Source of the DNA: Emticicia aquatilis
Lineage (GTDB): Bacteria; Bacteroidota; Bacteroidia; Cytophagales; Spirosomataceae
Assembly: GCF_014644295.1 (NCBI RefSeq)
Contig: NZ_BMKK01000004.1
Span: 310,001 to 374,000 of the forward strand
Reading direction: 5' to 3'
Length of the DNA: 64,000 bases
The notes below the pieces were generated by a model. It was not told the DNA's origin and did no database searches. It saw nothing but the letters and a program-made list of their open reading frames with translations. Shown piece after piece: positions 1 to 64,000 of the stretch. The translations under genes and the position numbers were made by a program. Positions within the stretch are counted from its first letter, which is position 1. Every line of letters starts with the position of its first letter.

Positions 1-561
1 TTCAATCAATTTTTCGATAACTTCGGGGAAATGAATGTGTTCGAGGGCCTGCACTTTTTTAGCAACGTCATCGGGTGTATCAGTTGGTACGACCTCACAT
101 TTTGCTTGAAAAATAATTTTCCCTTCGTCATAATGCTCATTTACGTAATGAATCGTTATACCAGATTCTTTTTCTCCTGCTTCCACAACGGCTTCATGCA
201 CAAAATGCCCCCACATACCCTTACCACCGTATTTTGGTAACAATGCAGGATGAATATTAATGATTTTATTTGGAAATGCTTTTACTAAGTTTTCGGGAAT
301 TAACCACAGAAAACCAGCCAAAATGACTAAGTCGATTTGTTGTTTTTGCAGTAAATCAACGATTTTATTAGTCTTTGAAAATGTCTTTTTGTCAAACAAA
401 ACTGTTGGAATTCCAAGCCTACGTCCACGCTCAATTACACCAGCCGTGGGATTATTAGTTAAAAATAGTTCTATACTAACTGATTCATTATCAGTAAAAT
501 AATTAGTTATTCGTTCGGCATTACTTCCCGAACCCGAAGCAAAAATAGCAATTCGTGTCAT
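1..561 (-). CDS. purN: Phosphoribosylglycinamide formyltransferase (partial, C-terminus outside window)
   Basis: Transfers a formyl group from 10-formyltetrahydrofolate to GAR in purine synthesis; cytosolic. I translated the minus strand from the ATG at 561; it stays open for 187 codons to the window edge, so only the last residues are missing (the family is about 190-210 aa). Visible family motifs are the N-terminal phosphate loop FASGSGSN, the LAGFLWLIP strand, the catalytic region NIHPALLPKYGGKGMWG with its Asn and His, and a HYVNEHYDEG segment holding the catalytic Asp. The upstream gap carries a perfect hairpin repeat. The call is secure; the gene downstream lies outside the window. Confidence 0.95.
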   Translation of the reverse strand, partial: MTRIAIFASGSGSNAERITNYFTDNESVSIELFLTNNPTAGVIERGRRLGIPTVLFDKKTFSKTNKIVDLLQKQQIDLVILAGFLWLIPENLVKAFPNKIINIHPALLPKYGGKGMWGHFVHEAVVEAGEKESGITIHYVNEHYDEGKIIFQAKCEVVPTDTPDDVAKKVQALEHIHFPEVIEKLIE

Positions 562-582
562 TTACTTAATGTTGAATGCGTC

Positions 583-632
583 AATGAGTGAATGATAGAA
601 TGAAAAAAACATCATTCTATCATTCACTCATT
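583..632. repeat. Perfect 21-bp inverted repeat in the purN upstream gap
   Basis: Arms 583-603 and 612-632 are exact reverse complements over 21 bp, around an 8-nt A-rich loop. The arms are built from the word ATTCACTCATT, which recurs upstream of the gene at 10818. There is no U-run typical of an intrinsic terminator, so I class it as a dispersed palindromic repeat, although it could form a strong hairpin in the purN leader. Confidence 0.8.
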
Positions 633-689
633 CAAAATTAATTTTTGTGCGAATCACGGTATTTTTTTTCATAAAACATTTATATCCAC

Positions 690-719
690 AAAAAAATCTC
701 TGGAAGATTTCCAGAGATT
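690..719 (-). terminator. Intrinsic terminator after the HhH membrane protein gene
   Basis: The 11-bp stem AATCTCTGGAA/TTCCAGAGATT (695-705 and 709-719) has a 3-nt loop. Read leftward it is followed by a run of seven U. It lies 41 bp past the stop of the minus-strand gene ending at 760. Confidence 0.8.
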
Positions 720-759
720 CTTTTGTAAAAACTGCATACTAAGTAAATGAAAAACTCAA

Positions 760-1314
760 TTAAGCTTTACCTTTATAAAGTTCATCTTGCCATTTCTTCA
801 ATTCATCCCATTTGCCATCACGAGCTAAAGCAGCTTGGTCAGCCCAAGTGGCAGGATTATGAATTTGGAAACGAGGACCAGCTGCATCAAGAATAGATTT
901 CATTTTTTCTACCGAGGTATCAGCCAACTCGGCAAAAGTATAAATACCTGCATTATTGAATAATTCTTCGATTTTAGGCCCGATACCCTCAACGATTTTC
1001 AAATCGTCTTTTTTAGTTGGTGCCGCACCTGCTGCTGCTGTTAAACCTAAAGCCCCTGCAACAATTCCTGCTCCACCGCTGCCTACCGCAGTGCTTCCAC
1101 CAGCATCAACACTTACATTTGTCGATACTTTAGATTTTCTGCAAGCGTCTAATTCTCCTTCCAAGAAATTGATTCTATCTTGTAGTTCGGCCGCATGGTT
1201 TTTCCAACGATTAATTTCACGGCTCAGCCACCACCAAAGTAATAAAAGTGGTAATAAACATCCAAGAAAAACTCCCCAAGGGAAATCTGTTAACCAACAT
1301 TTGAAAAATTCCAT
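760..1314 (-). CDS. Membrane-anchored helix-hairpin-helix domain protein
   Basis: 184 aa of unknown function. One N-terminal transmembrane helix (about residues 13-32, rich in Leu and Trp) is followed by a short coiled-coil-like stretch (about 35-60). A Gly/Ala-rich linker (about 70-98) leads to a C-terminal helix-hairpin-helix domain from about residue 103, with the LKIVEGIGPKIEELF signature and a Trp-rich tail. From memory, the same C-terminal domain is found fused to ribosomal protein L21 in many Bacteroidota, which suggests a nucleic-acid or protein-binding module. The topology predicts that the HhH domain faces the cytoplasm. The OmpA-like gene upstream on the same strand is also anchored at its N-terminus. 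Function is not established. Confidence 0.8.
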   Translation of the reverse strand: MEFFKCWLTDFPWGVFLGCLLPLLLLWWWLSREINRWKNHAAELQDRINFLEGELDACRKSKVSTNVSVDAGGSTAVGSGGAGIVAGALGLTAAAGAAPTKKDDLKIVEGIGPKIEELFNNAGIYTFAELADTSVEKMKSILDAAGPRFQIHNPATWADQAALARDGKWDELKKWQDELYKGKA

Positions 1315-1440
1315 TTTTTTATATTTTTAAAGTTATAAAATTTCTTAAACTGATAATTTTTAGAGTGAATTCAAGCAATCGACTATCTCAGTTTACAATT
1401 GGGTCTAACAACTATTGACTATCGACCGTTGACTTTTCTC

Positions 1441-2001
1441 TTATTCTTTTAATCTGATTGTGCTACGACGATTCTTGGCCTTTCCTTCAGGAGTATCGTT
1501 TGAAGCGATTGGCTCTTTTTCGCCCTTGCCTTCGGTAGTCATCTGCGAAGCCTTAATTCCTTCTTTTTGTAAGAATGATTTTGTTTGCTTAGCACGATTC
1601 TCTGAAAGTCGTTGATTCAGTGCATCCGAACCATCACTATCAGCATGACCAGTGATTAAAATTTGTTTGTCTGGATATTTCTCAAAATACTTTTTAGCTG
1701 TCGCAATGAAAGTTTCAACTTCGGCAGTTTTTTCAATGCCCGATTGATTCACTTTAAAATAAACATCTAATGGAGTAAACAAGATTTGTTCTTCTGGGGT
1801 TGCAGCTACTTTCACAGTATCTACTTTTACAGAGTCTGTCATTTTGGTTGAGTCAATCGCTGGAGTGGCTGCTACTACCATTGACGTTGTATCGGTAACG
1901 ATTGGCTCGCCCGAACACAAGGGTTTACGGTTGCAGTTCCACCAACCAGTGTACAACAAAGACCAAAGCAGAATCAGAAGGGGTAATAGAAATCTGTTCA
2001 T
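1441..2001 (-). CDS. OmpA-family protein with N-terminal anchor
   Basis: 186 aa. A hydrophobic N-terminal segment (residues 3-21) acts as signal or anchor; a Cys follows, but the lipobox is poor. A Thr/Val-rich periplasmic linker covers about 30-68. The C-terminal OmpA/MotB-like peptidoglycan-binding domain (about 72-186) shows the family motif ITGHADSDGSDALNQRLSENRA, with the Asp and Arg that contact diaminopimelate, and ends in NRRSTIRL. There is no beta-barrel, so this is a small peptidoglycan-tethering protein rather than OmpA itself. It lies 126 bp upstream of the HhH protein gene and may be co-transcribed with it. Confidence 0.88.
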   Translation of the reverse strand: MNRFLLPLLILLWSLLYTGWWNCNRKPLCSGEPIVTDTTSMVVAATPAIDSTKMTDSVKVDTVKVAATPEEQILFTPLDVYFKVNQSGIEKTAEVETFIATAKKYFEKYPDKQILITGHADSDGSDALNQRLSENRAKQTKSFLQKEGIKASQMTTEGKGEKEPIASNDTPEGKAKNRRSTIRLKE

Positions 2002-2212
2002 TGTTTGATTTGTTTGGGGTTTAGGAAAAAATACTTTTTTTATTCATTACGATGCGAAAAGTAATAAAAAGTAACTAAAAAACAACTTTTTTTTCAATTT
2101 TCTGATTAAAAATTAACAACGAAATAATATTTATAAGTTTGTCAGTCGAAAATTTCTTAAAAAGGGCTAAATTTGGCGAACATAACCAAAGAAAACACAC
2201 CTATTTTTATTG

Positions 2213-3142
2213 ATGGACTCAATCAAGATTTTTGCCCCTGCTACCGTTGCTAATGTTGCCTGTGGATTTGATATTTTCGGCTTTGCAGTTGATGCCCCAG
2301 GCGATGAAGTAATTGTTCGTAAACGTTCTGATAATCAAATCATTATCACAAATATTACTGGCGAAGAAGGAAAACTCACCTACGATGTTTCTAAAAACGC
2401 CGTAACGGTTCCGATTTTAAAATACCTCGAACAAACGGGCAATACACAAGGTTTAGAGATTGAATTACACAAAAAAATGCCACTCGGCAGTGGACTGGGA
2501 AGTAGTTCGGCGAGTTCGGTGGCGGGAGTTTTTGCGGTGAACGAATTGTTAGGAAAACCGCTTTCGGCAAAAGAATTATTACCGTTTTCGATGGAAGGAG
2601 AACGCATTGCTTGTGGCTCAGCCCACGCCGATAACGTAGCCCCTGCTCTACTTGGAGGTTTTGTAGTTGTGCGTAGTTATCAGCCACTTGATGTATTCAA
2701 AGTGCCTACACCTGATGAGCTATACGTAACCATCGTTCACCCTGATATTGAGGTAAATACAAAAGATGCTCGCCATATTTTGCGTAACGAAGTTTCAATG
2801 AAAAACACCATTGCCCAAATGGGAAATGTGGCTGGTATGATAGCTGGTTTAATGCAAGCCGATTATAAACTAATTGCGAGTTCGATGGTTGACTTTATTA
2901 TCGAACCAGTGCGAGCAATTTTAATTCCTGAGTTTTGGGAAGTGAAAAATGCAGCTTTAGAAGCAGGTGCTTTAGGATGTAGTATTTCGGGAGCTGGCCC
3001 TTCGATTTTTGCATTTAGCCAAGGCAAAGAAACTGCCGAAAAAGTGGCAATTGCCATGAAAAATAGTTTTGAAAAAGTGGGTATTCATGGAGATACTTAT
3101 GTTTCGGGAATCAATCAACATGGGCCAAAGATTATTGGTTGA
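2213..3142 (+). CDS. thrB: Homoserine kinase
   Basis: GHMP-family kinase (309 aa) that phosphorylates homoserine for threonine synthesis. The ATP-binding GHMP motif PLGSGLGSSSASS lies near residues 87-99. The N-terminal start is typical (KIFAPATVANVACGFD) and the C-terminal motif GCSISGAGPSIFA is present. I chose ATG at 2213; a TTG sits immediately before it at 2210 and would add one residue. No thrA or thrC is adjacent, unlike the usual thrABC order. Homoserine is also the substrate of metX at 6117, so two branches of homoserine use lie within 4 kb. Confidence 0.95.
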   Translation: MDSIKIFAPATVANVACGFDIFGFAVDAPGDEVIVRKRSDNQIIITNITGEEGKLTYDVSKNAVTVPILKYLEQTGNTQGLEIELHKKMPLGSGLGSSSASSVAGVFAVNELLGKPLSAKELLPFSMEGERIACGSAHADNVAPALLGGFVVVRSYQPLDVFKVPTPDELYVTIVHPDIEVNTKDARHILRNEVSMKNTIAQMGNVAGMIAGLMQADYKLIASSMVDFIIEPVRAILIPEFWEVKNAALEAGALGCSISGAGPSIFAFSQGKETAEKVAIAMKNSFEKVGIHGDTYVSGINQHGPKIIG

Positions 3143-3398
3143 TTAGTATATTGGTTAATTGGTATATTGGTTACTGGGAAACTTGTGTATTAATTATTAA
3201 TAAACTATTTACTGATTATCAGGCATTTAGATTCCAGATAATATCTTTCATTTTAGCCATTTCATCTTTAAATAACCTATTCCCTGTAACCGATTTATAA
3301 GTTCACCAGAAACCAGTACACCAATTTCCAAGTTCACCAATAACCATTAAACAAGTAAACAGTACACCAATTTTCCAGTAACAAATAACCAATAGAAA
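3143..3398. repeat. Intergenic repeat tract with inverted ACCAATAACC-type words
   Basis: The left part (3143-3192) carries TTGGTTAATTGGTATATTGGTTACTGG. The right part (3300-3395) carries ACCAGTACACCAATTTCC, ACCAATAACC and CCAGTAACAAATAACCAA in the opposite sense, so the gap is flanked by degenerate inverted arms about 100 bp apart. Related words form the tandem repeat before alaS (34663-34722) and occur near 10690. I see no gene in this gap. Confidence 0.6.
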
Positions 3399-4151
3399 AT
3401 GAAAAGAATAGCCCTTATTACAGGTGCAACATCAGGAATTGGAAAAGCAACAGCCGAGTCTTTTGCCAACGCAGGAATTGACTTGATTCTATGCGGTCGT
3501 CGTCGTGAAGTTTTAGATGAATTAAAAGAATATTTTTCAGAAAAAGTACGGGTCACAATACTCGCTTTTGATGTGCGTAATCAAACTGACGTAGCGAAAG
3601 CCATTGAATCTTTACCCGAAGAATGGAAAAACATTGATATTTTAGTCAATAATGCAGGAAATGCCCACGGACTTGAGCCGATTCAAGATGGGAACATTGC
3701 AGACTGGGATGCTATGATAGACGGAAACGTGAAAGGCTTACTCTATGTATCGAAAGCTGTAATGCCAATAATGGTAGCACGTGAAAAAGGACATATCATC
3801 AATTTAAGTTCGGTTGCAGGGAAATATACGTACCCTAATGGAGCTGTTTATTGTGCTTCAAAATCAGCGGTGGAGGCAATTAGTGAAGGAATGCGTCATG
3901 ATTTGACAAAATATGGCATAAAAATAACAAATATTGCCCCTGGTGCAGTAGAAACCGATTTTTCGTTGGTACGTTTTAAGGGCGATAGCGAACGTGCAAA
4001 AAAAGTTTATGAAGGCTTCGACCCAATTCAACCCGAAGATGTAGCTGATGCAATTTTGTACGCTATCAATACTCCTGACCGTGTGACGATTGCAGATATT
4101 GTGCTCTATGCAAAAGCTCAAGCTGCTCCGACTATGATTCATAGAAAATAA
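3399..4151 (+). CDS. SDR-family NADP-dependent oxidoreductase (YdfG-like)
   Basis: 250-aa classical short-chain dehydrogenase. The Rossmann cofactor motif TGATSGIGKATAE is at residues 8-20. The CGRRR segment after beta-2 favours NADP(H). NNAG is at about 85-88, the catalytic Ser lies in INLSSVAGKY, and the YxxxK pair lies in YCASKSA. The close match to the YdfG/serine-3-dehydrogenase group suggests action on 3-hydroxy acids such as L-allo-threonine, but substrate is inferred. The gene stands alone between two repeat-bearing gaps. Confidence 0.9.
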   Translation: MKRIALITGATSGIGKATAESFANAGIDLILCGRRREVLDELKEYFSEKVRVTILAFDVRNQTDVAKAIESLPEEWKNIDILVNNAGNAHGLEPIQDGNIADWDAMIDGNVKGLLYVSKAVMPIMVAREKGHIINLSSVAGKYTYPNGAVYCASKSAVEAISEGMRHDLTKYGIKITNIAPGAVETDFSLVRFKGDSERAKKVYEGFDPIQPEDVADAILYAINTPDRVTIADIVLYAKAQAAPTMIHRK

Positions 4152-4262
4152 TTAAAAAATTACGATTTGCGACGGGGTCGCCCGTGCGATGACGATTTAC
4201 GAATATTAATCCACTCGATAAGAAAAGTGACATTCGTTGTTCGTCATTCGTAAATTCATTCA
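4152..4262. repeat. Composite intergenic repeat, GC-rich core with AT-rich arms
   Basis: The core hairpin GCGAC-GGG-GTCGC is followed by CCGTGCGATGACGA; outer arms are ATTTACGAAT and TTCGTCATTCGTAAAT. The same architecture, with a varied core (CGAAC-G-GTTCG, then CCGTAGCGATGACGA) and the same TTCGTAAATCGTCATTCGTAAAT arm, occurs at 63357-63483. Both end within a few bases of a start codon. Confidence 0.6.
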
Positions 4263-5309
4263 ATGGACAATCTACTTCAACGTGTAAAAGAAATTGATAT
4301 TCGGCAAGTTGCTCGTGACTTGGGCTTTGAAATCGTTCAGAGCCGACGCATGAACTGTCCTTTTCACGTTGAAGATTCTCCTTCATTAGTTTTTTATCCT
4401 CCGCCACAAAACGAATTTCATTGTTTTGGCTGTGGCAAACACGGTGATGTGATTAATCTCTATGCCGATGCCTGTCAGATTGACTTCAAAACCGCTCTCG
4501 AAGAACTCGCCACTCGTTATATTCCTGCTTATGATGGTGTTCGCCATAAAACTATACGTAAGCTCGACATCAAAAGCGTTTACACCAACAAACCTCTTCC
4601 CGAAAAACAGTTTAAATTCAAGCCAATTTACAGCGAAATCTACGAGCGTTTTCAGCAATTTTGCCTAACTCAACCTGCTACCGAGTCAGCTCGAAAAGCG
4701 GCTGAATATTTACGTGGCCGAGGAATTGATGATTGGACGATTAGGCACTTCAAACTTTTTGTAATAAAAAACTACATAGTTGCCAATGATTTTCTGAAAT
4801 CAAACTATTCATTAGAAGATTTAAAAGCCTGCGGCATTGTCAACGATAAAGGCAATTTAGTATTTTTCGTACATCCTATCATCATTCCTTATTATCAGGA
4901 TGGTAGAATCGTTTATTTACAAGGACGAACTATCGGAAATCCTCCCGACGGTGCGAGTAAATATCAATTTCTATCGGGCGTTCCTCGCAGTATTTACAAT
5001 CTTGATTCTATCAAAAAGCTTCGTCCAAATTCAGAGGTATATCTCACCGAAGGAGCGTTCGACTGCATGACTTTAGTAAAGCACGGCATGATGGCCGTGA
5101 GTTTGGGAAGTGCCAAGATATTCAAGAAAGAATGGATGAAATATTTCAAAAAATATAAGATTTTGATAAGTTTCGATAACGATACCGCAGGTATCAACGG
5201 AGCAAATGCCCTCATCGAAGATTTTCTTATGGCAGGTATTTTGGCTGAAAAAAGAGACTGGAATAAAGGTTTTAAGGATATAAATGAATATTTCGGTAGA
5301 ACAATGTAA
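4263..5309 (+). CDS. Short DNA primase-like protein (CHC2 zinc finger + Toprim)
   Basis: 348 aa, about half the length of housekeeping DnaG. The N-terminal CHC2-type zinc finger uses C32, H35, C54 and C57. A middle region with weak primase-core similarity follows. A Toprim domain covers about 255-345, with acidic residues E263 (LTEGAFD) and D305/D307 (SFDNDTAG). There is no helicase or DnaB-binding C-terminus. Such short CHC2-Toprim proteins are common on mobile elements, but no integrase, replication or transfer gene lies nearby, and base composition is like its neighbours. It may be a chromosomally domesticated accessory primase. Biochemical role is inferred. Confidence 0.82.
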   Translation: MDNLLQRVKEIDIRQVARDLGFEIVQSRRMNCPFHVEDSPSLVFYPPPQNEFHCFGCGKHGDVINLYADACQIDFKTALEELATRYIPAYDGVRHKTIRKLDIKSVYTNKPLPEKQFKFKPIYSEIYERFQQFCLTQPATESARKAAEYLRGRGIDDWTIRHFKLFVIKNYIVANDFLKSNYSLEDLKACGIVNDKGNLVFFVHPIIIPYYQDGRIVYLQGRTIGNPPDGASKYQFLSGVPRSIYNLDSIKKLRPNSEVYLTEGAFDCMTLVKHGMMAVSLGSAKIFKKEWMKYFKKYKILISFDNDTAGINGANALIEDFLMAGILAEKRDWNKGFKDINEYFGRTM

Positions 5310-5420
5310 TAGTTTTTTTCGCCGAACAATTTTGAAAATTGTTCTACACCATTTGTTTTTTAACAAATCCTACCGCATCTTTGCAACATCAATTCAATTA
5401 TCCTACTCCAGTAGCTGATT

Positions 5421-5545
5421 GATTGATTTATACAGACGAGGGGAGAGAATAGGCTCTACGAACCTCGGGCAACCTGTCCCGCTTCAAGCGATAAGGTGCC
5501 AATACCTACCGAAATGGCGAAACCATTCGGGCTTATAAACCAATC
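5421..5545 (+). ncRNA. SAM-I (S-box) riboswitch
   Basis: All S-box helices can be drawn. P1 pairs 5421-5432 with 5534-5545 (11 of 12 positions). P2 has CGAGG/CCTCG (about 5437-5441 with 5463-5467) plus AGAG/CTCT. The conserved GGGCAACC lies at 5467-5474. P3 ends in hairpin CGCTTCAAGCG (5480-5490). The conserved AAGGTGCCAATACC lies at 5493-5506. P4 is AATGG-CGAAA-CCATT (5513-5527). It sits 82 bp before the ydeI-like gene, with metX as the next gene, matching the family's role in methionine biosynthesis. The aptamer call is strong; the switching mechanism is less clear. Confidence 0.92.
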
Positions 5546-5567
5546 AAAGACAATCGTTGGTTTTTTA
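5537..5567 (+). terminator. Candidate expression-platform hairpin after the SAM aptamer
   Basis: AAACCAA (5537-5543) can pair with TTGGTTT (5557-5563), followed by a run of T to 5566. The left arm is shared with the 3' strand of P1. The two folds are therefore mutually exclusive. The stem is short and AT-rich with a 13-nt loop, so it is a weak terminator candidate. Confidence 0.4.
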
Positions 5568-5626
5568 AAGTACATCATTCAAAACTGCCTGAAATACGTC
5601 GTATTTTATGCTTTATGTTTATTTTT

Positions 5627-6109
5627 ATGTCCAACAAAGTCATTCATTTTAAAGAAATTATCAAGAAAATGCCTCCCAATCCGGCGGGTTCGTGGCATTA
5701 TGTTGATTTTCCAGAAAATACTTTTGAAGTTTTTGGCAGACGTGGACATATCAAAATAAAAGGATTTATCAACAATCAACCTTTTAAAAGCAATTTATTT
5801 CCAACGGGAAATGGACATCATATTATTACGATTCCCTTAAAGTTGCAAAAGCAACTTGGAATAAAACTTCACCAAGAAATTAGTCTAAGTATTGAGGAAG
5901 ATTTTGAAGAAGTATCTATTGAAATGCCCGTAGAATTGCAAGAAGCTCTTGATTTTGATGAAGAAATGGCAGAATTATTTAATAAACTTTCGCCCGCTAA
6001 TCAAAAATATCAAAAAATGTGGGTGAACAGCGGCAAACACACCGAAACGAGAATCAGCAGAGTAGTAAAGATTTTTGAAAGATTGAGAAAAGGAAATAAC
6101 AGTTTTTAG
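5627..6109 (+). CDS. YdeI/OmpD-associated family protein with DUF1905 domain
   Basis: 160 aa. The N-terminal DUF1905 beta-barrel domain (about residues 10-90) shows the GSWHYVDFPE and RGHIKIKGFIN patterns. The C-terminal Bacteriocin-protection YdeI-like helical region (about 100-160) has the LFNKLSPANQKYQKMW pattern. Biochemical function is unknown. I chose ATG 5627 over ATG 5615 because the four extra residues MFIF are not family-like; neither is certain. The gene ends 7 bp before metX and sits directly behind the SAM riboswitch, so it is probably co-regulated with methionine synthesis. This pairing is informative because the family has no assigned metabolic role. Confidence 0.82.
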   Translation: MSNKVIHFKEIIKKMPPNPAGSWHYVDFPENTFEVFGRRGHIKIKGFINNQPFKSNLFPTGNGHHIITIPLKLQKQLGIKLHQEISLSIEEDFEEVSIEMPVELQEALDFDEEMAELFNKLSPANQKYQKMWVNSGKHTETRISRVVKIFERLRKGNNSF

Positions 6110-6116
6110 AAAATAA

Positions 6117-7127
6117 ATGGAGAATAAGACATTTCATCACGACGAACCTTTTAAACTTGAATCGGGGGCTTGGCTGCCCGAATTTGATTTGGCCTACACT
6201 ACCTACGGAACACTCAATGCTGAAAAAGATAATGTTGTGTGGGTGTGTCATGCTTTTACGGGCAACGCCAATCCGTCCGATTGGTGGAATGGACTGATTG
6301 GTGAAAAACGTCTCTACAATCCAAATGAACATTTTATTGTTTGTGCAAATATTCTGGGTTCACATTATGGCTCTACAAATGCACTAAGCAAAAACCCGAT
6401 TTCGGGCGAGCCTTATTTTCATGATTTTCCTTTTTTGAGTATCCGTGATGTTGTTCGTGCGATTGATTTATTACGTATTCATTTAGGTATCGAAAAAATA
6501 AATACTTTACTCGGTGGCTCGTTGGGTGGCCAACAAGCACTCGAATGGGCAATATTACAGCCCGATTTGATTGAAAACTTAATTCTTTTCTCAACAAACG
6601 CCATTCATTCTCCGTGGGGAATTGCCTTTAATGAATCGCAACGAATGGCCATTGCAGCCGACCCAACTTGGACCGAACGCCACCCAAAAGCGGGTATGAA
6701 TGGCATGAAAGTGGCTCGTTCAATCGCTCTTTTATCTTACCGAAATTATGCTACTTACGGTCGCACACAATCTCGTGACGAAGGTCAAGTTGATTTTTTT
6801 AGGGCAAATACTTACCAAAATTACCAAGGAGAGAAACTCGGCAAACGTTTCAATGCCTTTTCTTATTGGACACTCTCAAAGATGTTTGATTCTCACGATG
6901 TTGGTCGTGGACGTGGGAAAGTTGAGGAGGCTCTCAAACTCATCAAAGCAAAAACTTTGGTAATTGGAATTACCTCTGATGTATTGTTTCCACCCGAAGA
7001 ACAAGAATTTATTTCTAAGCATATTCCAAACGCAAAATATGCTCTTATTGATTCAATGTATGGCCATGATGGATTTCTAATCGAATTTGAAGCAATGACT
7101 GAGACGATTAAGGGGTGGAATGTTTGA
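6117..7127 (+). CDS. metX: Homoserine O-acetyltransferase
   Basis: 336-aa alpha/beta-hydrolase-fold enzyme that acetylates homoserine with acetyl-CoA in the direct-sulfhydrylation route to methionine. The nucleophile elbow is GGSLGGQQALEWA (Ser near residue 140). The early motif LAYTTYGTLN, the oxyanion region CHAFTGNA and the C-terminal His motif YGHDGFLIE are all present, as is an Asp near GITSDVLFPPEE. The length is normal for MetX. It is the second gene after the SAM-I riboswitch, which explains its likely repression by SAM. MetX versus serine acetyltransferase-like relatives cannot be separated by sequence alone, but the riboswitch supports MetX. Confidence 0.95.
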   Translation: MENKTFHHDEPFKLESGAWLPEFDLAYTTYGTLNAEKDNVVWVCHAFTGNANPSDWWNGLIGEKRLYNPNEHFIVCANILGSHYGSTNALSKNPISGEPYFHDFPFLSIRDVVRAIDLLRIHLGIEKINTLLGGSLGGQQALEWAILQPDLIENLILFSTNAIHSPWGIAFNESQRMAIAADPTWTERHPKAGMNGMKVARSIALLSYRNYATYGRTQSRDEGQVDFFRANTYQNYQGEKLGKRFNAFSYWTLSKMFDSHDVGRGRGKVEEALKLIKAKTLVIGITSDVLFPPEEQEFISKHIPNAKYALIDSMYGHDGFLIEFEAMTETIKGWNV

Positions 7128-7161
7128 GTTTATAAAATTAATAAATCGACACAATTTTAAA

Positions 7162-7869
7162 ATGTTACTCAGAATCAAACTTATGTTTTGTGTGGTCTTT
7201 ATTTGGGGCAATTTGTTTGCCCAAGATAAAATCCTGAAAAAAAGCAACGATACACTTGTTACAAAAATTCTCAGTATTGATGCACAAAAAGTCCAATTTT
7301 ACTCATTTGATGATGTAAATAAGTCTTCAAAAGAAGTTTTACTCAAAGACATTTACAAAATTATCTGGAGAAATGGCAAAGAATATATTATAGATGAAGC
7401 ATTTAACAAACAAAAAATTATTGAGCAACCCGTTTTAACTAAATCTGAACCCATAAATGTAAATTCAGAAAAAAAAGAGATAAATGAGAAAGTCGTTCTG
7501 AATCAAAAACTTGAACAATTAAAATACAAACATTTTATTTTTTTATTTTTTTACGCTGATAATAAAAGAGTTAATGCTCGAAAGATTAATAGAATTTTAA
7601 AACAGAATGATTATCAGACCCATCGTTATTTTTCAGAAGCCTTGAAAGAGAGAAAAAAAGGGCGAATTATTCAATGGGTTGGAGCAACTTTAGGCATATT
7701 TACTTTACTAAATGCAGGAGAATTATATCAGTATATCGGTTGGGGAATTGCAGGGTACGGCACAATTCTTCAATGGCAAGCCAATGCAGAATTCAAAAAC
7801 GTGATTAATTTATATGAAGAAAAACGTTTATCTGGTCAATTATCCATTCAAAAACTTCCTCAGAGATAA
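7162..7869 (+). CDS. Secreted hypothetical protein
   Basis: 235 aa from ATG 7162, which gives a clean signal peptide (MLLRIKLMFCVVFIWGNLFAQ). An in-frame ATG at 7120 would overlap metX by 8 bp and place 14 charged residues ahead of the signal, so I reject it. After cleavage there is a beta-rich segment (about 25-75) of the Bacteroidota type TKILSIDAQKVQFYS...DIYKIIWRNGKEYII. A Lys/Glu-rich linker follows. A hydrophobic stretch near residues 172-200 may be a membrane helix. No catalytic motif is visible. It could be read through from metX, although its content does not suggest methionine metabolism. Confidence 0.7.
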   Translation: MLLRIKLMFCVVFIWGNLFAQDKILKKSNDTLVTKILSIDAQKVQFYSFDDVNKSSKEVLLKDIYKIIWRNGKEYIIDEAFNKQKIIEQPVLTKSEPINVNSEKKEINEKVVLNQKLEQLKYKHFIFLFFYADNKRVNARKINRILKQNDYQTHRYFSEALKERKKGRIIQWVGATLGIFTLLNAGELYQYIGWGIAGYGTILQWQANAEFKNVINLYEEKRLSGQLSIQKLPQR

Positions 7870-7895
7870 TAAAGGAAAGTAATTAACAATATACC

Positions 7896-9005
7896 TTATT
7901 TTATTAACTCTTCTTTAAATTTATAATATGATAATTGTTCATCTTTCTCCAAATAAACATGTTTTTCTTTAATCAAACCTCTTTCAAAATTATAATATGG
8001 TTCAATATTATGATATATTGTTAACTGAAAATCATCAGAGTTAGAAGGGAAAACAGCTCCAGCTAATACTGCACTAACACCTTTCCGTTGAAACCCTTGT
8101 TTCCCATAGAAAAATCCATCTTTATTTCTTATAGTCTTAATCAGTTCTCTTGAATTCTTAGAATAAATGAAGCTTTCTGTTCCATATAAAGCCAAATTAG
8201 TATCAAAATCGCTTTGTTTTTCAAGTAAATTTATAGCAATTACATAAGGTCTATCAAGTTTGCCATATCTGTTAGATTTATTTGCTAAAGATTTATTAAT
8301 ACATTCTGTACTCCTATCAATTTTTGCAGTGCCATCACCACCATATATGCCGATTGTTGTAGACTCTGTCTGTCCTTTGTGTTTAGTGGGCTTTGGAATA
8401 ACTCCAATCTCCATTAAAATATCTTCATCAGAATAAGACCAACTAATAAAGTTATGATTACTATTCTCAACAATATTATTAATAGCGGAAAGCTTATCTT
8501 TAATAAAATTTACAATACGTTTTGAAGATGGTGCTTTACCCGAAATAATTTGAAAGCACTGTATATCCAAATAAAAATTAGGTGAGTGAAATTCATTAAT
8601 TTTATCATAGACAACACTTCTAATTTTTTCTCTTTTAGTTTCAATTTCTGAAGCTCCGTTAACAGTAGTAGCTTCAAGATAAAAACTACCTAAATCATTA
8701 AATATTAGGAAGTCTGGTCGATGTGAAGAATTTGGAACCTCTGGCTCAATTTCAATATTAAATCCTAATTTATAGAAATAATTGTATAAAAAAAGTTCAT
8801 AAAAAGCAGCATTAAATCCATTTTTTATTAAATCATTTTTAAGTTTCTTTTGGTTATTAAATGGATATTTTTGGAACCATTCTTCTAGTCTTTCTCTAAT
8901 TTCAGCAAACTCTTTTCGAGCAGTCTGATTATAGAAATCATAAGTTGATTGTTGATGTTTTTTGAATTCTAAGTTTGTTCGATTAAATGTATCAAAAAGT
9001 TTCAT
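7896..9005 (-). CDS. Orphan protein with PD-(D/E)XK-like nuclease signature
   Basis: 369 aa. A helical N-terminus (about 1-65) leads into a helix with E70. Then RPDFLIFNDLGSFYLEATTV (97-115) gives D98 and E111-A-T, resembling the PD-(D/E)XK core (Asp, then Glu-x-Lys, here with Thr in place of Lys). Proteins with this RPDFL...YLEAT pattern are widespread and generally unannotated. The rest has no motif I recognise. The gene is visibly more AT-rich in its codons than its neighbours, is flanked by unrelated housekeeping genes, and has no partner methylase or helicase. It may be a horizontally acquired defence or repair nuclease. Function is inferred. Confidence 0.65.
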   Translation of the reverse strand: MKLFDTFNRTNLEFKKHQQSTYDFYNQTARKEFAEIRERLEEWFQKYPFNNQKKLKNDLIKNGFNAAFYELFLYNYFYKLGFNIEIEPEVPNSSHRPDFLIFNDLGSFYLEATTVNGASEIETKREKIRSVVYDKINEFHSPNFYLDIQCFQIISGKAPSSKRIVNFIKDKLSAINNIVENSNHNFISWSYSDEDILMEIGVIPKPTKHKGQTESTTIGIYGGDGTAKIDRSTECINKSLANKSNRYGKLDRPYVIAINLLEKQSDFDTNLALYGTESFIYSKNSRELIKTIRNKDGFFYGKQGFQRKGVSAVLAGAVFPSNSDDFQLTIYHNIEPYYNFERGLIKEKHVYLEKDEQLSYYKFKEELIK

Positions 9006-9076
9006 AATTTAATGAATGGATTTATTTTGCTTTTTAAATTATAATATATAAAAATCATTTTCGAGTAAAATCAGAT

Positions 9077-9958
9077 TTAATACATCATTCTAACCTTACC
9101 CAACTCCTCAAACAGCCTAATAGTCTGCGAAGCTTCCTTCACATCATGCACACGCAAGATTTTTGCTCCTTGCATGAGAGCGTACATATTAAGTACCGTT
9201 GTTCCATTGAGTGCTTCGTCGGCGGTGATGTTGAGCGTTCGCCAAATCATTGATTTTCTTGAAACTCCTACTAAAAGCGGTAAATCCATAACCTTAAAGG
9301 CTTCCAAATTTCTCATCATTTCAAAACCTTGTTTGGCATTTTTGGCAAATCCAAAACCTGGGTCAATGATAATATCTTTTACTGCTAAAGCTCTCAGTTT
9401 AGCCACTTTTTCTTGCAATTCGGTGATTACATCGAGCGTAAGATTCTGATAATCATTGAGTTTATTCATCGTCTGAGGATTTCCACGGCTGTGCATCAAA
9501 ATATACGGCACTTGCAATTCGGCTACGGTCTGAAACATTTCTTCGTCCAGATTTCCTCCTGCAATATCGTTGATGATTGTTGCCCCAACATTCACAGCTT
9601 CACGAGCTACCTTACTCCTGAAAGTATCTATCGAAATGGCCACTTTATCACCAAAATTCTGAGCAATTACTTCAATGACTGGCGTTACTCGGTCAATTTC
9701 CTTCGAAACACTCACATCATCGGCATCAGGACGAGTCGAGTAACCGCCAATGTCAATAAATGTTGCTCCATCATTAATCATTTTTGAAACTTGGTATATA
9801 ATTTGATTACTATTGGGCGTAAATCTACTCCCCGAAAAAAACGAATCGGGCGTGATATTTAGAATCCCCATAACAGAAGGTTTCGATAAATCTATGAGTT
9901 TTTGGCCAATTACTGGCTCGTTTGGGTCGTGTTTGTGATTGATACTTATAAATGTCAT
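9077..9958 (-). CDS. folP: Dihydropteroate synthase
   Basis: Condenses 6-hydroxymethyl-dihydropterin pyrophosphate with p-aminobenzoate in folate synthesis. 293 aa, TIM barrel. Signatures are MGILNITPDSFFSGS (about 30-44), DIGGYSTRP (about 71-79), the pterin-binding ISIDTFRSKVA, INDIAGG, DPGFGFAK with its phosphate-binding Lys, GVSRKSM, and the C-terminal LRVHDVKE. The gene is divergent from the DUF1599/BT_3928 pair, an arrangement I recall from other Bacteroidota. Confidence 0.96.
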   Translation of the reverse strand: MTFISINHKHDPNEPVIGQKLIDLSKPSVMGILNITPDSFFSGSRFTPNSNQIIYQVSKMINDGATFIDIGGYSTRPDADDVSVSKEIDRVTPVIEVIAQNFGDKVAISIDTFRSKVAREAVNVGATIINDIAGGNLDEEMFQTVAELQVPYILMHSRGNPQTMNKLNDYQNLTLDVITELQEKVAKLRALAVKDIIIDPGFGFAKNAKQGFEMMRNLEAFKVMDLPLLVGVSRKSMIWRTLNITADEALNGTTVLNMYALMQGAKILRVHDVKEASQTIRLFEELGKVRMMY

Positions 9959-10125
9959 TTGCTTATAGAGCCGAAGTTTTATAGTTTTGCAAGTATAAAG
10001 GCGGTTCTGCCTTTTTTCTCCAATTTCATTAATTTTAGCGTCAAAGATAATTCAATCTATTGAACTTGATTAATTTTTTCTAAATTGAATACAGAACCCA
10101 AAGCCAGCAGGCAATTACATAAACA

Positions 10126-10677
10126 ATGAACCAAACAGAAATTGAATACCGCCATGTCATAAAAATTTGTCAAGACCTCTTCGAGAAGAAAAACAAAGAT
10201 TATGGCACTTCTTGGCGTATCTTACGCTTACCGAGTATCACCGACCAAATTTTTATCAAAGCCCAACGCATCCGTACGATTCAAGACAATGGTTTTAGCC
10301 GTGTTAATGAAGGCGAAGTACCCGAATTTATTGGTATCATCAATTATTGTGTAATGGCTCTCATCCAAGCAGATTTGGTGAATAGTACAGACCTCGAAAT
10401 TCCATTTGAGCAATTGCAAGCCATGTACAATAAGCAAGTAGCTGAAGTTATGGAGTTACTTTTCAATAAAAATCACGATTATGGCGAAGCGTGGCGTGAT
10501 ATGCGTGTGAGTTCGATGACCGATATTATTTTGATGAAATTATTCAGAATCAAGCAAATAGAAGATAATCAAGGTAAAACTTTGGTTTCGGAAGGCATCA
10601 AGGCGGGCTATCAGGACATCATTAATTATGCAGTTTTCTGTATGATAAAACTCGGTCAAGCTCAAGGGCAGCAGTAA
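10126..10677 (+). CDS. DUF1599 domain protein (two repeats)
   Basis: 183 aa made of two similar halves. Each half carries a KNKDYGTSWR or KNHDYGEAWR motif followed by an SITDQIFIKAQRI or SMTDIILMKLFRI segment and an acidic IQDN or IEDN element (motifs near residues 23-32 and 113-122). This is the DUF1599 duplication; the fold and activity are not known to me. Divergent folP and downstream BT_3928 form the usual Bacteroidota context. No signal peptide, so it is cytosolic. Confidence 0.88.
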   Translation: MNQTEIEYRHVIKICQDLFEKKNKDYGTSWRILRLPSITDQIFIKAQRIRTIQDNGFSRVNEGEVPEFIGIINYCVMALIQADLVNSTDLEIPFEQLQAMYNKQVAEVMELLFNKNHDYGEAWRDMRVSSMTDIILMKLFRIKQIEDNQGKTLVSEGIKAGYQDIINYAVFCMIKLGQAQGQQ

Positions 10678-10689
10678 TTTTTTAATTAT

Positions 10690-10806
10690 TAGAAAACTGG
10701 TTATTAGTTACTGGTTTAACAAGACATTAACTAATTGTATTAAAATTGAGGTTTAACTTTGAAAAAAATCGTTCATTCACTCATTCACTAATTCTATCAT
10801 TCACTC
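10690..10806. repeat. Intergenic palindromic words upstream of BT_3928 gene
   Basis: This gap mixes two repeat vocabularies. One is AAACTGGTTATTAGTTACTGG (about 10694-10714, related to the tracts at 3143 and 34663). The other is CATTCACTCATTCACTAATTCTATCATTCACTCATT (about 10770-10804, matching the hairpin arms at 583-632). It ends just before the ATG at 10818. Confidence 0.55.
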
Positions 10807-10817
10807 ATTGAATTTAT

Positions 10818-11927
10818 ATGAAACTATTTTCACAAATTGCCCGCATCATTGTTGGTGTAATATTTACTTTTTCGGGATTCGTAAAAGTCGTTGACCCTGT
10901 GGGAACTGGTATCAAACTCGAAGAATATTTCGAGGTTTTTGCCCAAGATTTACCTTCAATGCAAGGTTTATTCATGTTTTTTGCTCACAATTCGCTGGCA
11001 TTATCATTGATTTTCTGTGCATTAGAAGTGATTTTGGGGGTAGCTACACTCCTATCCTACCGCATGAAAATCACGTCGTGGTTATTGCTGATTATTATTG
11101 TTTTCTTTACTTTTCTGACTTTCTATTCGGCATATTTCAATAAAGTAACCGACTGCGGATGTTTCGGTGATTTCTTAAAACTTAAGCCGTGGACATCATT
11201 CAACAAAGATATTTTCTTGACGGTCTTGATTTTGGTGATTTTTGCGTTTAGAAATAAATATACTGAGTCAAATCAAAACTTAGTAATGGCAATCGTTACG
11301 GCAATTTCTTTCGGAATTGGCATCTACGCTATTCGTTACCTTCCTCCGATTGATTTCTTACCTTACGCCATCGGAAAAAGTATTCCTGACCAAATGAAAC
11401 CTACGGGTGTAAAACCAATCATGGAGTTTACGTTTTTGAATAAGAAAACCAACGAAGAAATTGTAGCCAAAGAGTTTTTGATGGATACACTTACCTACAA
11501 ATATGTTTCGATGGTAACTTTGAACGAAGATAAATTAAGACCAAAAATTACTGATTACTCGGTTTCAGACCAACAAGGAAACAACTATACTGATTCGACT
11601 TTTGCTGGGAAAAAACTACTGGTGATTTTCAAAGACGTCAAAAATATTGATAGCGAAGAAGTTTCAGAATTGAAATCTTTGATAAAAGATGCTGAAGCGA
11701 AAGGAATAACTCCAATGATTTTGACTTCGGTTATTCAAACTGATTATCAGAAGTTTAGTGCCGCAAATGCCATCACAACGCCTTATTTCTCGGCCGATGC
11801 TACGGTTTTAAAAACAATGGCACGAACAAATCCTTGTGTGATTTTGTTACAAAATGGTGTAGTTAAAGGAAAATGGGGAAATCATAGTATCCCGAAAGTA
11901 GAAAGTTTAGCCGAAAATTTAAAATAA
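10818..11927 (+). CDS. BT_3928-family DoxX/MauE-like membrane protein
   Basis: 369 aa. The N-terminal half has the four DoxX-type transmembrane helices (about residues 5-25, 45-75, 75-100 and 130-150), with RIIVGVIFTFSGFVKVVDP at the first helix and the DCGCFGDFLKLKPW loop at about 113-126. A further helix lies near 155-175. The C-terminal half (about 185-369) is a soluble thioredoxin-like region without a CXXC. The CxC in DCGCFGD and the MauE-like fold suggest redox or disulfide chemistry at the inner membrane, but the substrate is unknown. It follows DUF1599 and precedes aroK by 21 bp, so the two are likely co-transcribed. Confidence 0.85.
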   Translation: MKLFSQIARIIVGVIFTFSGFVKVVDPVGTGIKLEEYFEVFAQDLPSMQGLFMFFAHNSLALSLIFCALEVILGVATLLSYRMKITSWLLLIIIVFFTFLTFYSAYFNKVTDCGCFGDFLKLKPWTSFNKDIFLTVLILVIFAFRNKYTESNQNLVMAIVTAISFGIGIYAIRYLPPIDFLPYAIGKSIPDQMKPTGVKPIMEFTFLNKKTNEEIVAKEFLMDTLTYKYVSMVTLNEDKLRPKITDYSVSDQQGNNYTDSTFAGKKLLVIFKDVKNIDSEEVSELKSLIKDAEAKGITPMILTSVIQTDYQKFSAANAITTPYFSADATVLKTMARTNPCVILLQNGVVKGKWGNHSIPKVESLAENLK

Positions 11928-11948
11928 GATAGAAGCAAAAATCTGAGA

Positions 11949-12470
11949 ATGACCACGAATATTTTTTTAATAGGAATGCCTTCGTCGGGTAAAAGTACAC
12001 TTGGCCGACAAATTGCAAAGAGTCTTGGCTATGAATTTATTGATTTAGACCTTAGAATCGAAATTGCTGAAGGCAAGAAAATAGCAGAAATATTTAGCTT
12101 AAATGGCGAAGAATATTTCAGAAAAGTAGAAAACCAACAACTACATAAAATTCAGAAGGATAGCAAAATGGTTGTGGCAACTGGTGGCGGAGCTCCGTGT
12201 TTCCATGATGGCCTTGAGTATATCAAAGAGAATGGAATTAGTATTTTCTTGGACGTAAAACCTGCAATGTTGGTTGAACGCATGAAAGTATCGAAGAAAA
12301 ACGAACGCCCGCTATTTGATTTAGAAAGCAAATCGCTTTTAGATACCATTACCGAAAAATACAATGAGCGTCTGCCGATTTATCAAAAAGCTGATATTAC
12401 GGTTGAAGGAGATACCGACCCCGATAGTATACTTTGGATTATTGATGCAGAATTTTCAAGAAAGAAATAA
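11949..12470 (+). CDS. aroK: Shikimate kinase
   Basis: 173 aa; phosphorylates shikimate in chorismate synthesis. The P-loop GMPSSGKSTLGRQIA is at residues 8-22. The shikimate-binding DLDLRIE follows at about 32-38, then EEYFRKVE with the conserved Arg, and ATGGGAPC (about 77-84) forms the Walker B/substrate loop. The lid region is near KKNERPLFD. The length matches the family. A strong bidirectional terminator starts 14 bp after the stop. Confidence 0.95.
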   Translation: MTTNIFLIGMPSSGKSTLGRQIAKSLGYEFIDLDLRIEIAEGKKIAEIFSLNGEEYFRKVENQQLHKIQKDSKMVVATGGGAPCFHDGLEYIKENGISIFLDVKPAMLVERMKVSKKNERPLFDLESKSLLDTITEKYNERLPIYQKADITVEGDTDPDSILWIIDAEFSRKK

Positions 12471-12483
12471 TTACTTTTAGTAG

Positions 12484-12519
12484 AAAAATAGGAGTTTGAA
12501 GCATCGAACTCCTATTTTT
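12484..12519. terminator. Bidirectional intrinsic terminator
   Basis: The 13-bp stem AAAAATAGGAGTT/AACTCCTATTTTT (12484-12496 and 12507-12519) has a 10-nt loop, with a T-run on the right and an A-run on the left. It serves converging aroK (+) and the gene ending at 12512 (-), whose last codons lie inside the stem. Confidence 0.88.
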
Positions 12520-13903
12520 TTGTCATTTTTAGATATTTTGTCAAAGAATTGGCAATTAAAGCAGTGGTGTAAGCATCAGACTTCCAAATCAAAATATTTC
12601 TAAGAGCAGTTCCTCCCGAAAAGAAAACACCTCCATTCCATTTTACTCCTTCATTTTCAACAATAAATTTTTGTAAGAGAAACCGAATTGCTCTTTCAAT
12701 TCTTTCATTTTCTATATTCATTCCTCTCGATTTCAAATCTAACATAGCATGTAAGGCATAGGCCGTTGATTGCACCAAATCCTTATTATTGAGCCAATCC
12801 TGACTCTCAAAACTACCATCATTATTTTGGGTTCTTATGATATTCTGCACGATTATTTGACAAGCTGGAGCAAGTTCATCCACTCCTGCGGCATAGGCAC
12901 GAGCCACCCCATAATGAATATGATAAAGGTTCGGATAATAAACTGCATTATTATACCAACGAGGTTGTTTCAATAGATACTCGGTGTAGGCGATAGCTCC
13001 TTTTTTTCCGTGACTTTTATCCAGCTGATTAGAAACTGTCAGATATGTTAGCACGTTTGAATTAACAACCACATCAACATCATTTGCCCCAAAAGGAATC
13101 CAAGGGTTGTAGGCTTTTGGACGAGCTGAACTTCCTGGTAAAAAAATAAAAAATGTACTTAGAAAGGTAAATGGTATTTTCAAAAACCAAAAACGAAATT
13201 CCTGCGAATGCCAAGTCAGAAAAGCTCCTGAATTTGGATAACGAACAAATAAATGATTGTACCAATTACGATTCCTACGGTGTAGGTCGAGAAATTTATC
13301 GTACTCTTCACTTGCAATAAGTTGTAAAGTGTCACCAAAAATTTGATTATGATACATGGTAGCTAAATTACCGAGCGAAGTATCATCGGCATCTTCGGGT
13401 ACGTTTGCGGCATTATTGATAAATCTTGAACGAAGTGGATACTCAGTTGGACGATGAACCAACGGTTGAGGATTTGGTTCACCGAAAAGTTTGAGTTTCC
13501 TATTGGGTGGTAGAGCTTTCCAAAAATTGAATCGTTGGCCATTTCGATAGGTAAGAATATCTTTAAAGGCTTTATCTAAAGTTGGTTTTAGGAAATGTAG
13601 TGTAGTATCAGCCAAATAAACCTCTGCCAAAAAATTATGAATAGCCGAAACCGTAAAACCGTTTGAATCTTTGTGTTTTTGTTTTCTGCCAATAAAAAAA
13701 TATGGTTCGGTCAATTCCATAGTTCCGTACCATTCACCTTTAAATTGCTTGTTATCAATGCTTGAATCTATCTGACTTTCCACCAAAAACGTTAGTGCTT
13801 TATCACGAGTATTTTTAACTTTTTCAGAGAATGTAGAATTGTACTTCTGAGCATTGGCCGAGAAGATTGAGCATACAATCAAACATAAAATTGTGCATCT
13901 CAT
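12512..13903 (-). CDS. Secreted alpha-toroid (terpene-cyclase/prenyltransferase-like fold) protein
   Basis: 463 aa from the ATG at 13903, which gives a compact signal peptide (MRCTILCLIVCSIFSANAQ). An upstream in-frame ATG at 13948 would add 15 residues. The mature protein has helical pairs typical of (alpha/alpha) toroids: RDKALTFLVESQI near the N-terminus and QNNDGSFESQDWLNNKDLVQSTAYALHAML near the C-terminus. A DADDTS motif (13376-13393) recalls the DxDD of class II terpene cyclases and squalene-hopene cyclases. However, those enzymes are cytoplasmic or membrane-bound, whereas this one looks exported. The substrate is unknown; a polysaccharide or peptide role is as possible as a terpenoid one. 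Confidence 0.68.
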   Translation of the reverse strand: MRCTILCLIVCSIFSANAQKYNSTFSEKVKNTRDKALTFLVESQIDSSIDNKQFKGEWYGTMELTEPYFFIGRKQKHKDSNGFTVSAIHNFLAEVYLADTTLHFLKPTLDKAFKDILTYRNGQRFNFWKALPPNRKLKLFGEPNPQPLVHRPTEYPLRSRFINNAANVPEDADDTSLGNLATMYHNQIFGDTLQLIASEEYDKFLDLHRRNRNWYNHLFVRYPNSGAFLTWHSQEFRFWFLKIPFTFLSTFFIFLPGSSARPKAYNPWIPFGANDVDVVVNSNVLTYLTVSNQLDKSHGKKGAIAYTEYLLKQPRWYNNAVYYPNLYHIHYGVARAYAAGVDELAPACQIIVQNIIRTQNNDGSFESQDWLNNKDLVQSTAYALHAMLDLKSRGMNIENERIERAIRFLLQKFIVENEGVKWNGGVFFSGGTALRNILIWKSDAYTTALIANSLTKYLKMTKK

Positions 13904-13971
13904 CGTAAATAGAAAAAGCCTTTGCCAAATTCGGTAAAGAAATAGCAAAGGCTTACTTTTATTTTTATTGA

Positions 13972-14847
13972 TTACTTACTTTGTCTCTGTCTGACCGCCT
14001 CGTACAAAATAACCGCCGTTGCTACCGATACATTCAATGAACCAATTTTACCAACCATCGGAATCTTAGTGGCATAATCGGCTTGCTCAAGTAAATTATC
14101 CGAAATACCATCTTCTTCCGAACCCATCAAGATTGCTGTTGGTACCGAAAAATCTACGTCATACAGCTCAGTTGTTGCTTTTTCAGTACAAGCTACCACC
14201 TGAATACCTGATTGCTGCAACTCGCTCACGATTTGAGATAAACTATTTTCACGGCAAACAGGCAAGTGATTTAATGCCCCAACTGAGGTTTTCATGGCAT
14301 CGGCATTGATTTGAGCAGCACCACGAGCAGGCACAACGATTGCGTTTACACCAGCACACTCAGCTGTACGTGCAATCGCACCGAAATTACGTACGTCAGT
14401 CACACGGTCTAAAATCAATAAGAGAGGCGTTTCTCCTTTCTCAAAAGTATCAGCAACTACGTTTGAAGTTTTAGCATAATTTACTGCCGAAACAAACGCA
14501 ATTACGCCTTGATGTACTTTCATCGTTACACGATTCAATTTCTCAAGAGGAACTCTCTGTACAGGAATTTCACGCTCACGAGCCAATTTTTCTACCTCAG
14601 CATGACCAAAATCACGTTGAAGTAATATTTTTTCTATTTCTTTGGTACTCTTTAAAGTTTCCAAAACCGACTGTACACCAAAAACAATATCTGGTTTTGA
14701 GGGTTTCTCAAAGCCAGCTGGGGTTGGTTTTGCAAAATATTTTTTCTTAAATCCAGTTTTATTATCGCCTTCGGACTTGCGAAAGCCTCCTGACGATGTT
14801 CCGCTTTCTGAACTGCGGCCTAATCCACTACGTTTCCTGTTCTCCAT
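13972..14847 (-). CDS. rlmB: 23S rRNA (guanosine-2'-O)-methyltransferase (RlmB/TrmH family)
   Basis: 291 aa from the ATG at 14847 (MENRKRSG). A longer in-frame start at 14868 is possible. A low-complexity basic Ser/Gly/Lys N-terminus (about 1-45) precedes the substrate-binding domain with FGVQSVLETLK. The SPOUT methyltransferase domain (about 130-290) shows LILDRVTDVRNFGAIARTAE, MGSEEDGIS and IPMVGKIGSLNVSVATAV, the three motifs of the knot and SAM site. It probably modifies G2251-type positions of 23S rRNA; YsgA or other TrmH paralogues cannot be excluded. It overlaps the upstream GWxTD gene by 28 bp, so the two are transcriptionally coupled. Confidence 0.9.
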   Translation of the reverse strand: MENRKRSGLGRSSESGTSSGGFRKSEGDNKTGFKKKYFAKPTPAGFEKPSKPDIVFGVQSVLETLKSTKEIEKILLQRDFGHAEVEKLAREREIPVQRVPLEKLNRVTMKVHQGVIAFVSAVNYAKTSNVVADTFEKGETPLLLILDRVTDVRNFGAIARTAECAGVNAIVVPARGAAQINADAMKTSVGALNHLPVCRENSLSQIVSELQQSGIQVVACTEKATTELYDVDFSVPTAILMGSEEDGISDNLLEQADYATKIPMVGKIGSLNVSVATAVILYEAVRQRQSK

Positions 14848-16103
14848 GCTTCTACAAACGGAAACCAATATGCCTGATATTCGGGATAACGAACCAGTTC
14901 ATAATAGTTTTCCATAAATTGGTTTGGTTTTCTATTAAATGTAAATATAATTTCTGAAAAATTCTGATTTTGCGAATAAACCCATACTTCACGGTCACGG
15001 CTTCGTTGTACTTTATTTGGCGGGCCTAAAACCGTATAAACCATTCCTTTATCGGTCTTCCACCCTTCTTTGTAAGACGTAAAAAGGCGATTCGACTCCT
15101 CAATTCGGTGGTAATAATTCTTTATGATTTTCTTTGAAACCATCTGATTACCACTCGTAATTGCCAAGAAAAACTTATCTAAAGCCTGCTTAGAATTTGG
15201 ATTATCGTTGATAGCTCTCAATTCCTGACTGGTGGTCATGTAAATCAAGGGTTTTACCAAATTTTCTGGACGTGTCAAACGAGGATAACGGTCATCAACG
15301 AGTAAAAATCCAAATCCATTACTGGTTGAATTGGTATCTTCTACAACTTGATAAAGCCCTTCTTGGCTTAACTTAATGAAGGTATTGGTTTGTACCTTTA
15401 CTGTCTCCTCTATTGTTAAACTTGCGATACTCGGACGAATAGAAGTTGCCATTGGCGACTGGGCTGCCGAGAAATCATTTTTATAACGAATCAAAAATAA
15501 ATCACGAGGATGGCTCAAAACGCTTTTCAGCTGAAATGAATCATTTTTATTGATATAATTTCTGAAAACAGGAATTGATTGTCCACCAACATAAACTCCA
15601 AATCGGTCGTTAAGTCGATTTCCATTAAAGTCAATCACCAAATCATTATTCGATTTTTTGCTGTCTTCCAACTGAAAAACTTCAGTTAATAAAAGCCCTT
15701 TAGCTAAATTCTTAGGTCGTGGAATTTCAAAATCTAACAAGATTTTATCTTCTTTCAATAAAATATTTTGGTCTGTAATTTCAATTCTTCCAGAGCCAAT
15801 TCTTTCACGCACGCCATAGTCAGGTTGCAATAGCCAATTAAATCTAAAATAATCGTTGAGTTGTTGTGCAACTTGGTCTTTCTTTAGATTTTCAATATCA
15901 AGCTCCATGTAGATTCTGACTGACGCCGAATCTTTTAATAAATACCTACTTTTGATGGCTACCACCACTGGCTTCGCAACTGGGATAGGTGCAGGTTTCG
16001 CTGCTACGGTTTTGTTTATCTCCTTCTGGGCTTTCTGAATTTTCTTATTTGTTGTACAAGCAGCCAATACTACCAAAAAGCTGTAAATAATTGCTTTCTT
16101 CAT
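14820..16103 (-). CDS. GWxTD-domain lipoprotein
   Basis: 427 aa. The signal peptide ends in the lipobox LAAC (Cys near residue 16), predicting a lipoprotein. A linker with repeated Ala/Pro/Lys is followed by a long beta-rich region. The C-terminal GWxTD domain (about 345-425) has YKEGWKTDKGMVYTVLGPP and a DREVWVYSQ strand. I start at ATG 16103; a TTG at 16106 adds one residue. The family is common in Bacteroidota and Acidobacteriota, with no defined role. It overlaps rlmB. Confidence 0.88.
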   Translation of the reverse strand: MKKAIIYSFLVVLAACTTNKKIQKAQKEINKTVAAKPAPIPVAKPVVVAIKSRYLLKDSASVRIYMELDIENLKKDQVAQQLNDYFRFNWLLQPDYGVRERIGSGRIEITDQNILLKEDKILLDFEIPRPKNLAKGLLLTEVFQLEDSKKSNNDLVIDFNGNRLNDRFGVYVGGQSIPVFRNYINKNDSFQLKSVLSHPRDLFLIRYKNDFSAAQSPMATSIRPSIASLTIEETVKVQTNTFIKLSQEGLYQVVEDTNSTSNGFGFLLVDDRYPRLTRPENLVKPLIYMTTSQELRAINDNPNSKQALDKFFLAITSGNQMVSKKIIKNYYHRIEESNRLFTSYKEGWKTDKGMVYTVLGPPNKVQRSRDREVWVYSQNQNFSEIIFTFNRKPNQFMENYYELVRYPEYQAYWFPFVEAWRTGNVVD

Positions 16104-16172
16104 CAATGTTTCGTTTCTAAAGATTCAAATTTAAGGAAATATGCCGCAATTCAAAATATATTTATCAGAAGA

Positions 16173-16214
16173 TTTTCCTTAGCGAACGGTTTAGTAACAC
16201 CTCGCTAAGGAAAA
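16173..16214. repeat. 13-bp inverted repeat between GWxTD and HTH genes
   Basis: The stem TTTTCCTTAGCGA/TCGCTAAGGAAAA is perfect (16173-16185 and 16202-16214) with a 16-nt loop. Its right flank is A-rich and it has no U-run outside the stem in either direction, so it is a poor intrinsic terminator. It lies 39 bp past the stop of the HTH gene. Confidence 0.65.
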
Positions 16215-16252
16215 ATAAAATGGATTGCTGAATGTATAACGAACAGAATGCG

Positions 16253-16453
16253 TCAATCGTTTTCTTCAAGCTCAAAAACTTCTTCAACACTCTTGCCAAA
16301 TATACGGGCTATCTTCAATGCCAAAACTGTTGACGGTACGTATTTATTACTTTCGATAGCATTGATAGTCTGCCGACTTACATTTATTCTCTCGGCCAAA
16401 TCTGCTTGGGTTATATCCAAAATGGCTCTTTCTATTCTGATTCTATTTTTCAT
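16253..16453 (-). CDS. Small XRE-family helix-turn-helix regulator
   Basis: 66 aa, essentially one HTH domain. RIERAILDITQADLAERI and SRQTINAIESNKYVPS form the scaffold and recognition helices, followed by KIARIFGKSVEEVFEL. It belongs to the YozG-like group usually paired with a small membrane protein, and indeed lies 48 bp after the membrane protein gene at 16502-16966. It is likely the DNA-binding partner of that pair, perhaps autoregulatory. Its target is unknown. Confidence 0.88.
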   Translation of the reverse strand: MKNRIRIERAILDITQADLAERINVSRQTINAIESNKYVPSTVLALKIARIFGKSVEEVFELEEND

Positions 16454-16501
16454 AATTCTGTGGTGCGAACGTATTGCTCGCCGTTTTGTGACACCTCCAA
16501 C

Positions 16502-16966
16502 TCAATTTTTCACCAAAAGCAAATAATAAAACCGAACGATAAAAATTATCAGCGGTGTGAACATATTGTAAACTGTCACGTTGTAATAAGCCAATCCATG
16601 CACAAAAACTGTGGCAGTAATCAGAAGTGCAAAATTAAGATAAATAGCCCATTGCAAAGACTCTAATCTGATTTTTGATACATATTCATCTTCGAACTTC
16701 ACTTTCGAGAAAGCAATAAAAAGTAAACCTACAATGCTTCCAATAGTAGCAATTTCGTCTGTAAAATTTAACTCTGTTCCGTTTGGAATCGAACCTTTTT
16801 CATTTATTGAACCATCGTAAGCGATGTAGTCGAGAGGTACTTTAATCGTAAAAAAATCTAAACTCAGGTTATCGAACATAACGAATAAACCTAAAATAAT
16901 TGATGGGATTGCTATAATCCATCCAATGAGTTTGAAACGATGCGGAAATAAGAATCTTGGTTCCAT
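16502..16966 (-). CDS. Four-helix integral membrane protein
   Basis: 154 aa, with transmembrane segments at about residues 13-31, 72-88, 103-125 and 129-151. The loop between the first two contains a short polar ectodomain. No catalytic motif is visible. Pairing with the small HTH gene immediately downstream suggests a membrane sensor/regulator module or membrane-stress module, as in other HTH/DUF2178-like pairs. This is inference from gene order only. Confidence 0.7.
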   Translation of the reverse strand: MEPRFLFPHRFKLIGWIIAIPSIILGLFVMFDNLSLDFFTIKVPLDYIAYDGSINEKGSIPNGTELNFTDEIATIGSIVGLLFIAFSKVKFEDEYVSKIRLESLQWAIYLNFALLITATVFVHGLAYYNVTVYNMFTPLIIFIVRFYYLLLVKN

Positions 16967-17167
16967 AATTTTGAAAATTGTTTTAAGGTAATAGCTTTTT
17001 CATGTAAACTTTAACGATACAAATGTAAAATAAACTTTACATTATATCAAAATTATTTTACAATTATTTTTTCTATGAGAAAAATCATATACTATCAATT
17101 ATGTTTTAGAATTACTTTTGTACCGACTTCGATAAGTTAGAAACTTGTCCTACAAACCAATTCAAAC

Positions 17168-17545
17168 ATGGATGATATTCAGAATAGAGCAGATATAGAA
17201 TTATTGGTAAATAATTTCTACGAGAGAGTGCATAATGAGCCAAATCTTGCCCCAGTTTTTGAGATGCCCGCCGAGCATTGGGAGATGCACATTACGAGAG
17301 TTGTAAATTTTTGGGAGAACTGGCTATTTCAAACAGGTAGCTATAACGGTGGAATGATGTGGGTACACCTACAAGCCAACGAAAAACACCCACTTACAAC
17401 TGAGCGTTTTGAACAATGGTTAGCACTGTGGTTTCTTACAACCGATTCTCTTTTTGCGGGCGAAAAAGCAGATTTTGTAAAAAGCAAAGCCCTCGAAATT
17501 GGGCAAATTATGAATGCAAAAATGAATCACATCAATCAACAATAA
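17168..17545 (+). CDS. Group III truncated haemoglobin
   Basis: 125 aa. The pattern LLVNNFYERVHNEPNLAPVFE and the EHWEMHITRVVNFWENWLFQTG block carry the family's conserved helices. The proximal His is probably in MWVHLQAN (near residue 76). The Trp in LALWF (about 100) is also typical. Group III globins are thought to handle O2 or NO in the cytosol; the specific role here is unproven. A TACTTTTG box at 17113-17120 resembles the Bacteroidota -7 element TAnnTTTG, but I see no convincing -33 partner. A strong terminator follows at once. Confidence 0.9.
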   Translation: MDDIQNRADIELLVNNFYERVHNEPNLAPVFEMPAEHWEMHITRVVNFWENWLFQTGSYNGGMMWVHLQANEKHPLTTERFEQWLALWFLTTDSLFAGEKADFVKSKALEIGQIMNAKMNHINQQ

Positions 17546-17585
17546 AAAATCGGAGATAAGGCTAATTACTTATCTCCGATTTTTT
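17544..17585. terminator. Bidirectional intrinsic terminator
   Basis: The 17-bp stem AAAAAATCGGAGATAAG with its exact complement (17544-17560 and 17569-17585) has an 8-nt loop. It separates the globin gene from the converging hydrolase gene; both stop codons touch it. Confidence 0.92.
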
Positions 17586-18378
17586 ATTTTATAAATTTTT
17601 CGATTTCAGTATTATAAATTTCAGGTTCTTCAACCGACGATGTATGCCCACCGCCTGCAAATACAATCAGTTTTGAGTTGGGTATCAACGAATGAATCTT
17701 GCGTGCCTTATCGGGTACGGTTGCTACGTCTTGGTCGCCAACCATAATTAATGTGGGGCAAATGATTTTTTGTATTTCGTCGGCAATGCCTTTTCTGTAA
17801 ATTACTCCATCAACGGCTTTGGTAATTCCTTTTCTATTATTCGATTTTAGCTGTTGAGTCCAATATTTCTTTTCTTCTAATCTATTTGGGTCATTTAAGA
17901 ATTTCTGACCAAACATAATTTTCATTACACTACTAACGACAGGAAAAAATCCGATATACTTTACAATAGCATTGAGGGTTTTATATTTTCCAACATTTTC
18001 CTGCGGCTCGGGGTCGGCAGTTGTTTCGAGTAAAATTAGTTTTTTTATCAGGTCAGGACGACGAGCTGCTAAACGCATACCAACAAAACCGCCCATCGAA
18101 AGCCCTGCAAAAATCACGGGCTTACCTACCAACTTTTCGATTAGCTCAGCGGCATCATCATAGAGTGTGTCCATGTCATAGCCGTCAGCCGTAATTTCGG
18201 TTTTACCTTGCCCACGGTGGTCGTATGTAATTACTCTATATCTATCTTTAAAATATTCTACTTGCTTATGAAACATGTGGCCACTCCACAAGAGTCCATG
18301 CGAAAACACAATGGTATCTTCTCCCGAACCATGTTCTTCGTAGTAATAATTGGCATTTTTTAGTTGAATAAAAGGCAT
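17584..18378 (-). CDS. Alpha/beta hydrolase
   Basis: 264 aa from ATG 18378 (MPFIQLKNANYYYEE); an in-frame start at 18399 adds seven atypical residues. The fold is shown by VFSHGLLWSGHMF (oxyanion HG), DHRGQGKTE, the nucleophile elbow GLSMGGFVG, the acid in VGDQDVATVPD and the catalytic His in GGGHTSSVEEP. There is no signal peptide. The nearest-looking relatives are 3-oxoadipate enol-lactonase-like hydrolases, but the substrate cannot be assigned. Confidence 0.88.
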   Translation of the reverse strand: MPFIQLKNANYYYEEHGSGEDTIVFSHGLLWSGHMFHKQVEYFKDRYRVITYDHRGQGKTEITADGYDMDTLYDDAAELIEKLVGKPVIFAGLSMGGFVGMRLAARRPDLIKKLILLETTADPEPQENVGKYKTLNAIVKYIGFFPVVSSVMKIMFGQKFLNDPNRLEEKKYWTQQLKSNNRKGITKAVDGVIYRKGIADEIQKIICPTLIMVGDQDVATVPDKARKIHSLIPNSKLIVFAGGGHTSSVEEPEIYNTEIEKFIK

Positions 18379-18407
18379 AATAGATGGGTGTTTTATCAAA
18401 GAATTTA

Positions 18408-19850
18408 CTAAATTTCCACCATTAATTTAATCATTTCTTCCAGATAACGCCTTACTTTTCGGTCGGCACCATCGGCATAACGATTAACAATGTAAGTAAA
18501 CGACATCATTTCGCCATTACTGGCAGTAAAATAGCCCGAAAATGCTCTTGTATTGCTAATTGAGCCACTTTTAGCTCGCACATTTCCTGCGGCTTTTGAG
18601 CCTTTTGCCAAATTCTGTACTGTTCCGCTGATACCAACAATTGGAATAGAAGCATAATATTCGGGAAATGCCGCATCAGTTTTCATCGTATATAAAATAT
18701 CAGTCAGGTTATTGGCGGTCAGAACTCCCGAAGGTGAAAGCCCACTTCCATCACGAATCATAAAACCCTGTAAATCAACACCTTTCTGTGACCACAACTG
18801 TTTTTGGCTCTTTACGGCCGAATCAAAACTACCATCTTTAGATAAATTATATCCAACAGATTTCAAGAAAGCATCGGCATATAAATTAATGCTGTGATAA
18901 TTACAATCCTTAACTAAACTCGATAATGGCGGAGAGTCATAAGTAAAAATAAGATTTCGCTGCTTTGGGTAATATCCTTCGGATGTTTTGTATTGTTGAA
19001 ACGAAAGCGTTGGTTTTTCGATAATTCCACCAAGCGAATTAAACCATTTCTGCACTTGATACGCAAAAAAAGTTGGCGGGTCAGGAATCGAACCTTTTAC
19101 CGAAAACTCATTATCCCCCGCAGGAATTGTCCCTTCCGAAAGCACTGTTGAACTAAAAGGTGTGCTATAAAGCAGCACATTATCTCCCGAGCCTCGCTCT
19201 GCGACTGTCACCTTATTGATGTTTTTAATGTTTGGTATTTCGGGAACAATCTTTGTAATTGGAGCAAAATCGCCTACTCGTTTGCTCTGCTTGAAATACA
19301 CCGAATAAAGATTTTCGTTGATGTTCAAACCGTTAATTCCTGCTCCGTAATAATTACCAATATCTCCCCAAATCCATGAATCGGCTAAGGTATTATCCGA
19401 AAAAATTGACCCATCACCCAGAATGTATCCATCAATTTTCTTGATTCCATATCCTTTGATTTTCTGAGCAAAATAATTCGACACCTCATCGACACTTGCC
19501 CCAATTCGGGCCGAACCTAACGATGGGTCGCCCGTTCCTCTTATATAAATATTCCCTTGTAACACGCTGTCAACAATTACACCGTCGTATTCAAGAAATG
19601 TCTGAAAGCGATAATTTGAACCAAGCACAGATAAAGCAGATGCCGTTGAAACTAACTTCAATACAGAAGCAGAATTGACCGATTTATGAGCATTATATTG
19701 TAATTTATATTCACCCGTCTGGGTTGAACGAATAGATGCGGCCACTACTCCATTCCTAATTTCGGTGTCATTTTGCACACTATCAATCAGTTTTTGTAGG
19801 CGTTCGAGTGGGTTCGAAATCTGTAAAAGAATGAATAAAATTACTTTCAT
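18408..19850 (-). CDS. dacB: D-alanyl-D-alanine carboxypeptidase/endopeptidase (PBP4, peptidase S13)
   Basis: 480 aa, periplasmic, with a short N-terminal signal-like segment. The three penicillin-binding motifs are SVLK (Ser62 and Lys65), SIN in CNYHSINLYADAF (near residue 306) and KSG in RAKSGSISNTRAFSGY (a conservative change from KTG). A long insertion between motifs 1 and 2 (about 90-290) is typical of the S13 class. It trims or cleaves peptidoglycan cross-links. The gene is 29 bp upstream of the hydrolase gene on the same strand. Confidence 0.92.
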   Translation of the reverse strand: MKVILFILLQISNPLERLQKLIDSVQNDTEIRNGVVAASIRSTQTGEYKLQYNAHKSVNSASVLKLVSTASALSVLGSNYRFQTFLEYDGVIVDSVLQGNIYIRGTGDPSLGSARIGASVDEVSNYFAQKIKGYGIKKIDGYILGDGSIFSDNTLADSWIWGDIGNYYGAGINGLNINENLYSVYFKQSKRVGDFAPITKIVPEIPNIKNINKVTVAERGSGDNVLLYSTPFSSTVLSEGTIPAGDNEFSVKGSIPDPPTFFAYQVQKWFNSLGGIIEKPTLSFQQYKTSEGYYPKQRNLIFTYDSPPLSSLVKDCNYHSINLYADAFLKSVGYNLSKDGSFDSAVKSQKQLWSQKGVDLQGFMIRDGSGLSPSGVLTANNLTDILYTMKTDAAFPEYYASIPIVGISGTVQNLAKGSKAAGNVRAKSGSISNTRAFSGYFTASNGEMMSFTYIVNRYADGADRKVRRYLEEMIKLMVEI

Positions 19851-20076
19851 ACAGAAAATGTCTTTAGTTTTAGGGAAATTCGGTAGTATTTTTTAGTTTT
19901 ACTAAAACTCTGATTATCAATCTTTTCTTTGCAATCAAAATCTAAGTGTTGATGAATATCCCACAATTTTAACTAAAATGCTTAGTTAAAAAAAGAAATG
20001 TTTCCGTAATTTGTACCATGAATATTAAGTTAATGTGATTTATGCTTTAATATTCTTAATCATTTGATAAACTTAT

Positions 20077-21498
20077 ATGAAATTAACATTCTGGGGAGCA
20101 ACAAGGCAAGTTTCGGGGAGTATGTTCCTGCTCGAATTTGACGATGAATACAGAGTTTTGATAGATTGTGGTACTGATTTGGAGCGAGAAAACAATCATG
20201 AGACTCCCAAGTCTGAATACGGTATATTTCCCTTTGACCCATCACTCATCAACTTAATCATTCTCACACACGCACACATTGACCATTCGGGGCAAATCCC
20301 AAATTTATACAAAGAAGGCTTTGAAGGACAGGTACTTTGTACCAAAGCCACCATGGAATTAGCCGAGATTTTATTGCTCGATTCGGCTTCGCTCAACCAA
20401 AAGAAATACAAAGCAATTCACGACAGCAAAAAACGCTCTAAAAAAAGAAAAGACGTTGATTCAAGAGAACTTTACCTCGAACGCCAAGTAAAAGAAGCCA
20501 TTGACAATTTCGTAACGATTCCTTTCGACCAAAAATTTAAGTTTAAAGACGATGGTTTCGTAACACTCTATCCAGCTGGTCATTTGCTCGGTGCGGCTCA
20601 TGTTTATCTTGAATTTTGGGAAAACAACGAAAAGAAAACAATTTGTTTTTCGGGTGATGTTGGCCGCAAAAACTATCCTTTATTAGTTGACCCCTACCCA
20701 ATTCCACAGGCCGATTATTTAGTCACCGAAACCACCTACGGCGACCGCCATCATATCAGCGAAAACAAGCCAGAAGAAATTTTGGCAGATATTATTCAGC
20801 GAGCTTGTATTGATATTCCAGGTCGATTAATTATACCGTCTTTCAGTGTGGGGCGTACACAAGCCATGCTTTACACCCTCAATAAACTTTACACCGACCG
20901 AGGCTTTACACCAATTAAAGTATTTACCGATAGCCCTTTGGCCAAAGCCAGCACTCGCATCTACGAAAAGAATGTGAGATTGATGAACAAACAGGCTCGT
21001 GAATTCAATGAAGAAAATGAATCACTGTTTGATTTTGAAAATTTAGTATATTTGGAGTCGAATCAGGCAAGTAAGGCAGTTTCTAATCATTCAGAGCCTT
21101 GCATCATTATCTCGGCATCAGGAATGGTAACTGGTGGACGCATCGAACATCACATTCAAGCCAATATCAGTAATCCTTATGCTACTATTTTAATGATTGG
21201 TTACGCCAGTGAAAATACACTCGGTTGGAAATTGCTCAATGGCGAACGTAAAGAATTAAGTATCGGTGGGCAAAAACTACCTGTCAATGCCAATATAGAA
21301 AAGATTGATGTGTTTTCGGGTCATGGAGATTTAGATGATTTGATTGATTTTGTAAAAACTCAAAATAAAGAAAAAACCAAAAATATTTTTTTAGTGCATG
21401 GAGAGTTACACACCATGCAAAACTTTAAAAATACACTCGCCGAAGTTGGGTATAATCAAGTAGTAATTCCAGAAAAAGGACAAACATTTGAAATATGA
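20077..21498 (+). CDS. MBL-fold metallo-hydrolase with beta-CASP domain (RNA-processing type)
   Basis: 473 aa. Metallo-beta-lactamase motif 2 is HAHIDH (H65, H67, D69, H70), with further metal ligands in AGHLLGAAH and FSGDVGRK. The beta-CASP segment includes IPSFSVGRTQAMLY and FTDSPLA, then IISASGMVTGGRI and a C-terminal FSGHGDLDDL His motif. This is the CPSF73/YSH1-like bacterial family, predicted to be an RNA endonuclease or exonuclease in the cytosol. It is not RNase J, because the C-terminal domain of that enzyme is missing. Confidence 0.9.
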   Translation: MKLTFWGATRQVSGSMFLLEFDDEYRVLIDCGTDLERENNHETPKSEYGIFPFDPSLINLIILTHAHIDHSGQIPNLYKEGFEGQVLCTKATMELAEILLLDSASLNQKKYKAIHDSKKRSKKRKDVDSRELYLERQVKEAIDNFVTIPFDQKFKFKDDGFVTLYPAGHLLGAAHVYLEFWENNEKKTICFSGDVGRKNYPLLVDPYPIPQADYLVTETTYGDRHHISENKPEEILADIIQRACIDIPGRLIIPSFSVGRTQAMLYTLNKLYTDRGFTPIKVFTDSPLAKASTRIYEKNVRLMNKQAREFNEENESLFDFENLVYLESNQASKAVSNHSEPCIIISASGMVTGGRIEHHIQANISNPYATILMIGYASENTLGWKLLNGERKELSIGGQKLPVNANIEKIDVFSGHGDLDDLIDFVKTQNKEKTKNIFLVHGELHTMQNFKNTLAEVGYNQVVIPEKGQTFEI

Positions 21499-21584
21499 AT
21501 GGATAATTGAAAATTGATAATGAAAAATGCTACGCATATAAATTATTATCCATTCTCCATTATTAATTCTTCATTAAGCAAAGA
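21499..21584. repeat. Intergenic word repeat with partial palindrome
   Basis: GAATGGATAATTGAAAATTGATAATG (left) and ATTATCCATTCTCCATTATTAATTCTTCATT (right) are degenerate reverse complements filling the gap up to the accA start. A related word, AATGGAGAATGTAGAATTAAGAATGAAG, lies at 24678-24706. Confidence 0.55.
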
Positions 21585-22541
21585 ATGAGAACACTTTTAG
21601 ATTTTGAAAAACCAATTGCCGAGCTTGAATCTAAGCTTGAGGATATGAAACGCCTTGCTAATGAAAACAACGTTGATGTTAGCGGAGCCGTTCGTACGCT
21701 CAATGATAATATTGAGCAATTGAAAAAAGAAACCTTCGCCAATCTTACTCGTTGGCAAAGAGTTCAGCTTTCTCGTCACCCAGACCGCCCATATACGCTG
21801 GACTATATCGAACGCATTTGCCAAGAATTCCACGAATTACATGGCGACCGTACTGTACGTGATGACCCTTCTATGGTTGGAGGCTTTGCAACGATTGAAG
21901 GGCAGACTGTAATGGTTATTGGTCAGCAAAAAGGAAGAAAAACCAAAGAGCGTCAGCACCGAAACTTCGGTATGCCAAATCCTGAAGGTTACAGGAAAGC
22001 ACTTCGCTTGATGAAATTAGCCGAAAAATTCAATAAACCAATCGTAACGCTAATTGATACTCCAGGGGCATTCCCAGGTTTAGAAGCCGAAGAACGTGGT
22101 CAAGCTGAAGCAATTGCTCGAAACTTGAAAGAAATGATGCTTTTGACAGTTCCAGTTATTTGCATTATTATCGGTGAAGGTGCTTCGGGAGGAGCTTTAG
22201 GAATTGCGATTGGTGATAAAGTTTTAATGCTTGAAAACTCATGGTATTCAGTAATTTCACCAGAAAACTGCTCTACAATTCTTTGGAGAAGTTGGGATTA
22301 TAAAGAACAAGCAGCAGAAGCCTTGAAACTCACCTCGACTGATATGCTCCAAAACAAATTAATCGACGGAGTGATTGAAGAACCGCTTGGTGGAGCTCAT
22401 CTTGATTGGGACGATATGTCGAATCGTTTGAAAAAACGAATTTTGAACGAAATAGAAGAGTTATCGAAGAAAACACCTCAACAACGCATTGATGAAAGAA
22501 TTGAGAAATTCTGTGCAATGGGAGAATTTGAGGAAGTTTAA
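21585..22541 (+). CDS. accA: Acetyl-CoA carboxylase carboxyltransferase subunit alpha
   Basis: 318 aa; with AccD it transfers carboxyl from biotin to acetyl-CoA, the first committed step of fatty-acid synthesis. N-terminal helical [18 protein letters not shown], then [27 protein letters not shown] and [23 protein letters not shown]. The oxyanion-hole region [15 protein letters not shown] and [13 protein letters not shown] are also present. The length is canonical. No accD is adjacent, which is normal in this phylum. Confidence 0.97.
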
Positions 22542-22558
22542 ACTTATTCTTCACTAAC

Positions 22559-22597
22559 AAAAAACGCAATTCCGAAATATTCAGAATTGCGTTTTTT
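22559..22597. terminator. Bidirectional intrinsic terminator after accA
   Basis: The stem AAAAAACGCAATTC with its complement (22559-22572 and 22584-22597, 14 bp) has an 11-nt loop. It ends accA (+) and could also serve the converging FKBP gene. Confidence 0.9.
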
Positions 22598-22605
22598 ATG
22601 ACTAC

Positions 22606-22651
22606 TCGGTGATTTCGACAGCTTCGGCTGTCCGATTCCCACAATCACCGA
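22606..22651. repeat. Structured intergenic palindrome with UUCG tetraloop
   Basis: Outer arms TCGGTGATT/AATCACCGA (22606-22614 and 22643-22651) enclose an inner hairpin GACAGC-TTCG-GCTGTC (22617-22632). It is GC-rich relative to its surroundings and sits between the accA terminator and the FKBP stop codon. This is probably another dispersed palindromic repeat. Confidence 0.6.
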
Positions 22652-22657
22652 ATTTTA

Positions 22658-23077
22658 TTAGTTCACCGAAACTAATTCGATTTCAAAAATCAAATCTTGA
22701 CCAGCCAATGGATGATTTCCATCAAGAATAACTTTTGTGGCAGTTACTTCACGTACAATCACGGGCATTGATTGTTGACCATTGTGCATATTTAAAGTTC
22801 CACCAATTTCCAACGGAATATCCGCAGGAATATCCAAACGGTTGAACGTAAAAATCATTTCATCAGAGGCTGGGCCATAAGCCTCATCAACTGGAATATG
22901 GACTGTTTTTTTCTCGCCAATAGCCATACCAGTTACGCCCGAATCAAATCCTGCGATAACCATACCACTACCTACTTGAAACTCTAAAGGCTCACGGCCT
23001 TCTGAACTGTCGAACACCGTACCATCGGTTAGCGTTCCTTTATAATGTACCGCTACATTATCGCCTGATTTTACCAT
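22658..23077 (-). CDS. FKBP-type peptidyl-prolyl isomerase, SlyD-like
   Basis: 139 aa. MVKSGDNVAVHYKGTLTDG and FDSSEGREPLEFQVGSG form the FKBP half. VPVDEAYGP marks the insert-in-flap (IF) chaperone domain (about 65-120). The closing strand is HPLAGQDLIFEIEL. It lacks the His-rich metal-binding tail of E. coli SlyD. It catalyses prolyl isomerisation and chaperoning in the cytosol. Confidence 0.92.
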   Translation of the reverse strand: MVKSGDNVAVHYKGTLTDGTVFDSSEGREPLEFQVGSGMVIAGFDSGVTGMAIGEKKTVHIPVDEAYGPASDEMIFTFNRLDIPADIPLEIGGTLNMHNGQQSMPVIVREVTATKVILDGNHPLAGQDLIFEIELVSVN

Positions 23078-23084
23078 TTTTTAA

Positions 23085-23190
23085 AATAAATATGAGATAT
23101 AAATTATGAATTATGAGATTGAAAGATTTGAGAAATAAGATAATCGTAAATATACTTCATATCTCATAACCGGACGGGCGGCCCCGTCAT
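23085..23190. repeat. Composite intergenic repeat before proS end
   Basis: AT-rich arms ATATGAGATAT and ATATCTCATAA surround the gap, followed by a GC-rich hairpin GACGGG-CGGC-CCCGTC (about 23173-23188). The core resembles the GACGGGG elements at 4166 and 40271. Confidence 0.55.
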
Positions 23191-23195
23191 ATCTT

Positions 23196-24671
23196 TTAGT
23201 ATGCTCTCGCAAAAACTACTCTTTTACTTGAAGGTTTTCCTGAATACACACAAACGCCTTCTTCTTCAACTGCATCTAAAGGAATACAACGAATAGTAGC
23301 CTTTGTCAGTTCCTTGATTTTTTCTTCGGTCTCAGAAGTTCCGTCCCAGTGACAAAGCAAGAAACCACCTTTTTCTATTTGTTCTTCAAACGCTGCCCAA
23401 GTATCTACTTTAAACATATTTTCTTGACGGAAGTTCAAAGCTTTTTGATAAATAGCTGTTTGAATTTCATCCAATAAATCTTTTATGTAAGTTGCAATAC
23501 CTTCGATTGGGCGAGTTTCTTTCGTTAAAGTATCACGACGTGCCAATTCGATTACGCCATTTTGCAAATCTCTCATACCAACTGCCATACGCAAAGGCAC
23601 ACCTTTTAATTCGTATTCAGCAAATTTCCAACCTGGGCGATAAGCATCATTATCATCAAATTTCACAGTAATACCCAATGATTTCAATTCTTTCACAATC
23701 GGCATAATTACCGCCTTGATTGCTTCTAAATCTTCATCACCTTTATAAATCGGCACAATTACAACATGAATCGGTGCTAATTTTGGCGGAAGTACCAAAC
23801 CTAAATCATCAGAGTGAGCCATAATCAAAGCTCCCATCAATCGTGTACTTACTCCCCATGACGTACCCCAAACGTGTTCGAGTTTTCCTTCTTTATTCTG
23901 GAATTTTACATCAAATGCCTTGGCAAAGTTTTGGCCTAAGAAGTGCGAAGTACCAGCTTGCAAAGCCTTACCATCTTGCATCATAGCCTCGATACACAAT
24001 GTTTCTTCTGCACCCGCAAAACGTTCGTTAGCAGTTTTGAAGCCTTTAATCACAGGAACCGACATCCATTCTTCAACAAAAGTAGCATATACATCCAACA
24101 TTTGTTTGGTTTCGTCCATTGCTTCTTTTTCAGTTGCGTGAGCTGTGTGGCCTTCTTGCCATAAAAACTCAGCCGTACGCAAAAACATACGAGTACGCAT
24201 TTCCCAACGCACAACATTTGCCCATTGATTTATCAAAATAGGTAAATCACGGTGCGATTGAATCCAATTTTTATAGGTATTCCAAATAATAGCCTCACTC
24301 GTTGGACGAACAACTAATTCTTCTTCCAATTTAGCTTCGGGGTCAACCATTAGTTTACCAGGATTATTTGGGTCGGATTTCAGACGATAGTGTGTTACTA
24401 CCGCACATTCCTTGGCAAAACCTTCGGCGTTTTTCTCTTCGGCCTCAAATAAACTTTTCGGCACAAAAAGTGGGAAATATGCATTCGTATGACCTGTTTC
24501 TTTAAACATATCATCGAGAGCTCGTTGCATTTTTTCCCAAATCGAAAAACCGTAAGGCTTGATAACCATACATCCACGAACCGCCGAGTTTTCGGCTAAA
24601 TCTGCACGTTTAACTAATTCGTTGTACCACTCCGAGTAGTTTTCACTACGTTTTGGAAGACCTTTACTCAT
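23196..24671 (-). CDS. proS: Prolyl-tRNA synthetase (archaeal/eukaryotic-type)
   Basis: 491 aa class II synthetase that charges tRNA-Pro. The N-terminus has [15 protein letters not shown] and [14 protein letters not shown], then [11 protein letters not shown]. Motif 2 is [26 protein letters not shown] and motif 3 is [16 protein letters not shown]. An anticodon-binding domain and the C-terminal zinc-like domain (ending [10 protein letters not shown]) complete it. There is no YbaK-type editing insert, which marks the archaeal-like form typical of Bacteroidota. Confidence 0.97.
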
Positions 24672-25063
24672 ATCTTTTTAAATGGAGAATGTAGAATTAA
24701 GAATGAAGTAAATGATTTTACAACCATTCAACACTTCATTTCGTATTTCCAATAAGTTATTTTAATAAAATTGAATTTTAGACAGACGTTTTTCGTTTTA
24801 TTATTAGAAAAAGTCTATAATGACTCAGTTTAAGTCAAATTCTAATAAGATATTAATGCTCAAACTGATTGCAAAGATAGGTTTTTATATTAAGTTTGTA
24901 AAATAATGTTACTATTCAATAATTGATTGTCTAAATGACGATTGTTTGAAAAAGCTTGATTTTGGGAAATGAAAAAAATATTTTAAAGAACGTACAACCA
25001 TTTCCTACCCTGTCGCATCATATACATAGAAATGTTTAAAGCCCACATTAAATTAATAGTAAA
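24672..25063. other. 392-bp AT-rich intergenic region
   Basis: Divergent gap between proS and the Ser/Gly-rich lipoprotein gene. Near the proS start it carries the word repeat AATGGAGAATGTAGAATTAAGAATGAAG (24678-24706). Further on is a 9-bp inverted repeat TTATTAGAA/TTCTAATAA (24801-24809 and 24840-24848). It should contain both promoters, but I cannot place them with confidence. No open reading frame or RNA gene is evident. Confidence 0.5.
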
Positions 25064-26392
25064 ATGAACACTTTCAAATCAATAAAATATCTATCGGTAG
25101 CGGTGCTTTTGAGTGCATGGGGTTGTAGCTCAACCAAGCAACTCACTACCAAAGGCGAGTATGATGATACTTACGGTTCGTCGAAAGATGCTCCACAAGT
25201 AGTTTACACACCACGTCAAACGCCTGATTACGTTGAAAACCAACGTTATCAACCAGAAGAGCCACAACAATCTCAAGAAAATGCTACTGGCACTGACGAA
25301 TATTATGACGAGAATTATTTGAACTCTCGCAAAGTTTATCGTAATAACAATGGTGATGCTGGATATGATTCTGGCTTTGCTAATGGTTATCAATCAGGTT
25401 GGAACGATTACGCTTGGAGTCAGCCAGTTGGCTGGACAAGTCCTTTTAACCGATTTGGCTACGGAAGTGGTTATTTGGGTGGCTATGGTAGCAGCTATTG
25501 GGGTTCTGGTTTTGGCCTAAGCCTCGGTTTTGGAAACTTCAACCGTTTCTATGACCCATTCTGGGGTGGCGGTGTCTACGGATTCAATTCTTTTTACAGC
25601 CCTTACAGTTCATGGTATAGCCCATTTGGTTATAATTCTTGGTATAGCCCTTACAGCTCATTTTATAGCCCATATAGCTATTACTCTTATGGCTATTACG
25701 ACCGCTTTGGTGGTTTTGGCAATAATTACTATACAAATAATTACTATAATAATATTACATCAGGGGTATCAGGTGTGAGCAACAATCGTGTTGGTCGTAC
25801 TTATGGCCCACGTGATGGCGGAAGTGGTTCAAGCACTTATAACCGTGGATTTACAAATGCAGCCGTAAATAATGGTTCAAACTCACCTGATGGTCGTCGT
25901 TCTGCCAATTATGGCTCACGTTCTACTAATGGAACAGAATACGCTCGTCCGTCAAGAAATGGAGAATGGAATGGTAGTGCTGCAAGTAATGACTACAACA
26001 GAGGAAATTCGAGAAGCTACGGTGGCAGCACCAGTGCAAACGATACTTACTATGCTCGTCCACGTAGAAATGGCGGTACAGATGGTGGTTCTTACTCAAA
26101 TTCGGGAAGCTCAAATAGCAACTCAAATGGCGGTTACAACTATTCTCGCCCATCAACAAGCAGTCGCTCATCAGATAGCTGGTCGAATGGCAGCGGTAAC
26201 TCTTCAAGAAGCTCAGGTTGGTCGAACTCAAACTCTAACTCGGGGTATTCAAGAGGTTCTTCTACACCTTCATCTTCAAGCTGGGGTAACAGTAGCGGCT
26301 CAAGCTCGTATGGCGGTAGCAGCAGTAGTAGTTCAAGCAGCAGCAGTCACTCAAGTGGTGGCGGCGGTGGTAGCAGCCGTGGGCCAAGATAA
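25064..26392 (+). CDS. Low-complexity Ser/Gly/Tyr/Asn-rich lipoprotein
   Basis: 442 aa. The signal peptide ends in lipobox SAWGC (Cys near residue 21). A proline- and glutamine-rich stretch (about 40-75) is followed by a Tyr/Gly/Ser/Phe-rich region (about 105-235) with repeated SPYSSWYSPF-type units. The C-terminus is Ser/Asn/Gly-rich and ends in a run of Ser and Gly before a final Arg (about 285-442). No enzyme motif is visible. Relatives are sometimes named vitellogenin-like only because of Ser richness. It is probably a surface or outer-membrane structural protein. The downstream gene is a FadL-type porin. Confidence 0.75.
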   Translation: MNTFKSIKYLSVAVLLSAWGCSSTKQLTTKGEYDDTYGSSKDAPQVVYTPRQTPDYVENQRYQPEEPQQSQENATGTDEYYDENYLNSRKVYRNNNGDAGYDSGFANGYQSGWNDYAWSQPVGWTSPFNRFGYGSGYLGGYGSSYWGSGFGLSLGFGNFNRFYDPFWGGGVYGFNSFYSPYSSWYSPFGYNSWYSPYSSFYSPYSYYSYGYYDRFGGFGNNYYTNNYYNNITSGVSGVSNNRVGRTYGPRDGGSGSSTYNRGFTNAAVNNGSNSPDGRRSANYGSRSTNGTEYARPSRNGEWNGSAASNDYNRGNSRSYGGSTSANDTYYARPRRNGGTDGGSYSNSGSSNSNSNGGYNYSRPSTSSRSSDSWSNGSGNSSRSSGWSNSNSNSGYSRGSSTPSSSSWGNSSGSSSYGGSSSSSSSSSSHSSGGGGGSSRGPR

Positions 26393-26443
26393 TTTGTAAA
26401 GGTTTGTTCAGACTCTTTTAGAGATATATTTTAAGAATCATTC

Positions 26444-26481
26444 GAAAACCTCGCTGAATCATAGCGTTTGGCGAGGTTTTC
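26444..26481 (+). terminator. Intrinsic terminator
   Basis: The stem GAAAACCTCGC/GCGAGGTTTTC (26444-26454 and 26471-26481, 11 bp) has a 16-nt loop. The T-run lies inside the stem end. It follows the lipoprotein gene by 52 bp and partly uncouples it from the porin gene. Confidence 0.75.
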
Positions 26482-26581
26482 TATTAAAATCCATCAAAGA
26501 TTAGCAATTACCTTTTCTATGAAGTAATTATACTAAAGATTAAAAATCTGGTTTATTTTTCTTCAACTTTTCAGTACTAAA

Positions 26582-28123
26582 ATGAAACTTACACGAATTT
26601 TTATGGCCTCTGCTTTGATTTTGGGAGGAATAAAAGCACAAGCTCAACTAACTTTGGGCGGGCATTTTTACGGAGAAGATGCTTTCAGATATTCGCAGTC
26701 GAAAATATCAGGCTCAGCTCGTATGCAAGGGATGGGTGGTAGTTATACATCACTCGGAGCAGATGCAAGCAATGCTTACTCAAACCCCGCAGGTTTAGGT
26801 TTCTATAATCGTTCAGAATTGAGCATCACTCCTATTTTCAATTCGATTAATACTTCGTCGCTGTATGCTGGTTCAACAAGCAAAGCCAATACTTCTAACG
26901 CTAACATTGGACAACTGGGGCTTATCATGAGCAGTGGAGGCACCAATGGCCGAAAAAAACGCTCGACATTTGCCGTTACTTACTCTAAACAAGTAAATTT
27001 GCTATCAAATTTTAGCTATGCAGGAACAAATAATAAAAGCTCAATGGGTAATTATTTTACCGAAAAAGCCAACTCTTTGAACGTTAGTGCCAAAACACTC
27101 GACGATGAATTTGAAGAAACAACTGCAACGGCTTATTATCCAGAAGGCATGTATTATTGGGCATATATGATTGACCCAGTTGCTGGCAACGATACAAAAT
27201 ATACTCAAGCTGAAACAAGTTTGCCTGTTACTCAAACAGGAAATAACTCAAGTACTGGTAATCAAAGTCAGTGGAATTTGGCTTATGGCTTGAATTTTAA
27301 TGACAAAACCTATTTTGGTTTTACAGTTGGTTTTGTTAGACTTAACTACGAAAACCTCAATAATTATTCAGAGCAATTTCCGAAAGGTAAAGTGTTGAAT
27401 GGCTTTGATTATAAAGAAGATTTGACTTCAAGCGGTGGTGGAATGCACTTAGGTATAGGTGGTATTATTAAGGTATCTGATAATATTAGTTTAGGTGCTA
27501 ATATCACATCTCCTACTTGGATTACCGTCAATGAAGTTTTCAATTCAAGTATTGCCATAAAAACTTCTTTTTTCACGCCAAAGTATAATGAAGTAAGAAC
27601 TCGTGAAAATGAGTTTTCTTATAAAATAACTTCGCCACTTAAAGCAAGTGGTGGTGCTACCTTCTTTTTACCTGGCAAGAAAGGTTTCATTGCTGCCGAT
27701 GCCGAATATGTAGGTTATACGGGTATGAGTATCAAATATGCCAATTATGACAATAATGGCTACATTAGTGGCTATGAAAAAGCTGCAAAAGAAGAAAGTA
27801 GAATTAAGAACACTTATAAAGATGCTGTAAACTTGAAGATTGGAGGCGAATATCGTATCGAAAACATCAGATTGAGACTTGGTGCGAAATATATGCCAGA
27901 CCCCTTCAAACAGAAAATTGATAATCTCGACCGCTCTCAGATGATTTTTACTGGTGGAGTTGGTTATCGTTCGGCTAAGTTTTTTGTTGATTTAGCAGGT
28001 GTTTTCAACACTTTTAAAACAGCTTATACGCCTTACGAACTATCAAATACTGCCAATTATGCTTCGGCTAATATCACTAATAGCCAAAAGAGCTTTGTGA
28101 TTTCGGTAGGTACTTTCTTCTAA
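26582..28123 (+). CDS. OmpP1/FadL-family outer-membrane transporter
   Basis: 513 aa. The signal peptide is MKLTRIFMASALILGGIKAQAQ. The family N-terminal hatch region reads GSARMQGMGGSYTSLGADASNAYSNPAGLGFY. Alternating beta strands run to a C-terminal FVISVGTFF with the terminal Phe used for outer-membrane insertion. FadL-type channels move hydrophobic substrates across the outer membrane; the ligand here is unknown. It lies 190 bp after the lipoprotein gene. Its terminator lies inside the opposing MerR gene. Confidence 0.88.
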   Translation: MKLTRIFMASALILGGIKAQAQLTLGGHFYGEDAFRYSQSKISGSARMQGMGGSYTSLGADASNAYSNPAGLGFYNRSELSITPIFNSINTSSLYAGSTSKANTSNANIGQLGLIMSSGGTNGRKKRSTFAVTYSKQVNLLSNFSYAGTNNKSSMGNYFTEKANSLNVSAKTLDDEFEETTATAYYPEGMYYWAYMIDPVAGNDTKYTQAETSLPVTQTGNNSSTGNQSQWNLAYGLNFNDKTYFGFTVGFVRLNYENLNNYSEQFPKGKVLNGFDYKEDLTSSGGGMHLGIGGIIKVSDNISLGANITSPTWITVNEVFNSSIAIKTSFFTPKYNEVRTRENEFSYKITSPLKASGGATFFLPGKKGFIAADAEYVGYTGMSIKYANYDNNGYISGYEKAAKEESRIKNTYKDAVNLKIGGEYRIENIRLRLGAKYMPDPFKQKIDNLDRSQMIFTGGVGYRSAKFFVDLAGVFNTFKTAYTPYELSNTANYASANITNSQKSFVISVGTFF

Positions 28124-28124
28124 A

Positions 28125-28433
28125 TCAAACATCTTCGAGTGTTTGAACCAAAAATGCTCTAATTGTTAATAACTTAGCTCTTAGGGCATTTTTGGTTTTA
28201 TTTTCGTCGCTTTTTTTACTAATTTTTCTTTTTACACCTTTCAGCGTAAGACCACCTTTGTCGGCATTTAGGATAATATCTCGTAAGATATCAATATCTT
28301 TTTGTGTTATTTGGCGGTCTTGTCCATTTCTTTTAAACCTTAGATTAAATTTTTTTTCATAAAATCTAATTCTGGAAACGTTAACATCTAACATTTCGGC
28401 TACTTCGGAAGTGGAATAATAAAGTTTGGTCAT
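28125..28433 (-). CDS. MerR-family transcriptional regulator
   Basis: 102 aa. The winged HTH is YSTSEVAEMLDVNVSRIRFYEKKF, followed by RNGQDRQITQKDIDILRDI. It is shorter than typical MerR proteins and has no Cys-bearing effector loop, so it probably responds through oligomerisation or a small ligand. It belongs to the small MerR group near cell-envelope genes in Bacteroidota. Target unknown. It converges with the porin gene with a 1-bp gap. Confidence 0.88.
   Translation of the reverse strand: MTKLYYSTSEVAEMLDVNVSRIRFYEKKFNLRFKRNGQDRQITQKDIDILRDIILNADKGGLTLKGVKRKISKKSDENKTKNALRAKLLTIRAFLVQTLEDV
28146..28204 (+). terminator. Terminator for the porin gene, inside the MerR coding sequence
   Basis: The stem AACCAAAAATGC/GCATTTTTGGTT (28146-28157 and 28186-28197, 12 bp) is followed by TTTTATTTT. 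It lies within the C-terminal codons of the opposing MerR gene, so one sequence serves as coding DNA on one strand and terminator on the other. Confidence 0.7.
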
Positions 28434-28512
28434 CGTTTCTCAAAAAAGTGATACATCTTAAAGTTTCGATTGCCAAAACTAAACTTTTTTCCTCAAAAAA
28501 CTATCATCATTC

Positions 28513-29931
28513 CTACCTAACCATCACTTGGCGTTTTTCTAAACTATCGGTAAGTTTAGTTAATTTGTCGTCTGGCTTATCTGTTTTATAAAACTCATTT
28601 CCTTTAATGAATACTTTCTGAAGCTTATTCAAAGCCAATAGCCCTTCTGGAATATCCATAATTTCGTTATGTGTAATATCAAACTCCTCTAAATCCTTCA
28701 ATTGATAGACTTCCTCTGGAAAAACCTTGAAAAGATTATAACCAATATCTAACAATTTGAGATTCGGCAAAGTTGGTAAAGTATTCAGACGATTATGATG
28801 AGCATAGAGCGTTTGAAGGTTTGTTAATTTGGTAATTTCTTCTGGTAAATTCCAAAGCTGATTATTTGCAACCGCCAAGGTTTTGAGTTTTGATAATTCA
28901 CAAACTTCTTTAGGCAAAAACTTCAATTCATTATGATAAAGGTCAAGTTCTTCTAAATTTTTAAGTTTTCCGATTGATTTTGGAAGTATCTCAGTTCTAA
29001 CATTGTATAGATTTAAAGCTTTAAGATTTGACATTCGGCGAAAATCATTTTTTCTGAATTCAATCTTATTGTTTCCAACAAATAATACCTCTAATTTGCG
29101 ATTCTTTTTTAATGATTTTGGCAGTTCTGCCATTCCAGTAAACTGTAAATTTAGGTCTTTCAAATGTTTGTTTTTATAGAACTTAAAAGTGCTATAATCA
29201 ATATAATTTCCGCTTAGACTTAGCTGTTTTAGTTTTTTTAACTCCCAAATCTGTTTGGGAACTTGTTCTATGTAATTATCCGACAAATCTAATTTTTCTA
29301 AATTTTTAAATCTAAATACAACATCAGGAAACTTTTCAAGATTTAACTTATTCAAAACCAATGATTTAACAGTATCAGGTTGGTTACAACTTTCAGCCAT
29401 TTCGATAGTAGAAATCATGTTTTTCCTATTTTTTCTTAGTTCTTTTCCTAAAGCCACACTCGTGTAAATAGAACATTTTTGGGTATTTTTTAGATTCGAA
29501 AAGTCAGCATTTTGAAAATAGTTTCCTATCAATTCTCTGAACTGTTTATCTTCGTTTGCATTCAAAGTATCAAAAAATACCTGCTTATTTACAACCATTC
29601 GGTTAAAGCCAAAAACTATATATTCAAGTTTACCTTGTTCTTTAAAAAGTAAATTAATGGGCATAGCATATTTTTTTTCAAATGCTGACAAATCAATTTG
29701 CTTCGAAATAGCAAATTTACGGAAGTCAAAATTGAGTTTTCGCAGTTCCAAGTCGTATTTCATTACACCATTATTTCGACCATCATCTGAGACCCTCGAA
29801 AGGTTTGGATATTCACTGTTTTGCAGCCGTGGCGGCATCACTTTTGCCTCAAATTCATCTGCTCTATATACTTTTGGTTGTGCAAAAGCCGAAACTGAGG
29901 CGTAGAAGAAAATAATCAATAGTTTTTTCAT
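28513..29931 (-). CDS. Secreted leucine-rich-repeat protein
   Basis: 472 aa from ATG 29931, which gives the signal peptide MKKLLIIFFYASVSAFAQ; the in-frame start at 29961 adds ten residues before it. The N-terminal 170 residues are a unique region. Then come about ten LRRs of the 23-residue type with L-x-x-L-x-L-x-x-N-x-(I/L) cores, for example LEKLDLSDNYIEQVPKQI, LKALNLYNVRTEILPKSI and LEELDLYHNELKFLPKEV. The C-terminus is basic, with no transmembrane helix. It is probably a periplasmic or surface protein-binding scaffold; its ligand is unknown. Confidence 0.85.
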   Translation of the reverse strand: MKKLLIIFFYASVSAFAQPKVYRADEFEAKVMPPRLQNSEYPNLSRVSDDGRNNGVMKYDLELRKLNFDFRKFAISKQIDLSAFEKKYAMPINLLFKEQGKLEYIVFGFNRMVVNKQVFFDTLNANEDKQFRELIGNYFQNADFSNLKNTQKCSIYTSVALGKELRKNRKNMISTIEMAESCNQPDTVKSLVLNKLNLEKFPDVVFRFKNLEKLDLSDNYIEQVPKQIWELKKLKQLSLSGNYIDYSTFKFYKNKHLKDLNLQFTGMAELPKSLKKNRKLEVLFVGNNKIEFRKNDFRRMSNLKALNLYNVRTEILPKSIGKLKNLEELDLYHNELKFLPKEVCELSKLKTLAVANNQLWNLPEEITKLTNLQTLYAHHNRLNTLPTLPNLKLLDIGYNLFKVFPEEVYQLKDLEEFDITHNEIMDIPEGLLALNKLQKVFIKGNEFYKTDKPDDKLTKLTDSLEKRQVMVR

Positions 29932-30085
29932 GTGTTTGATATGATTTAGTTGGAGATACACAAATATAACTAAAAAATTAGTTGATTATTGTATTTCATA
30001 ATATTTTACTAAACAAAATTTCAATAACCGTATGCACGCAGCATATTTTCAGTATTTTTGTTAAATCTATAAGACCTAATTTAAT

Positions 30086-30844
30086 ATGACATTCCAAGAT
30101 ATTATTATCGAAAAACAAGAAGCTATCACTTGGCTTTATCTGAATCGACCGGCATCGCTCAATGCCCTTACTCCCAAAATGATTCGTGAACTCAAAACTG
30201 CTCTATTACAAATTGAGACTGATGCTACTTGCAAAGTTTTGATAGTAAAAGGCTCAGGAAGAGCATTTTCGGCAGGTGTTGATTTAAAAGCCATGAATGA
30301 GTCGTTGGTGGGTGGTCAGTTTACGGCCGATGATATTTTGCAAGATGGTAACGAAATTGCCAAAATCTTACGTCGAATGCCTCAGCCAGCCATTGCACTC
30401 GTACACGGTCATTGCTACACTGGTGCAACCGAACTAATGATGTTTTTCGATTTGATAATTGCTTCTGAAGATGCAAAAATTGGAGATACGCACGCCAAAT
30501 GGGGAATTTTGCCAAAATGGGGAATGTCGCAGCGTTTACCACGATTAGTTGGAACACTTAAAGCCAAAGAAATGTCGTTTACCTGCAAGCCAATCACAGG
30601 AATAGAAGCCGAACGCATTGGTTTAGTAAACAGAGCCGTTTCGCTTGAAAACTTAGACCAAGCAGGTATTGAAATGGCCAATGATATTATCCAAAATTCA
30701 GCCCAAACCATAGCTGCTCTTAAACATTTGTACAACGAAGGAATGGACACGACTTTAGCCGAAGGTCTGCGTATTGAAAGTGAGTTTATCACTGACATCA
30801 ATGACAGAACTGAGTTTTTGCGTGGCTTTGAGAAAAATAAATAA
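30086..30844 (+). CDS. Enoyl-CoA hydratase/isomerase (crotonase superfamily)
   Basis: 252 aa. The crotonase fold shows VKGSGRAFSAGVDLKAM (oxyanion hole and CoA site) and GHCYTGATELMMFFDLIIA. The usual catalytic Glu positions fall in GATELMM and GDTHAKWGILP; the second looks like Asp/His instead of Glu, so it could act as a hydratase, isomerase or hydrolase. It is the first gene of a close four-gene run: HMG-CoA reductase follows by 20 bp, then a hydrolase, then a 4-hydroxybutyryl-CoA dehydratase-type enzyme. The context points to acyl-CoA metabolism; the substrate is unknown. Confidence 0.87.
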   Translation: MTFQDIIIEKQEAITWLYLNRPASLNALTPKMIRELKTALLQIETDATCKVLIVKGSGRAFSAGVDLKAMNESLVGGQFTADDILQDGNEIAKILRRMPQPAIALVHGHCYTGATELMMFFDLIIASEDAKIGDTHAKWGILPKWGMSQRLPRLVGTLKAKEMSFTCKPITGIEAERIGLVNRAVSLENLDQAGIEMANDIIQNSAQTIAALKHLYNEGMDTTLAEGLRIESEFITDINDRTEFLRGFEKNK

Positions 30845-30864
30845 TAGATTTTAGCATCAAAATC

Positions 30865-32031
30865 ATGGCAAAAATTCCATTAAATAAAGCAGATAACTAT
30901 TCGGCTGAAATCATTACAGCAAGGCAAAAGTTTTTGCAAGAACAAACAAATGTAGCTTTTCAACATATTACCAACTATTCGTTTGACCCCACAATTTTGC
31001 GAGGGAATCTCGAAAATTTCATTGGAGTGGCTCAAGTACCCGTTGGATTAGCGGGTCCAATAAAGGTCAATGGCGAATATGCACAAGGGGAGTTTTATAT
31101 TCCGATGGCTACTACTGAAGGTTCATTAGTGGCCAGTTATAGTAGAGGTATGAAGCTACTGAGCCAAGCAGGTGGAGTAACTTGCACCGTACTCGATGAT
31201 GCCATGCAAAGAGCCCCACTATTTGTATTTGAAAACGCAAGGCTCTCAAGGAAATTTGGGCAATGGGTGGATGATAATTTTGAAAATATCAAATTAAAAG
31301 CAGAAGAAACTACGCAATCAGGTAAACTTACCGATATTGAGCAATATACCGTTGGGAAATTACATTGGTTACGTTTCAATTTTACGACAGGCGATGCGGC
31401 TGGACAAAACATGGTCACGAAAGCTACGCACCGAGCCTGCCATTGGATGCTTGAACAAGGAATTGAAGGCTTAGAGCATTTTTCGATGGCTGCCAATATG
31501 GATACTGATAAAAAACATTCACACCTCAATACGCTTCAAAGTCGTGGTAAAAGGGTCGTTGCTGAAGCTACCATCACCAACGAATTATTGCAAGAAATCA
31601 TGCACACATCGGCCGAGGCTCTGTTCAAACAAAGACAACTATCAAATGTTGGAGCTATTTTATCGAACTCGTCAAATAATGGAGCCCATTCGGCCAATGG
31701 TCTGACTGCCATGTTTATTGCTACTGGGCAAGATGTAGCTAATATAGCGGAATCCTCGGCAGCAATTACACATAGTGAAATTAAACCAAACGGTGACTAT
31801 TATATTTCGATAACCATTCCTTCGCTCATTATTGCTACCTACGGTGGTGGTACTGCCCTACCCACTCAACAGGAATGTTTAGAAATATTGGGTTGTTTCG
31901 GTGCTGGTAAAGTATATAAATTGGCCGAAATAATGGCAGCAGTTGTATTAGCAGGAGAACTTTCGTTGGCTTCGGCTATTGTGGCCAACGAATGGGTCAG
32001 TAGCCATGAAGCACTGGGTAGAAATAGATGA
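30865..32031 (+). CDS. Hydroxymethylglutaryl-CoA reductase, class-I-like
   Basis: 388 aa, soluble, without transmembrane helices. Class I landmarks: ENFIGVAQVPVGLAGP (about 50-65), MATTEGSLVASYSRG with catalytic E85, GDAAGQNMVT with D177, DTDKK with K216/K217, ATGQDVAN with catalytic D290, and C-terminal WVSSHEALGRNR with catalytic H381. Class II enzymes would instead have EEPSVVAA in place of TTEGSLVAS. In known pathways it reduces HMG-CoA to mevalonate with NADPH. In this operon the partner genes act on CoA thioesters, and no other mevalonate gene is in the window, so the true substrate may differ. Confidence 0.9.
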   Translation: MAKIPLNKADNYSAEIITARQKFLQEQTNVAFQHITNYSFDPTILRGNLENFIGVAQVPVGLAGPIKVNGEYAQGEFYIPMATTEGSLVASYSRGMKLLSQAGGVTCTVLDDAMQRAPLFVFENARLSRKFGQWVDDNFENIKLKAEETTQSGKLTDIEQYTVGKLHWLRFNFTTGDAAGQNMVTKATHRACHWMLEQGIEGLEHFSMAANMDTDKKHSHLNTLQSRGKRVVAEATITNELLQEIMHTSAEALFKQRQLSNVGAILSNSSNNGAHSANGLTAMFIATGQDVANIAESSAAITHSEIKPNGDYYISITIPSLIIATYGGGTALPTQQECLEILGCFGAGKVYKLAEIMAAVVLAGELSLASAIVANEWVSSHEALGRNR

Positions 32032-32060
32032 AACCTTAAATCTAATAAATTGTAAAAGTT

Positions 32061-32972
32061 GTGTCGAAATTAGTTGTTAATAAATCAGGCAAAGCACCAG
32101 TTAATGGGATAGAAATATATTACGAAACATTCGGTGAAAGTCAAAATCCCGCAATATTACTCATCATGGGTCTTGATGCTCAATGTGTAATATATGGAGA
32201 TAATGTAATCACGCCTTTAGTTGAAGCTGGTTTTTACGTAATCAGATTCGACAATCGTGACATTGGGCTATCGACTTGGTTGAATGATAAATGGCACAGA
32301 AGCAGGCCCTATAAACTGGAAGATATGGCAAAAGATAGTGTTGAGTTGCTTGATTATCTTCAAATTAAACACGCCAACATTATTGGCGTTTCGATGGGCG
32401 GTATGATTGCCCAACACATCGCCATTGAGTATCCCGAAAAAGTCATAAGTTTAACTTCAATTATGTCATCAGGATATGCTCTTAATCCTGCGGTTGTAAA
32501 AGATTTTAAACTTAAATTATTGGTCAGAAGTATTCCATTTTTAATCAAAAGAGTTTACATAAAAAATAAATATTCTAATCATAAAATTTCAGTGGGTAGC
32601 TATGTAGCCACCTATCGTTTTCTTAGAGGCAATCGTTTTCCATTCGATGAAGCTTATTTTAGAGAAGTTTTTACTGAGAGTATCGAACGCAGAAAAGGGC
32701 AAAATCCCCGTGCAAGGTATCAGCAATTTTGTGCGATTGTTGCTTCGGGTTCGAGACTCGAAAAATTGCACAGAATCCAAGCACCAACATTGGTGATACA
32801 CGGAACAGCCGACCCGCTCGTAAACCCTAAACATGCTGAAATTTATGCTTCGTTAATTCCAAATTCACAACTTATAATGATTGAAGGCATGGGACATGAA
32901 TTACCCAAAGGAGCATTAGAGGAAGTTTTACCAGCAATTATTGAACATTTACAAAAATCTATTCAAGCATGA
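32061..32972 (+). CDS. Alpha/beta hydrolase
   Basis: 303 aa. The start is GTG at 32061. The fold is shown by ILLIMGLDAQ, RFDNRDIGLST, the nucleophile elbow GVSMGGMIAQHIA, the acid in HGTADPLVNP and the catalytic His in EGMGHELPKG. It belongs to the RdmC/aclacinomycin-methylesterase-like group by its MGLDAQ and DNRDIGLS pattern; the substrate is unknown. It lies between HMG-CoA reductase (29-bp gap) and the AbfD-like gene (4-bp overlap ATGA), so it is translationally coupled to the latter. It may act as a thioesterase or lactonase in the pathway (inference). Confidence 0.87.
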   Translation: MSKLVVNKSGKAPVNGIEIYYETFGESQNPAILLIMGLDAQCVIYGDNVITPLVEAGFYVIRFDNRDIGLSTWLNDKWHRSRPYKLEDMAKDSVELLDYLQIKHANIIGVSMGGMIAQHIAIEYPEKVISLTSIMSSGYALNPAVVKDFKLKLLVRSIPFLIKRVYIKNKYSNHKISVGSYVATYRFLRGNRFPFDEAYFREVFTESIERRKGQNPRARYQQFCAIVASGSRLEKLHRIQAPTLVIHGTADPLVNPKHAEIYASLIPNSQLIMIEGMGHELPKGALEEVLPAIIEHLQKSIQA

Positions 32973-34480
32973 AAAAAATTACGACTGGCCAAGAATACAT
33001 CAATAGTCTTAGAAATAGAAAGTTAAAAGTATATCTTTTTGGTGAATCAGTCGAAGATATCGTTGAGCATCCGATGATTCGTCCATCAATTAATGCGGTG
33101 GCCGAAACGTATGATTTAGCTAACCAAGAACCTGAATTAGCTTCGGCAACTTCTCCTTTCACTGGTGAAAGAATAAACCGTTTTTTGCACATTACTCAAA
33201 GCAGAGAAGATGTAGTATTGCAAAACAAAATGCAACGCCGACTCGGCCAACTTACAGGTACTTGTTTTCAACGTTGCGTAGGAATGGATGCTTTCAACTC
33301 GCTTTATTCAACAAGTTTTGAAATTGATAAAAAATACGGGACTAAATACCATCAGAGATTCAAGGCATTTATCACACAAATGCAAAGTCAAAATTTGGTG
33401 ATTGGTGGAGCAATGACTGATGTAAAAGGCGATAGAAGCCTTGCCCCTCATCAACAAACCGACCCCGATTTATTTGTTCATATAACCAAACGAACATCGG
33501 AAGGGGTTTATATTACAGGAGCAAAAGCCCACCAAACTGGGTGCCTAAATTCCCATTGGTTGCTCGTTATGCCAACTATTAGACTTACTGAAGATGACAA
33601 AGACTATGCTATTGTTGGTGCAATACCCGTTGATGCTGAGGGAATCACCTACATTTATGGTAGGCAGTCATGCGATACTCGAAGCATGGAAGGCGGAGAT
33701 ATTGATGTAGGAAATGCTCAGTATGGAGGTCAGGAAGCGATGGTTATTTTAGATAATGTATTTATTCCAAACGAGTTAATTTTTATGAACGGCGAATATG
33801 AGTTTGCTTCTATGCTTGTTGAGCGTTTTACCTGCTTTCATCGCCGAAGCTATGTTTGTAAAAGTGGCGTGGGTGATGTATTGATTGGTGCTGCTGCAAC
33901 GATTGCTGAGTATAATGGGGCAGACAAAGCCAGCCATATCAAAGATAAACTAACCGAGATGACACACCTCAACGAAACCATCTACGCAACGGGCATTGCG
34001 GCATCTTATCAATCGAAGCCTACTGAATCAGGGGCATTTTTGCCCGATGAGATGCTGGCAAATGTTTGTAAGCACCAAGTTACGAAACTGCCTTATGAAA
34101 TCAGTCGTTTGGCACAAGATTTAGCAGGTGGAATCGTGGTAACACTTCCTTCGGAAAGAGATTTCAAGAGCGAAACAGTTGGACATTTACTCGAAAAATA
34201 CCTAAAAGGTAAATCAGAAATTCCTACTGAACACCGCATAAGGATTTTACGTTTGATTGAAAACATGACAATGGGACGTAATGCAGTGGGATATTTGACC
34301 GAATCAATGCACGGAGCGGGGAGTCCACAAGCCCAACGAATTCAGATTGCTCGGCAAATGCAACTCGATTTCAAAAAACAATTAGCCCAAGAATTAGCTG
34401 GTATAGAAAAACAACGTAAGAAAATCTTGGTAAACGAAATCAGTGATTACTTCGGGCGTGTTTTTGATGTGAATGTTTGA
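32969..34480 (+). CDS. abfD: 4-hydroxybutyryl-CoA dehydratase/vinylacetyl-CoA isomerase family
   Basis: 503 aa, a flavin and [4Fe-4S] enzyme of the 4-hydroxyphenylacetate 3-hydroxylase fold. The cluster ligands of AbfD, as I recall them (C99, C103, H292, C299), have counterparts here: C99, C103, H291 and C297. Other residues reported for AbfD catalysis are visible as Q101, T190, E256, Y295, K298 and E445, the last in ESMHGAGSPQAQR. The retained iron-sulfur site separates it from flavin-only hydroxylases (HpaB), which lack it. The known reaction is 4-hydroxybutyryl-CoA to crotonyl-CoA; crotonyl-CoA would suit the crotonase at 30086. His and Cys are one residue closer than in AbfD. Gene symbol is by family, not proven. 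Confidence 0.82.
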   Translation: MKKITTGQEYINSLRNRKLKVYLFGESVEDIVEHPMIRPSINAVAETYDLANQEPELASATSPFTGERINRFLHITQSREDVVLQNKMQRRLGQLTGTCFQRCVGMDAFNSLYSTSFEIDKKYGTKYHQRFKAFITQMQSQNLVIGGAMTDVKGDRSLAPHQQTDPDLFVHITKRTSEGVYITGAKAHQTGCLNSHWLLVMPTIRLTEDDKDYAIVGAIPVDAEGITYIYGRQSCDTRSMEGGDIDVGNAQYGGQEAMVILDNVFIPNELIFMNGEYEFASMLVERFTCFHRRSYVCKSGVGDVLIGAAATIAEYNGADKASHIKDKLTEMTHLNETIYATGIAASYQSKPTESGAFLPDEMLANVCKHQVTKLPYEISRLAQDLAGGIVVTLPSERDFKSETVGHLLEKYLKGKSEIPTEHRIRILRLIENMTMGRNAVGYLTESMHGAGSPQAQRIQIARQMQLDFKKQLAQELAGIEKQRKKILVNEISDYFGRVFDVNV

Positions 34481-34519
34481 GGTATCACCAGCCGAAAGTT
34501 AAGCCAAAACTTCATATTT

Positions 34520-34562
34520 AGAACCCTGTCAATCTTTAATCTTATGATAGGGTTCTTTTTCT
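34520..34562 (+). terminator. Intrinsic terminator of the acyl-CoA operon
   Basis: The stem AGAACCCTGTC/GATAGGGTTCT (34520-34530 and 34546-34556, one G-T wobble) has a 15-nt loop and is followed by a T-run. Confidence 0.85.
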
Positions 34563-34662
34563 GCAAATTCACTTCAAAAAATCCAATTTTTAAGCTATTT
34601 TTGCACCCTAATTTTAGTGATTAGTTATTAGAAAATTAGTTATTGGTAGAAATCGTACATAT

Positions 34663-34722
34663 CCAGTAACCAATTTACCAGTAACCAATTTACCAGTAAC
34701 CAATTTACCAGTAACCAATTTA
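34663..34722. repeat. Four perfect 15-bp tandem repeats before alaS
   Basis: CCAGTAACCAATTTA occurs four times without a mismatch, ending 7 bp before the alaS ATG at 34730. It is preceded by the opposite-sense words TTAGTTATTAGAAAATTAGTTATTGGT (34620-34646). The unit is related to words at 3143-3398 and 10690-10714. Copy number may vary between strains, which would change the alaS leader. Confidence 0.85.
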
Positions 34723-34729
34723 CAGCAAA

Positions 34730-37363
34730 ATGACTTCGCACGAAATTCGTAAGGCTTTTTTAGATTTCTTCAAAAGTAAAGAACATTTAATCGTTCCGTC
34801 TGCACCGCTTGTGGCCAAAAACGACCCAACTTTGATGTTTAATAACTCAGGAATGGCTCAATTCAAAGACTTTTTCTTGGGAAATGGTACGCCACCATCA
34901 AAGCGTATTGCAGATACACAAAAATGTCTTCGTGTGAGCGGTAAGCATAATGACTTAGAAGATGTGGGCTTTGATACCTACCACCACACCATGTTTGAGA
35001 TGCTTGGTAACTGGTCGTTTGGTGATTATTTCAAGAAAGAAGCCTTAGAGTGGTCGTGGGAATTATTGACAGAAGTATATAAACTCCCGAAAGATAGAAT
35101 CTACGTTTCGGTGTTTGGTGGTGATGAAAAAGATGGTGTACCTTTCGACCAAGAAGCCTATGATATTTGGAAAACGATGGTCAGCGAAGACCGTATTATC
35201 TTAGGAAATAAAAAAGACAATTTCTGGGAAATGGGCGATACTGGTCCTTGTGGCCCATGTTCTGAAATCCATATCGACCTTCGTGACCAAGCCGAAGTTG
35301 ATATTCTCGGCGGAAAAGAATTGGTCAATAACGACCACCCACAAGTGGTTGAAATTTGGAACAACGTATTCATGCAGTTTGAGCGTAAAGCTGATAAATC
35401 ATTAGTTCCGCTTCCTGCCAAACACGTAGATACTGGCATGGGCTTTGAGCGTTTGTGTATGGCGATTCAAGGCAAAAAATCGAATTATGATACCGACGTT
35501 TTCCAAAATACGATTCAAGTAATCGAACAAATGTCAGGTAAAAAATATGGCGAAAACGGTACGCTTTCATCGAATAGCTACGTTGATGTAGCGATGCGTG
35601 TAATTGCTGACCACCTTCGTGCAGTTGCCTTCACAATTGCCGATGGACAATTACCATCAAATGCCAAAGCAGGTTATGTAATCCGTCGAATTTTACGTCG
35701 TGCAGTGCGTTATGGTTATTCATATTTAGGCTTCAACGAGCCATTTATGAGCAAACTTGTGCCAGTTTTGGCCGACCAATTTGCCGATGTTTTCCCAGAA
35801 TTGAAAGCTCAGCAAGATTTTGTTACTCGTGTGGTGGAAGAAGAAGAAAAATCTTTCTTACGTACTCTCGAAACGGGTATAAGAAGATTTGAGGCACTCA
35901 ATCCAGAAAATGGAATTATTAGTGGTGATGTTGTTTTTGAATTATCTGATACATTTGGTTTTCCAGTTGACTTAACGGCTCTTTTGGCAAAAGAAAAAGG
36001 CTTAAAAATCGACGAAGAGGGTTTCCAAAAAGCATTATTGGAACAAAAAACTCGTTCACGACAAGATTCAGCCAAAGAAGCAACCGACTGGGTTGAATTG
36101 AATGAAGGTAGCGATTTTGAGTTTGTGGGTTATGATGAAGTTTCGGCCGAAGCTCAAATTATCAAATACCGCAAAGTAAAAACCAAAGCAGGTGAAGAAT
36201 ACCATATAGTGCTTGACCGCACGCCTTTCTACGCCGAAATGGGTGGTCAAGTGGGCGATACTGGTCATATCATGATTGGCGACCACTCGATAAGTATCAA
36301 AGACACAAAGAAAGAGAACGACCTTTTCTTACATATTTCGACAGATAAAAACCTCGACGAAATCTTGCAAAATGCAGGAACGGTTGTGGCACATATCAAT
36401 GAAGAACGTCGTGACAAAATCAGAACTAACCATACCGTTACGCACTTGATGCTGGCGGCTATGCGTAAGGTTTTGGGTACGCACATTGTGCAGAAAGGTT
36501 CTTACCAAGATGATAACGTTACTCGTTTTGACTTTTCGCACTTTGCTAAAGTTACTGATGAAGAATTATCAAAAATCGAGGACATCGTTAATGAAAAAAT
36601 CCGTGAGAATATTCCACTCGAAACCAAAGTAAATATGCCGATTGCTGATGCGATTGCTTTGGGTGCAACGGCAACATTCGGTGAAAAATACGGCGACTTC
36701 GTGAGAGTTGTAATTTTCGACCCGAATTTCTCGGTAGAACTTTGCGGTGGCACACACGCTTCTTCAACAGGCAAGATTGGTTTATTCAAATTTATCTCTG
36801 AAGGCTCGGTAGCGGCTGGGGTGCGTCGTGTTGAGGCAATTACTGGCAGAAAAGCACTTTCAGTTATCGGTGAGCAATTATCAATCAGCAATCAATTAAA
36901 AGAGATTTTAAGAAACAACGATTTGATTAAAGCCGTTGAAAATCTCTTAGCGGAAAAAACTGCTTTACAGAAAAAAGTTGAGGCTCTCGAAAACGAAAAA
37001 CTCCAAGAATTGAAAAATGAGTTGGCCAAAACTGCCGTCAATATCAACGGTGTAAACGTAATTACAGCAAAAGTAAGCGTACCATCGGCTGATGCATTAA
37101 AGCAATTATGTTTTGACCTAAAAAATAAAGTTGAACGTTTCTACGGTGTAATTGGTGCAGAATTTGGCGGAAAACCACAAATTGCAGTGATTATTGATGA
37201 AGAAGTTATGAAAGAGAAAAACCTTCACGCAGGAAATATAGTAAAAGAACTCGCCAAAGAAATGAAAGGTGGTGGCGGTGGCCAGCCATACTTTGCAACC
37301 GCAGGAGGTAGCGATGCCAGCGGCCTCGAGCGAGCTATTGATAAAGGAAAAAGTTTTGTATAA
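34730..37363 (+). CDS. alaS: Alanyl-tRNA synthetase
   Basis: 877 aa, full length. The class II catalytic domain has NNSGMAQFKDFFLG and GNWSFGDYF, with TGPCGPCSEIH before motif 3. The editing domain carries HTVTH and CGGTHASSTGKIG, which hold its metal-binding His and Cys residues. The C-Ala domain ends in GGGGGQPYFATAGG. It charges tRNA-Ala and clears Ser/Gly mischarging. It is followed at once by a good terminator. Confidence 0.98.
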   Translation: MTSHEIRKAFLDFFKSKEHLIVPSAPLVAKNDPTLMFNNSGMAQFKDFFLGNGTPPSKRIADTQKCLRVSGKHNDLEDVGFDTYHHTMFEMLGNWSFGDYFKKEALEWSWELLTEVYKLPKDRIYVSVFGGDEKDGVPFDQEAYDIWKTMVSEDRIILGNKKDNFWEMGDTGPCGPCSEIHIDLRDQAEVDILGGKELVNNDHPQVVEIWNNVFMQFERKADKSLVPLPAKHVDTGMGFERLCMAIQGKKSNYDTDVFQNTIQVIEQMSGKKYGENGTLSSNSYVDVAMRVIADHLRAVAFTIADGQLPSNAKAGYVIRRILRRAVRYGYSYLGFNEPFMSKLVPVLADQFADVFPELKAQQDFVTRVVEEEEKSFLRTLETGIRRFEALNPENGIISGDVVFELSDTFGFPVDLTALLAKEKGLKIDEEGFQKALLEQKTRSRQDSAKEATDWVELNEGSDFEFVGYDEVSAEAQIIKYRKVKTKAGEEYHIVLDRTPFYAEMGGQVGDTGHIMIGDHSISIKDTKKENDLFLHISTDKNLDEILQNAGTVVAHINEERRDKIRTNHTVTHLMLAAMRKVLGTHIVQKGSYQDDNVTRFDFSHFAKVTDEELSKIEDIVNEKIRENIPLETKVNMPIADAIALGATATFGEKYGDFVRVVIFDPNFSVELCGGTHASSTGKIGLFKFISEGSVAAGVRRVEAITGRKALSVIGEQLSISNQLKEILRNNDLIKAVENLLAEKTALQKKVEALENEKLQELKNELAKTAVNINGVNVITAKVSVPSADALKQLCFDLKNKVERFYGVIGAEFGGKPQIAVIIDEEVMKEKNLHAGNIVKELAKEMKGGGGGQPYFATAGGSDASGLERAIDKGKSFV

Positions 37364-37369
37364 TATGTG

Positions 37370-37397
37370 GGGCGAACAAAATGTTCGCCCTTTTTTT
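37370..37397 (+). terminator. Intrinsic terminator after alaS
   Basis: The stem GGGCGAACA/TGTTCGCCC (37370-37378 and 37382-37390, 9 bp) has a 3-nt loop and is followed by seven T. Confidence 0.92.
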
Positions 37398-37469
37398 ATT
37401 TCTAATCAAGAAAGTAATTTTTCTCCTACAATCTCCGTCAGTTAAAACTGACTGCAATGAAGCATTACT

Positions 37470-38933
37470 TTACTTCTTAGAAGCAAAAGGATAATTCATA
37501 CCACATAACTTCTTGGCCTTAAACATCAAAGCCCAACCTACGTAAAGTAAGATACCAGTTGGCATTTGTCCTAAAATACCGTTGCCATAGCTTGCCATAT
37601 AAATACCGAGTGTTCCTGCGTGAATGGCCAAAAATTGCTGTCGGAGATTTTTATCGGGTAAATTCCATAGAATCATTCCACCCTTAATGGCAATGTAGAA
37701 TAGAATAATTAGGTGTAATGTTAGTCCAACCACACCTTCTTCGGCCCAGATTCTTACAAACCAGCTATCGGTTGGTGTTTGAGCCAAAAAACTGTTTGGA
37801 CTAAATCGTAATCCCCAGTTTCCAGCCGAACCAACTCCCCCACCGATGGGCCTTGAAGCTAAATAAGATGCCAATTTTTTCTGATTTTCGAGTCGCACTA
37901 ACAATGAAGCATCATTGGGGTCGAGAGCGGTACGCATACGATTAATGGCGTACACATTCTGCCCGATAAAAGTAAATTTTAGTAAATAAAAAATCAACCC
38001 ACCGAGAAGAATTCCGCCACCAAAAACTCTAAAATTTTTACTCATAAACAGATAAGTCATAAAACCGATGGCAGGAACGGCCATTGCTCCACGAGTTCCT
38101 GAGATAAACATTCCGATAAGTGAAAGGACTGCGGCAGTATAATAAAACGCTTTTCTTTTTAAGCTTAAACCACTTTGAAGAGCTAAAATAACTGCCAAAA
38201 CGAGCGTATGAGCCTGAGAAGCTCCGAATTGCCCAGCATCAGAATAAAACGAAAAAACACGCAGTTTACCGAATAGAATATGTTGTTTGGCAGCACCTGC
38301 GTCGAGCCAAGCTTGCTCGAAAGAGTCAACGCCAATCAGATTTTGTTTGAGTCCGTTCAACGAACCCAGCATTGATAAAATTAACCAAATATTGAGGTAT
38401 AAATCTAAATCTTTGCGGTCTTTGAGTAATATAAAAGTGAGCGGAACGGCCAAAAACATATACAAAGAAACCCCTCTCATTGCATAAAACCAAGCCTCAA
38501 AACTTCGTGCTTCGGGGTTGAATAATTCGAGAAAATTATACAACATCCAGATTACTGAGGCCATGGTTAAGCCGCTTTTGGCTTCGCTCCACTCGACTTT
38601 TTGCTTCCTAACAAAAATTGCGATAAATGATAAAACTAAAATTCCGTCAACTGCCAAACCAATGGGTGCATCGCTCACGTAGCGAGTGATACCATTGGCC
38701 ACAAAAGCCATAAAGATTGTACTATAAATACCCAATTTAGGGTGTGTAAATAACTGATATAAGAAGAACAACAAAAACGGCAACATCAAAAATGCAATTC
38801 CCGAAACAACACCTGCTTTCGAGATAATGAGCGAAAAGAAAATGCCGAATAATATAATTAAAACAAGATTAATGGGTTTCTTTAATAATTCCGCCCCATT
38901 AGATGCCTGAAAGTTTGATAGCGTGTTTTTCAT
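37470..38933 (-). CDS. O-antigen ligase/polymerase-like membrane protein (Wzy_C family)
   Basis: 487 aa with 10 or more transmembrane helices. The family region reads MFISGTRGAM (with the conserved Arg in SGTRG), followed by a periplasmic loop with RPIGGGVGSAGNWG and PTDSWFVRIWAEEG. This pattern fits O-antigen ligases and Wzy polymerases, which cannot be told apart without functional data. As the only such gene in an exopolysaccharide locus with a flippase and Wzc-like protein, a polymerase role is likelier. It overlaps the flippase gene by 35 bp and is the last gene of the leftward run. Confidence 0.85.
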   Translation of the reverse strand: MKNTLSNFQASNGAELLKKPINLVLIILFGIFFSLIISKAGVVSGIAFLMLPFLLFFLYQLFTHPKLGIYSTIFMAFVANGITRYVSDAPIGLAVDGILVLSFIAIFVRKQKVEWSEAKSGLTMASVIWMLYNFLELFNPEARSFEAWFYAMRGVSLYMFLAVPLTFILLKDRKDLDLYLNIWLILSMLGSLNGLKQNLIGVDSFEQAWLDAGAAKQHILFGKLRVFSFYSDAGQFGASQAHTLVLAVILALQSGLSLKRKAFYYTAAVLSLIGMFISGTRGAMAVPAIGFMTYLFMSKNFRVFGGGILLGGLIFYLLKFTFIGQNVYAINRMRTALDPNDASLLVRLENQKKLASYLASRPIGGGVGSAGNWGLRFSPNSFLAQTPTDSWFVRIWAEEGVVGLTLHLIILFYIAIKGGMILWNLPDKNLRQQFLAIHAGTLGIYMASYGNGILGQMPTGILLYVGWALMFKAKKLCGMNYPFASKK

Positions 38934-40200
38934 CGAATTGTTGTTTCATGAAATACAAGCCAATAAGAATGCCAATCGTGATATTGACAAGGGTTACACC
39001 AATGACTGCCACCAAACCCAATTGATTTGAAAGTACAAGGTAATCGCCGATGATATTGACAAAAAGCATCATAAAAACCTTAAAAGTGTTAATTTGTGGT
39101 AGATTTAGGCTATCAAGAGCAATTCCGAGATAACGGTCGGTTGGTAATAGCAGCACATAAATTAAGAAAAATTTCAATAAAATTGTTGCTTCGGTATAGC
39201 CTTTACCTGCAAACAAAGTAATAACTTCTTCCGAAAATTGGAATAAAATTCCAATGATTGGCAACATTCCAAGCGTAAAAATTAGAAGCTCTTTTGTGAA
39301 GTTTTTCTTTAATTCTTGGTATTTGTTTTGAGCAACCAAACTCGAAAAACGAGGATAAGCCGACATCGCCCAACTTCTCAACGGAATCTCGAAAACCTCA
39401 ACTAATTTCAATGGAATCTGATACAAAGCCACCATACTCGCTCCTCCAAAATGATTGATTAACCAAATATCTACGTTTTTTAAAAGGCTTGTTCCTACGG
39501 TTGAAAAAACTGTAAATCGACTGAAATTCAATAATTCAACAAAACCACTTTCAGCTTTTCTCGGTATCAAAATTATACTTCTCAGATTAGAGAAAATACT
39601 TCTTTCAAACAATAAAATATAGACTAAAATAAATGCACGGACGAGTAAATGCGTATTGACAACTAATTGTATATCAATACTTTTCGAGAAAAATATGGTT
39701 AATAAAAATGGAAAACTTTGAAGAAAGTTTATAAGCCAAAGTCTGATAAACTGTTGGCGTGAGTGAAATATCATGGTCGCCATGTTGATGGGCAACATCA
39801 AGCAGATGGCGACCGGATACTGAATAAACAACAACTCAGAAAATCTGATAAAAAAAATCTTACTTATTATTAATTTTACTATAAATAATATCGACAAAAT
39901 GACGATTGTTAGCCAAAAACTGATTTGCCATGCACCAAGAATATAGCGTTTTTGTTCAGCGATTTCTTTGCACGAAGCCACAAATTTCACCAGTGCTTGG
40001 TAGATAAATCCTGCACGAATCATTTCTACAAATCCGAATACGCTCAAGTATAAAACCCATTCGCCAAAACTATCTTTTGAAAGTCCACGAGCCAATAGTC
40101 CGAATGTTAGGAAGCCAAGTCCAGCATTCAAAATATTGCCCATCATTAGGCTACTTCGCTCAATAAATGAGGCATCGAATTTAGATAGAAACTTTTTCAT
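38899..40200 (-). CDS. Oligosaccharide flippase (Wzx/polysaccharide biosynthesis family)
   Basis: 433 aa with about 12-14 predicted transmembrane segments. Features of the MATE-like flippase family are the N-terminal MMGNILNAGLGFLTFGLLARGLS (in the sense of the first helix), WLINHFGGASMVALYQIPLK in the middle, and LDSLNLPQINTFKVF. It would move undecaprenyl-linked repeat units across the inner membrane. Upstream lies a 154-bp inverted-repeat element; downstream the Wzy-like gene overlaps it. Confidence 0.86.
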   Translation of the reverse strand: MKKFLSKFDASFIERSSLMMGNILNAGLGFLTFGLLARGLSKDSFGEWVLYLSVFGFVEMIRAGFIYQALVKFVASCKEIAEQKRYILGAWQISFWLTIVILSILFIVKLIISKIFFIRFSELLFIQYPVAICLMLPINMATMIFHSRQQFIRLWLINFLQSFPFLLTIFFSKSIDIQLVVNTHLLVRAFILVYILLFERSIFSNLRSIILIPRKAESGFVELLNFSRFTVFSTVGTSLLKNVDIWLINHFGGASMVALYQIPLKLVEVFEIPLRSWAMSAYPRFSSLVAQNKYQELKKNFTKELLIFTLGMLPIIGILFQFSEEVITLFAGKGYTEATILLKFFLIYVLLLPTDRYLGIALDSLNLPQINTFKVFMMLFVNIIGDYLVLSNQLGLVAVIGVTLVNITIGILIGLYFMKQQFDEKHAIKLSGI

Positions 40201-40218
40201 TATTTATTCGAGAATAGA

Positions 40219-40372
40219 TTTCCCCTCTTTTTCAAGGAGGGGTGGCAAAATTCTGACAAAGTCGAATTTTGACGGGGTGGTTAAGTCACATCAAATTAAA
40301 ATCAATATTCTCAATAACAACCACCCCGTCCGACTTCGTCAGGACACCCCTCCTTGAAAAAAGGAGGGGAAG
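40219..40372. repeat. 154-bp imperfect inverted-repeat element
   Basis: Outer arms: 40220-40244 (CCCCTC...GGAGGGGTG) pairs with 40345-40371. Inner arms: GACGGGGTGGTT (40271-40282) pairs with AACCACCCCGTC (40319-40330). A variable GACAAAGTC/GACTTCGTC segment separates outer and inner arms on each side. The loop is AT-rich. It sits in the gap between methyltransferase and flippase genes. Similar CACCCCTCCTT-type palindromes are, from memory, common in Bacteroidota; no transposase is encoded, so it would be a MITE- or REP-like element. Confidence 0.8.
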
Positions 40373-40397
40373 TTTTCACGTCCAACATTCTTATATT

Positions 40398-41156
40398 TTA
40401 TGCTGTTAAAACCACTAACTCTTTAGTAACCAAATACTTAAAAAACAATTTATTAAAATTCACTTTCGATAATCCACTGATTTTATTGAGTTTGCAGTGA
40501 CTCTTACGGAAAGATAATTTAAGTCCCGCTTTCTTAGAGATTCTGCTCAATTTGCTATGATTGAGGTGGTTTAACTCAAAATATTCTTCCATTAAAGTCT
40601 TTGTACCAACCAATACACGGTTGCGTTTTTCCATCATTTTCCGAAGCATAAAATCTGGTAAAAACTGGCACCACGGCAATGAAATATCGTGATTAAGGTG
40701 CGACGCATACGGCCCTTCCCAAGGTGGATAACTTACGAAAATTCCTCCTGTTGGGTGCAAACACGCTTTTAATTGTACGATGATTCTCTCCAAAATATCC
40801 AATGGAATATGCTCAGCAACATCGTTAAGGATGATAAAATCAAATTTTTCTTGAATTGGATTCTCTAAAACATTTCTCAATTCAAATCTTACGTTTGCTA
40901 CTTTATGTTTTGCGTTTAATTTATTGGCAATTTCAATGTGGTTGGGGTCAATATCCATTCCTACAACTTCACAATTCCAATTTTGAGCGTACCAAAGGGT
41001 CATTCCTCCCATACCGCAACCAAAATCAAGTATCTTTTTTCCGTTGAAATCGAAGTTTTCCGAAATCAATTTTTTATCAAGGTTTAGGTGGCTGCTTGTA
41101 CCTTTAAATGCGTTTTCAGCGTATTGAAGTCCTTCTTGTTGTTGTTTAGGTGTCAT
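40398..41156 (-). CDS. Class I SAM-dependent methyltransferase
   Basis: 252 aa. Motif I KKILDFGCGMGGMTLWYA (about 34-51), acidic EVVGMDIDPNH for the SAM ribose, and FDFIILNDVAEHIP as motif IV. The C-terminus is rich in basic and aromatic residues. Placed among glycosyltransferases, it probably methylates a sugar or lipid-linked saccharide (inference). It lies 32 bp after the glycosyltransferase gene, so it belongs to the same leftward run. Confidence 0.85.
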   Translation of the reverse strand: MTPKQQQEGLQYAENAFKGTSSHLNLDKKLISENFDFNGKKILDFGCGMGGMTLWYAQNWNCEVVGMDIDPNHIEIANKLNAKHKVANVRFELRNVLENPIQEKFDFIILNDVAEHIPLDILERIIVQLKACLHPTGGIFVSYPPWEGPYASHLNHDISLPWCQFLPDFMLRKMMEKRNRVLVGTKTLMEEYFELNHLNHSKLSRISKKAGLKLSFRKSHCKLNKISGLSKVNFNKLFFKYLVTKELVVLTA

Positions 41157-41188
41157 TGTTTTAATGTTAAATTATTAATGCTGGATGA

Positions 41189-42361
41189 TTAATTAAGATT
41201 TTCTATGATTTTATTCAATTCAATCGCTCTATTTTTCCAAGAATTAGCTTTTGCAAAAGCGACTCTTTTTTCGATTAATATTTTGCTCTTTTCTGCAATG
41301 GCAGTTCTGATATTTTCTTCAAAATTTGCTGTGTCTGATTCGTAAATAAGTCCTTCAAAGTCAGTTAAATCGGCAAAATTAGTACTTACTACTGGCATTC
41401 CGCTGGCTAAATACTCGTTGATTTTGAGCGGATAAATGTTTTTTGTGAATTCGTTTTTCTCGAAAGGAATCAGCCCAACGTCAATCTTCTCCATATACCT
41501 TGCCAGCTCGTTGGGCTGTTTCGCTCCCGTGAATTCTACATTTGGACACCTATTTAGATTCGACTCGATAGACTTGTCAATAATTCTGCCTACAAAAAGA
41601 AATTTGTAATTGGGCATTGCTTCGATAACTTCCTGCATCATTTCGGCATCAATTCTGTCATCAATCGAACCAATGTAACCAATCGTCTTTTTTTCGGCGT
41701 TTTCACTTTTCATGAACTGACTAAAAATGCTTGTATCAACTCCGTTTTTTACTAAAAATGTGTTGGGTTGTACTGCCTTTTTGCATTCTAAAAGTGATTT
41801 TGATGAAACCACTACTGCATCGACCATTTTCATAAATGCTCGCTCTGTCCATGCTCCGTGTTTTTTGCACCATTGTGCTTCTCTGATTTCATCATAACAG
41901 TAATAAATCGTTGCTTTTTCGTTGAATTTCTCTTTTAAATTCAAACCAAAACTTGGCTGAAAAGCATTGATTATCAAAGGATTATTAATTTTTACTTTTT
42001 GGGTTACTCGTTTAATTGCTTTCTCTATAATCTTGGTGTTGAGTTTCAAAAAAAACTGATAAATGCTCTTATTTGAAACCCAATTGATTGGTAAAATGGC
42101 TGGTAAAGTCAATACTAAAATCTCGTTGCCATTGTCCAATTTTATATTTCTAAGCCTGTTTTCTTGTCCTAAAATTCGTTTTACTGGGGCTTTGTTTTTT
42201 CCAAGTAAACCTCTCACAACATCAATCCACGTATAAGTATATTCTACATATAAAACTCTACTGAAATGGGTCATTTCGCTCATCAACTGCACCGTTGATT
42301 TTAGATAATCCCCTTCCCAAGCGGGTAATCCTAAGCAAATTATGTCAGATTTTTGAGGCAT
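41189..42361 (-). CDS. Glycosyltransferase (GT4-like, GT-B fold)
   Basis: 390 aa. The N-terminal half has ICLGLPAWEGDYLKSTVQLM and the middle PSFGLNLK and YYCYDEIREAQW. The C-terminal nucleotide-sugar domain has TIGYIGSIDDRIDAEMM, NVEFTGAKQPNEL and GLIPFEKNEFTKNIYPLKINEYLASGMPVVST, the last being the E-x7-E-type donor site. It adds one sugar in exopolysaccharide assembly; donor and linkage unknown. It is 3 bp downstream of the Wzc-like gene. Confidence 0.85.
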   Translation of the reverse strand: MPQKSDIICLGLPAWEGDYLKSTVQLMSEMTHFSRVLYVEYTYTWIDVVRGLLGKNKAPVKRILGQENRLRNIKLDNGNEILVLTLPAILPINWVSNKSIYQFFLKLNTKIIEKAIKRVTQKVKINNPLIINAFQPSFGLNLKEKFNEKATIYYCYDEIREAQWCKKHGAWTERAFMKMVDAVVVSSKSLLECKKAVQPNTFLVKNGVDTSIFSQFMKSENAEKKTIGYIGSIDDRIDAEMMQEVIEAMPNYKFLFVGRIIDKSIESNLNRCPNVEFTGAKQPNELARYMEKIDVGLIPFEKNEFTKNIYPLKINEYLASGMPVVSTNFADLTDFEGLIYESDTANFEENIRTAIAEKSKILIEKRVAFAKANSWKNRAIELNKIIENLN

Positions 42362-42364
42362 TTT

Positions 42365-44542
42365 TTATACAAAAGCTGGTTTCAATTCTTTACGTTTTAA
42401 TTCGAGTCTTAGTAAGCGTTTGATGGCTGTTTTGAGTTTTGAATCTTTGGTTTGGTTTTCTGCTACCAAATTTTCGAGCGAATCAAAAGCCACACCATTT
42501 ACAATCATTTCAACTGGAATATGGTAGTTTTCCAAAATCTGGACAGCTTTTTTATCAGCTTTTTTCCATGAACGATTGGCAGAAACAACTAATAAAGACA
42601 AGTGTGCATTTTTTAAGATATTTGTCGGGATATTTCCTGTCAAAAATGGCGGAATTTCCAACAAACAATAATCATAATCATTCGGGTCAATCCATGTACT
42701 AATCAATTCTTCAAAACCTTTTACTTCGCTCAGTGCTTTGCTTGCTGGGTATTTCAGTAAACCTTCTACATACGAAGTGCGGGTTTCGCTACTTGGTTGA
42801 ATTGATAAAACTCTTGCACCCGATTTTTGTAAATGTTGCGTTATCAAATTAGCTACCTCTGATTTCCCTTCGCTTGGCTGAGTGCTTGTTACTAATATTA
42901 GTGGCGTTGTATTACTTCCGTGTAAAGCACTGATTTTCAGCTTAAAATTCGTTACAATCTGACCAATTAGCGTTTCTTTAATTGTTTCGGAATGATTTTT
43001 TTGATAGAAAACTGGCAACGCTCCTGCTGCTTCGATACCCGTAAAATCAATGGCTCTTTCAAGGTTTTTGATAGTGCGGTCGCTTAATTCTAAGATAACC
43101 AATGTTGCCAATACTCCAATCGCACCAACCAAAGCCGAAAGAATAATCAACATCATTTTTTTGCTTGGCATTTCAATCGTAATTGGCTTGTCGATGATGT
43201 CGAGATTCGATGAAATTTCGATGTTTTGTTTGCGAAGCAAAGCCATATTTAAGTCGTGTAAAATCTGAATATAAGCACGTTCACGCACATCAATTTCTCT
43301 TTCAATTCTCGACAAACCCGAGCCAAGCGGAGCAAAACGAGCGTAATCATCTTTGATTTCGCCCAAACGTTGGTTCAATGAACCTACACGAGCTTTGTTT
43401 TTTTCTACCAAAATCATGTTTTCAAGCCATGATTCTAATAAATTATTGATTTGAACATTTTCGGTTGAGTGCGTGCGAGCATATAAATTTTTCACACCAT
43501 CAGCCAACTGGCTTTCATACATCTTAACTTCTTTATTCATCTGCTCAATATTTCCACCATCTGGGTTTAAGCTGTTGCGAGCAATCAAAGAGGTTAGTTC
43601 AGAAATTTTATTTTTTTGATTTAATAATTCAGTATTTTTAAAAAAAGCACTACGATTGATTGATAATTTCTCTTCGAGTTTATACAAGGCATTGTCAGCA
43701 GCTTTCAATTCTCCTTCCAAACGGTGATGCTCATCGGTCAAATCTTCTTTTTTACCAGCCAATGCCTTTGTTTGTTCGTAATAGTTTAGAATCTGACCGT
43801 TTTCTCTGAAATTCTTCATTCTATCTTCCGCCTCATTCAAATCTTTTTTGGCATTATCGAACTGTTCTTGAAAATATGCTACCACGCTGCCCGTTTCAGA
43901 TGCTTTCAAACCTTTATATCTTCTCATGAATACTTCGAGCGTAGTTTTCAAAGTATTTTCGCACAAACCTTTATCGCTAAGCGAGTAGGTAATTTCAATC
44001 ATATCGCTGTTACCCTTACGATTTGCCTTGATTTCACTCAAATTCTTTAAGCTAAATGGCGTTTTACCTTCGTTGAATAAATGCTGAATCTCACGAGGTT
44101 GACCAGTTTCGTAGGCCGTTAATAAATTTTGGTAAGTGGCAGCAGCATTTCCTTTTACAACCACTTGTTTTCTGACCGAAGCAGGAAACCATTCTTTCAT
44201 TTTCTCGAACGTCTTTGGATTTACGTGTTTGCCGTCTGCTTTTTCTAAAATCAATGCTTCTGACAATAATTTAAAGCTAATTTCTTTGATGGTTTCTCTC
44301 GAACGAATCGTATTAATGATATTCTCGAATGAGTTATTCACCACATCTCTATCCTTGCGGCTTTCGCCTGTGCTTTCAATCGTAAAACCTGTAGAAAGGC
44401 CAGTGTAAAGCATTGTTGTGCTGTTGTACTCTTTGTCAGAATTTCTTGTGAAGAAATAAGTTGCTACAGCCATCACAAGAGGAATAAATATTAGAAGGAA
44501 AATGTTTTTCTTTATGAGTCGGATAAATTCTATAAGATTCAT
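42365..44542 (-). CDS. Wzc-like exopolysaccharide co-polymerase with P-loop domain
   Basis: 725 aa. The N-terminal Wzz domain begins NLIEFIRLIKKNIFLLIFIPLVM (first transmembrane helix about 12-30), a long coiled-coil periplasmic region covers about 200-410, and the second helix MMLIILSALVGAIGVLATLV is near 466-485. The C-terminal P-loop domain has Walker A-like TSTQPSEGKSE. The Walker A' position reads YCLLEIPPF, with Glu where the family has Asp, and there is no C-terminal tyrosine cluster. It probably controls chain length and export; kinase activity is doubtful. It would pair with the TolC-like gene just upstream instead of a Wza porin. Confidence 0.86.
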   Translation of the reverse strand: MNLIEFIRLIKKNIFLLIFIPLVMAVATYFFTRNSDKEYNSTTMLYTGLSTGFTIESTGESRKDRDVVNNSFENIINTIRSRETIKEISFKLLSEALILEKADGKHVNPKTFEKMKEWFPASVRKQVVVKGNAAATYQNLLTAYETGQPREIQHLFNEGKTPFSLKNLSEIKANRKGNSDMIEITYSLSDKGLCENTLKTTLEVFMRRYKGLKASETGSVVAYFQEQFDNAKKDLNEAEDRMKNFRENGQILNYYEQTKALAGKKEDLTDEHHRLEGELKAADNALYKLEEKLSINRSAFFKNTELLNQKNKISELTSLIARNSLNPDGGNIEQMNKEVKMYESQLADGVKNLYARTHSTENVQINNLLESWLENMILVEKNKARVGSLNQRLGEIKDDYARFAPLGSGLSRIEREIDVRERAYIQILHDLNMALLRKQNIEISSNLDIIDKPITIEMPSKKMMLIILSALVGAIGVLATLVILELSDRTIKNLERAIDFTGIEAAGALPVFYQKNHSETIKETLIGQIVTNFKLKISALHGSNTTPLILVTSTQPSEGKSEVANLITQHLQKSGARVLSIQPSSETRTSYVEGLLKYPASKALSEVKGFEELISTWIDPNDYDYCLLEIPPFLTGNIPTNILKNAHLSLLVVSANRSWKKADKKAVQILENYHIPVEMIVNGVAFDSLENLVAENQTKDSKLKTAIKRLLRLELKRKELKPAFV

Positions 44543-44586
44543 CTTTTTTGCTGAGTTATTGTTGTTGACCTTGAAATTAAAACTGC

Positions 44587-45312
44587 TTACTTCAAATCTT
44601 TCAAAGATATTCCAAGCATGATTTCAAGTTGATAATAAAGTTTTTCGTAGGTTGTGCTTGCTTGCTCAAACTCAGCGAAAGCATTTGAAGCCAGTTCGGT
44701 AATGCGTCCGAGTTCTGAAATATGAAGCTGACCTTGTTGAAACTCTTTCTCTGCCATTTCTTTTTGCAAGAAAAGTGCGTATTTCTTTTCCGCCTTGATA
44801 CTCAATAACTTATAAGCCAATTGTGCGTCTTTGTAAATATCCGTGATTCTGAATTTCACATCTTGACTCAAAAATTTTGAATGCTGCTCAGAAGCTGCTT
44901 GGCGATACTGTGCTTGTTTGATGAGGTCTTTACGAGCCATAATATCATACAAACTCACTCTAACGGTAAGACCTAAACGAAATGAGTTCATGGTTTGAAA
45001 ACTCAAAGAATTAAACTCAGAAGTAGAAATACTATTGTTTACGTTTAAGATAGCTCCGTTATTTGAGCGTTGCCCACCCATATCAACAAAAACTTTATCC
45101 ATCCAAAGTTTTTGAGCTACTTTCACTGATTGTTCGTAGTGTTGGCTCAGAGCATCTTGCTCTTTTACTAAATGAGAATTATGTTCGGCGTAATCCAAAA
45201 CTTTTTCAAGAGTTGGTAGTTCTTTCACAGTAGGCTTAATGTCTTTCTTTGCTTGGGCATTTATTTGGAAGTATGCCAAAACCATTATTAGTAAGCAAAT
45301 ATTTTTTTTCAT
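44587..45312 (-). CDS. Half-length TolC-family outer-membrane protein
   Basis: 241 aa; the signal peptide is MKKNICLLIMVLAYFQINAQ. The TolC-like helical hairpin reads LPTLEKVLDYAEHNSHLVKEQ near the N-terminus, SEFNSLSFQTMNSFRLGLTVRVSLYDIMARKDLI and a long heptad region to the end. TolC proteins are about 430 aa with two such repeats; this is one repeat, so a hexamer might replace the normal trimer, or it may be a periplasmic adaptor. It is the first gene of the leftward exopolysaccharide run and has the conserved palindromic promoter. Confidence 0.78.
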   Translation of the reverse strand: MKKNICLLIMVLAYFQINAQAKKDIKPTVKELPTLEKVLDYAEHNSHLVKEQDALSQHYEQSVKVAQKLWMDKVFVDMGGQRSNNGAILNVNNSISTSEFNSLSFQTMNSFRLGLTVRVSLYDIMARKDLIKQAQYRQAASEQHSKFLSQDVKFRITDIYKDAQLAYKLLSIKAEKKYALFLQKEMAEKEFQQGQLHISELGRITELASNAFAEFEQASTTYEKLYYQLEIMLGISLKDLK

Positions 45313-45341
45313 TTTCTTGAGTTGTTATATGATAGTATTAT

Positions 45342-45438
45342 TACCATTAGTGTGCCACTCCGAAATTAAAAACATAAACACCTTATAATCAATAACTTAC
45401 AAAAATACCAATGCAACAATAAATTCCAAATTATGGAA
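45342..45438 (-). promoter_or_regulatory. Conserved palindrome plus -24/-12-like promoter, TolC-like/Wzc unit
   Basis: Read leftward: the palindrome TTCCA-N5-TGGAA (45424-45438), then the 28-nt block (45372-45399, CATAA edge nearest the gene), then TGGCACACTAATGGTA (45342-45357), which resembles a sigma54 -24 element with a poor -12. The palindrome centre is 74 bp from the -24 T, and the -24 T is 45 bp from the start codon. Confidence 0.72.
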
Positions 45439-45452
45439 ATGAAATATTTTTT

Positions 45453-45470
45453 TGGAAAGTTAAAGTTCCA
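45453..45470 (+). promoter_or_regulatory. Second TGGAA/TTCCA inverted repeat near the H-NOX gene
   Basis: TGGAA-N8-TTCCA (45453-45457 and 45466-45470) lies 15 bp right of the shared palindrome and 62 bp before the H-NOX ATG. A TAATTTTG box at 45495-45502 fits the Bacteroidota -7 consensus TAnnTTTG, but no good -33 partner is seen. This may be the rightward promoter region. Confidence 0.4.
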
Positions 45471-45531
45471 TTAAAATTTCGCACGATTTTTGCTTAATTT
45501 TGGTACAACCGTTTTTCTAAATCCTAAGCTC

Positions 45532-46071
45532 ATGAAAGGAATAGTTTTCACAGAATTTATCGACATGGCAGAGTCTAAGTTTGGTTTTGATATTGTAGAT
45601 GATGTCATAGAATCAGCCAATCTTCCATCTGGTGGAATTTACACAGCAGTTGGAACTTATGACCATTCAGAAATGATTCAATTGGTGGTCGGACTCAGTC
45701 AACGGACCCAAATACCTGTAAGTAGTTTGCTAAAAATATATGGAAAACACCTGTTTGGTGTTTTAATGAATAGCTATGCTCATTTTTTTCCGAATATAAA
45801 AAGTGCATTTGACCTCTTTGAGCAGATTGACACACACATACACGTTGAGGTGCTGAAACTATATCCCGATGCCGAACTTCCTAAATTTGATACCCAACGT
45901 ATTGATTCAAATACTATTGAAATGCTCTATCAATCAGAAAGAAAAATGGCAGATTTTGCCGATGGATTAATCGAAGCGGCTCTCGAATACTACAATGAAA
46001 CGGCAAATGTTCAGATTGTAAACTTAAATGATAGTGGTTCTTTAGTAAAATTTATTATCAGTAGAGCATGA
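45532..46071 (+). CDS. H-NOX (haem nitric oxide/oxygen-binding) sensor
   Basis: 180 aa from ATG 45532; an upstream in-frame start at 45490 gives an atypical leader. The haem-NO-binding fold begins MKGIVFTEFIDMAESKFG. The proximal His is probably H104 in THIHVEVLKLYPDAELP. The porphyrin-propionate motif YxSxR is Y133-x-S135-x-R137. Facultative-aerobe H-NOX proteins bind NO tightly. The next gene overlaps by 4 bp and encodes a hybrid histidine kinase, the classic H-NOX partner. No transmembrane segment, so it is cytosolic. Confidence 0.93.
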   Translation: MKGIVFTEFIDMAESKFGFDIVDDVIESANLPSGGIYTAVGTYDHSEMIQLVVGLSQRTQIPVSSLLKIYGKHLFGVLMNSYAHFFPNIKSAFDLFEQIDTHIHVEVLKLYPDAELPKFDTQRIDSNTIEMLYQSERKMADFADGLIEAALEYYNETANVQIVNLNDSGSLVKFIISRA

Positions 46072-48212
46072 GTGAGGAAGTAGAAGTACTGAAACGAAAA
46101 ATTGAGCGAGAAAAAAAAGCACGTCAGCAAGCCGAAAAGCTGTTGGAAGCAAAGGCTTTGGACTTATACCGTGCTAACGAAAACCTCAAAAAACTTAATG
46201 AATCGCTTGAAAGACAAGTAAAAGAACGCACCGAAGCACTTCAATACAGCGAAGAAAAATACCGTGGTATTATTGAAAACATGGATTTGGGCTTAATCGA
46301 AGTTGATAATGATGACATTATCCGAAAAGCCTACAAACGTTTTTGCGAACTAACTGGCTATGAAGAAAATGAACTAATTGGCCAAAAAGCTGCCGATATT
46401 CTCCTACCCGATGAAGATTTTAGAAGAGTAATTGCCGAACAAAATAATAATAGAAAAGAGAAAGAAACGGGAGTATATGAAGTTCCGCTAAAAAAGAAGA
46501 ACGGAGAAGTAATCTGGGTAATCATCAGTGGAGCTCCAATCATTGAAAGCAACGGTAAAGTAACGGGTTCGGTAGGTATTCACTTAGATATTACTGACCG
46601 TAAGCGTACTCAAGAAGCACTCGAAGAGGCTCGACAAGTAGCAGAAGATGCCCGTAGAGCCGAAAAACGTTTTTTGGCAAACATGAGTCACGAGATTCGT
46701 ACACCAATCAATGCAATCATCGGTATGACTCACTTGCTTTATGATACAAATCCTAACAAAAAACAGGTTGAGTATCTGAGTGCCATCAATTATTCAGCCG
46801 ATTTATTGCTCAATTTGGTTTCTGATGTACTCGATATTTCAAAAATCGAGGCAGGAGAAATGAGGATTTCAGAGCAAACATTCAGCCTTAAAGACCTTAT
46901 AAATAGCACTTTGCAAACATTTAGGTTAAGGCTACAAGGAAAAGATGTAAAACTTGTTTTAGAATTTGATGAAGAAATAGAAAATGATGTAATCGGAGAT
47001 TCCACGTTCTTGACACAAATCTTGATGAACCTTTTGAGTAATGCAGTGAAGTTTACTGAAAAAGGGCAAATTGGTGTTCAAGTGTCGCTCCTATGTAGGC
47101 TCGGAGATTTCTTGATGACTGAAATTAAAGTTTTTGATACAGGAATCGGTATCAGTCCACAAAGCTTAGGCAGAATTTTCGATAGTTTCAAACAAGCCGA
47201 CCAAGATGTAAAAGTTAAATATGGTGGAACTGGCCTCGGACTGGCTATTGTGAAGCAGTTGGTAAACCTTCATGGTGGAGAAATTTCGGCAGAAAGTACG
47301 CTTCACGAAGGAACAACATTTACTTTTACGCTACCACTCAAGGACAGCAAACAACAATCTAAGAAACTACATTCGCTTTCAGAATCAATATCGGAAGATT
47401 GGAAAAACTATCATGTTTTGGTTGTGGAAGATAATCTCATCAACCAAAAATATGTAGAAGGGCTTTTATTGAAATGGCAGATGAGTTATAAAATTGCCAA
47501 TCAAGGTCTTGAAGCATTAGATTTCCTCCAAAAAGAAGATTTTGACATTATTTTGATGGATATTCGTATGCCCGAAATGGACGGCTATGAAACGACCATC
47601 GCAATCAGAAAACTCGAAGGCAATGCCAATCAGTTTATTCCAATCGTAGCACTTACGGCCTCGGCAATGAGCGACGAAATCGATTATGCCTTTGAAATTG
47701 GCATGAATTCGTATCTAACAAAGCCGTTTACTCCTGACCAGCTTCGTGAGATTTTAGAACAAAAACTCACGCTAAATCCAAATCGACAAGTCGAAGTTCA
47801 AGAAAAAAATACAACAACAGTATCTGATACTGTAATTGTTGAGGAAGCTGAAAAAGCAGATGAAATAGAGACACTCCAAGCTGACTACTTATCGAAGATA
47901 TATGGTAACGACCGTAAATATGCAGTCGATATGTTTGGTCTTTTTCTGAAAACTGTACCAAGTCAATTTGCCCTACTGAAACCATTGATAGACGAACAAA
48001 AAGTTATTGAAATCGGTAAGTTGGCTCACCAACTCAAACCATCTTTCACGATGGTAGGTTTGCCAGAAATCACGCAAAATCTTCAAATCTTAGAAAAAAT
48101 GGCAAAAAACAATGAAGATTTTGAAACAATCAAGCAAACATTCGACGAAATTGAAAAAACGTTTAATCGAAAAATTGGTTTGGTTGAGAAAGAATTTGAT
48201 ATTTTAAAATAA
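46068..48212 (+). CDS. H-NOX-associated hybrid histidine kinase (PAS-HK-REC-HPt)
   Basis: 714 aa, no transmembrane helix. Coiled coil 1-58; PAS about 60-178; HisKA with SHEIRTP (phospho-His H208); HATPase with NLLSNAVKF (N-box), DTGIGIS (G1) and GGTGLGLAI (G2); REC about 448-570 with acceptor D498 and K552; C-terminal HPt with HQLKPS (H654). It is translationally coupled to H-NOX (ATGA overlap), so NO-bound H-NOX probably controls its autophosphorylation, as in other H-NOX/kinase pairs. The HPt would pass phosphate to a separate regulator; candidates here are the NtrC-like protein at 60053 and the REC-fused transferase at 58721. Confidence 0.92.
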   Translation: MSEEVEVLKRKIEREKKARQQAEKLLEAKALDLYRANENLKKLNESLERQVKERTEALQYSEEKYRGIIENMDLGLIEVDNDDIIRKAYKRFCELTGYEENELIGQKAADILLPDEDFRRVIAEQNNNRKEKETGVYEVPLKKKNGEVIWVIISGAPIIESNGKVTGSVGIHLDITDRKRTQEALEEARQVAEDARRAEKRFLANMSHEIRTPINAIIGMTHLLYDTNPNKKQVEYLSAINYSADLLLNLVSDVLDISKIEAGEMRISEQTFSLKDLINSTLQTFRLRLQGKDVKLVLEFDEEIENDVIGDSTFLTQILMNLLSNAVKFTEKGQIGVQVSLLCRLGDFLMTEIKVFDTGIGISPQSLGRIFDSFKQADQDVKVKYGGTGLGLAIVKQLVNLHGGEISAESTLHEGTTFTFTLPLKDSKQQSKKLHSLSESISEDWKNYHVLVVEDNLINQKYVEGLLLKWQMSYKIANQGLEALDFLQKEDFDIILMDIRMPEMDGYETTIAIRKLEGNANQFIPIVALTASAMSDEIDYAFEIGMNSYLTKPFTPDQLREILEQKLTLNPNRQVEVQEKNTTTVSDTVIVEEAEKADEIETLQADYLSKIYGNDRKYAVDMFGLFLKTVPSQFALLKPLIDEQKVIEIGKLAHQLKPSFTMVGLPEITQNLQILEKMAKNNEDFETIKQTFDEIEKTFNRKIGLVEKEFDILK

Positions 48213-48242
48213 AAAAAACGCCCAAAATTTCGGGCGTTTTTT
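48213..48242. terminator. Bidirectional intrinsic terminator
   Basis: The stem AAAAAACGCCC/GGGCGTTTTTT (48213-48223 and 48232-48242, 11 bp) has an 8-nt loop. It lies between the converging kinase and LruC genes. Confidence 0.92.
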
Positions 48243-48247
48243 AAGAT

Positions 48248-50305
48248 TTATTTCGTATAAATATTTGCTTTACTTCTATATCCAGTCTTATCTAAGTACC
48301 AATCTGCGTACTGCGTTCCGCCACTTTCGGCCCATTTACTGAACATTAAATGCCCTTTCAAAATCTCTTGTTTCTCATAAGGATAATCAAAACTTACTGG
48401 CACTTGAATCGCCCACGGTAGGTTTTTCCAGTTTTTGTAGTAAGTATTTTTTGCAGGATTCGAGCGGTCATGCGATGTACCAAAGAGTTTAGCATCAGCC
48501 TTATCTGTTGGAGCATAATTTGGTAAGTGAATTTCTTTGCCACGCTCATAATTTACCACTAAAAATGGATTATAAGGTGCTGTACCGAGCTTGCTTGATG
48601 CGATTGGTGAAGCAAACTCTATTGCAACATTAAGTGTATCTCCTTTTGAATATGGCTGTCCTTCAACTGTATTAACAAAATCAGCACCTACCCTTCTAAT
48701 CTGATTGAAAGCATCATCAAAAATCATAATTACTGCATTTGACTGCTCAGCTTCTGTGCCATTTGCCAAAGTCTTGATATAACCATTTTTTAAAGATTGT
48801 CCACTTACTTTCTTGATAGCTGATGGCTCAATCGGTAACTGAATTCCCCAACCATTTTTCAAAGATGCACCAACTGCCCTTACAACCGTTCTTACTTTTA
48901 CATCAACCACTTGATTATTCGCATTATAAACTTCTTGTACTTGATAATCTAAGACCAAATCATTGAAATCATAATCTCCTTTCGATGGCCATAAATCTTC
49001 ATAAGCTAATGAAGCAAAAGTAGTTTTTGAAGGTGTATATGATGTAAATGCACGATTTGGGTCATTCGGGAATTCATCACGGGTATCGCCCACACCATCG
49101 CCATCAGAGTCTTTGAATGTATCCATTTTTGGAATTGCAGGGTTTTCGATAGCTTTTACAGGATTCGATGTCACGAAGAAAACTGCATCATTAAAATCGT
49201 TATCACAACCAATTGGCTTGTTTTCACGGCTAACATCCTCAACTGCCAATAACATACGATTCGATTTTGAGTCATCTAATAGCACAAAGTGTCTTCTTAA
49301 ATCTGCATTTGATTCTGTATTAAGATTTGAATGACTGAAATGTGGATAATATGCACTTCCAACCTTACCATCTTTAAAAGCATTTGCCAATAAAACGAAA
49401 CCAATTCCAGTACCTGTATCAAAGGTTCCTATCTTCACTTTATTACCAGCCACAAGTCCACCGCCGCTTCCTGAGTACGATACATTCGGAAATACCATCG
49501 TTAGGTTTTTCAAATCATCAACTTTTTGTGGAGGATTTTTAGGGTCGAATGTATAAAAACCAAGAGAGTTTAACCAGCCAGCACCTTCATGAACGAAGGT
49601 AATCCAAACATCAGCTTTTTCTGTAATTATCAAAGTTGTTGGTTTATCGTTTTTCAAGTAATCAGGATGGCTTGAAGTTAAGGGCTTACTTTCTGGCAAA
49701 CTGGCAGTAATATCTTGCATAAACTCAGAAGTAATACTCTCATTGACTGGCTCTAAGTATTTCGGAACGCCAGCCGTATTCCAACTTCCTAAAGTCTTGA
49801 AGTCTGGCAAACCATTCGATTGTTCAGAATAAATCTCACGAGCATTATCACTGTTCGAATCCTCAACAAACATATTTGTCGCTGGCACACTTCCACCAAT
49901 TTGAAATGTTGCTTTGTTGTTTTGAATATTAACAGTAAGACTATTTGGAACACCAATAATATCAGTTTTGAATGATATTTGTTTGATATGATTTCCAAGT
50001 TCTTTGGTAAATTCCAGCATACCATTTTGGTTTGTCATACCCGAGAAGATAACCTCGCCATTTGGCTCGGTAACAATCGAAAACGGAATCGATTTGAGTG
50101 GCTTATCTTGGCCATTGAAAATCGAAACTTTGATTGCAACTTTCTCTGAGGTTTTGAAATTAAAATCAGGAGAAATGTTTAAGTTTTCAATAGCGGCCGC
50201 AGAGGTGTTTGCAGAAGTATTGTCTTTCATTAATATTTCTTCTCCATTCGGAAGACATGAAGTAAGAAGGAAAGCGGCACTGATAAATAAAATTATTTTT
50301 TTCAT
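48248..50305 (-). CDS. LruC-domain lipoprotein
   Basis: 685 aa. The signal peptide ends in lipobox LTSC (Cys near residue 17). The N-terminal Ig-like region (about 45-145) has a FQIGGSVPATN linker. The middle region resembles a large beta domain. DSDGDGVGDTRDEFPNDPN is a thrombospondin type-3 calcium motif at about 400-418. The LruC/DUF4842 domain then has DYDFNDLVLDY. An earlier DNDFNDAVFF is a related element (about 373-382). These proteins are surface-exposed in Bacteroidota; the exact role is unknown. It is transcribed alone from the shared palindromic promoter, so it may be co-regulated with exopolysaccharide genes. Confidence 0.87.
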   Translation of the reverse strand: MKKIILFISAAFLLTSCLPNGEEILMKDNTSANTSAAAIENLNISPDFNFKTSEKVAIKVSIFNGQDKPLKSIPFSIVTEPNGEVIFSGMTNQNGMLEFTKELGNHIKQISFKTDIIGVPNSLTVNIQNNKATFQIGGSVPATNMFVEDSNSDNAREIYSEQSNGLPDFKTLGSWNTAGVPKYLEPVNESITSEFMQDITASLPESKPLTSSHPDYLKNDKPTTLIITEKADVWITFVHEGAGWLNSLGFYTFDPKNPPQKVDDLKNLTMVFPNVSYSGSGGGLVAGNKVKIGTFDTGTGIGFVLLANAFKDGKVGSAYYPHFSHSNLNTESNADLRRHFVLLDDSKSNRMLLAVEDVSRENKPIGCDNDFNDAVFFVTSNPVKAIENPAIPKMDTFKDSDGDGVGDTRDEFPNDPNRAFTSYTPSKTTFASLAYEDLWPSKGDYDFNDLVLDYQVQEVYNANNQVVDVKVRTVVRAVGASLKNGWGIQLPIEPSAIKKVSGQSLKNGYIKTLANGTEAEQSNAVIMIFDDAFNQIRRVGADFVNTVEGQPYSKGDTLNVAIEFASPIASSKLGTAPYNPFLVVNYERGKEIHLPNYAPTDKADAKLFGTSHDRSNPAKNTYYKNWKNLPWAIQVPVSFDYPYEKQEILKGHLMFSKWAESGGTQYADWYLDKTGYRSKANIYTK

Positions 50306-50339
50306 TGAATTTTTGATGATTAAAGTTTAATCATATTAA

Positions 50340-50436
50340 TTCAATTGTTAGGCCAAGACAACAAAAAACTCATAACTCACTTATTATAAGCACTTTAAAT
50401 TCATGCCAATTTTTGAATTATTTCCATTTTTTGGAA
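50340..50436 (-). promoter_or_regulatory. Conserved palindrome plus -24/-12-like promoter, LruC gene
   Basis: Read leftward: palindrome TTCCA-N5-TGGAA (50422-50436), 28-nt block (50370-50397), then TGGCCTAACAATTGAA (50340-50355). The centre-to--24 distance is 74 bp, as at 45342, and the -24 T is 50 bp from the ATG at 50305. Confidence 0.78.
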
Positions 50437-50511
50437 AATAAACACACTAATGGAATAGAGTTAATATAATTTTTCATTTACGAATTCATAAAATAGGTAA
50501 TTCTCAAACGC

Positions 50512-50546
50512 AGAAGAGCCGCTGCATGCAACGGCTCTTCTTTTTT
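50512..50546. terminator. Hairpin between LruC and glycosyltransferase genes
   Basis: The stem AGAAGAGCCG/CGGCTCTTCT (50512-50521 and 50532-50541, 10 bp) has a 10-nt loop. The T-run is on the rightward side, yet the only transcript arriving here is leftward from the gene ending at 50573. It is probably that gene's terminator with an imperfect U-tract, or a symmetrical element. Confidence 0.65.
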
Positions 50547-50572
50547 ATATTAAATTGTAAGTCAATCAAAAA

Positions 50573-51457
50573 TTATTTAAAATTACCTTTCAAATTCCAT
50601 GAAAGTGCATCCCAATACATTCCTAAAAGTAAAAATTTGCGTTGAAACAAAAACTTCGTCAGGTCTCTTAAAGCAACAAATCCAAGATAAGTAAGCGACA
50701 TCCATTTGCCCAGCCCTTTACGCCATTTACGTGCCAATAAAATGCGGTTTCGGGTTTTGTAATAGACCTGAATTGCACTTTGTTTACCCACACTTATCGA
50801 CTCTTTATGAAGTACCAAAGATTGCGGTACGAAATAAATCTGATACCCCATTTCTTTGATTTTAAGACACCAATCAATCTCTTCGTAATATAAGAAAAAC
50901 TCTTCTGGCATCAATCCTACTTCTTTTAAAACTGAAGTTCTGACCATCATGGCAGCTCCGTGTGCCAAATTAGTTGGCTTAGTAGTATCATATTGACCTA
51001 AATCTTTTTCGCCATAGCCAACAGCAAAACTCTGAATCTTAAAAGGGTGTAAATCTGAAGAACCTGCATACTGAATGATATGTGGGTGATGAAAATAATG
51101 CAATTTTGAAGCACAAACGCCTACTTTTTCGTTGGTTTCCATTACCTCAACCAATGGTTCGAGAAAATCAGGACAAACTTCAGTATCATTATTTAAAAAC
51201 ATTAAATATTTGCCATTAGCTTGCGTTATTGCCAAGTTATTCCCTCCGGCAAAACCTAAGTTTTTCTTACTTTCAATGATATTTACATGGGGAAACAAGG
51301 CACTAACTTTGTTTTTAAGTGCCCCATCAGACTGGTTATCAACAACCCATACTTCAATATTTTTATATGAAATTTTATCCAGTGAAGCTAAAAGCTCACA
51401 GGTTACATCTGCTTGTCGATAATTAACCGTTATTATAGAAACGAGTGGTTGTTTCAT
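50573..51457 (-). CDS. Glycosyltransferase family 2
   Basis: 294 aa. The GT-A fold has SIITVNYRQADVTCELLASL, VVDNQSDG, NLGFAGGNNLAI and LMFLNNDTEV (DxD-like site), then EIDWCLKIKEMGY. It matches the rhamnosyltransferase-like branch of GT2. The start overlaps the upstream kinase gene by 4 bp, so it is the third gene of the FIST-kinase unit. That ties a saccharide-building enzyme directly to the sensor operon. Confidence 0.88.
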   Translation of the reverse strand: MKQPLVSIITVNYRQADVTCELLASLDKISYKNIEVWVVDNQSDGALKNKVSALFPHVNIIESKKNLGFAGGNNLAITQANGKYLMFLNNDTEVCPDFLEPLVEVMETNEKVGVCASKLHYFHHPHIIQYAGSSDLHPFKIQSFAVGYGEKDLGQYDTTKPTNLAHGAAMMVRTSVLKEVGLMPEEFFLYYEEIDWCLKIKEMGYQIYFVPQSLVLHKESISVGKQSAIQVYYKTRNRILLARKWRKGLGKWMSLTYLGFVALRDLTKFLFQRKFLLLGMYWDALSWNLKGNFK

Positions 51458-53889
51458 TGGTGTGATAATTGTATTTCGTCACAAACTCTCCTTAAAATTT
51501 CGGTCGTATATTTAATTAAAGGGGCAATTTCGGGCGATTCTTTTTCTTGCTTTCCAAGAGTCTCCAGTTGTCTGATTGGCTGCTTGAGTGGCGTAATCTG
51601 CAACATATCAATCGAAGCTTTGATTTTATGTGCCAAAAGCCCAATTTGCTTCCAATTTTGCTGTGTATATAGCTCACTAAATTGCTTCAGAGCATCTTCA
51701 GACTGCTGTACAAAAAGCGTTTCCATCTGACGAATCTGAACCGTATTGCCTTTCATCATTTGAGCTAAAAGTTGATTATTATAGAGCTTTTCCACTTCTT
51801 CAACTTTTACTTTCGGCGAACTTATCGAGTATGTTTGTGAGACAGATATATGTTTTATCAATTTTTGCATTAATTCATCAGCCACAAATGGTTTGGCGAT
51901 GTAATCATTCATACCAACTCTGCTAAAATGCTCAATTTCTTCATCAACCACGAGTGCAGTTAAGGCGATAATTGGCACTTTGGTACTTTCGGTACGAATA
52001 AGTTTTGTGGCTTGAAAACCGTCCATTTCTGGCATTTGAATATCCATCAAAATACCATCATAGTATTTTGCTCTGAACTTCTCAACTCCTTCTCTCCCAT
52101 TCTGAGCAATATCAACCTTCATTCCCCAGCCTTCGAGTAGCTTTTGGGCAAAAAACTGGTTCATTGCGTTATCTTCAACAAGTAATATTTTTTTACCTAT
52201 CAAAGTATTGCTCGAAAGATGATTTTGCTTGGCTTCTTCGATTGGCTCTTGGCTAATCGGGAAACCAACTACAAACGAAAATGTAGAGCCTTCGCCCAAT
52301 TCGCTTCTTACTCGGAGGTCGCCTCCCATTAATTCTACTAATTGCTTCGAGATACTTAACCCTAAGCCAGTACCACCGTATTTTCTACTAATACTCGAAT
52401 CTTCTTGTGTGAAGCTTTCAAAAATTAGTTTTTGTTTTTCGTTAGCTATTCCTTTCCCAGTATCAATCACGTTAAATTCTACCACAAGAGCGTTATTCAT
52501 TTTGGTAACAACACGAGCCTCGATAGTGATTTTTCCAGTATCGGTAAATTTAATGGCATTGCTTACCAAATTTAGTAGTACCTGACTCAGTCGAATTGAA
52601 TCGCCAAGAAGTGTAACATTGAGTTTTTCGTCAAACTTCAAAAATAGACCTATCCCTTTTTGTTCGGCCTTAAACTCATTACTACTGATGATATTTTGTA
52701 GAATTTTTTTGAGATTGAAAGGAATTTTCTGAAGCGACATTTTGCCTGCTTCAATCTTAGAAAAATCTAAAATCGAATTGATGATTCCTTGTAAGTTTTC
52801 GGCCGAAATTTGTACCGTACTGATATAATCTGATTGTAATGGACTAAGACTTGTTTTTTGAATTAAGTTAGTCATACCCATGATTGCGTTGAGCGGTGTA
52901 CGAATCTCGTGACTTACTACAGCCATAAATTCTTGCTTTACTCGGCTGGCTTCTTCGGCTTTTTCTTTAGCTTGTCGAAGTTCGGATTCGTAATTTTTTC
53001 GCTCAGTAATATCAGATTCTACTGCAATAAAATTAGTTAGTTTACCTTCTTCGTCAAAAATTGGCTGAATAGAGAGTTCAATCCAATATGGGGTACCTGT
53101 CTTAGAATAATTCAAAATTTCGGTTCTAAAACTATTTCTTTGGCGTAGCTGTTCACCTATAAACTTTTTGGTTTCTGGGTTTGTACCAGCCCCTTGTAAT
53201 ACTTCACCAGGAGTTTTACCCTTGACTTCATCCAAATGAAAACCCGAAACACGGCTAAAACCTTCGTTTACCCATTCGATACGACCTTTATTGTCGGAAA
53301 TTACGATGGCATTATCGGTTTTTTCGGCTACTACGGCGAGTTTTTTTAGTTCATCTTGGTATCCGATGACTTGATTGTGCAGAAGGCAAGATTGCAAAGT
53401 AACACCAAACTTACGTATTACTTTGCTTGCCTTTTTTACTTCACTTGAATCAAAAGCAACTTGAGAGAGGTTTTTTGGGCTAAAATAAAATTTTATAAAG
53501 CCCAACTGTGGCAAGGGAATAACCCAATAGCAGCCGTCAGTAATGTTTTTTTCGGTAATTATCTCTTGAAAATGGAGCGTATCGCTTTTTACGCATACGC
53601 CACCATTTCCTTCGAGATGACTCATAAAATAGTGGTTAAGTGTAATCTCCTTTTTGTCTGTACTAAACTCAGGATTGGCATAGATTAAAGTAAAATTTTC
53701 AGAATTTGGCAGGTCTAAAACTTTATTTTTAAGCCAAATCGAGCCAAAATCAATATTTTTCTGACGCATCCATACATTTAGAAAGTCAGCACAATTTTTT
53801 TTTAATTCTAATGAATTCCCTATCGAAAGCGATAATTCATACAGTAATGAAATTTCACGGGCAACATCAATTTTTATTCCTGCTTCCAT
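51454..53889 (-). CDS. FIST-associated hybrid histidine kinase (GAF-like, PAS, HK, REC, HPt)
   Basis: 811 aa, soluble. The N-terminal GAF-like region is about 10-170; PAS about 185-300; HisKA with SHEIRTP (H327); HATPase with NLVSNAIKF, DTGKGIA and GGTGLGLSI; REC about 565-680 with D616 and K666; HPt with HKIKAS (H754). The architecture is the same as the H-NOX partner kinase at 46068, with an added sensory domain. It begins at the base after the FIST gene's stop, so the two are translationally coupled. The FIST protein probably controls it. Its phosphate target is probably shared with the other kinase (inference). Confidence 0.91.
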   Translation of the reverse strand: MEAGIKIDVAREISLLYELSLSIGNSLELKKNCADFLNVWMRQKNIDFGSIWLKNKVLDLPNSENFTLIYANPEFSTDKKEITLNHYFMSHLEGNGGVCVKSDTLHFQEIITEKNITDGCYWVIPLPQLGFIKFYFSPKNLSQVAFDSSEVKKASKVIRKFGVTLQSCLLHNQVIGYQDELKKLAVVAEKTDNAIVISDNKGRIEWVNEGFSRVSGFHLDEVKGKTPGEVLQGAGTNPETKKFIGEQLRQRNSFRTEILNYSKTGTPYWIELSIQPIFDEEGKLTNFIAVESDITERKNYESELRQAKEKAEEASRVKQEFMAVVSHEIRTPLNAIMGMTNLIQKTSLSPLQSDYISTVQISAENLQGIINSILDFSKIEAGKMSLQKIPFNLKKILQNIISSNEFKAEQKGIGLFLKFDEKLNVTLLGDSIRLSQVLLNLVSNAIKFTDTGKITIEARVVTKMNNALVVEFNVIDTGKGIANEKQKLIFESFTQEDSSISRKYGGTGLGLSISKQLVELMGGDLRVRSELGEGSTFSFVVGFPISQEPIEEAKQNHLSSNTLIGKKILLVEDNAMNQFFAQKLLEGWGMKVDIAQNGREGVEKFRAKYYDGILMDIQMPEMDGFQATKLIRTESTKVPIIALTALVVDEEIEHFSRVGMNDYIAKPFVADELMQKLIKHISVSQTYSISSPKVKVEEVEKLYNNQLLAQMMKGNTVQIRQMETLFVQQSEDALKQFSELYTQQNWKQIGLLAHKIKASIDMLQITPLKQPIRQLETLGKQEKESPEIAPLIKYTTEILRRVCDEIQLSHQ

Positions 53890-54975
53890 TTAGTTGTAAA
53901 GGCTACTTGCTACAATTGTTTTATTGTAGAAATCTACAAATCCCATGCCTGATGATGCAATTTCGCCTAAAGTTGAAACTCCTCTTATCTTGCATGGTCT
54001 TCCAGCATGAACATCTCGCATTGCTTTTAGTTCATCTTCAAATTGATTATCCAGATACATTACACGAGTAATACAATCAAAAACCATTAAACAATTGACA
54101 TCGTCGTCATTGTGTAATGTCTGGGTAGCCACATCACGTGCTGCAAGAATTAGCTTTTCAGGGTCGCCAGTAAGGATTTGTAAAGTCGAGTTTTCGGGTA
54201 CTTCCGAAATACAAACGATTTCTCCTGCATCATTGATAGCAATCGGGTCTCTGACCACAAACTCAGCTCCTTCTTTATAAATACCAAATGGAAATATCTT
54301 AGCTATATCTATAAAATTATTTTCAGTAAATTTATTATCAGAATTGGCTTCTATTACTTCTTGATAAACCTCAAAAGCTGGTCGCCAATTAAGTTCTTTG
54401 ATGATGTTTTTTTCGGTAGAAGTGGCAATAAATGGCCCTGCAAAAACTTCCCAACCATGTTTCACACCAATCTTACTTTTATTGCTCATTAGTGCTAAAA
54501 TAGCACCGTCGTCGAACATTCCATCTTGTGTAAAAATACATGGTTGCTGTTCAAAACTCATAAATCCAGCCCCACCTCCTACAATATTGATTTGATTGTT
54601 GAGCAAGCCATAAACTTTTTTGAGCAGTAGGTCCGTCTCCGAAACCATTGCATCAATCAACAAAATGGCAGTATTGATTCCTTCGAGATTCTTTATTTCC
54701 TTGAAAGAAGCTTCATCTTTCATCGAAAACTTTACCACATCTTTTACATAAGGTACTTCAATCACTAACATTCCATCGTGGTAATTGACAGTATCATGAA
54801 TAATGGTTGGATAAATTCCTCCAAAAAATTTGATTCCATTGCTATTGAATAAATCAATCAGAGGAGTAGCATCTGAAGCAGACTTCTCAGCAATAAAAAC
54901 CAGTAAATAATTTTCACTCTTTTTAAGATTATCAATCTTATCTTGAGTTATTTCGGCTATGTTTTTAAAATACAT
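53890..54975 (-). CDS. FIST-domain (NosP-type) sensor protein
   Basis: 361 aa. The FIST N domain includes VGGGAGFMSFEQQPCIFTQDGMFDDGAILALM (split by function: GGGAGF turn and DDGAILA strand). The FIST C domain ends with GVSTLGEIASSGMGFVDFYNKTIVASSLY. FIST proteins of the NosP group bind haem and NO and regulate adjacent histidine kinases. The haem ligand cannot be picked out here. It is the first gene of a three-gene unit (FIST, hybrid kinase, GT2) driven by the shared promoter. NO sensing is inference from family and context, supported by the H-NOX system 8 kb away. Confidence 0.88.
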   Translation of the reverse strand: MYFKNIAEITQDKIDNLKKSENYLLVFIAEKSASDATPLIDLFNSNGIKFFGGIYPTIIHDTVNYHDGMLVIEVPYVKDVVKFSMKDEASFKEIKNLEGINTAILLIDAMVSETDLLLKKVYGLLNNQINIVGGGAGFMSFEQQPCIFTQDGMFDDGAILALMSNKSKIGVKHGWEVFAGPFIATSTEKNIIKELNWRPAFEVYQEVIEANSDNKFTENNFIDIAKIFPFGIYKEGAEFVVRDPIAINDAGEIVCISEVPENSTLQILTGDPEKLILAARDVATQTLHNDDDVNCLMVFDCITRVMYLDNQFEDELKAMRDVHAGRPCKIRGVSTLGEIASSGMGFVDFYNKTIVASSLYN

Positions 54976-55006
54976 TTTTGAGGGGGTTCACGTGTATAAA
55001 TTATAT

Positions 55007-55081
55007 TTCAGAAATCATACCAAATACATAAAACACTGATAATCAATCACATTCCATCTAACGATACTCCATAATGTGGAA
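55007..55081 (-). promoter_or_regulatory. Conserved palindrome plus -24/-12-like promoter, FIST-kinase unit
   Basis: Read leftward: palindrome CTCCA-N5-TGGAA (55067-55081), 28-nt block (55026-55053), then TGGTATGATTTCTGAA (55007-55022). Both spacers are about 10-11 bp shorter than in the other three copies (centre to -24 is 52 bp). That is one helical turn each, so rotational phase is kept. The -24 T is 47 bp from the ATG at 54975. Confidence 0.72.
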
Positions 55082-55157
55082 TTTTGTCTTTTATTTGGAA
55101 TAATTTATCGTTAAATTTAATATCACTTCACCCAATTGCAAACTGCAACACTCAATT

Positions 55158-56321
55158 TTATGCTCTCATTGCTTTTTCCCAAACTACGTTCTGCTGATTA
55201 TTTAAGAATCTTTTAAAACCAGCTAAAGCCGAATAATTCATCAATGAAAAATAGTACGGAACATATAGAATCTTGACTTTCTTACCAATTTTTTCGTAGT
55301 AAAACCCTAAAATCGCCATTGAGTAAAATAATATCTGAGCAGCAAATGACAGTAAGTAAAATTGGTTTTGCTCAATTAAAAAAGCATTAATTACCAAAAG
55401 CAATATCAAAGCAAAAGGCACAACTATCCACCTGAGTAAACGGTGTGATATATACTGAAAAGTCAAAAGACCATTTTTGAATGGATTTAGTAATCCAGTC
55501 AGTCTGAAAGTTGATTGAAAACCACCAGCACAAATTCTGATTTTACGTTTTAGCTCTTCAGCACTGTTTAATGAGGCTGTTTCGGTAGCGTAGGCATTTG
55601 GTTCGTAGGCAGTTACGTAACCTTTTTGGCATATTTTTAAGGAAAGCACGAAATCATCGAGTAATGTATCGGCTTCTAATTCTTCAAAAAGTTCGGTTCT
55701 AATAGCGTATAATTCGCCCGCAGCACCAACAGCTGAATAAAGCTCTGAATCAAGTTTTTTCAAGAAACTCTCATACTTCCAATAAATTCCTTCACCTACT
55801 TCGGCAGTTTGTCCAGTTATTTTCATGATACGCTTTTCACCTGCCACTACTCCCACTTTTTCATTAGAAAAATGATTTACAATTTCTCGCACTGATTCAG
55901 AATTTAGCATAGCGTTGGCATCCGAAAAAATCGTTATTGGCGAATCAATCAGTGGCATTACTCGGTTAATGGCTGCCATTTTCCCACTTCGTCCATCTTT
56001 ATGAAATAACTGAATATCAGCGTATTGCTTTATAATTTCGGCTGTTTTATCTGTTGAGCCATCGGTCACAAAAGCAATCTTTAGTTTGTCTTTGGGATAA
56101 TCTAATGCCAACGAATTTTTGATTTTATCTTCAATACAGTCTTGTTCGTTATAGGCTGCAATCAAAAGTGTTATATTTGGTAAGTAATTATCATTGAAAG
56201 TTTTTTCTTTAACGAATATTGACTTGATTTTAACCATCAACCAAATCAAAATTCCGTATCCGATATAGGCATAAAACGTAATGCCCAATAGCAGCCAAAA
56301 TATTATTTCTAAGATTTTCAT
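55158..56321 (-). CDS. Membrane glycosyltransferase family 2
   Basis: 387 aa. An N-terminal transmembrane helix (about 5-27) precedes the GT-A domain, with LLIAAYNEQDCIEDKI, FVTDGSTDKTAEII, FSDANAML and LLDDFVLSLKICQKGY. Three or four C-terminal helices (about 295-370) follow an RKIRICAGGFQ segment in the position of the QxxRW region. It resembles processive cellulose/hyaluronan-synthase-like enzymes, although the RW motif is altered. It is the last gene of the unit that starts at 59875. Confidence 0.86.
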   Translation of the reverse strand: MKILEIIFWLLLGITFYAYIGYGILIWLMVKIKSIFVKEKTFNDNYLPNITLLIAAYNEQDCIEDKIKNSLALDYPKDKLKIAFVTDGSTDKTAEIIKQYADIQLFHKDGRSGKMAAINRVMPLIDSPITIFSDANAMLNSESVREIVNHFSNEKVGVVAGEKRIMKITGQTAEVGEGIYWKYESFLKKLDSELYSAVGAAGELYAIRTELFEELEADTLLDDFVLSLKICQKGYVTAYEPNAYATETASLNSAEELKRKIRICAGGFQSTFRLTGLLNPFKNGLLTFQYISHRLLRWIVVPFALILLLVINAFLIEQNQFYLLSFAAQILFYSMAILGFYYEKIGKKVKILYVPYYFSLMNYSALAGFKRFLNNQQNVVWEKAMRA

Positions 56322-56345
56322 TGTAGAGTTGTTTATTTTTCGGTT

Positions 56346-57482
56346 TTAAGCAAGAGCTGCACTCAAAATATCATTATAAAGATTAATAGTTTTCTGGGCT
56401 GTGTTTTCCCACGAAAAAGCCATTGCACGATTTAACCCACTGTATTTCAGATGATTATATAATTTTTGGTTATCTAAAACCTTTTTGATAGTCTGAGCAA
56501 TGCCTTCAACATCAAATGGATTCACCAACATGGCCGCTTCATCGGCTACTTCGGGCATTGCACTTGTGTTTGAGGTTATGACTGGTGTTCCACAAGCCAT
56601 TGCTTCAATGATTGGAATACCAAAACTCTCTCTTAGTGACGGATACAAAAACAGTGTAGCCAAATTATAAATACATGGCAACTCCGAGTGCTGCACATAA
56701 CCTGTTAGAATAATTTTTTTGAAAATATCTTTGCGGTTGATTTCTATCAATAATTGCATCACGTCTTTTTCTGAACTTTCGGCAATCACTAAATTAATCG
56801 GAGTAAGGTTTTCGTCGGCATAAGCGGCATAAGCTTCTAATACTCGTTTCATGTTTTTCTTCGGAGCTTTGTTGCCCAAGAAGAAAATAAAATCATAAGG
56901 TAAATTGTATTTTTCTCTTACTTGCTCCAAAGCCACTTCATCTTCAATCATTCTAAAATTCTGATTATAAGCATTATAAATTGCTTTTAGTTTAGTGTAT
57001 TTTATGCCAAGTGATTTCTGAATTTGTATTTTTTCAAACTCCGATACTGTGAGTACGTATTCGGCTTTTGATGCAATTTTTGGCACATTCCATCGACGAT
57101 AAAAATGCCCTGCAACTTGATATAGCGAGCCTTTTGAAAATAATTTTTCCAAATAAATAATATCATGAAGCGTCAGGATAAACGGACATTTGATATTGAC
57201 CGAAGCCGTATTTGAGGTAAAGTGCATTAAATCAATTTTTTCTTGCTCAATGGCTTTCGGTAATGAAATTTGCTCCCAATCAACGTATGTTTTACCTTTT
57301 ACTTCTACTATTTTTAAATTTTGGCTTGGTTGTAAACAAACATCTTTATCTGGTTTCACAAAAACTACGTATTCGTTTTGCGTATCTAATTGCTGAATGG
57401 CTCTGATTAATTCGAGAGCATATATATCCATGCCGTGTTTCTTTGGGCGAAAAATTCTCTGTGCTTCGATGCCGATTTTCAT
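56346..57482 (-). CDS. Glycosyltransferase family 4 (GT-B)
   Basis: 378 aa from ATG 57482; an upstream TTG at 57503 would include codons made from a repeat hairpin, so I reject it. N-terminal IGIEAQRIFRPKKHGMDIYALELI; acceptor domain LTLHDIIYLEKLF; donor domain with LGNKAPKKNMKRVLEAY and ESFGIPIIEAMACGTPVITSN (the E-x7-E motif). It fits the mannosyl/glucosyltransferase GT4 group. It lies 24 bp upstream of the membrane GT2 gene and is part of the same leftward unit. Confidence 0.89.
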   Translation of the reverse strand: MKIGIEAQRIFRPKKHGMDIYALELIRAIQQLDTQNEYVVFVKPDKDVCLQPSQNLKIVEVKGKTYVDWEQISLPKAIEQEKIDLMHFTSNTASVNIKCPFILTLHDIIYLEKLFSKGSLYQVAGHFYRRWNVPKIASKAEYVLTVSEFEKIQIQKSLGIKYTKLKAIYNAYNQNFRMIEDEVALEQVREKYNLPYDFIFFLGNKAPKKNMKRVLEAYAAYADENLTPINLVIAESSEKDVMQLLIEINRKDIFKKIILTGYVQHSELPCIYNLATLFLYPSLRESFGIPIIEAMACGTPVITSNTSAMPEVADEAAMLVNPFDVEGIAQTIKKVLDNQKLYNHLKYSGLNRAMAFSWENTAQKTINLYNDILSAALA

Positions 57483-57490
57483 TATTGTAG

Positions 57491-57509
57491 GACAGGTTTT
57501 CAACCTGTC
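57491..57509. repeat. Short GACAGGTT hairpin repeat at a gene start
   Basis: GACAGGTT-TTC-AACCTGTC (57491-57509) is a perfect 8-bp hairpin just upstream of the GT4 start. The flanking TAGGACAGGTTTTCAACCTGTC pattern is, from memory, a common dispersed palindrome in Bacteroidota. It is in the leader between two coding regions of the same unit. Confidence 0.6.
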
Positions 57510-57523
57510 AAAATGTTAAATGA

Positions 57524-58672
57524 TTAAACCCCGTGAGGTGTATGCAAAAAAGTTTGTTTGGCTTTGCCGATTTTAAAAATCGCCTTTGTCATACTCAATA
57601 ATGCTTTGGGCAATTCCATAAAAATCGAAAAATTGATTTTTTTCAATAAGTAAATCGGTGTTGCCAACAAAAAACCTATCCAAAGAGCAATATTTAGTAA
57701 GAGTATTTCGGTGAAATAGAAATTGAATAAAACACTGATTATCAACATCAAAGCGAGCATTCCGAGTAAAATCAATCTTGGAGGCAACACAAATTGGATT
57801 ACTTTATTGAAGAAATCTACGTTTCCGTTTTTTACCAATTCTAACCACGCTTTTGCAAAATTTTGTTTCGCAAAATTCCATTGTGCAGCAATCCAACGTG
57901 TACGTTGCGTTTCAAATACTTGTGTATTCTTCACCTTTTCGTCCAAAACATAGGCATCTTGCATATACTCAATTTTGCGTTTATCATTCATAATATCCAA
58001 CTCCAATTGCTTATCAAAGCCGCTTACTACATCAATTTTATTGAGATAAACTCTAAACATTTCGTAGTCCATTACCAAACCTGAACCAATCAAAGCAGCC
58101 GAAAGGCCAACATTATAATGTCCCAAACGGAAAACCGAATTATTGATTTCTTCACTAATGGCATCTAACTTAGCCATCGGAGTATCAAGATTTTTGGCAA
58201 TACGGTGTGTCTGAATAATTTTGTTGCCAGCAGCAAACGAAGCTTTAGTTTTCGTAATAAAACCCTCAACTAAGTGATTATCAGCATCGAGCAATACAAC
58301 CGCATCGTGTTTCTTTCCCCACAAACCTAAAGCCTTCATTGCTCGGTTGATAGATTTTGCTTTTGTGCTTTTCTCAAAGAAAACTTCAATTACAGTTACT
58401 TTCAAAGTCTCTAATTCTTTGATAGTCTCTTTTTTCAATTGGTCAGCAATCACCACTACCTCATCGGTCATTCCGAAATCAGTTTGAGAAAGTACATTTT
58501 TTGCAGTTTCGATAATCACAGCATCTTCTTTATAAGCTGGAATCATGAATAAAAAATTTACATCTGAAATCTGATTTTGGGCTACAGCTTTGTTACGCTG
58601 AAACTTTGAAGCAATTGCAAAAAAGAGTACGTAAGCAACTGCAAATGTGAGATATATGATTAATGCTGTCAT
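57524..58672 (-). CDS. Processive-type glycosyltransferase family 2
   Basis: 382 aa. An N-terminal transmembrane helix covers about 2-20. The GT-A domain has MIPAYKEDAVIIETAKNVL, VVIADQLK and VVLLDADNHL (DxD). The QxxRW motif is present as QRTRWIAAQW, typical of cellulose-synthase-like enzymes. C-terminal membrane helices occupy about 290-360. It probably extends or starts the exopolysaccharide chain at the inner membrane. It lies between the GT4 gene and the REC-transferase gene in the same unit. Confidence 0.89.
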   Translation of the reverse strand: MTALIIYLTFAVAYVLFFAIASKFQRNKAVAQNQISDVNFLFMIPAYKEDAVIIETAKNVLSQTDFGMTDEVVVIADQLKKETIKELETLKVTVIEVFFEKSTKAKSINRAMKALGLWGKKHDAVVLLDADNHLVEGFITKTKASFAAGNKIIQTHRIAKNLDTPMAKLDAISEEINNSVFRLGHYNVGLSAALIGSGLVMDYEMFRVYLNKIDVVSGFDKQLELDIMNDKRKIEYMQDAYVLDEKVKNTQVFETQRTRWIAAQWNFAKQNFAKAWLELVKNGNVDFFNKVIQFVLPPRLILLGMLALMLIISVLFNFYFTEILLLNIALWIGFLLATPIYLLKKINFSIFMELPKALLSMTKAIFKIGKAKQTFLHTPHGV

Positions 58673-58720
58673 TGGAGTAAATTATTAAGAAAAGTTCTTT
58701 GAAATAGGTTGCTGAAAAAA

Positions 58721-59875
58721 TCACATTTTTTCAGATTGGAACAAAGCAGGAACTGTCTTGGCGATGAGAGTCAAATCAAATTTCCAATCGTGGCGATATG
58801 CGTATGTATTGTCTAACTCTTGGCGTTCTTTGGCTGATAATTCACCTTTTCCTCTTTTTGTTACTTGCCAAAGACCCGTCAGACCAGCAGGAGCTAAAAA
58901 TCTTGCTACCGATTCATCTTTTGTCAATTTCTCAGCTTCATATAATGGTAGTGGGCGATTCCCTACCAACGACATATCGCCTTTGATGATATTGATTAAT
59001 TGTGGAATTTCATCAATACTTGTGTTTCTCAAAAAAGCCCCCAACTTTGTGATTCTTGGGTCATTTTTAAATTTCAAAAAAGCTGATTTTTGATTTTGAG
59101 AGTCCAATAATTTATCTTCATTTTTCCAGCCCGAGTCATCAATCAAATTACCATCAGTTTCAAGATTTTCTTCTTGTTTTTCGGTTTCGTACATGTTCAA
59201 ATGAGCCATATTCTTGATTTCTTTTTCGGCTCCCGTACGCATTGTGCGAAACTTGTACAATTCAAAAACTTTGTAACCAGCCCCGATTCTCTTCGAGAAG
59301 AAAAATACGGGGCCTTTTGAGTCTAACTTAATTAAAATAGCAACTATCAGTAAAATTGGAGAAAGAACGAGTAATGCAGAACCTGCCACAATAATATCGA
59401 AAGCACGTTTGCGGAATGATGATTTTGGAGTCAGGAAACTTCCACCGTCCGAATCACTTTTGCGATTGCCTTCTAAATTTAGGCTAATTGAAGCCGCCGT
59501 TGCAGGTACAGAATTTAATTGTTTTTCAATACGAATCTGTAATTCTTCTGGGTGAAAAGGCTTCATCACATAATCATCAGCACCAAGTTTAAGGCACTCA
59601 ATTCGGCTTTGGCTTTTTTCTTCACCCGATAAAACAATTAATGGGGTATTAATATATAATGGATTGGTTTTCAAATAAGTAATAAATGATTTTCCATCTT
59701 CATCAGGCAAATTCAAATCTGTCACGATTGCATCTGGAAATAAACCGTCTTTAAGTAATACTTTTGCTTCACTTAGGCTTTGGCACAAGAAAAGTTCAAA
59801 TACTTCGCTATAGCAGTGATTCATTAAGCCTAAAAGCATTTCGTTATCGTCAATTATTAAGAGTTGTTTTTTCAT
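58721..59875 (-). CDS. Response-regulator receiver fused to phosphoglycosyl transferase
   Basis: 384 aa. The N-terminal REC domain (1-120) has acidic D10/D11, phospho-acceptor D53 in VTDLNLPDEDG, S83 and K105, all needed for phosphorylation. After a linker, the C-terminal monotopic phosphoglycosyl transferase (about 150-384) has a reentrant helix region FDIIVAGSALLVLSPILLIVAILIKLDSKG (split by function), YKFRTM, the catalytic pair in SIDEIPQL and LVGNRPLP. Such enzymes put the first sugar phosphate on undecaprenyl phosphate. The fusion suggests phosphorylation directly controls initiation. It starts the leftward unit from the promoter at 59911 and is divergent from the NtrC-like activator. 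Confidence 0.92.
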   Translation of the reverse strand: MKKQLLIIDDNEMLLGLMNHCYSEVFELFLCQSLSEAKVLLKDGLFPDAIVTDLNLPDEDGKSFITYLKTNPLYINTPLIVLSGEEKSQSRIECLKLGADDYVMKPFHPEELQIRIEKQLNSVPATAASISLNLEGNRKSDSDGGSFLTPKSSFRKRAFDIIVAGSALLVLSPILLIVAILIKLDSKGPVFFFSKRIGAGYKVFELYKFRTMRTGAEKEIKNMAHLNMYETEKQEENLETDGNLIDDSGWKNEDKLLDSQNQKSAFLKFKNDPRITKLGAFLRNTSIDEIPQLINIIKGDMSLVGNRPLPLYEAEKLTKDESVARFLAPAGLTGLWQVTKRGKGELSAKERQELDNTYAYRHDWKFDLTLIAKTVPALFQSEKM

Positions 59876-59910
59876 CGTGATTTCTATGTTTGTTATGATG
59901 GTTATTATAT

Positions 59911-60005
59911 TTCAATTCTTTTGCCAACTTTTAAAAATATCATAAACGGCTCATTATCAACAATTTACATTTTGGCATAAAATTTAAAATTTCCATTATT
60001 TGGAA
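59911..60005 (-). promoter_or_regulatory. Conserved palindrome plus -24/-12-like promoter, glycosyltransferase unit
   Basis: Read leftward: palindrome TTCCA-N5-TGGAA (59991-60005), 28-nt block (59940-59967), then TGGCAAAAGAATTGAA (59911-59926), the best sigma54-like match in the set. The centre-to--24 distance is 72 bp, and the -24 T is 51 bp from the ATG at 59875. The palindrome is only 48 bp from the ATG of the divergent NtrC-like gene, so it could also autoregulate that gene. Confidence 0.8.
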
Positions 60006-60052
60006 ATAAGAAATATTATATGGAAATTGGATAAAAATTGGATACATAAATA

Positions 60053-61399
60053 ATGGATAATACACAGACTATATTCATCGTAGAAGATGATGCTTTTTAT
60101 GGTGCAATGCTCGAATACCATCTGACCCTTAACCCTGATTATACAGTTGAAAGATTCGAGACAGGTAAAGGTTTGCTTGATAATCTTTATCGACGCCCGA
60201 TTGCCATTACACTTGATTATTCGTTGCCCGATATGGATGGCGAGACTGTTTTGAAGAGAATTCAAAAAGAATACTCTGATATTCCTGTTATCATCATTTC
60301 GGGGCAAGAAGATATTGCGACGGCCGTTCAATTACTCAAAAACGGAGCATACGACTACATCGTAAAAGATGAAAACACAAAAGAACGTTTGTGGAATTCG
60401 ATTCTGAAAATCAAAGAAACACAGCAATTACGTGCCGAAATCTCTCAACTTCGTGAAGAAGTCCGTGAAAAATACGAATTCGATAAAGCTATCAAAGGCA
60501 ATAGTCCAGCTTTGCAAAGAGTCTTTAACTTGATGGAAAAAGCCTCGAAAAGCAACATCAATGTTTCGATTTATGGTGAAACTGGTACTGGTAAAGAACT
60601 GGTAGCCAAAGCAATTCACCACAACTCAGCACGAAACAAAAAACCTTTTGTGGCAGTCAATATGGCTGCAATTCCGAAGGATTTGGTAGAAAGTGAGTTG
60701 TTTGGCCATGAAAAAGGTGCTTTTACAGGTGCGATGAATCGGAGAATAGGGAAATTTGAAGAAGCAACGGGTGGGACTTTGTTTTTGGATGAAATCGGGG
60801 AAATGGAACTTACCATGCAAGCTAAAATTTTGCGTGTACTACAAGAACAAGAAATAACAAGAATTGGCGGGAACCAAGTAGTAAAAATTGACTGCCGAAT
60901 CATTGTGGCCACTCACCGTAATCTTGCCGAAGAAGTACAAAAAGGAAATTTCCGAGAAGATTTATATTATCGTTTACTGGGATTAAATGTGGCCCTTCCC
61001 CCACTACGTGAGCGAGGAAACGACATTATTTTACTCTCTAAATTCTTTATTGACGATTATTGCAAGAAAAACCGATTACCAAAAGTAAGTCTTAGCAATG
61101 AAGCATCACAAAAACTGTTAGGCTATTCATTTCCTGGTAATGTTCGTGAGTTAAAAGCCATTATCGAGCTGGCTTGTGTGATGGCCTCCGATGATTTGAT
61201 TGTTCCAGAAGATATTACCTTTAATTCTATCAAACCCGAAGGTGCATTTTTGCTTGAAGAAGTAACTTTAAGAGAATATACTCGCCGAATTATTCGCCAT
61301 TTCTTGAATAAATATGATGATGACGTACTACTCGTGGCTGATAAACTCGATATTGGAAAGTCAACGATTTATAATATGTTGAAAAGCGGAGAATTATAA
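60053..61399 (+). CDS. NtrC-family sigma54-dependent response regulator
   Basis: 448 aa. REC domain 5-120 with acidic residues E11/D12/D13 and phospho-acceptor D55. The AAA+ domain has Walker A GETGTGKE (175-182), the sigma54-contacting GAFTGA loop (222-227) and Walker B GTLFLDE (241-247). The Fis-like HTH is VADKLDIGKSTIYNMLK at the C-terminus. It is a complete activator of RpoN promoters. It is encoded next to one of the four palindrome promoters and is the only sigma54 activator in the window, so it is the likely binder of TTCCA-N5-TGGAA. It has no cognate kinase beside it; the two hybrid kinases with HPt domains are candidates. Confidence 0.95.
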   Translation: MDNTQTIFIVEDDAFYGAMLEYHLTLNPDYTVERFETGKGLLDNLYRRPIAITLDYSLPDMDGETVLKRIQKEYSDIPVIIISGQEDIATAVQLLKNGAYDYIVKDENTKERLWNSILKIKETQQLRAEISQLREEVREKYEFDKAIKGNSPALQRVFNLMEKASKSNINVSIYGETGTGKELVAKAIHHNSARNKKPFVAVNMAAIPKDLVESELFGHEKGAFTGAMNRRIGKFEEATGGTLFLDEIGEMELTMQAKILRVLQEQEITRIGGNQVVKIDCRIIVATHRNLAEEVQKGNFREDLYYRLLGLNVALPPLRERGNDIILLSKFFIDDYCKKNRLPKVSLSNEASQKLLGYSFPGNVRELKAIIELACVMASDDLIVPEDITFNSIKPEGAFLLEEVTLREYTRRIIRHFLNKYDDDVLLVADKLDIGKSTIYNMLKSGEL

Positions 61400-61431
61400 A
61401 ACATCGGTTTTAATACTTCATTTTGATAAGC

Positions 61432-61460
61432 AATAGCAGCCAATTTTGGCTGCTATTTTT
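61432..61460 (+). terminator. Intrinsic terminator after the NtrC-like gene
   Basis: The stem AATAGCAGCCAA/TTGGCTGCTATT (61432-61443 and 61446-61457, 12 bp; the two innermost pairs may open) is followed by a T-run to 61460. Confidence 0.88.
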
Positions 61461-61548
61461 GTTTCTGTAAAATAATCTGTTCTACAAGTCGTTTCTTTTA
61501 AGCATCCGACACTAAACATAAACACTAACAATCCTATTCTTAATCTGT

Positions 61549-62169
61549 ATGAAATTCAAAGCCGTAATTTTCGACTTCGGAAACGTCATTATCAACATCG
61601 AGTTCCAAAGAATCTATCAGACATTTGCTAAATTTACTTCTAAGTCACCTGCTTACATCGAAAAAAAAATAACCGAAGACCAAATTTTCAGACGATACGA
61701 AAGTGGGCAATTTACTGATGAAGAATTTAGAGAAGTAATCCGCCAAACGCTCGGTTTCCCACTATCCGACCACGAAGTTGACACCGCATGGAATGCCATT
61801 TTGCTTGATATTCCGACAGATAGAATTGATTTAATTCATAATATTCGTCAGAAATACCCTGTTTATCTGCTCAGTAATACCAATAATATTCATATTACGG
61901 CATCAAATAATTATCTAAAAAAAGCTCACGGTATCAGAAATCTCGATAACCTTTTTGATAAACTATATCTATCCTATGAAATGGGTTTGTGGAAACCAGA
62001 TGCCGAAATCTATTACGAAGTTTTGCGTTCAAATAAACTTCAGCCAAATGAAGTAATATTTTTTGACGATAATTTGCACAACATCGAATCGGCTAAGGCA
62101 ATCGGTATGCAAACAATTTTAGTTGAGCCTCCTACTTCTATCGTAGAATATTGTAAAAACATATTTTAA
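61549..62169 (+). CDS. HAD-superfamily hydrolase (YihX-like)
   Basis: 206 aa. Motif I is AVIFDFGNVIINIEF; the nucleophile Asp is present (FDFGN), and Asn stands where many HAD phosphatases have the second Asp. Motif II is LLSNTNNIH, motif III Lys is in WKPDAEIYYE, and motif IV is FFDDNLHNIESA. The group includes YihX, a glucose-1-phosphate phosphatase; substrate here is not known. A role in sugar-phosphate handling would suit the neighbouring polysaccharide locus but is inference. Confidence 0.88.
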   Translation: MKFKAVIFDFGNVIINIEFQRIYQTFAKFTSKSPAYIEKKITEDQIFRRYESGQFTDEEFREVIRQTLGFPLSDHEVDTAWNAILLDIPTDRIDLIHNIRQKYPVYLLSNTNNIHITASNNYLKKAHGIRNLDNLFDKLYLSYEMGLWKPDAEIYYEVLRSNKLQPNEVIFFDDNLHNIESAKAIGMQTILVEPPTSIVEYCKNIF

Positions 62170-62203
62170 GTTGTTACTTTGTGGCTTACAACAAACCTAA
62201 CCG

Positions 62204-63355
62204 ATGAATCAACAACGTACACTCCTAATACAAATATCATTATTTATAATTACGCTTATCGCTACTACACTCACTGGTGCAGAATGGATTTATGGCAGAC
62301 CCTTTTTTTTCGGAGAAAATACCCTTGGTTGGCATGAGTTTTTAGAAGGTTTTAAATATTCAATACCATTTTTAGGAGTACTTACAATTCACGAATTTGG
62401 GCATTATTTCACAGCAAAAAGACATAGAACCGAAGTAACATTACCCTATTATATACCGCTGTGGCTGGGTGGTATCACCTCGACTTTTGGAACTCTGGGG
62501 GCTTTCATCCGTATCAAAGAACGATTACAATCTCGTGTAAAATACTTCGATATTGGTATTGCAGGCCCATTGGCGGGTTTTGTGGCAGCATTATTTGTAC
62601 TTTGGTATGGTTTCACCCATTTGCCAAACCTAAATTATGTTTTTGAACTTTTCCCTGTTTTCAAACAATACGGCAACGACTACGGTAAATTTCTCGAAAC
62701 AAGTCCCGATTATATTTCAATCAAACTTGGTGATAGTTTGCTCTTCAATTTCTTTGAGCAGTATGTCGCAACTGGTGAGCTTCCACATCCTTATCTTTAC
62801 ACCAATTACCCGATTATTTTTGCGGGTTATTTGTCGCTATTTTTTACTGCACTCAACCTTTTTCCAATCGGGCAACTCGACGGAGGGCATATACTTTATG
62901 GCTTAATCGGCGACCGTGCATTTAATATCGTTTCTCCCATTCTCTTTACTGGGTTTATTTTTTATGCTGGCTTAGGTTTTTTCAATGCTCACGAATTTAC
63001 CACTCAAGACACAGAAATGTTCCTTGAGTTAATCGCTAAGTTTGCGGCCTTCATAGCCTTCAATTATTTTTGTTTCTCTAAAATCACCGATAACACAATG
63101 ACCAACTGGCTCATAGCATTGTCGGTTGTTTCAGTACAGTTAGTAATTTCATATTTTTTCCCTACCGTAGAAGGATATTCAGGATTTTTGGCTTTCGGCT
63201 TAATGATTGGCCGATTCTTAGGGGTTTATCATCCAAAAACATACGATATGAAGCCTCTTACTCTCGAACGTAAAATTTTAGGTTGGTTAGCTCTCATAAT
63301 TTTTGTAATTTGCTTTAGTCCAAAACCTTTCATTATCATTCAAAATTTACCGTAA
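62204..63355 (+). CDS. M50-family site-2 protease
   Basis: 383 aa with about seven membrane helices. The zinc motif HEFGH (H63, E64, H67) lies in helix 2 and the third ligand in QLDGGHILYGLIGD (Asp near 226). Helix GIAGPLAGFVAALFV carries the conserved GPxxG. It cuts membrane-spanning substrates inside the bilayer; the target may be an anti-sigma factor or signal peptide remnant. It lies 34 bp after the HAD gene. Confidence 0.92.
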   Translation: MNQQRTLLIQISLFIITLIATTLTGAEWIYGRPFFFGENTLGWHEFLEGFKYSIPFLGVLTIHEFGHYFTAKRHRTEVTLPYYIPLWLGGITSTFGTLGAFIRIKERLQSRVKYFDIGIAGPLAGFVAALFVLWYGFTHLPNLNYVFELFPVFKQYGNDYGKFLETSPDYISIKLGDSLLFNFFEQYVATGELPHPYLYTNYPIIFAGYLSLFFTALNLFPIGQLDGGHILYGLIGDRAFNIVSPILFTGFIFYAGLGFFNAHEFTTQDTEMFLELIAKFAAFIAFNYFCFSKITDNTMTNWLIALSVVSVQLVISYFFPTVEGYSGFLAFGLMIGRFLGVYHPKTYDMKPLTLERKILGWLALIIFVICFSPKPFIIIQNLP

Positions 63356-63356
63356 T

Positions 63357-63483
63357 TAGTGAATGACGAATTATTCGAGTTACGAACGGTTCGCCGTAGC
63401 GATGACGAATAAATTGCGAGAATAATGTTTAGTATAGCATAAAATTCGTAAATCGTCATTCGTAAATCGCAAATCAAAATTCT
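63357..63483. repeat. Composite intergenic repeat related to 4152-4262
   Basis: AT-rich arms GAATGACGAATTA and TTCGTAAATCGTCATTCGTAAATCG surround the core CGAAC-G-GTTCG followed by CCGTAGCGATGACGA. The core-plus-GCGATGACGA arrangement matches 4166-4196. It ends at the acyltransferase start codon. Confidence 0.6.
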
Positions 63484-64000
63484 ATGCTAAACTGGATATT
63501 TAAAACAAGCTTTCGTTTATTAGGCTGGAAAGTAGTAAATGTACCTGAAAACCTAAAAAAAGGTCTTTTTGTGGTTGCCCCCCACGCCCGTACCGCTGAT
63601 TTTTTCGTCGGTCTTTGCACTCGCCCGACCATCAACTTAGATATAAAATATCTCGGCAAAGCCGAACTATTTAAACCACCATTTGGCTGGATTTTCCGTG
63701 CTTTAGGAGGTACTCCTGTCTATCGGCACAAAAGCACAAACTTTGTCCAACAAGTAGCCGATACCTTCAATAGTCACGAACAACTCTTAGTTGCTATCGC
63801 TCCCGAAGGTACTCGTAAGAATGTAAGTAAGCTAAAAACGGGTTTTTATTACATGGCACATCAAGCAAAAGTGCCAATTATTATGTCGGGCTTTGATTAC
63901 CCTCGTAAATCTGTTATTTTTGCAGAACCATTCCTAACAAGTGGTGACTTTGAAGCCGATATGAAGAAATATTTCGTACCATTCTTTGAAACCATCGGTG
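63484..64000 (+). CDS. 1-acyl-glycerol-3-phosphate acyltransferase-like (partial, C-terminus outside window)
   Basis: 172 codons from ATG 63484 run to the right edge, translated directly from the sequence. The PlsC acyltransferase motif I H-x4-D is present as HARTADFF; motif III is PEGTR. The middle has KYLGKAELFKPPFGWIFRALGG and YMAHQAKVPIIMSGFDY. There is no obvious membrane helix in the part seen except the hydrophobic motif I region. It likely acylates lysophospholipid or a lipid precursor. It is a short gap away from the site-2 protease gene. The end is missing. Confidence 0.88.
   Translation, partial: MLNWIFKTSFRLLGWKVVNVPENLKKGLFVVAPHARTADFFVGLCTRPTINLDIKYLGKAELFKPPFGWIFRALGGTPVYRHKSTNFVQQVADTFNSHEQLLVAIAPEGTRKNVSKLKTGFYYMAHQAKVPIIMSGFDYPRKSVIFAEPFLTSGDFEADMKKYFVPFFETIG

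Follow-up and report, generated by a model that had tools for sequence, protein, structure and literature searches.

The window analysed here, a 64,000-nucleotide stretch of the Emticicia aquatilis genome, encodes glycosyltransferases, Wzx- and Wzy-type membrane proteins, a receiver domain fused to an initiating sugar transferase (REC-PGT), H-NOX and FIST proteins that each adjoin one hybrid histidine kinase, and an NtrC-type response regulator, here called 60053 after its position (Table 1). The REC-PGT receiver retains all of the DD, D53, S83 and K105 positions. As in NtrC-type group I enhancer-binding proteins, 60053 combines a receiver, an AAA+ domain with GAFTGA and a helix-turn-helix-like C-terminus, and the GAFTGA-bearing NtrC-family activator of the original prediction is thereby seen in both sequence and domains; the helix-turn-helix has no Pfam match and was read from the sequence. 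Unlike NtrC and the PEP-CTERM response regulator, 60053 falls below both NCBIfam cut-offs (389.4 bits against 558.6 for NtrC), and a PEP-CTERM/PrsR regulon was rejected at 357.1 bits against the TIGR02915 cut-off of 502.6. The rpoN gene, expected of a sigma54 regulon, is present in two copies. A second rpoN dedicated to the regulon was ruled out, as 8 of 11 genus genomes have at least two rpoN matches whether or not they encode the activator; a third match in G006 is a fragment.

Table 1. Genes and predicted regulatory elements of the locus (window positions).
Feature	Position	Strand	Remarks
Wzy_C (polymerase/ligase-type) membrane protein	37470..38933	-	
Polysacc_synt (Wzx-type) membrane protein	38899..40200	-	
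Methyltransferase	40398..41156	-	
Group 1 glycosyltransferase	41189..42361	-	
Wzz/Wzc-like chain-length protein	42365..44542	-	score under Pfam cut-off
OEP, short outer-membrane efflux (TolC-like) protein	44587..45312	-	241 aa, single OEP domain
H-NOX	45532..46071	+	ORF call begins at 45490
Hybrid histidine kinase, H-NOX neighbour	46068..48212	+	PAS-HisKA-HATPase-REC-Hpt
DUF4114 + LruC-domain (DUF4842) lipoprotein	48248..50305	-	candidate matrix/surface protein
GT2 glycosyltransferase	50573..51457	-	
Hybrid histidine kinase, FIST neighbour	51454..53889	-	PAS-HisKA-HATPase-REC-Hpt
FIST_N-FIST_C sensor	53890..54975	-	NosP relative but distant
GT2 glycosyltransferase	55158..56321	-	
Group 1 glycosyltransferase	56346..57503	-	
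GT2 glycosyltransferase	57524..58672	-	EpsU similarity weak
REC-Bac_transf (REC-PGT)	58721..59875	-	receiver fused to initiating sugar transferase
NtrC-type response regulator (60053)	60053..61399	+	REC, sigma54-interaction AAA+ with GAFTGA, helix-turn-helix-like tail; proposed activator
Palindromic enhancer (predicted), OEP/Wzc/GT run	45424..45438	-	exact; promoter side
Palindromic enhancer (predicted), LruC-domain lipoprotein	50422..50436	-	exact; promoter side
Palindromic enhancer (predicted), FIST-HK-GT2	55067..55081	-	one mismatch; promoter side
Palindromic enhancer (predicted), REC-PGT	59991..60005	-	exact; between leftward REC-PGT and rightward activator
TTCCA half-site, OEP run	45453..45457	-	19 bp upstream of palindrome
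TTCCA half-site, LruC	50451..50455	-	19 bp upstream of palindrome
TTCCA half-site, FIST unit	55096..55100	-	19 bp upstream of palindrome
TTCCA half-site, REC-PGT	60021..60025	-	20 bp upstream of palindrome
IHF-like element WATNARN4TTR, OEP run	45375..45387	-	seen in promoter alignment A1
IHF-like element, LruC	50373..50385	-	
IHF-like element, FIST unit	55029..55041	-	complete match to strict consensus
IHF-like element, REC-PGT	59943..59955	-	
Sigma54-like core GTGGCACACTAATGGTA, OEP run	45342..45358	-	12/17, weak
Sigma54-like core TTGGCCTAACAATTGAA, LruC lipoprotein	50340..50356	-	13/17
Sigma54-like core TTGGTATGATTTCTGAA, FIST unit	55007..55023	-	13/17
Sigma54-like core TTGGCAAAAGAATTGAA, REC-PGT unit	59911..59927	-	14/17

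The palindrome TTCCA-N5-TGGAA had been reported ahead of four leftward units, and each copy does sit on the promoter side of a leftward gene; three are exact, and the FIST-unit copy, which the original prediction had taken as exact, has one mismatch. A further exact copy, absent from the original prediction, lies at 45623-45637 within the H-NOX gene. Exact palindromes in the window number four against 0.10 expected, a count reached in none of 100 shuffles. The 45424 palindrome is kept in G004 and G006, with a counterpart beside H-NOX in G010; that at 50422 is kept in G004, G006 and G035; that at 55067 has counterpart sites ahead of FIST in G004, G006, G007 and G010; and that at 59991 is kept in G004, G006, G007, G010 and G035. 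Genome-wide, the palindrome alone is not enriched, since 12 exact copies compare with 13 in the reversed control, a count that would suit repeats arising by chance or left functionless by promoter copying. This explanation is very improbable: nine of the 12 copies are within ORFs, the other three, outside ORFs of at least 100 aa, are locus promoters, and across genomes the position of the palindrome, its spacing and the core are retained while much of the spacer has diverged.

Sigma54-like cores are present at all four promoters, as predicted, and beat shuffles (P = 0.0006 at 59911, 0.007 at 50340, 0.011 at 55007 and 0.048 at 45342; combined 3e-6; real and shuffled sequences alike had to contain GG and the -12 G), but the OEP core is weak. 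Scores out of 17 count matches to the sigma54 consensus, with its GG-N10-GC core. Among the 52 upstream regions of ATG-started ORFs in the window that served as a control, three non-targets score 14 (53889, within the FIST-kinase unit), 12 (38933) and 12 (32969), and by itself the OEP core therefore does not stand out. Counted from its first base, the 17-mer precedes the start codon by 52 bp at 59911, 51 bp at 50340, 48 bp at 55007 and 46 bp at 45342; start codons were placed by eye for G004 REC-PGT, G006 OEP, G027 b and G007 13023. The invariance of GG and the -12 G in promoter alignment A1 is by construction, because both were demanded when the cores were picked, and in G007_REC the core used (offset 63, score 12) ranks second to one at offset 14 (score 13). 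The base after the -12 G is mostly A across promoters, with GT at 45342 and GC only in G006_FIST.

Between palindrome and core, each of the four spacers contains a loosened IHF-like motif (shuffle mean 0.27), which was picked after the spacers had been inspected. The strict consensus, WATCARNNNNTTR, is found in 1 of these 4 and in 7 of all 21 spacers, and loosening at one base raises the latter to 17 of 21; the loose match in G006_OEP has an offset unlike that of the other promoters. The TTCCA half-site is present in 15 of 21 promoters compared. The predicted distances of 74, 74, 52 and 72 bp from palindrome centre to the -24 T agree with the measured offsets, and palindrome-to-core distances track helical turns (R = 0.85, p about 8e-4 when 10 promoters are counted as distinct; p = 0.045 for the four own promoters only).

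Composites of palindrome and core number 13 in the genome against 6 in the reversed control. Four of the 13 are the locus promoters, the sole composites outside ORFs, and nine are within ORFs, one of them within short ORFs only. Promoter profile R1, made from 17 promoters (15 of the genus, with the four locus promoters in the training set), scores the latter at 75.3, 63.4, 61.7 and 50.7 bits, and the next site in the genome at 32.1. Across 11 genus genomes, R1 finds 18 sites with E<1e-8 (E-values are rough), present in all five activator-bearing genomes and in none of the six others (Fisher 0.002). Fifteen of these match by construction, as R1 was built from them; of the three outside the training set, two are in G010, one before FIST and one beside H-NOX, and the third precedes a lipoprotein fragment in G006; two of the three are target promoters. 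An OEP gene was looked for beside the G010 H-NOX site and not found, and the G010 H-NOX match is interrupted by one stop codon. A wide palindrome-plus-core pattern run on 58 relatives gave matches that mostly look like chance; among the loci, one from each of 30 genomes, the loosened IHF-like element occurs in 4 of 31 matches (L111, L113, L119 and L120). Comparison lends good support to the claim that there is one sigma54 regulon whose activator the locus itself encodes, with profile scores far above other sites and genus sites only where the activator is present, and 60053 is the putative binder of the palindrome.

A different DNA-binding protein, such as a repressor or another enhancer-binding protein, might instead use the palindrome, with 60053 acting on other targets. 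The genome encodes further NtrC-type regulators, and a palindrome at every distant orthologue is not supported, as 31 of 38 loci have none within 350 bp upstream. In these 38 (of 46 loci, those parsed; the left-out L085 has an exact palindrome upstream), two carry an exact palindrome and seven one with at most one mismatch, against shuffle means of 0.04 and 0.8, and the C-terminal helix is similar among distant orthologues despite the few palindromes. Such a division of roles is improbable, however, as palindrome-promoter sites appear and vanish together with 60053 across the genus, and when dyad gaps of 2-8 are compared upstream of distant orthologues (31 of 35 loci used), gap 5 stands out in 6 of 31 loci, with every other gap in none or one. 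In addition, another response regulator of the genus adjoins its own, different enhancer, TGTCCG-N4-CGGACA, in a second sigma54 regulon with the same layout. In a phylum sample of 27 activator orthologues, 12 have FIST or H-NOX no more than about 1.5 kb away, compared with 0 of 12 paralogue loci. Three genomes of the sample give two orthologue loci each and several are close relatives, so the Fisher test counts related rows as independent. In G027 and G029, palindromes adjoin the activator, H-NOX or FIST is adjacent, and glycosyltransferase genes lie on the other side.

The H-NOX protein belongs to the HNOB family (PF07700, 138.6 bits) and aligns with solved H-NOX proteins over its whole length. 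It retains His104, Y133, S135 and R137, corresponding to the haem motif of a proximal His and Y-x-S-x-R. Within the genus, the 5 of 11 genomes with H-NOX are precisely those with the activator. Outside the genus, the sensors do not track the activator strictly: among 58 relatives, 17 have the activator and 41 lack it, and H-NOX occurs in 10 and 8 of these, respectively (p = 0.005), and FIST in 10 and 16 (p = 0.25). Like NosP/NahK, the FIST_N-FIST_C protein stands beside a hybrid kinase matching the near_NosP_CTERM model, but unlike that pair both fall below the curated cut-offs (182.7 bits against 400 for the kinase), and identification of the FIST protein as NosP was rejected at 28.7 bits against 450 for NF041558. 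Eight of ten related activator-linked FIST proteins score 33.5-58.3 bits with this model and two have no match, and no relative of the FIST protein was found among solved structures at E up to 1. This distance from NosP, and the failure of FIST to track the activator among the 58 relatives, would fit a real sigma54 regulon in which the signal for H-NOX and FIST is oxygen, redox state or a small metabolite, or in which they only fine-tune another kinase. We regard a signal other than NO as unlikely, if a good deal less so than a different binder of the palindrome, given the retained haem residues and the exchange of H-NOX and FIST for one another beside members of one activator clade (42 of 55 rows kept, including 5 of 12 paralogue controls), a pattern expected of two sensors that share a signal.

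Taken together, the locus is probably an NO-tuned sigma54 exopolysaccharide regulon in which 60053 drives four leftward units. Judging from the DNA and its comparisons, phosphorylated 60053 would bind as dimers to the palindrome and to the half-site about two helical turns upstream, and an IHF-like bend between enhancer and promoter would deliver it to sigma54-RNA polymerase at the -24/-12 core. It would thus switch on unit 1 (OEP/Wzc/GT/Wzx/Wzy), unit 2 (the LruC lipoprotein), unit 3 (FIST-kinase-GT2) and unit 4 (REC-PGT and glycosyltransferases). The two Hpt-bearing hybrid kinases, on the H-NOX and FIST sides, may supply phosphate to 60053, and NO would damp them and turn slime production off, by analogy with a known H-NOX/kinase pair, though the direction of this effect is a guess. 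Output from the Hpt domains could likewise set the REC-PGT receiver, giving control of both transcription and enzyme activity. The regulon that the original prediction called self-contained stands as a regulon, but that description was incomplete, missing H-NOX and its kinase, the half-sites, the IHF-like elements and the probable NO input.

The best reading of the Emticicia regulon, drawn by analogy, is that it may work like Vibrio fischeri syp with different parts. As described in sections of two papers, the syp polysaccharide locus has sigma54-dependent promoters that are switched on by the sigma54 response regulator SypG, an HnoX-controlled hybrid kinase (HnoX-HahK) feeds into syp, and transcriptional (SypG) and post-transcriptional (SypE) branches coexist (PMC12369376, PMC10162802). 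Both systems have a sigma54-type response regulator, a polysaccharide locus and an H-NOX-linked hybrid kinase. They differ in phylum and, compared by eye, in the enhancer, TTCCA-N5-TGGAA here against TTCTCANNNTGMDWN for SypG as given in part of one paper (PMC10162802); the Emticicia locus also has a FIST sensor, and its second branch would be the receiver-sugar transferase fusion. In Shewanella (HnoC) and Vibrio, according to sections of a review, H-NOX acts with a kinase whose output passes through response regulators influencing biofilm, and HnoC is described as a repressor of the hno regulon (PMC8738867). Unlike HnoC, the Emticicia output would be a sigma54 activator that acts on a polysaccharide locus, and in Bacteroidota. 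The NO biofilm pathways in those sections are all from Proteobacteria (PMC8738867); a recent survey of sigma54 says nothing of exopolysaccharide.

The locus offers a precise model, with one palindrome, one activator, four promoters and two sensors. That the activator clade is paired with H-NOX or FIST in many Bacteroidota predicts that an NO output pathway of this kind extends more widely, and the fusion of receiver and transferase suggests that the first sugar transfer is under direct phospho-control. The layout shared with the second sigma54 regulon of the genus may help to decode other regulons. More tentatively, and with somewhat less than even confidence, a Bacteroidota-wide class of sigma54 activators may be the transcriptional endpoint of H-NOX and FIST gas sensors that stand in for one another and signal through hybrid kinases, with exopolysaccharide in the genus controlled at two levels, by four enhancer/bend/core promoters and by a receiver-fused initiating sugar transferase.

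The part of the window between 37.5 and 61.4 kb, in a genome of 6.75 Mb, encodes the membrane proteins Wzy_C and Polysacc_synt, a methyltransferase, glycosyltransferases, a Wzz/Wzc-like protein, an OEP protein, an LruC-domain lipoprotein, a GT2 protein and further glycosyltransferases. The same region holds sensor genes (H-NOX with a hybrid kinase, a FIST protein and another hybrid kinase), a fusion of a receiver with an initiating sugar transferase (REC-PGT), and an NtrC-type activator. Judged by the activator protein, the closest named records come from MAGs that carry the labels Emticicia sp. (98% identity), Cytophagaceae (95%) and Spirosomataceae (93%). Additionally, rpoN, whose presence the original prediction called on, is found in two copies, and at least two matches to it occur in 8 of the 11 genus genomes.

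Four leftward promoters had been predicted to share exact copies of the palindrome TTCCA-N5-TGGAA; three copies are exact, while the one ahead of FIST has one mismatch. The sigma54-like cores lie where they had been placed, and all four score above shuffles, that of OEP by a narrow margin; in a control set of 52 upstream regions from the window, three non-target starts score 12 or 14, equal to targets. By count there is no enrichment of the palindrome across the genome, with 12 exact copies against 13 in a reversed control, but their location is distinctive: nine lie within ORFs, including one in the H-NOX coding sequence that is probably there by chance, and the remaining three are promoters of this locus. 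The palindrome signal is thus one of location, not count. A composite search, pairing the palindrome with relaxed outer bases and a core at the proper distance, gave 13 matches against 6 in the reversed control. The four outside ORFs are exactly the four promoters, and nine fall within ORFs, one of which (locus L069) is only within ORFs of 136 and 143 aa. With a sequence-only profile built from 17 promoters, these four among them, the four score 75.3, 63.4, 61.7 and 50.7 bits, and the runner-up among the 101 matches in this genome with an E-value of 10 or less scores 32.1 bits. On inspection, that site and several more turned out to be sigma54-like promoters with another enhancer, and some other weak matches fall within ORFs.

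Across the 11 genus genomes, profile sites with E<1e-8, all spanning most of the model, occur only in the five that carry a close activator orthologue (84-100% identity): G000 has 4, G004 4, G006 5, G007 2 and G010 3. This agrees with the prediction of one regulon under the activator, and the best matches in the other six genomes reach 20 to 31 bits. Fifteen of the 18 sites were in profile training. Of the three held out, one precedes FIST in G010, one is a complete promoter before a 92-aa lipoprotein-like fragment in G006, and one lies beside H-NOX in G010 (L162, G010:C124). At L162, no OEP turned up in the locus, and one stop codon interrupts the H-NOX match, reflecting either decay or an assembly error. 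Sites ahead of REC-PGT and the lipoprotein are also present in G035, which belongs to a different genus of the family.

Coordinates of features in the window, the surrounding genome and related genomes
Feature	Sequence	Position
Receiver/sugar transferase pair, fused	window	58721-59875 (-)
Receiver/sugar transferase pair, adjoining separate genes	L064	10194-11825
Receiver/sugar transferase pair, adjoining separate genes	L052	6451-8086
Activator	window	60053-61399 (+)
Palindrome ahead of OEP	window	45424
Palindrome ahead of lipoprotein	window	50422
Palindrome ahead of FIST	window	55067
Palindrome ahead of REC-PGT	window	59991
Extra exact palindrome, within H-NOX	window	45623-45637
Lipoprotein-like fragment with its promoter, G006	L126	4683-5077
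rpoN	own genome	C5:536389
rpoN	own genome	C1:927828
Second-regulon locus L134	own genome	C5:206208
Second-regulon locus L135	own genome	C5:171498
Promoter L139	own genome	C1:248246

Further elements recur at the promoters. All four own promoters, and 15/21 overall, carry a TTCCA half-site upstream of the palindrome, at a distance of 19 or 20 bp. Between palindrome and core, the IHF-like element WATNARN4TTR, a form of the IHF consensus loosened after inspection of these sequences, occurs in 4/4 own spacers (mean in shuffles 0.27 of 4, with 0 of 20000 shuffles reaching 4) and in 17/21 overall; the strict consensus occurs in 1/4 and 7/21. The palindrome-core distances of 42-43, 52-54, 62-65 and 74 bp increase by about one helical turn. 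For the 10 promoters that we judged distinct, phasing at 10.5 bp has R=0.85 (p ~8e-4); for the own four alone, p is 0.045.

The sensors follow the activator to differing degrees. H-NOX, which in the window retains the haem histidine and the Y-x-S-x-R motif, coincides with the activator throughout the genus, being found in the five genomes that carry it and in none of the remaining six. FIST is of two types, one low-scoring and found in activator-bearing genomes, the other high-scoring and found also in genomes without the activator. Among 58 relatives, with the activator counted as present at 45% identity or more, H-NOX occurs in 10/17 with it vs 8/41 without (p 0.005) and FIST in 10/17 vs 16/41 (p 0.25), a looser link than in the genus. 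Adjacency is the strong part of this link. In a phylum sample of 395 genomes, the activator was found in 25 at E<1e-140, and at 27 loci beyond the window's own, FIST lies within ~1.5 kb at 10 and H-NOX at 2, vs neither at 12 paralogue loci (37-43% identity; Fisher 0.004, relatedness ignored). In a tree of 42 activators, five retained paralogues split off (100/100), and H-NOX and FIST neighbours are intermixed in one 18-row clade (100/98). In the relative G027, two palindromes spaced 20 bp from each other come after the activator, then H-NOX and an HNOBA-PAS protein that runs off the stretch end, with no kinase domain in its visible part; in G029, a pair of palindromes and FIST come after it. 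Glycosyltransferase genes lie on the activator's opposite side in both.

At distant activator orthologues the palindrome is not general, being exact at 2/38 loci and within one mismatch at 7/38. A dyad gap of 5 is prominent there (6/31 loci; other gaps 0 or 1). At L204, a locus from another family of the same class, a distant activator has two exact copies of the palindrome upstream, and FIST adjoins it.

A second sigma54 regulon was also noticed, with an enhancer like TGTCCG-N4-CGGACA, an IHF-like element and a -24/-12 core (L134, L135, L155-L157, L164, L173). It precedes genes that, judged from sequence, are exporter-adaptor-like and ABC-permease-like, and another response regulator adjoins the promoter in L134, L157 and L173. 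Downstream of an activator paralogue, L139 combines a sigma54-like promoter with an IHF-like element, ahead of genes resembling kdpF/kdpA. In the passages covered, a sigma54 regulon survey lists COG0577 permeases among the sigma54 targets of Bacteroidia, in line with this second regulon, and has no mention of exopolysaccharide, IHF or Emticicia (PMC12316311). In the literature covered, with most subscription papers outside it, no title or abstract opening describing a system like that of the window was found. The window locus resembles syp in its mode of working; it is not classed as a syp member, because its enhancer differs and the likeness established is one of working.

HisKA, REC and Hpt domains are present in both hybrid kinases of the window, making a phosphorelay from them to the activator plausible. 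Sequence lends weak support to NO sensing by the window's FIST protein, and, as a guess by analogy with a known H-NOX/kinase pair, NO would lower expression of the locus. Receiver and transferase form one protein in G000, G004, G006 and G035 and are adjoining separate genes in the relatives G026 and G041. As the REC-PGT receiver retains its phosphorylation residues, the relay feeding the activator could also gate the first sugar transfer.
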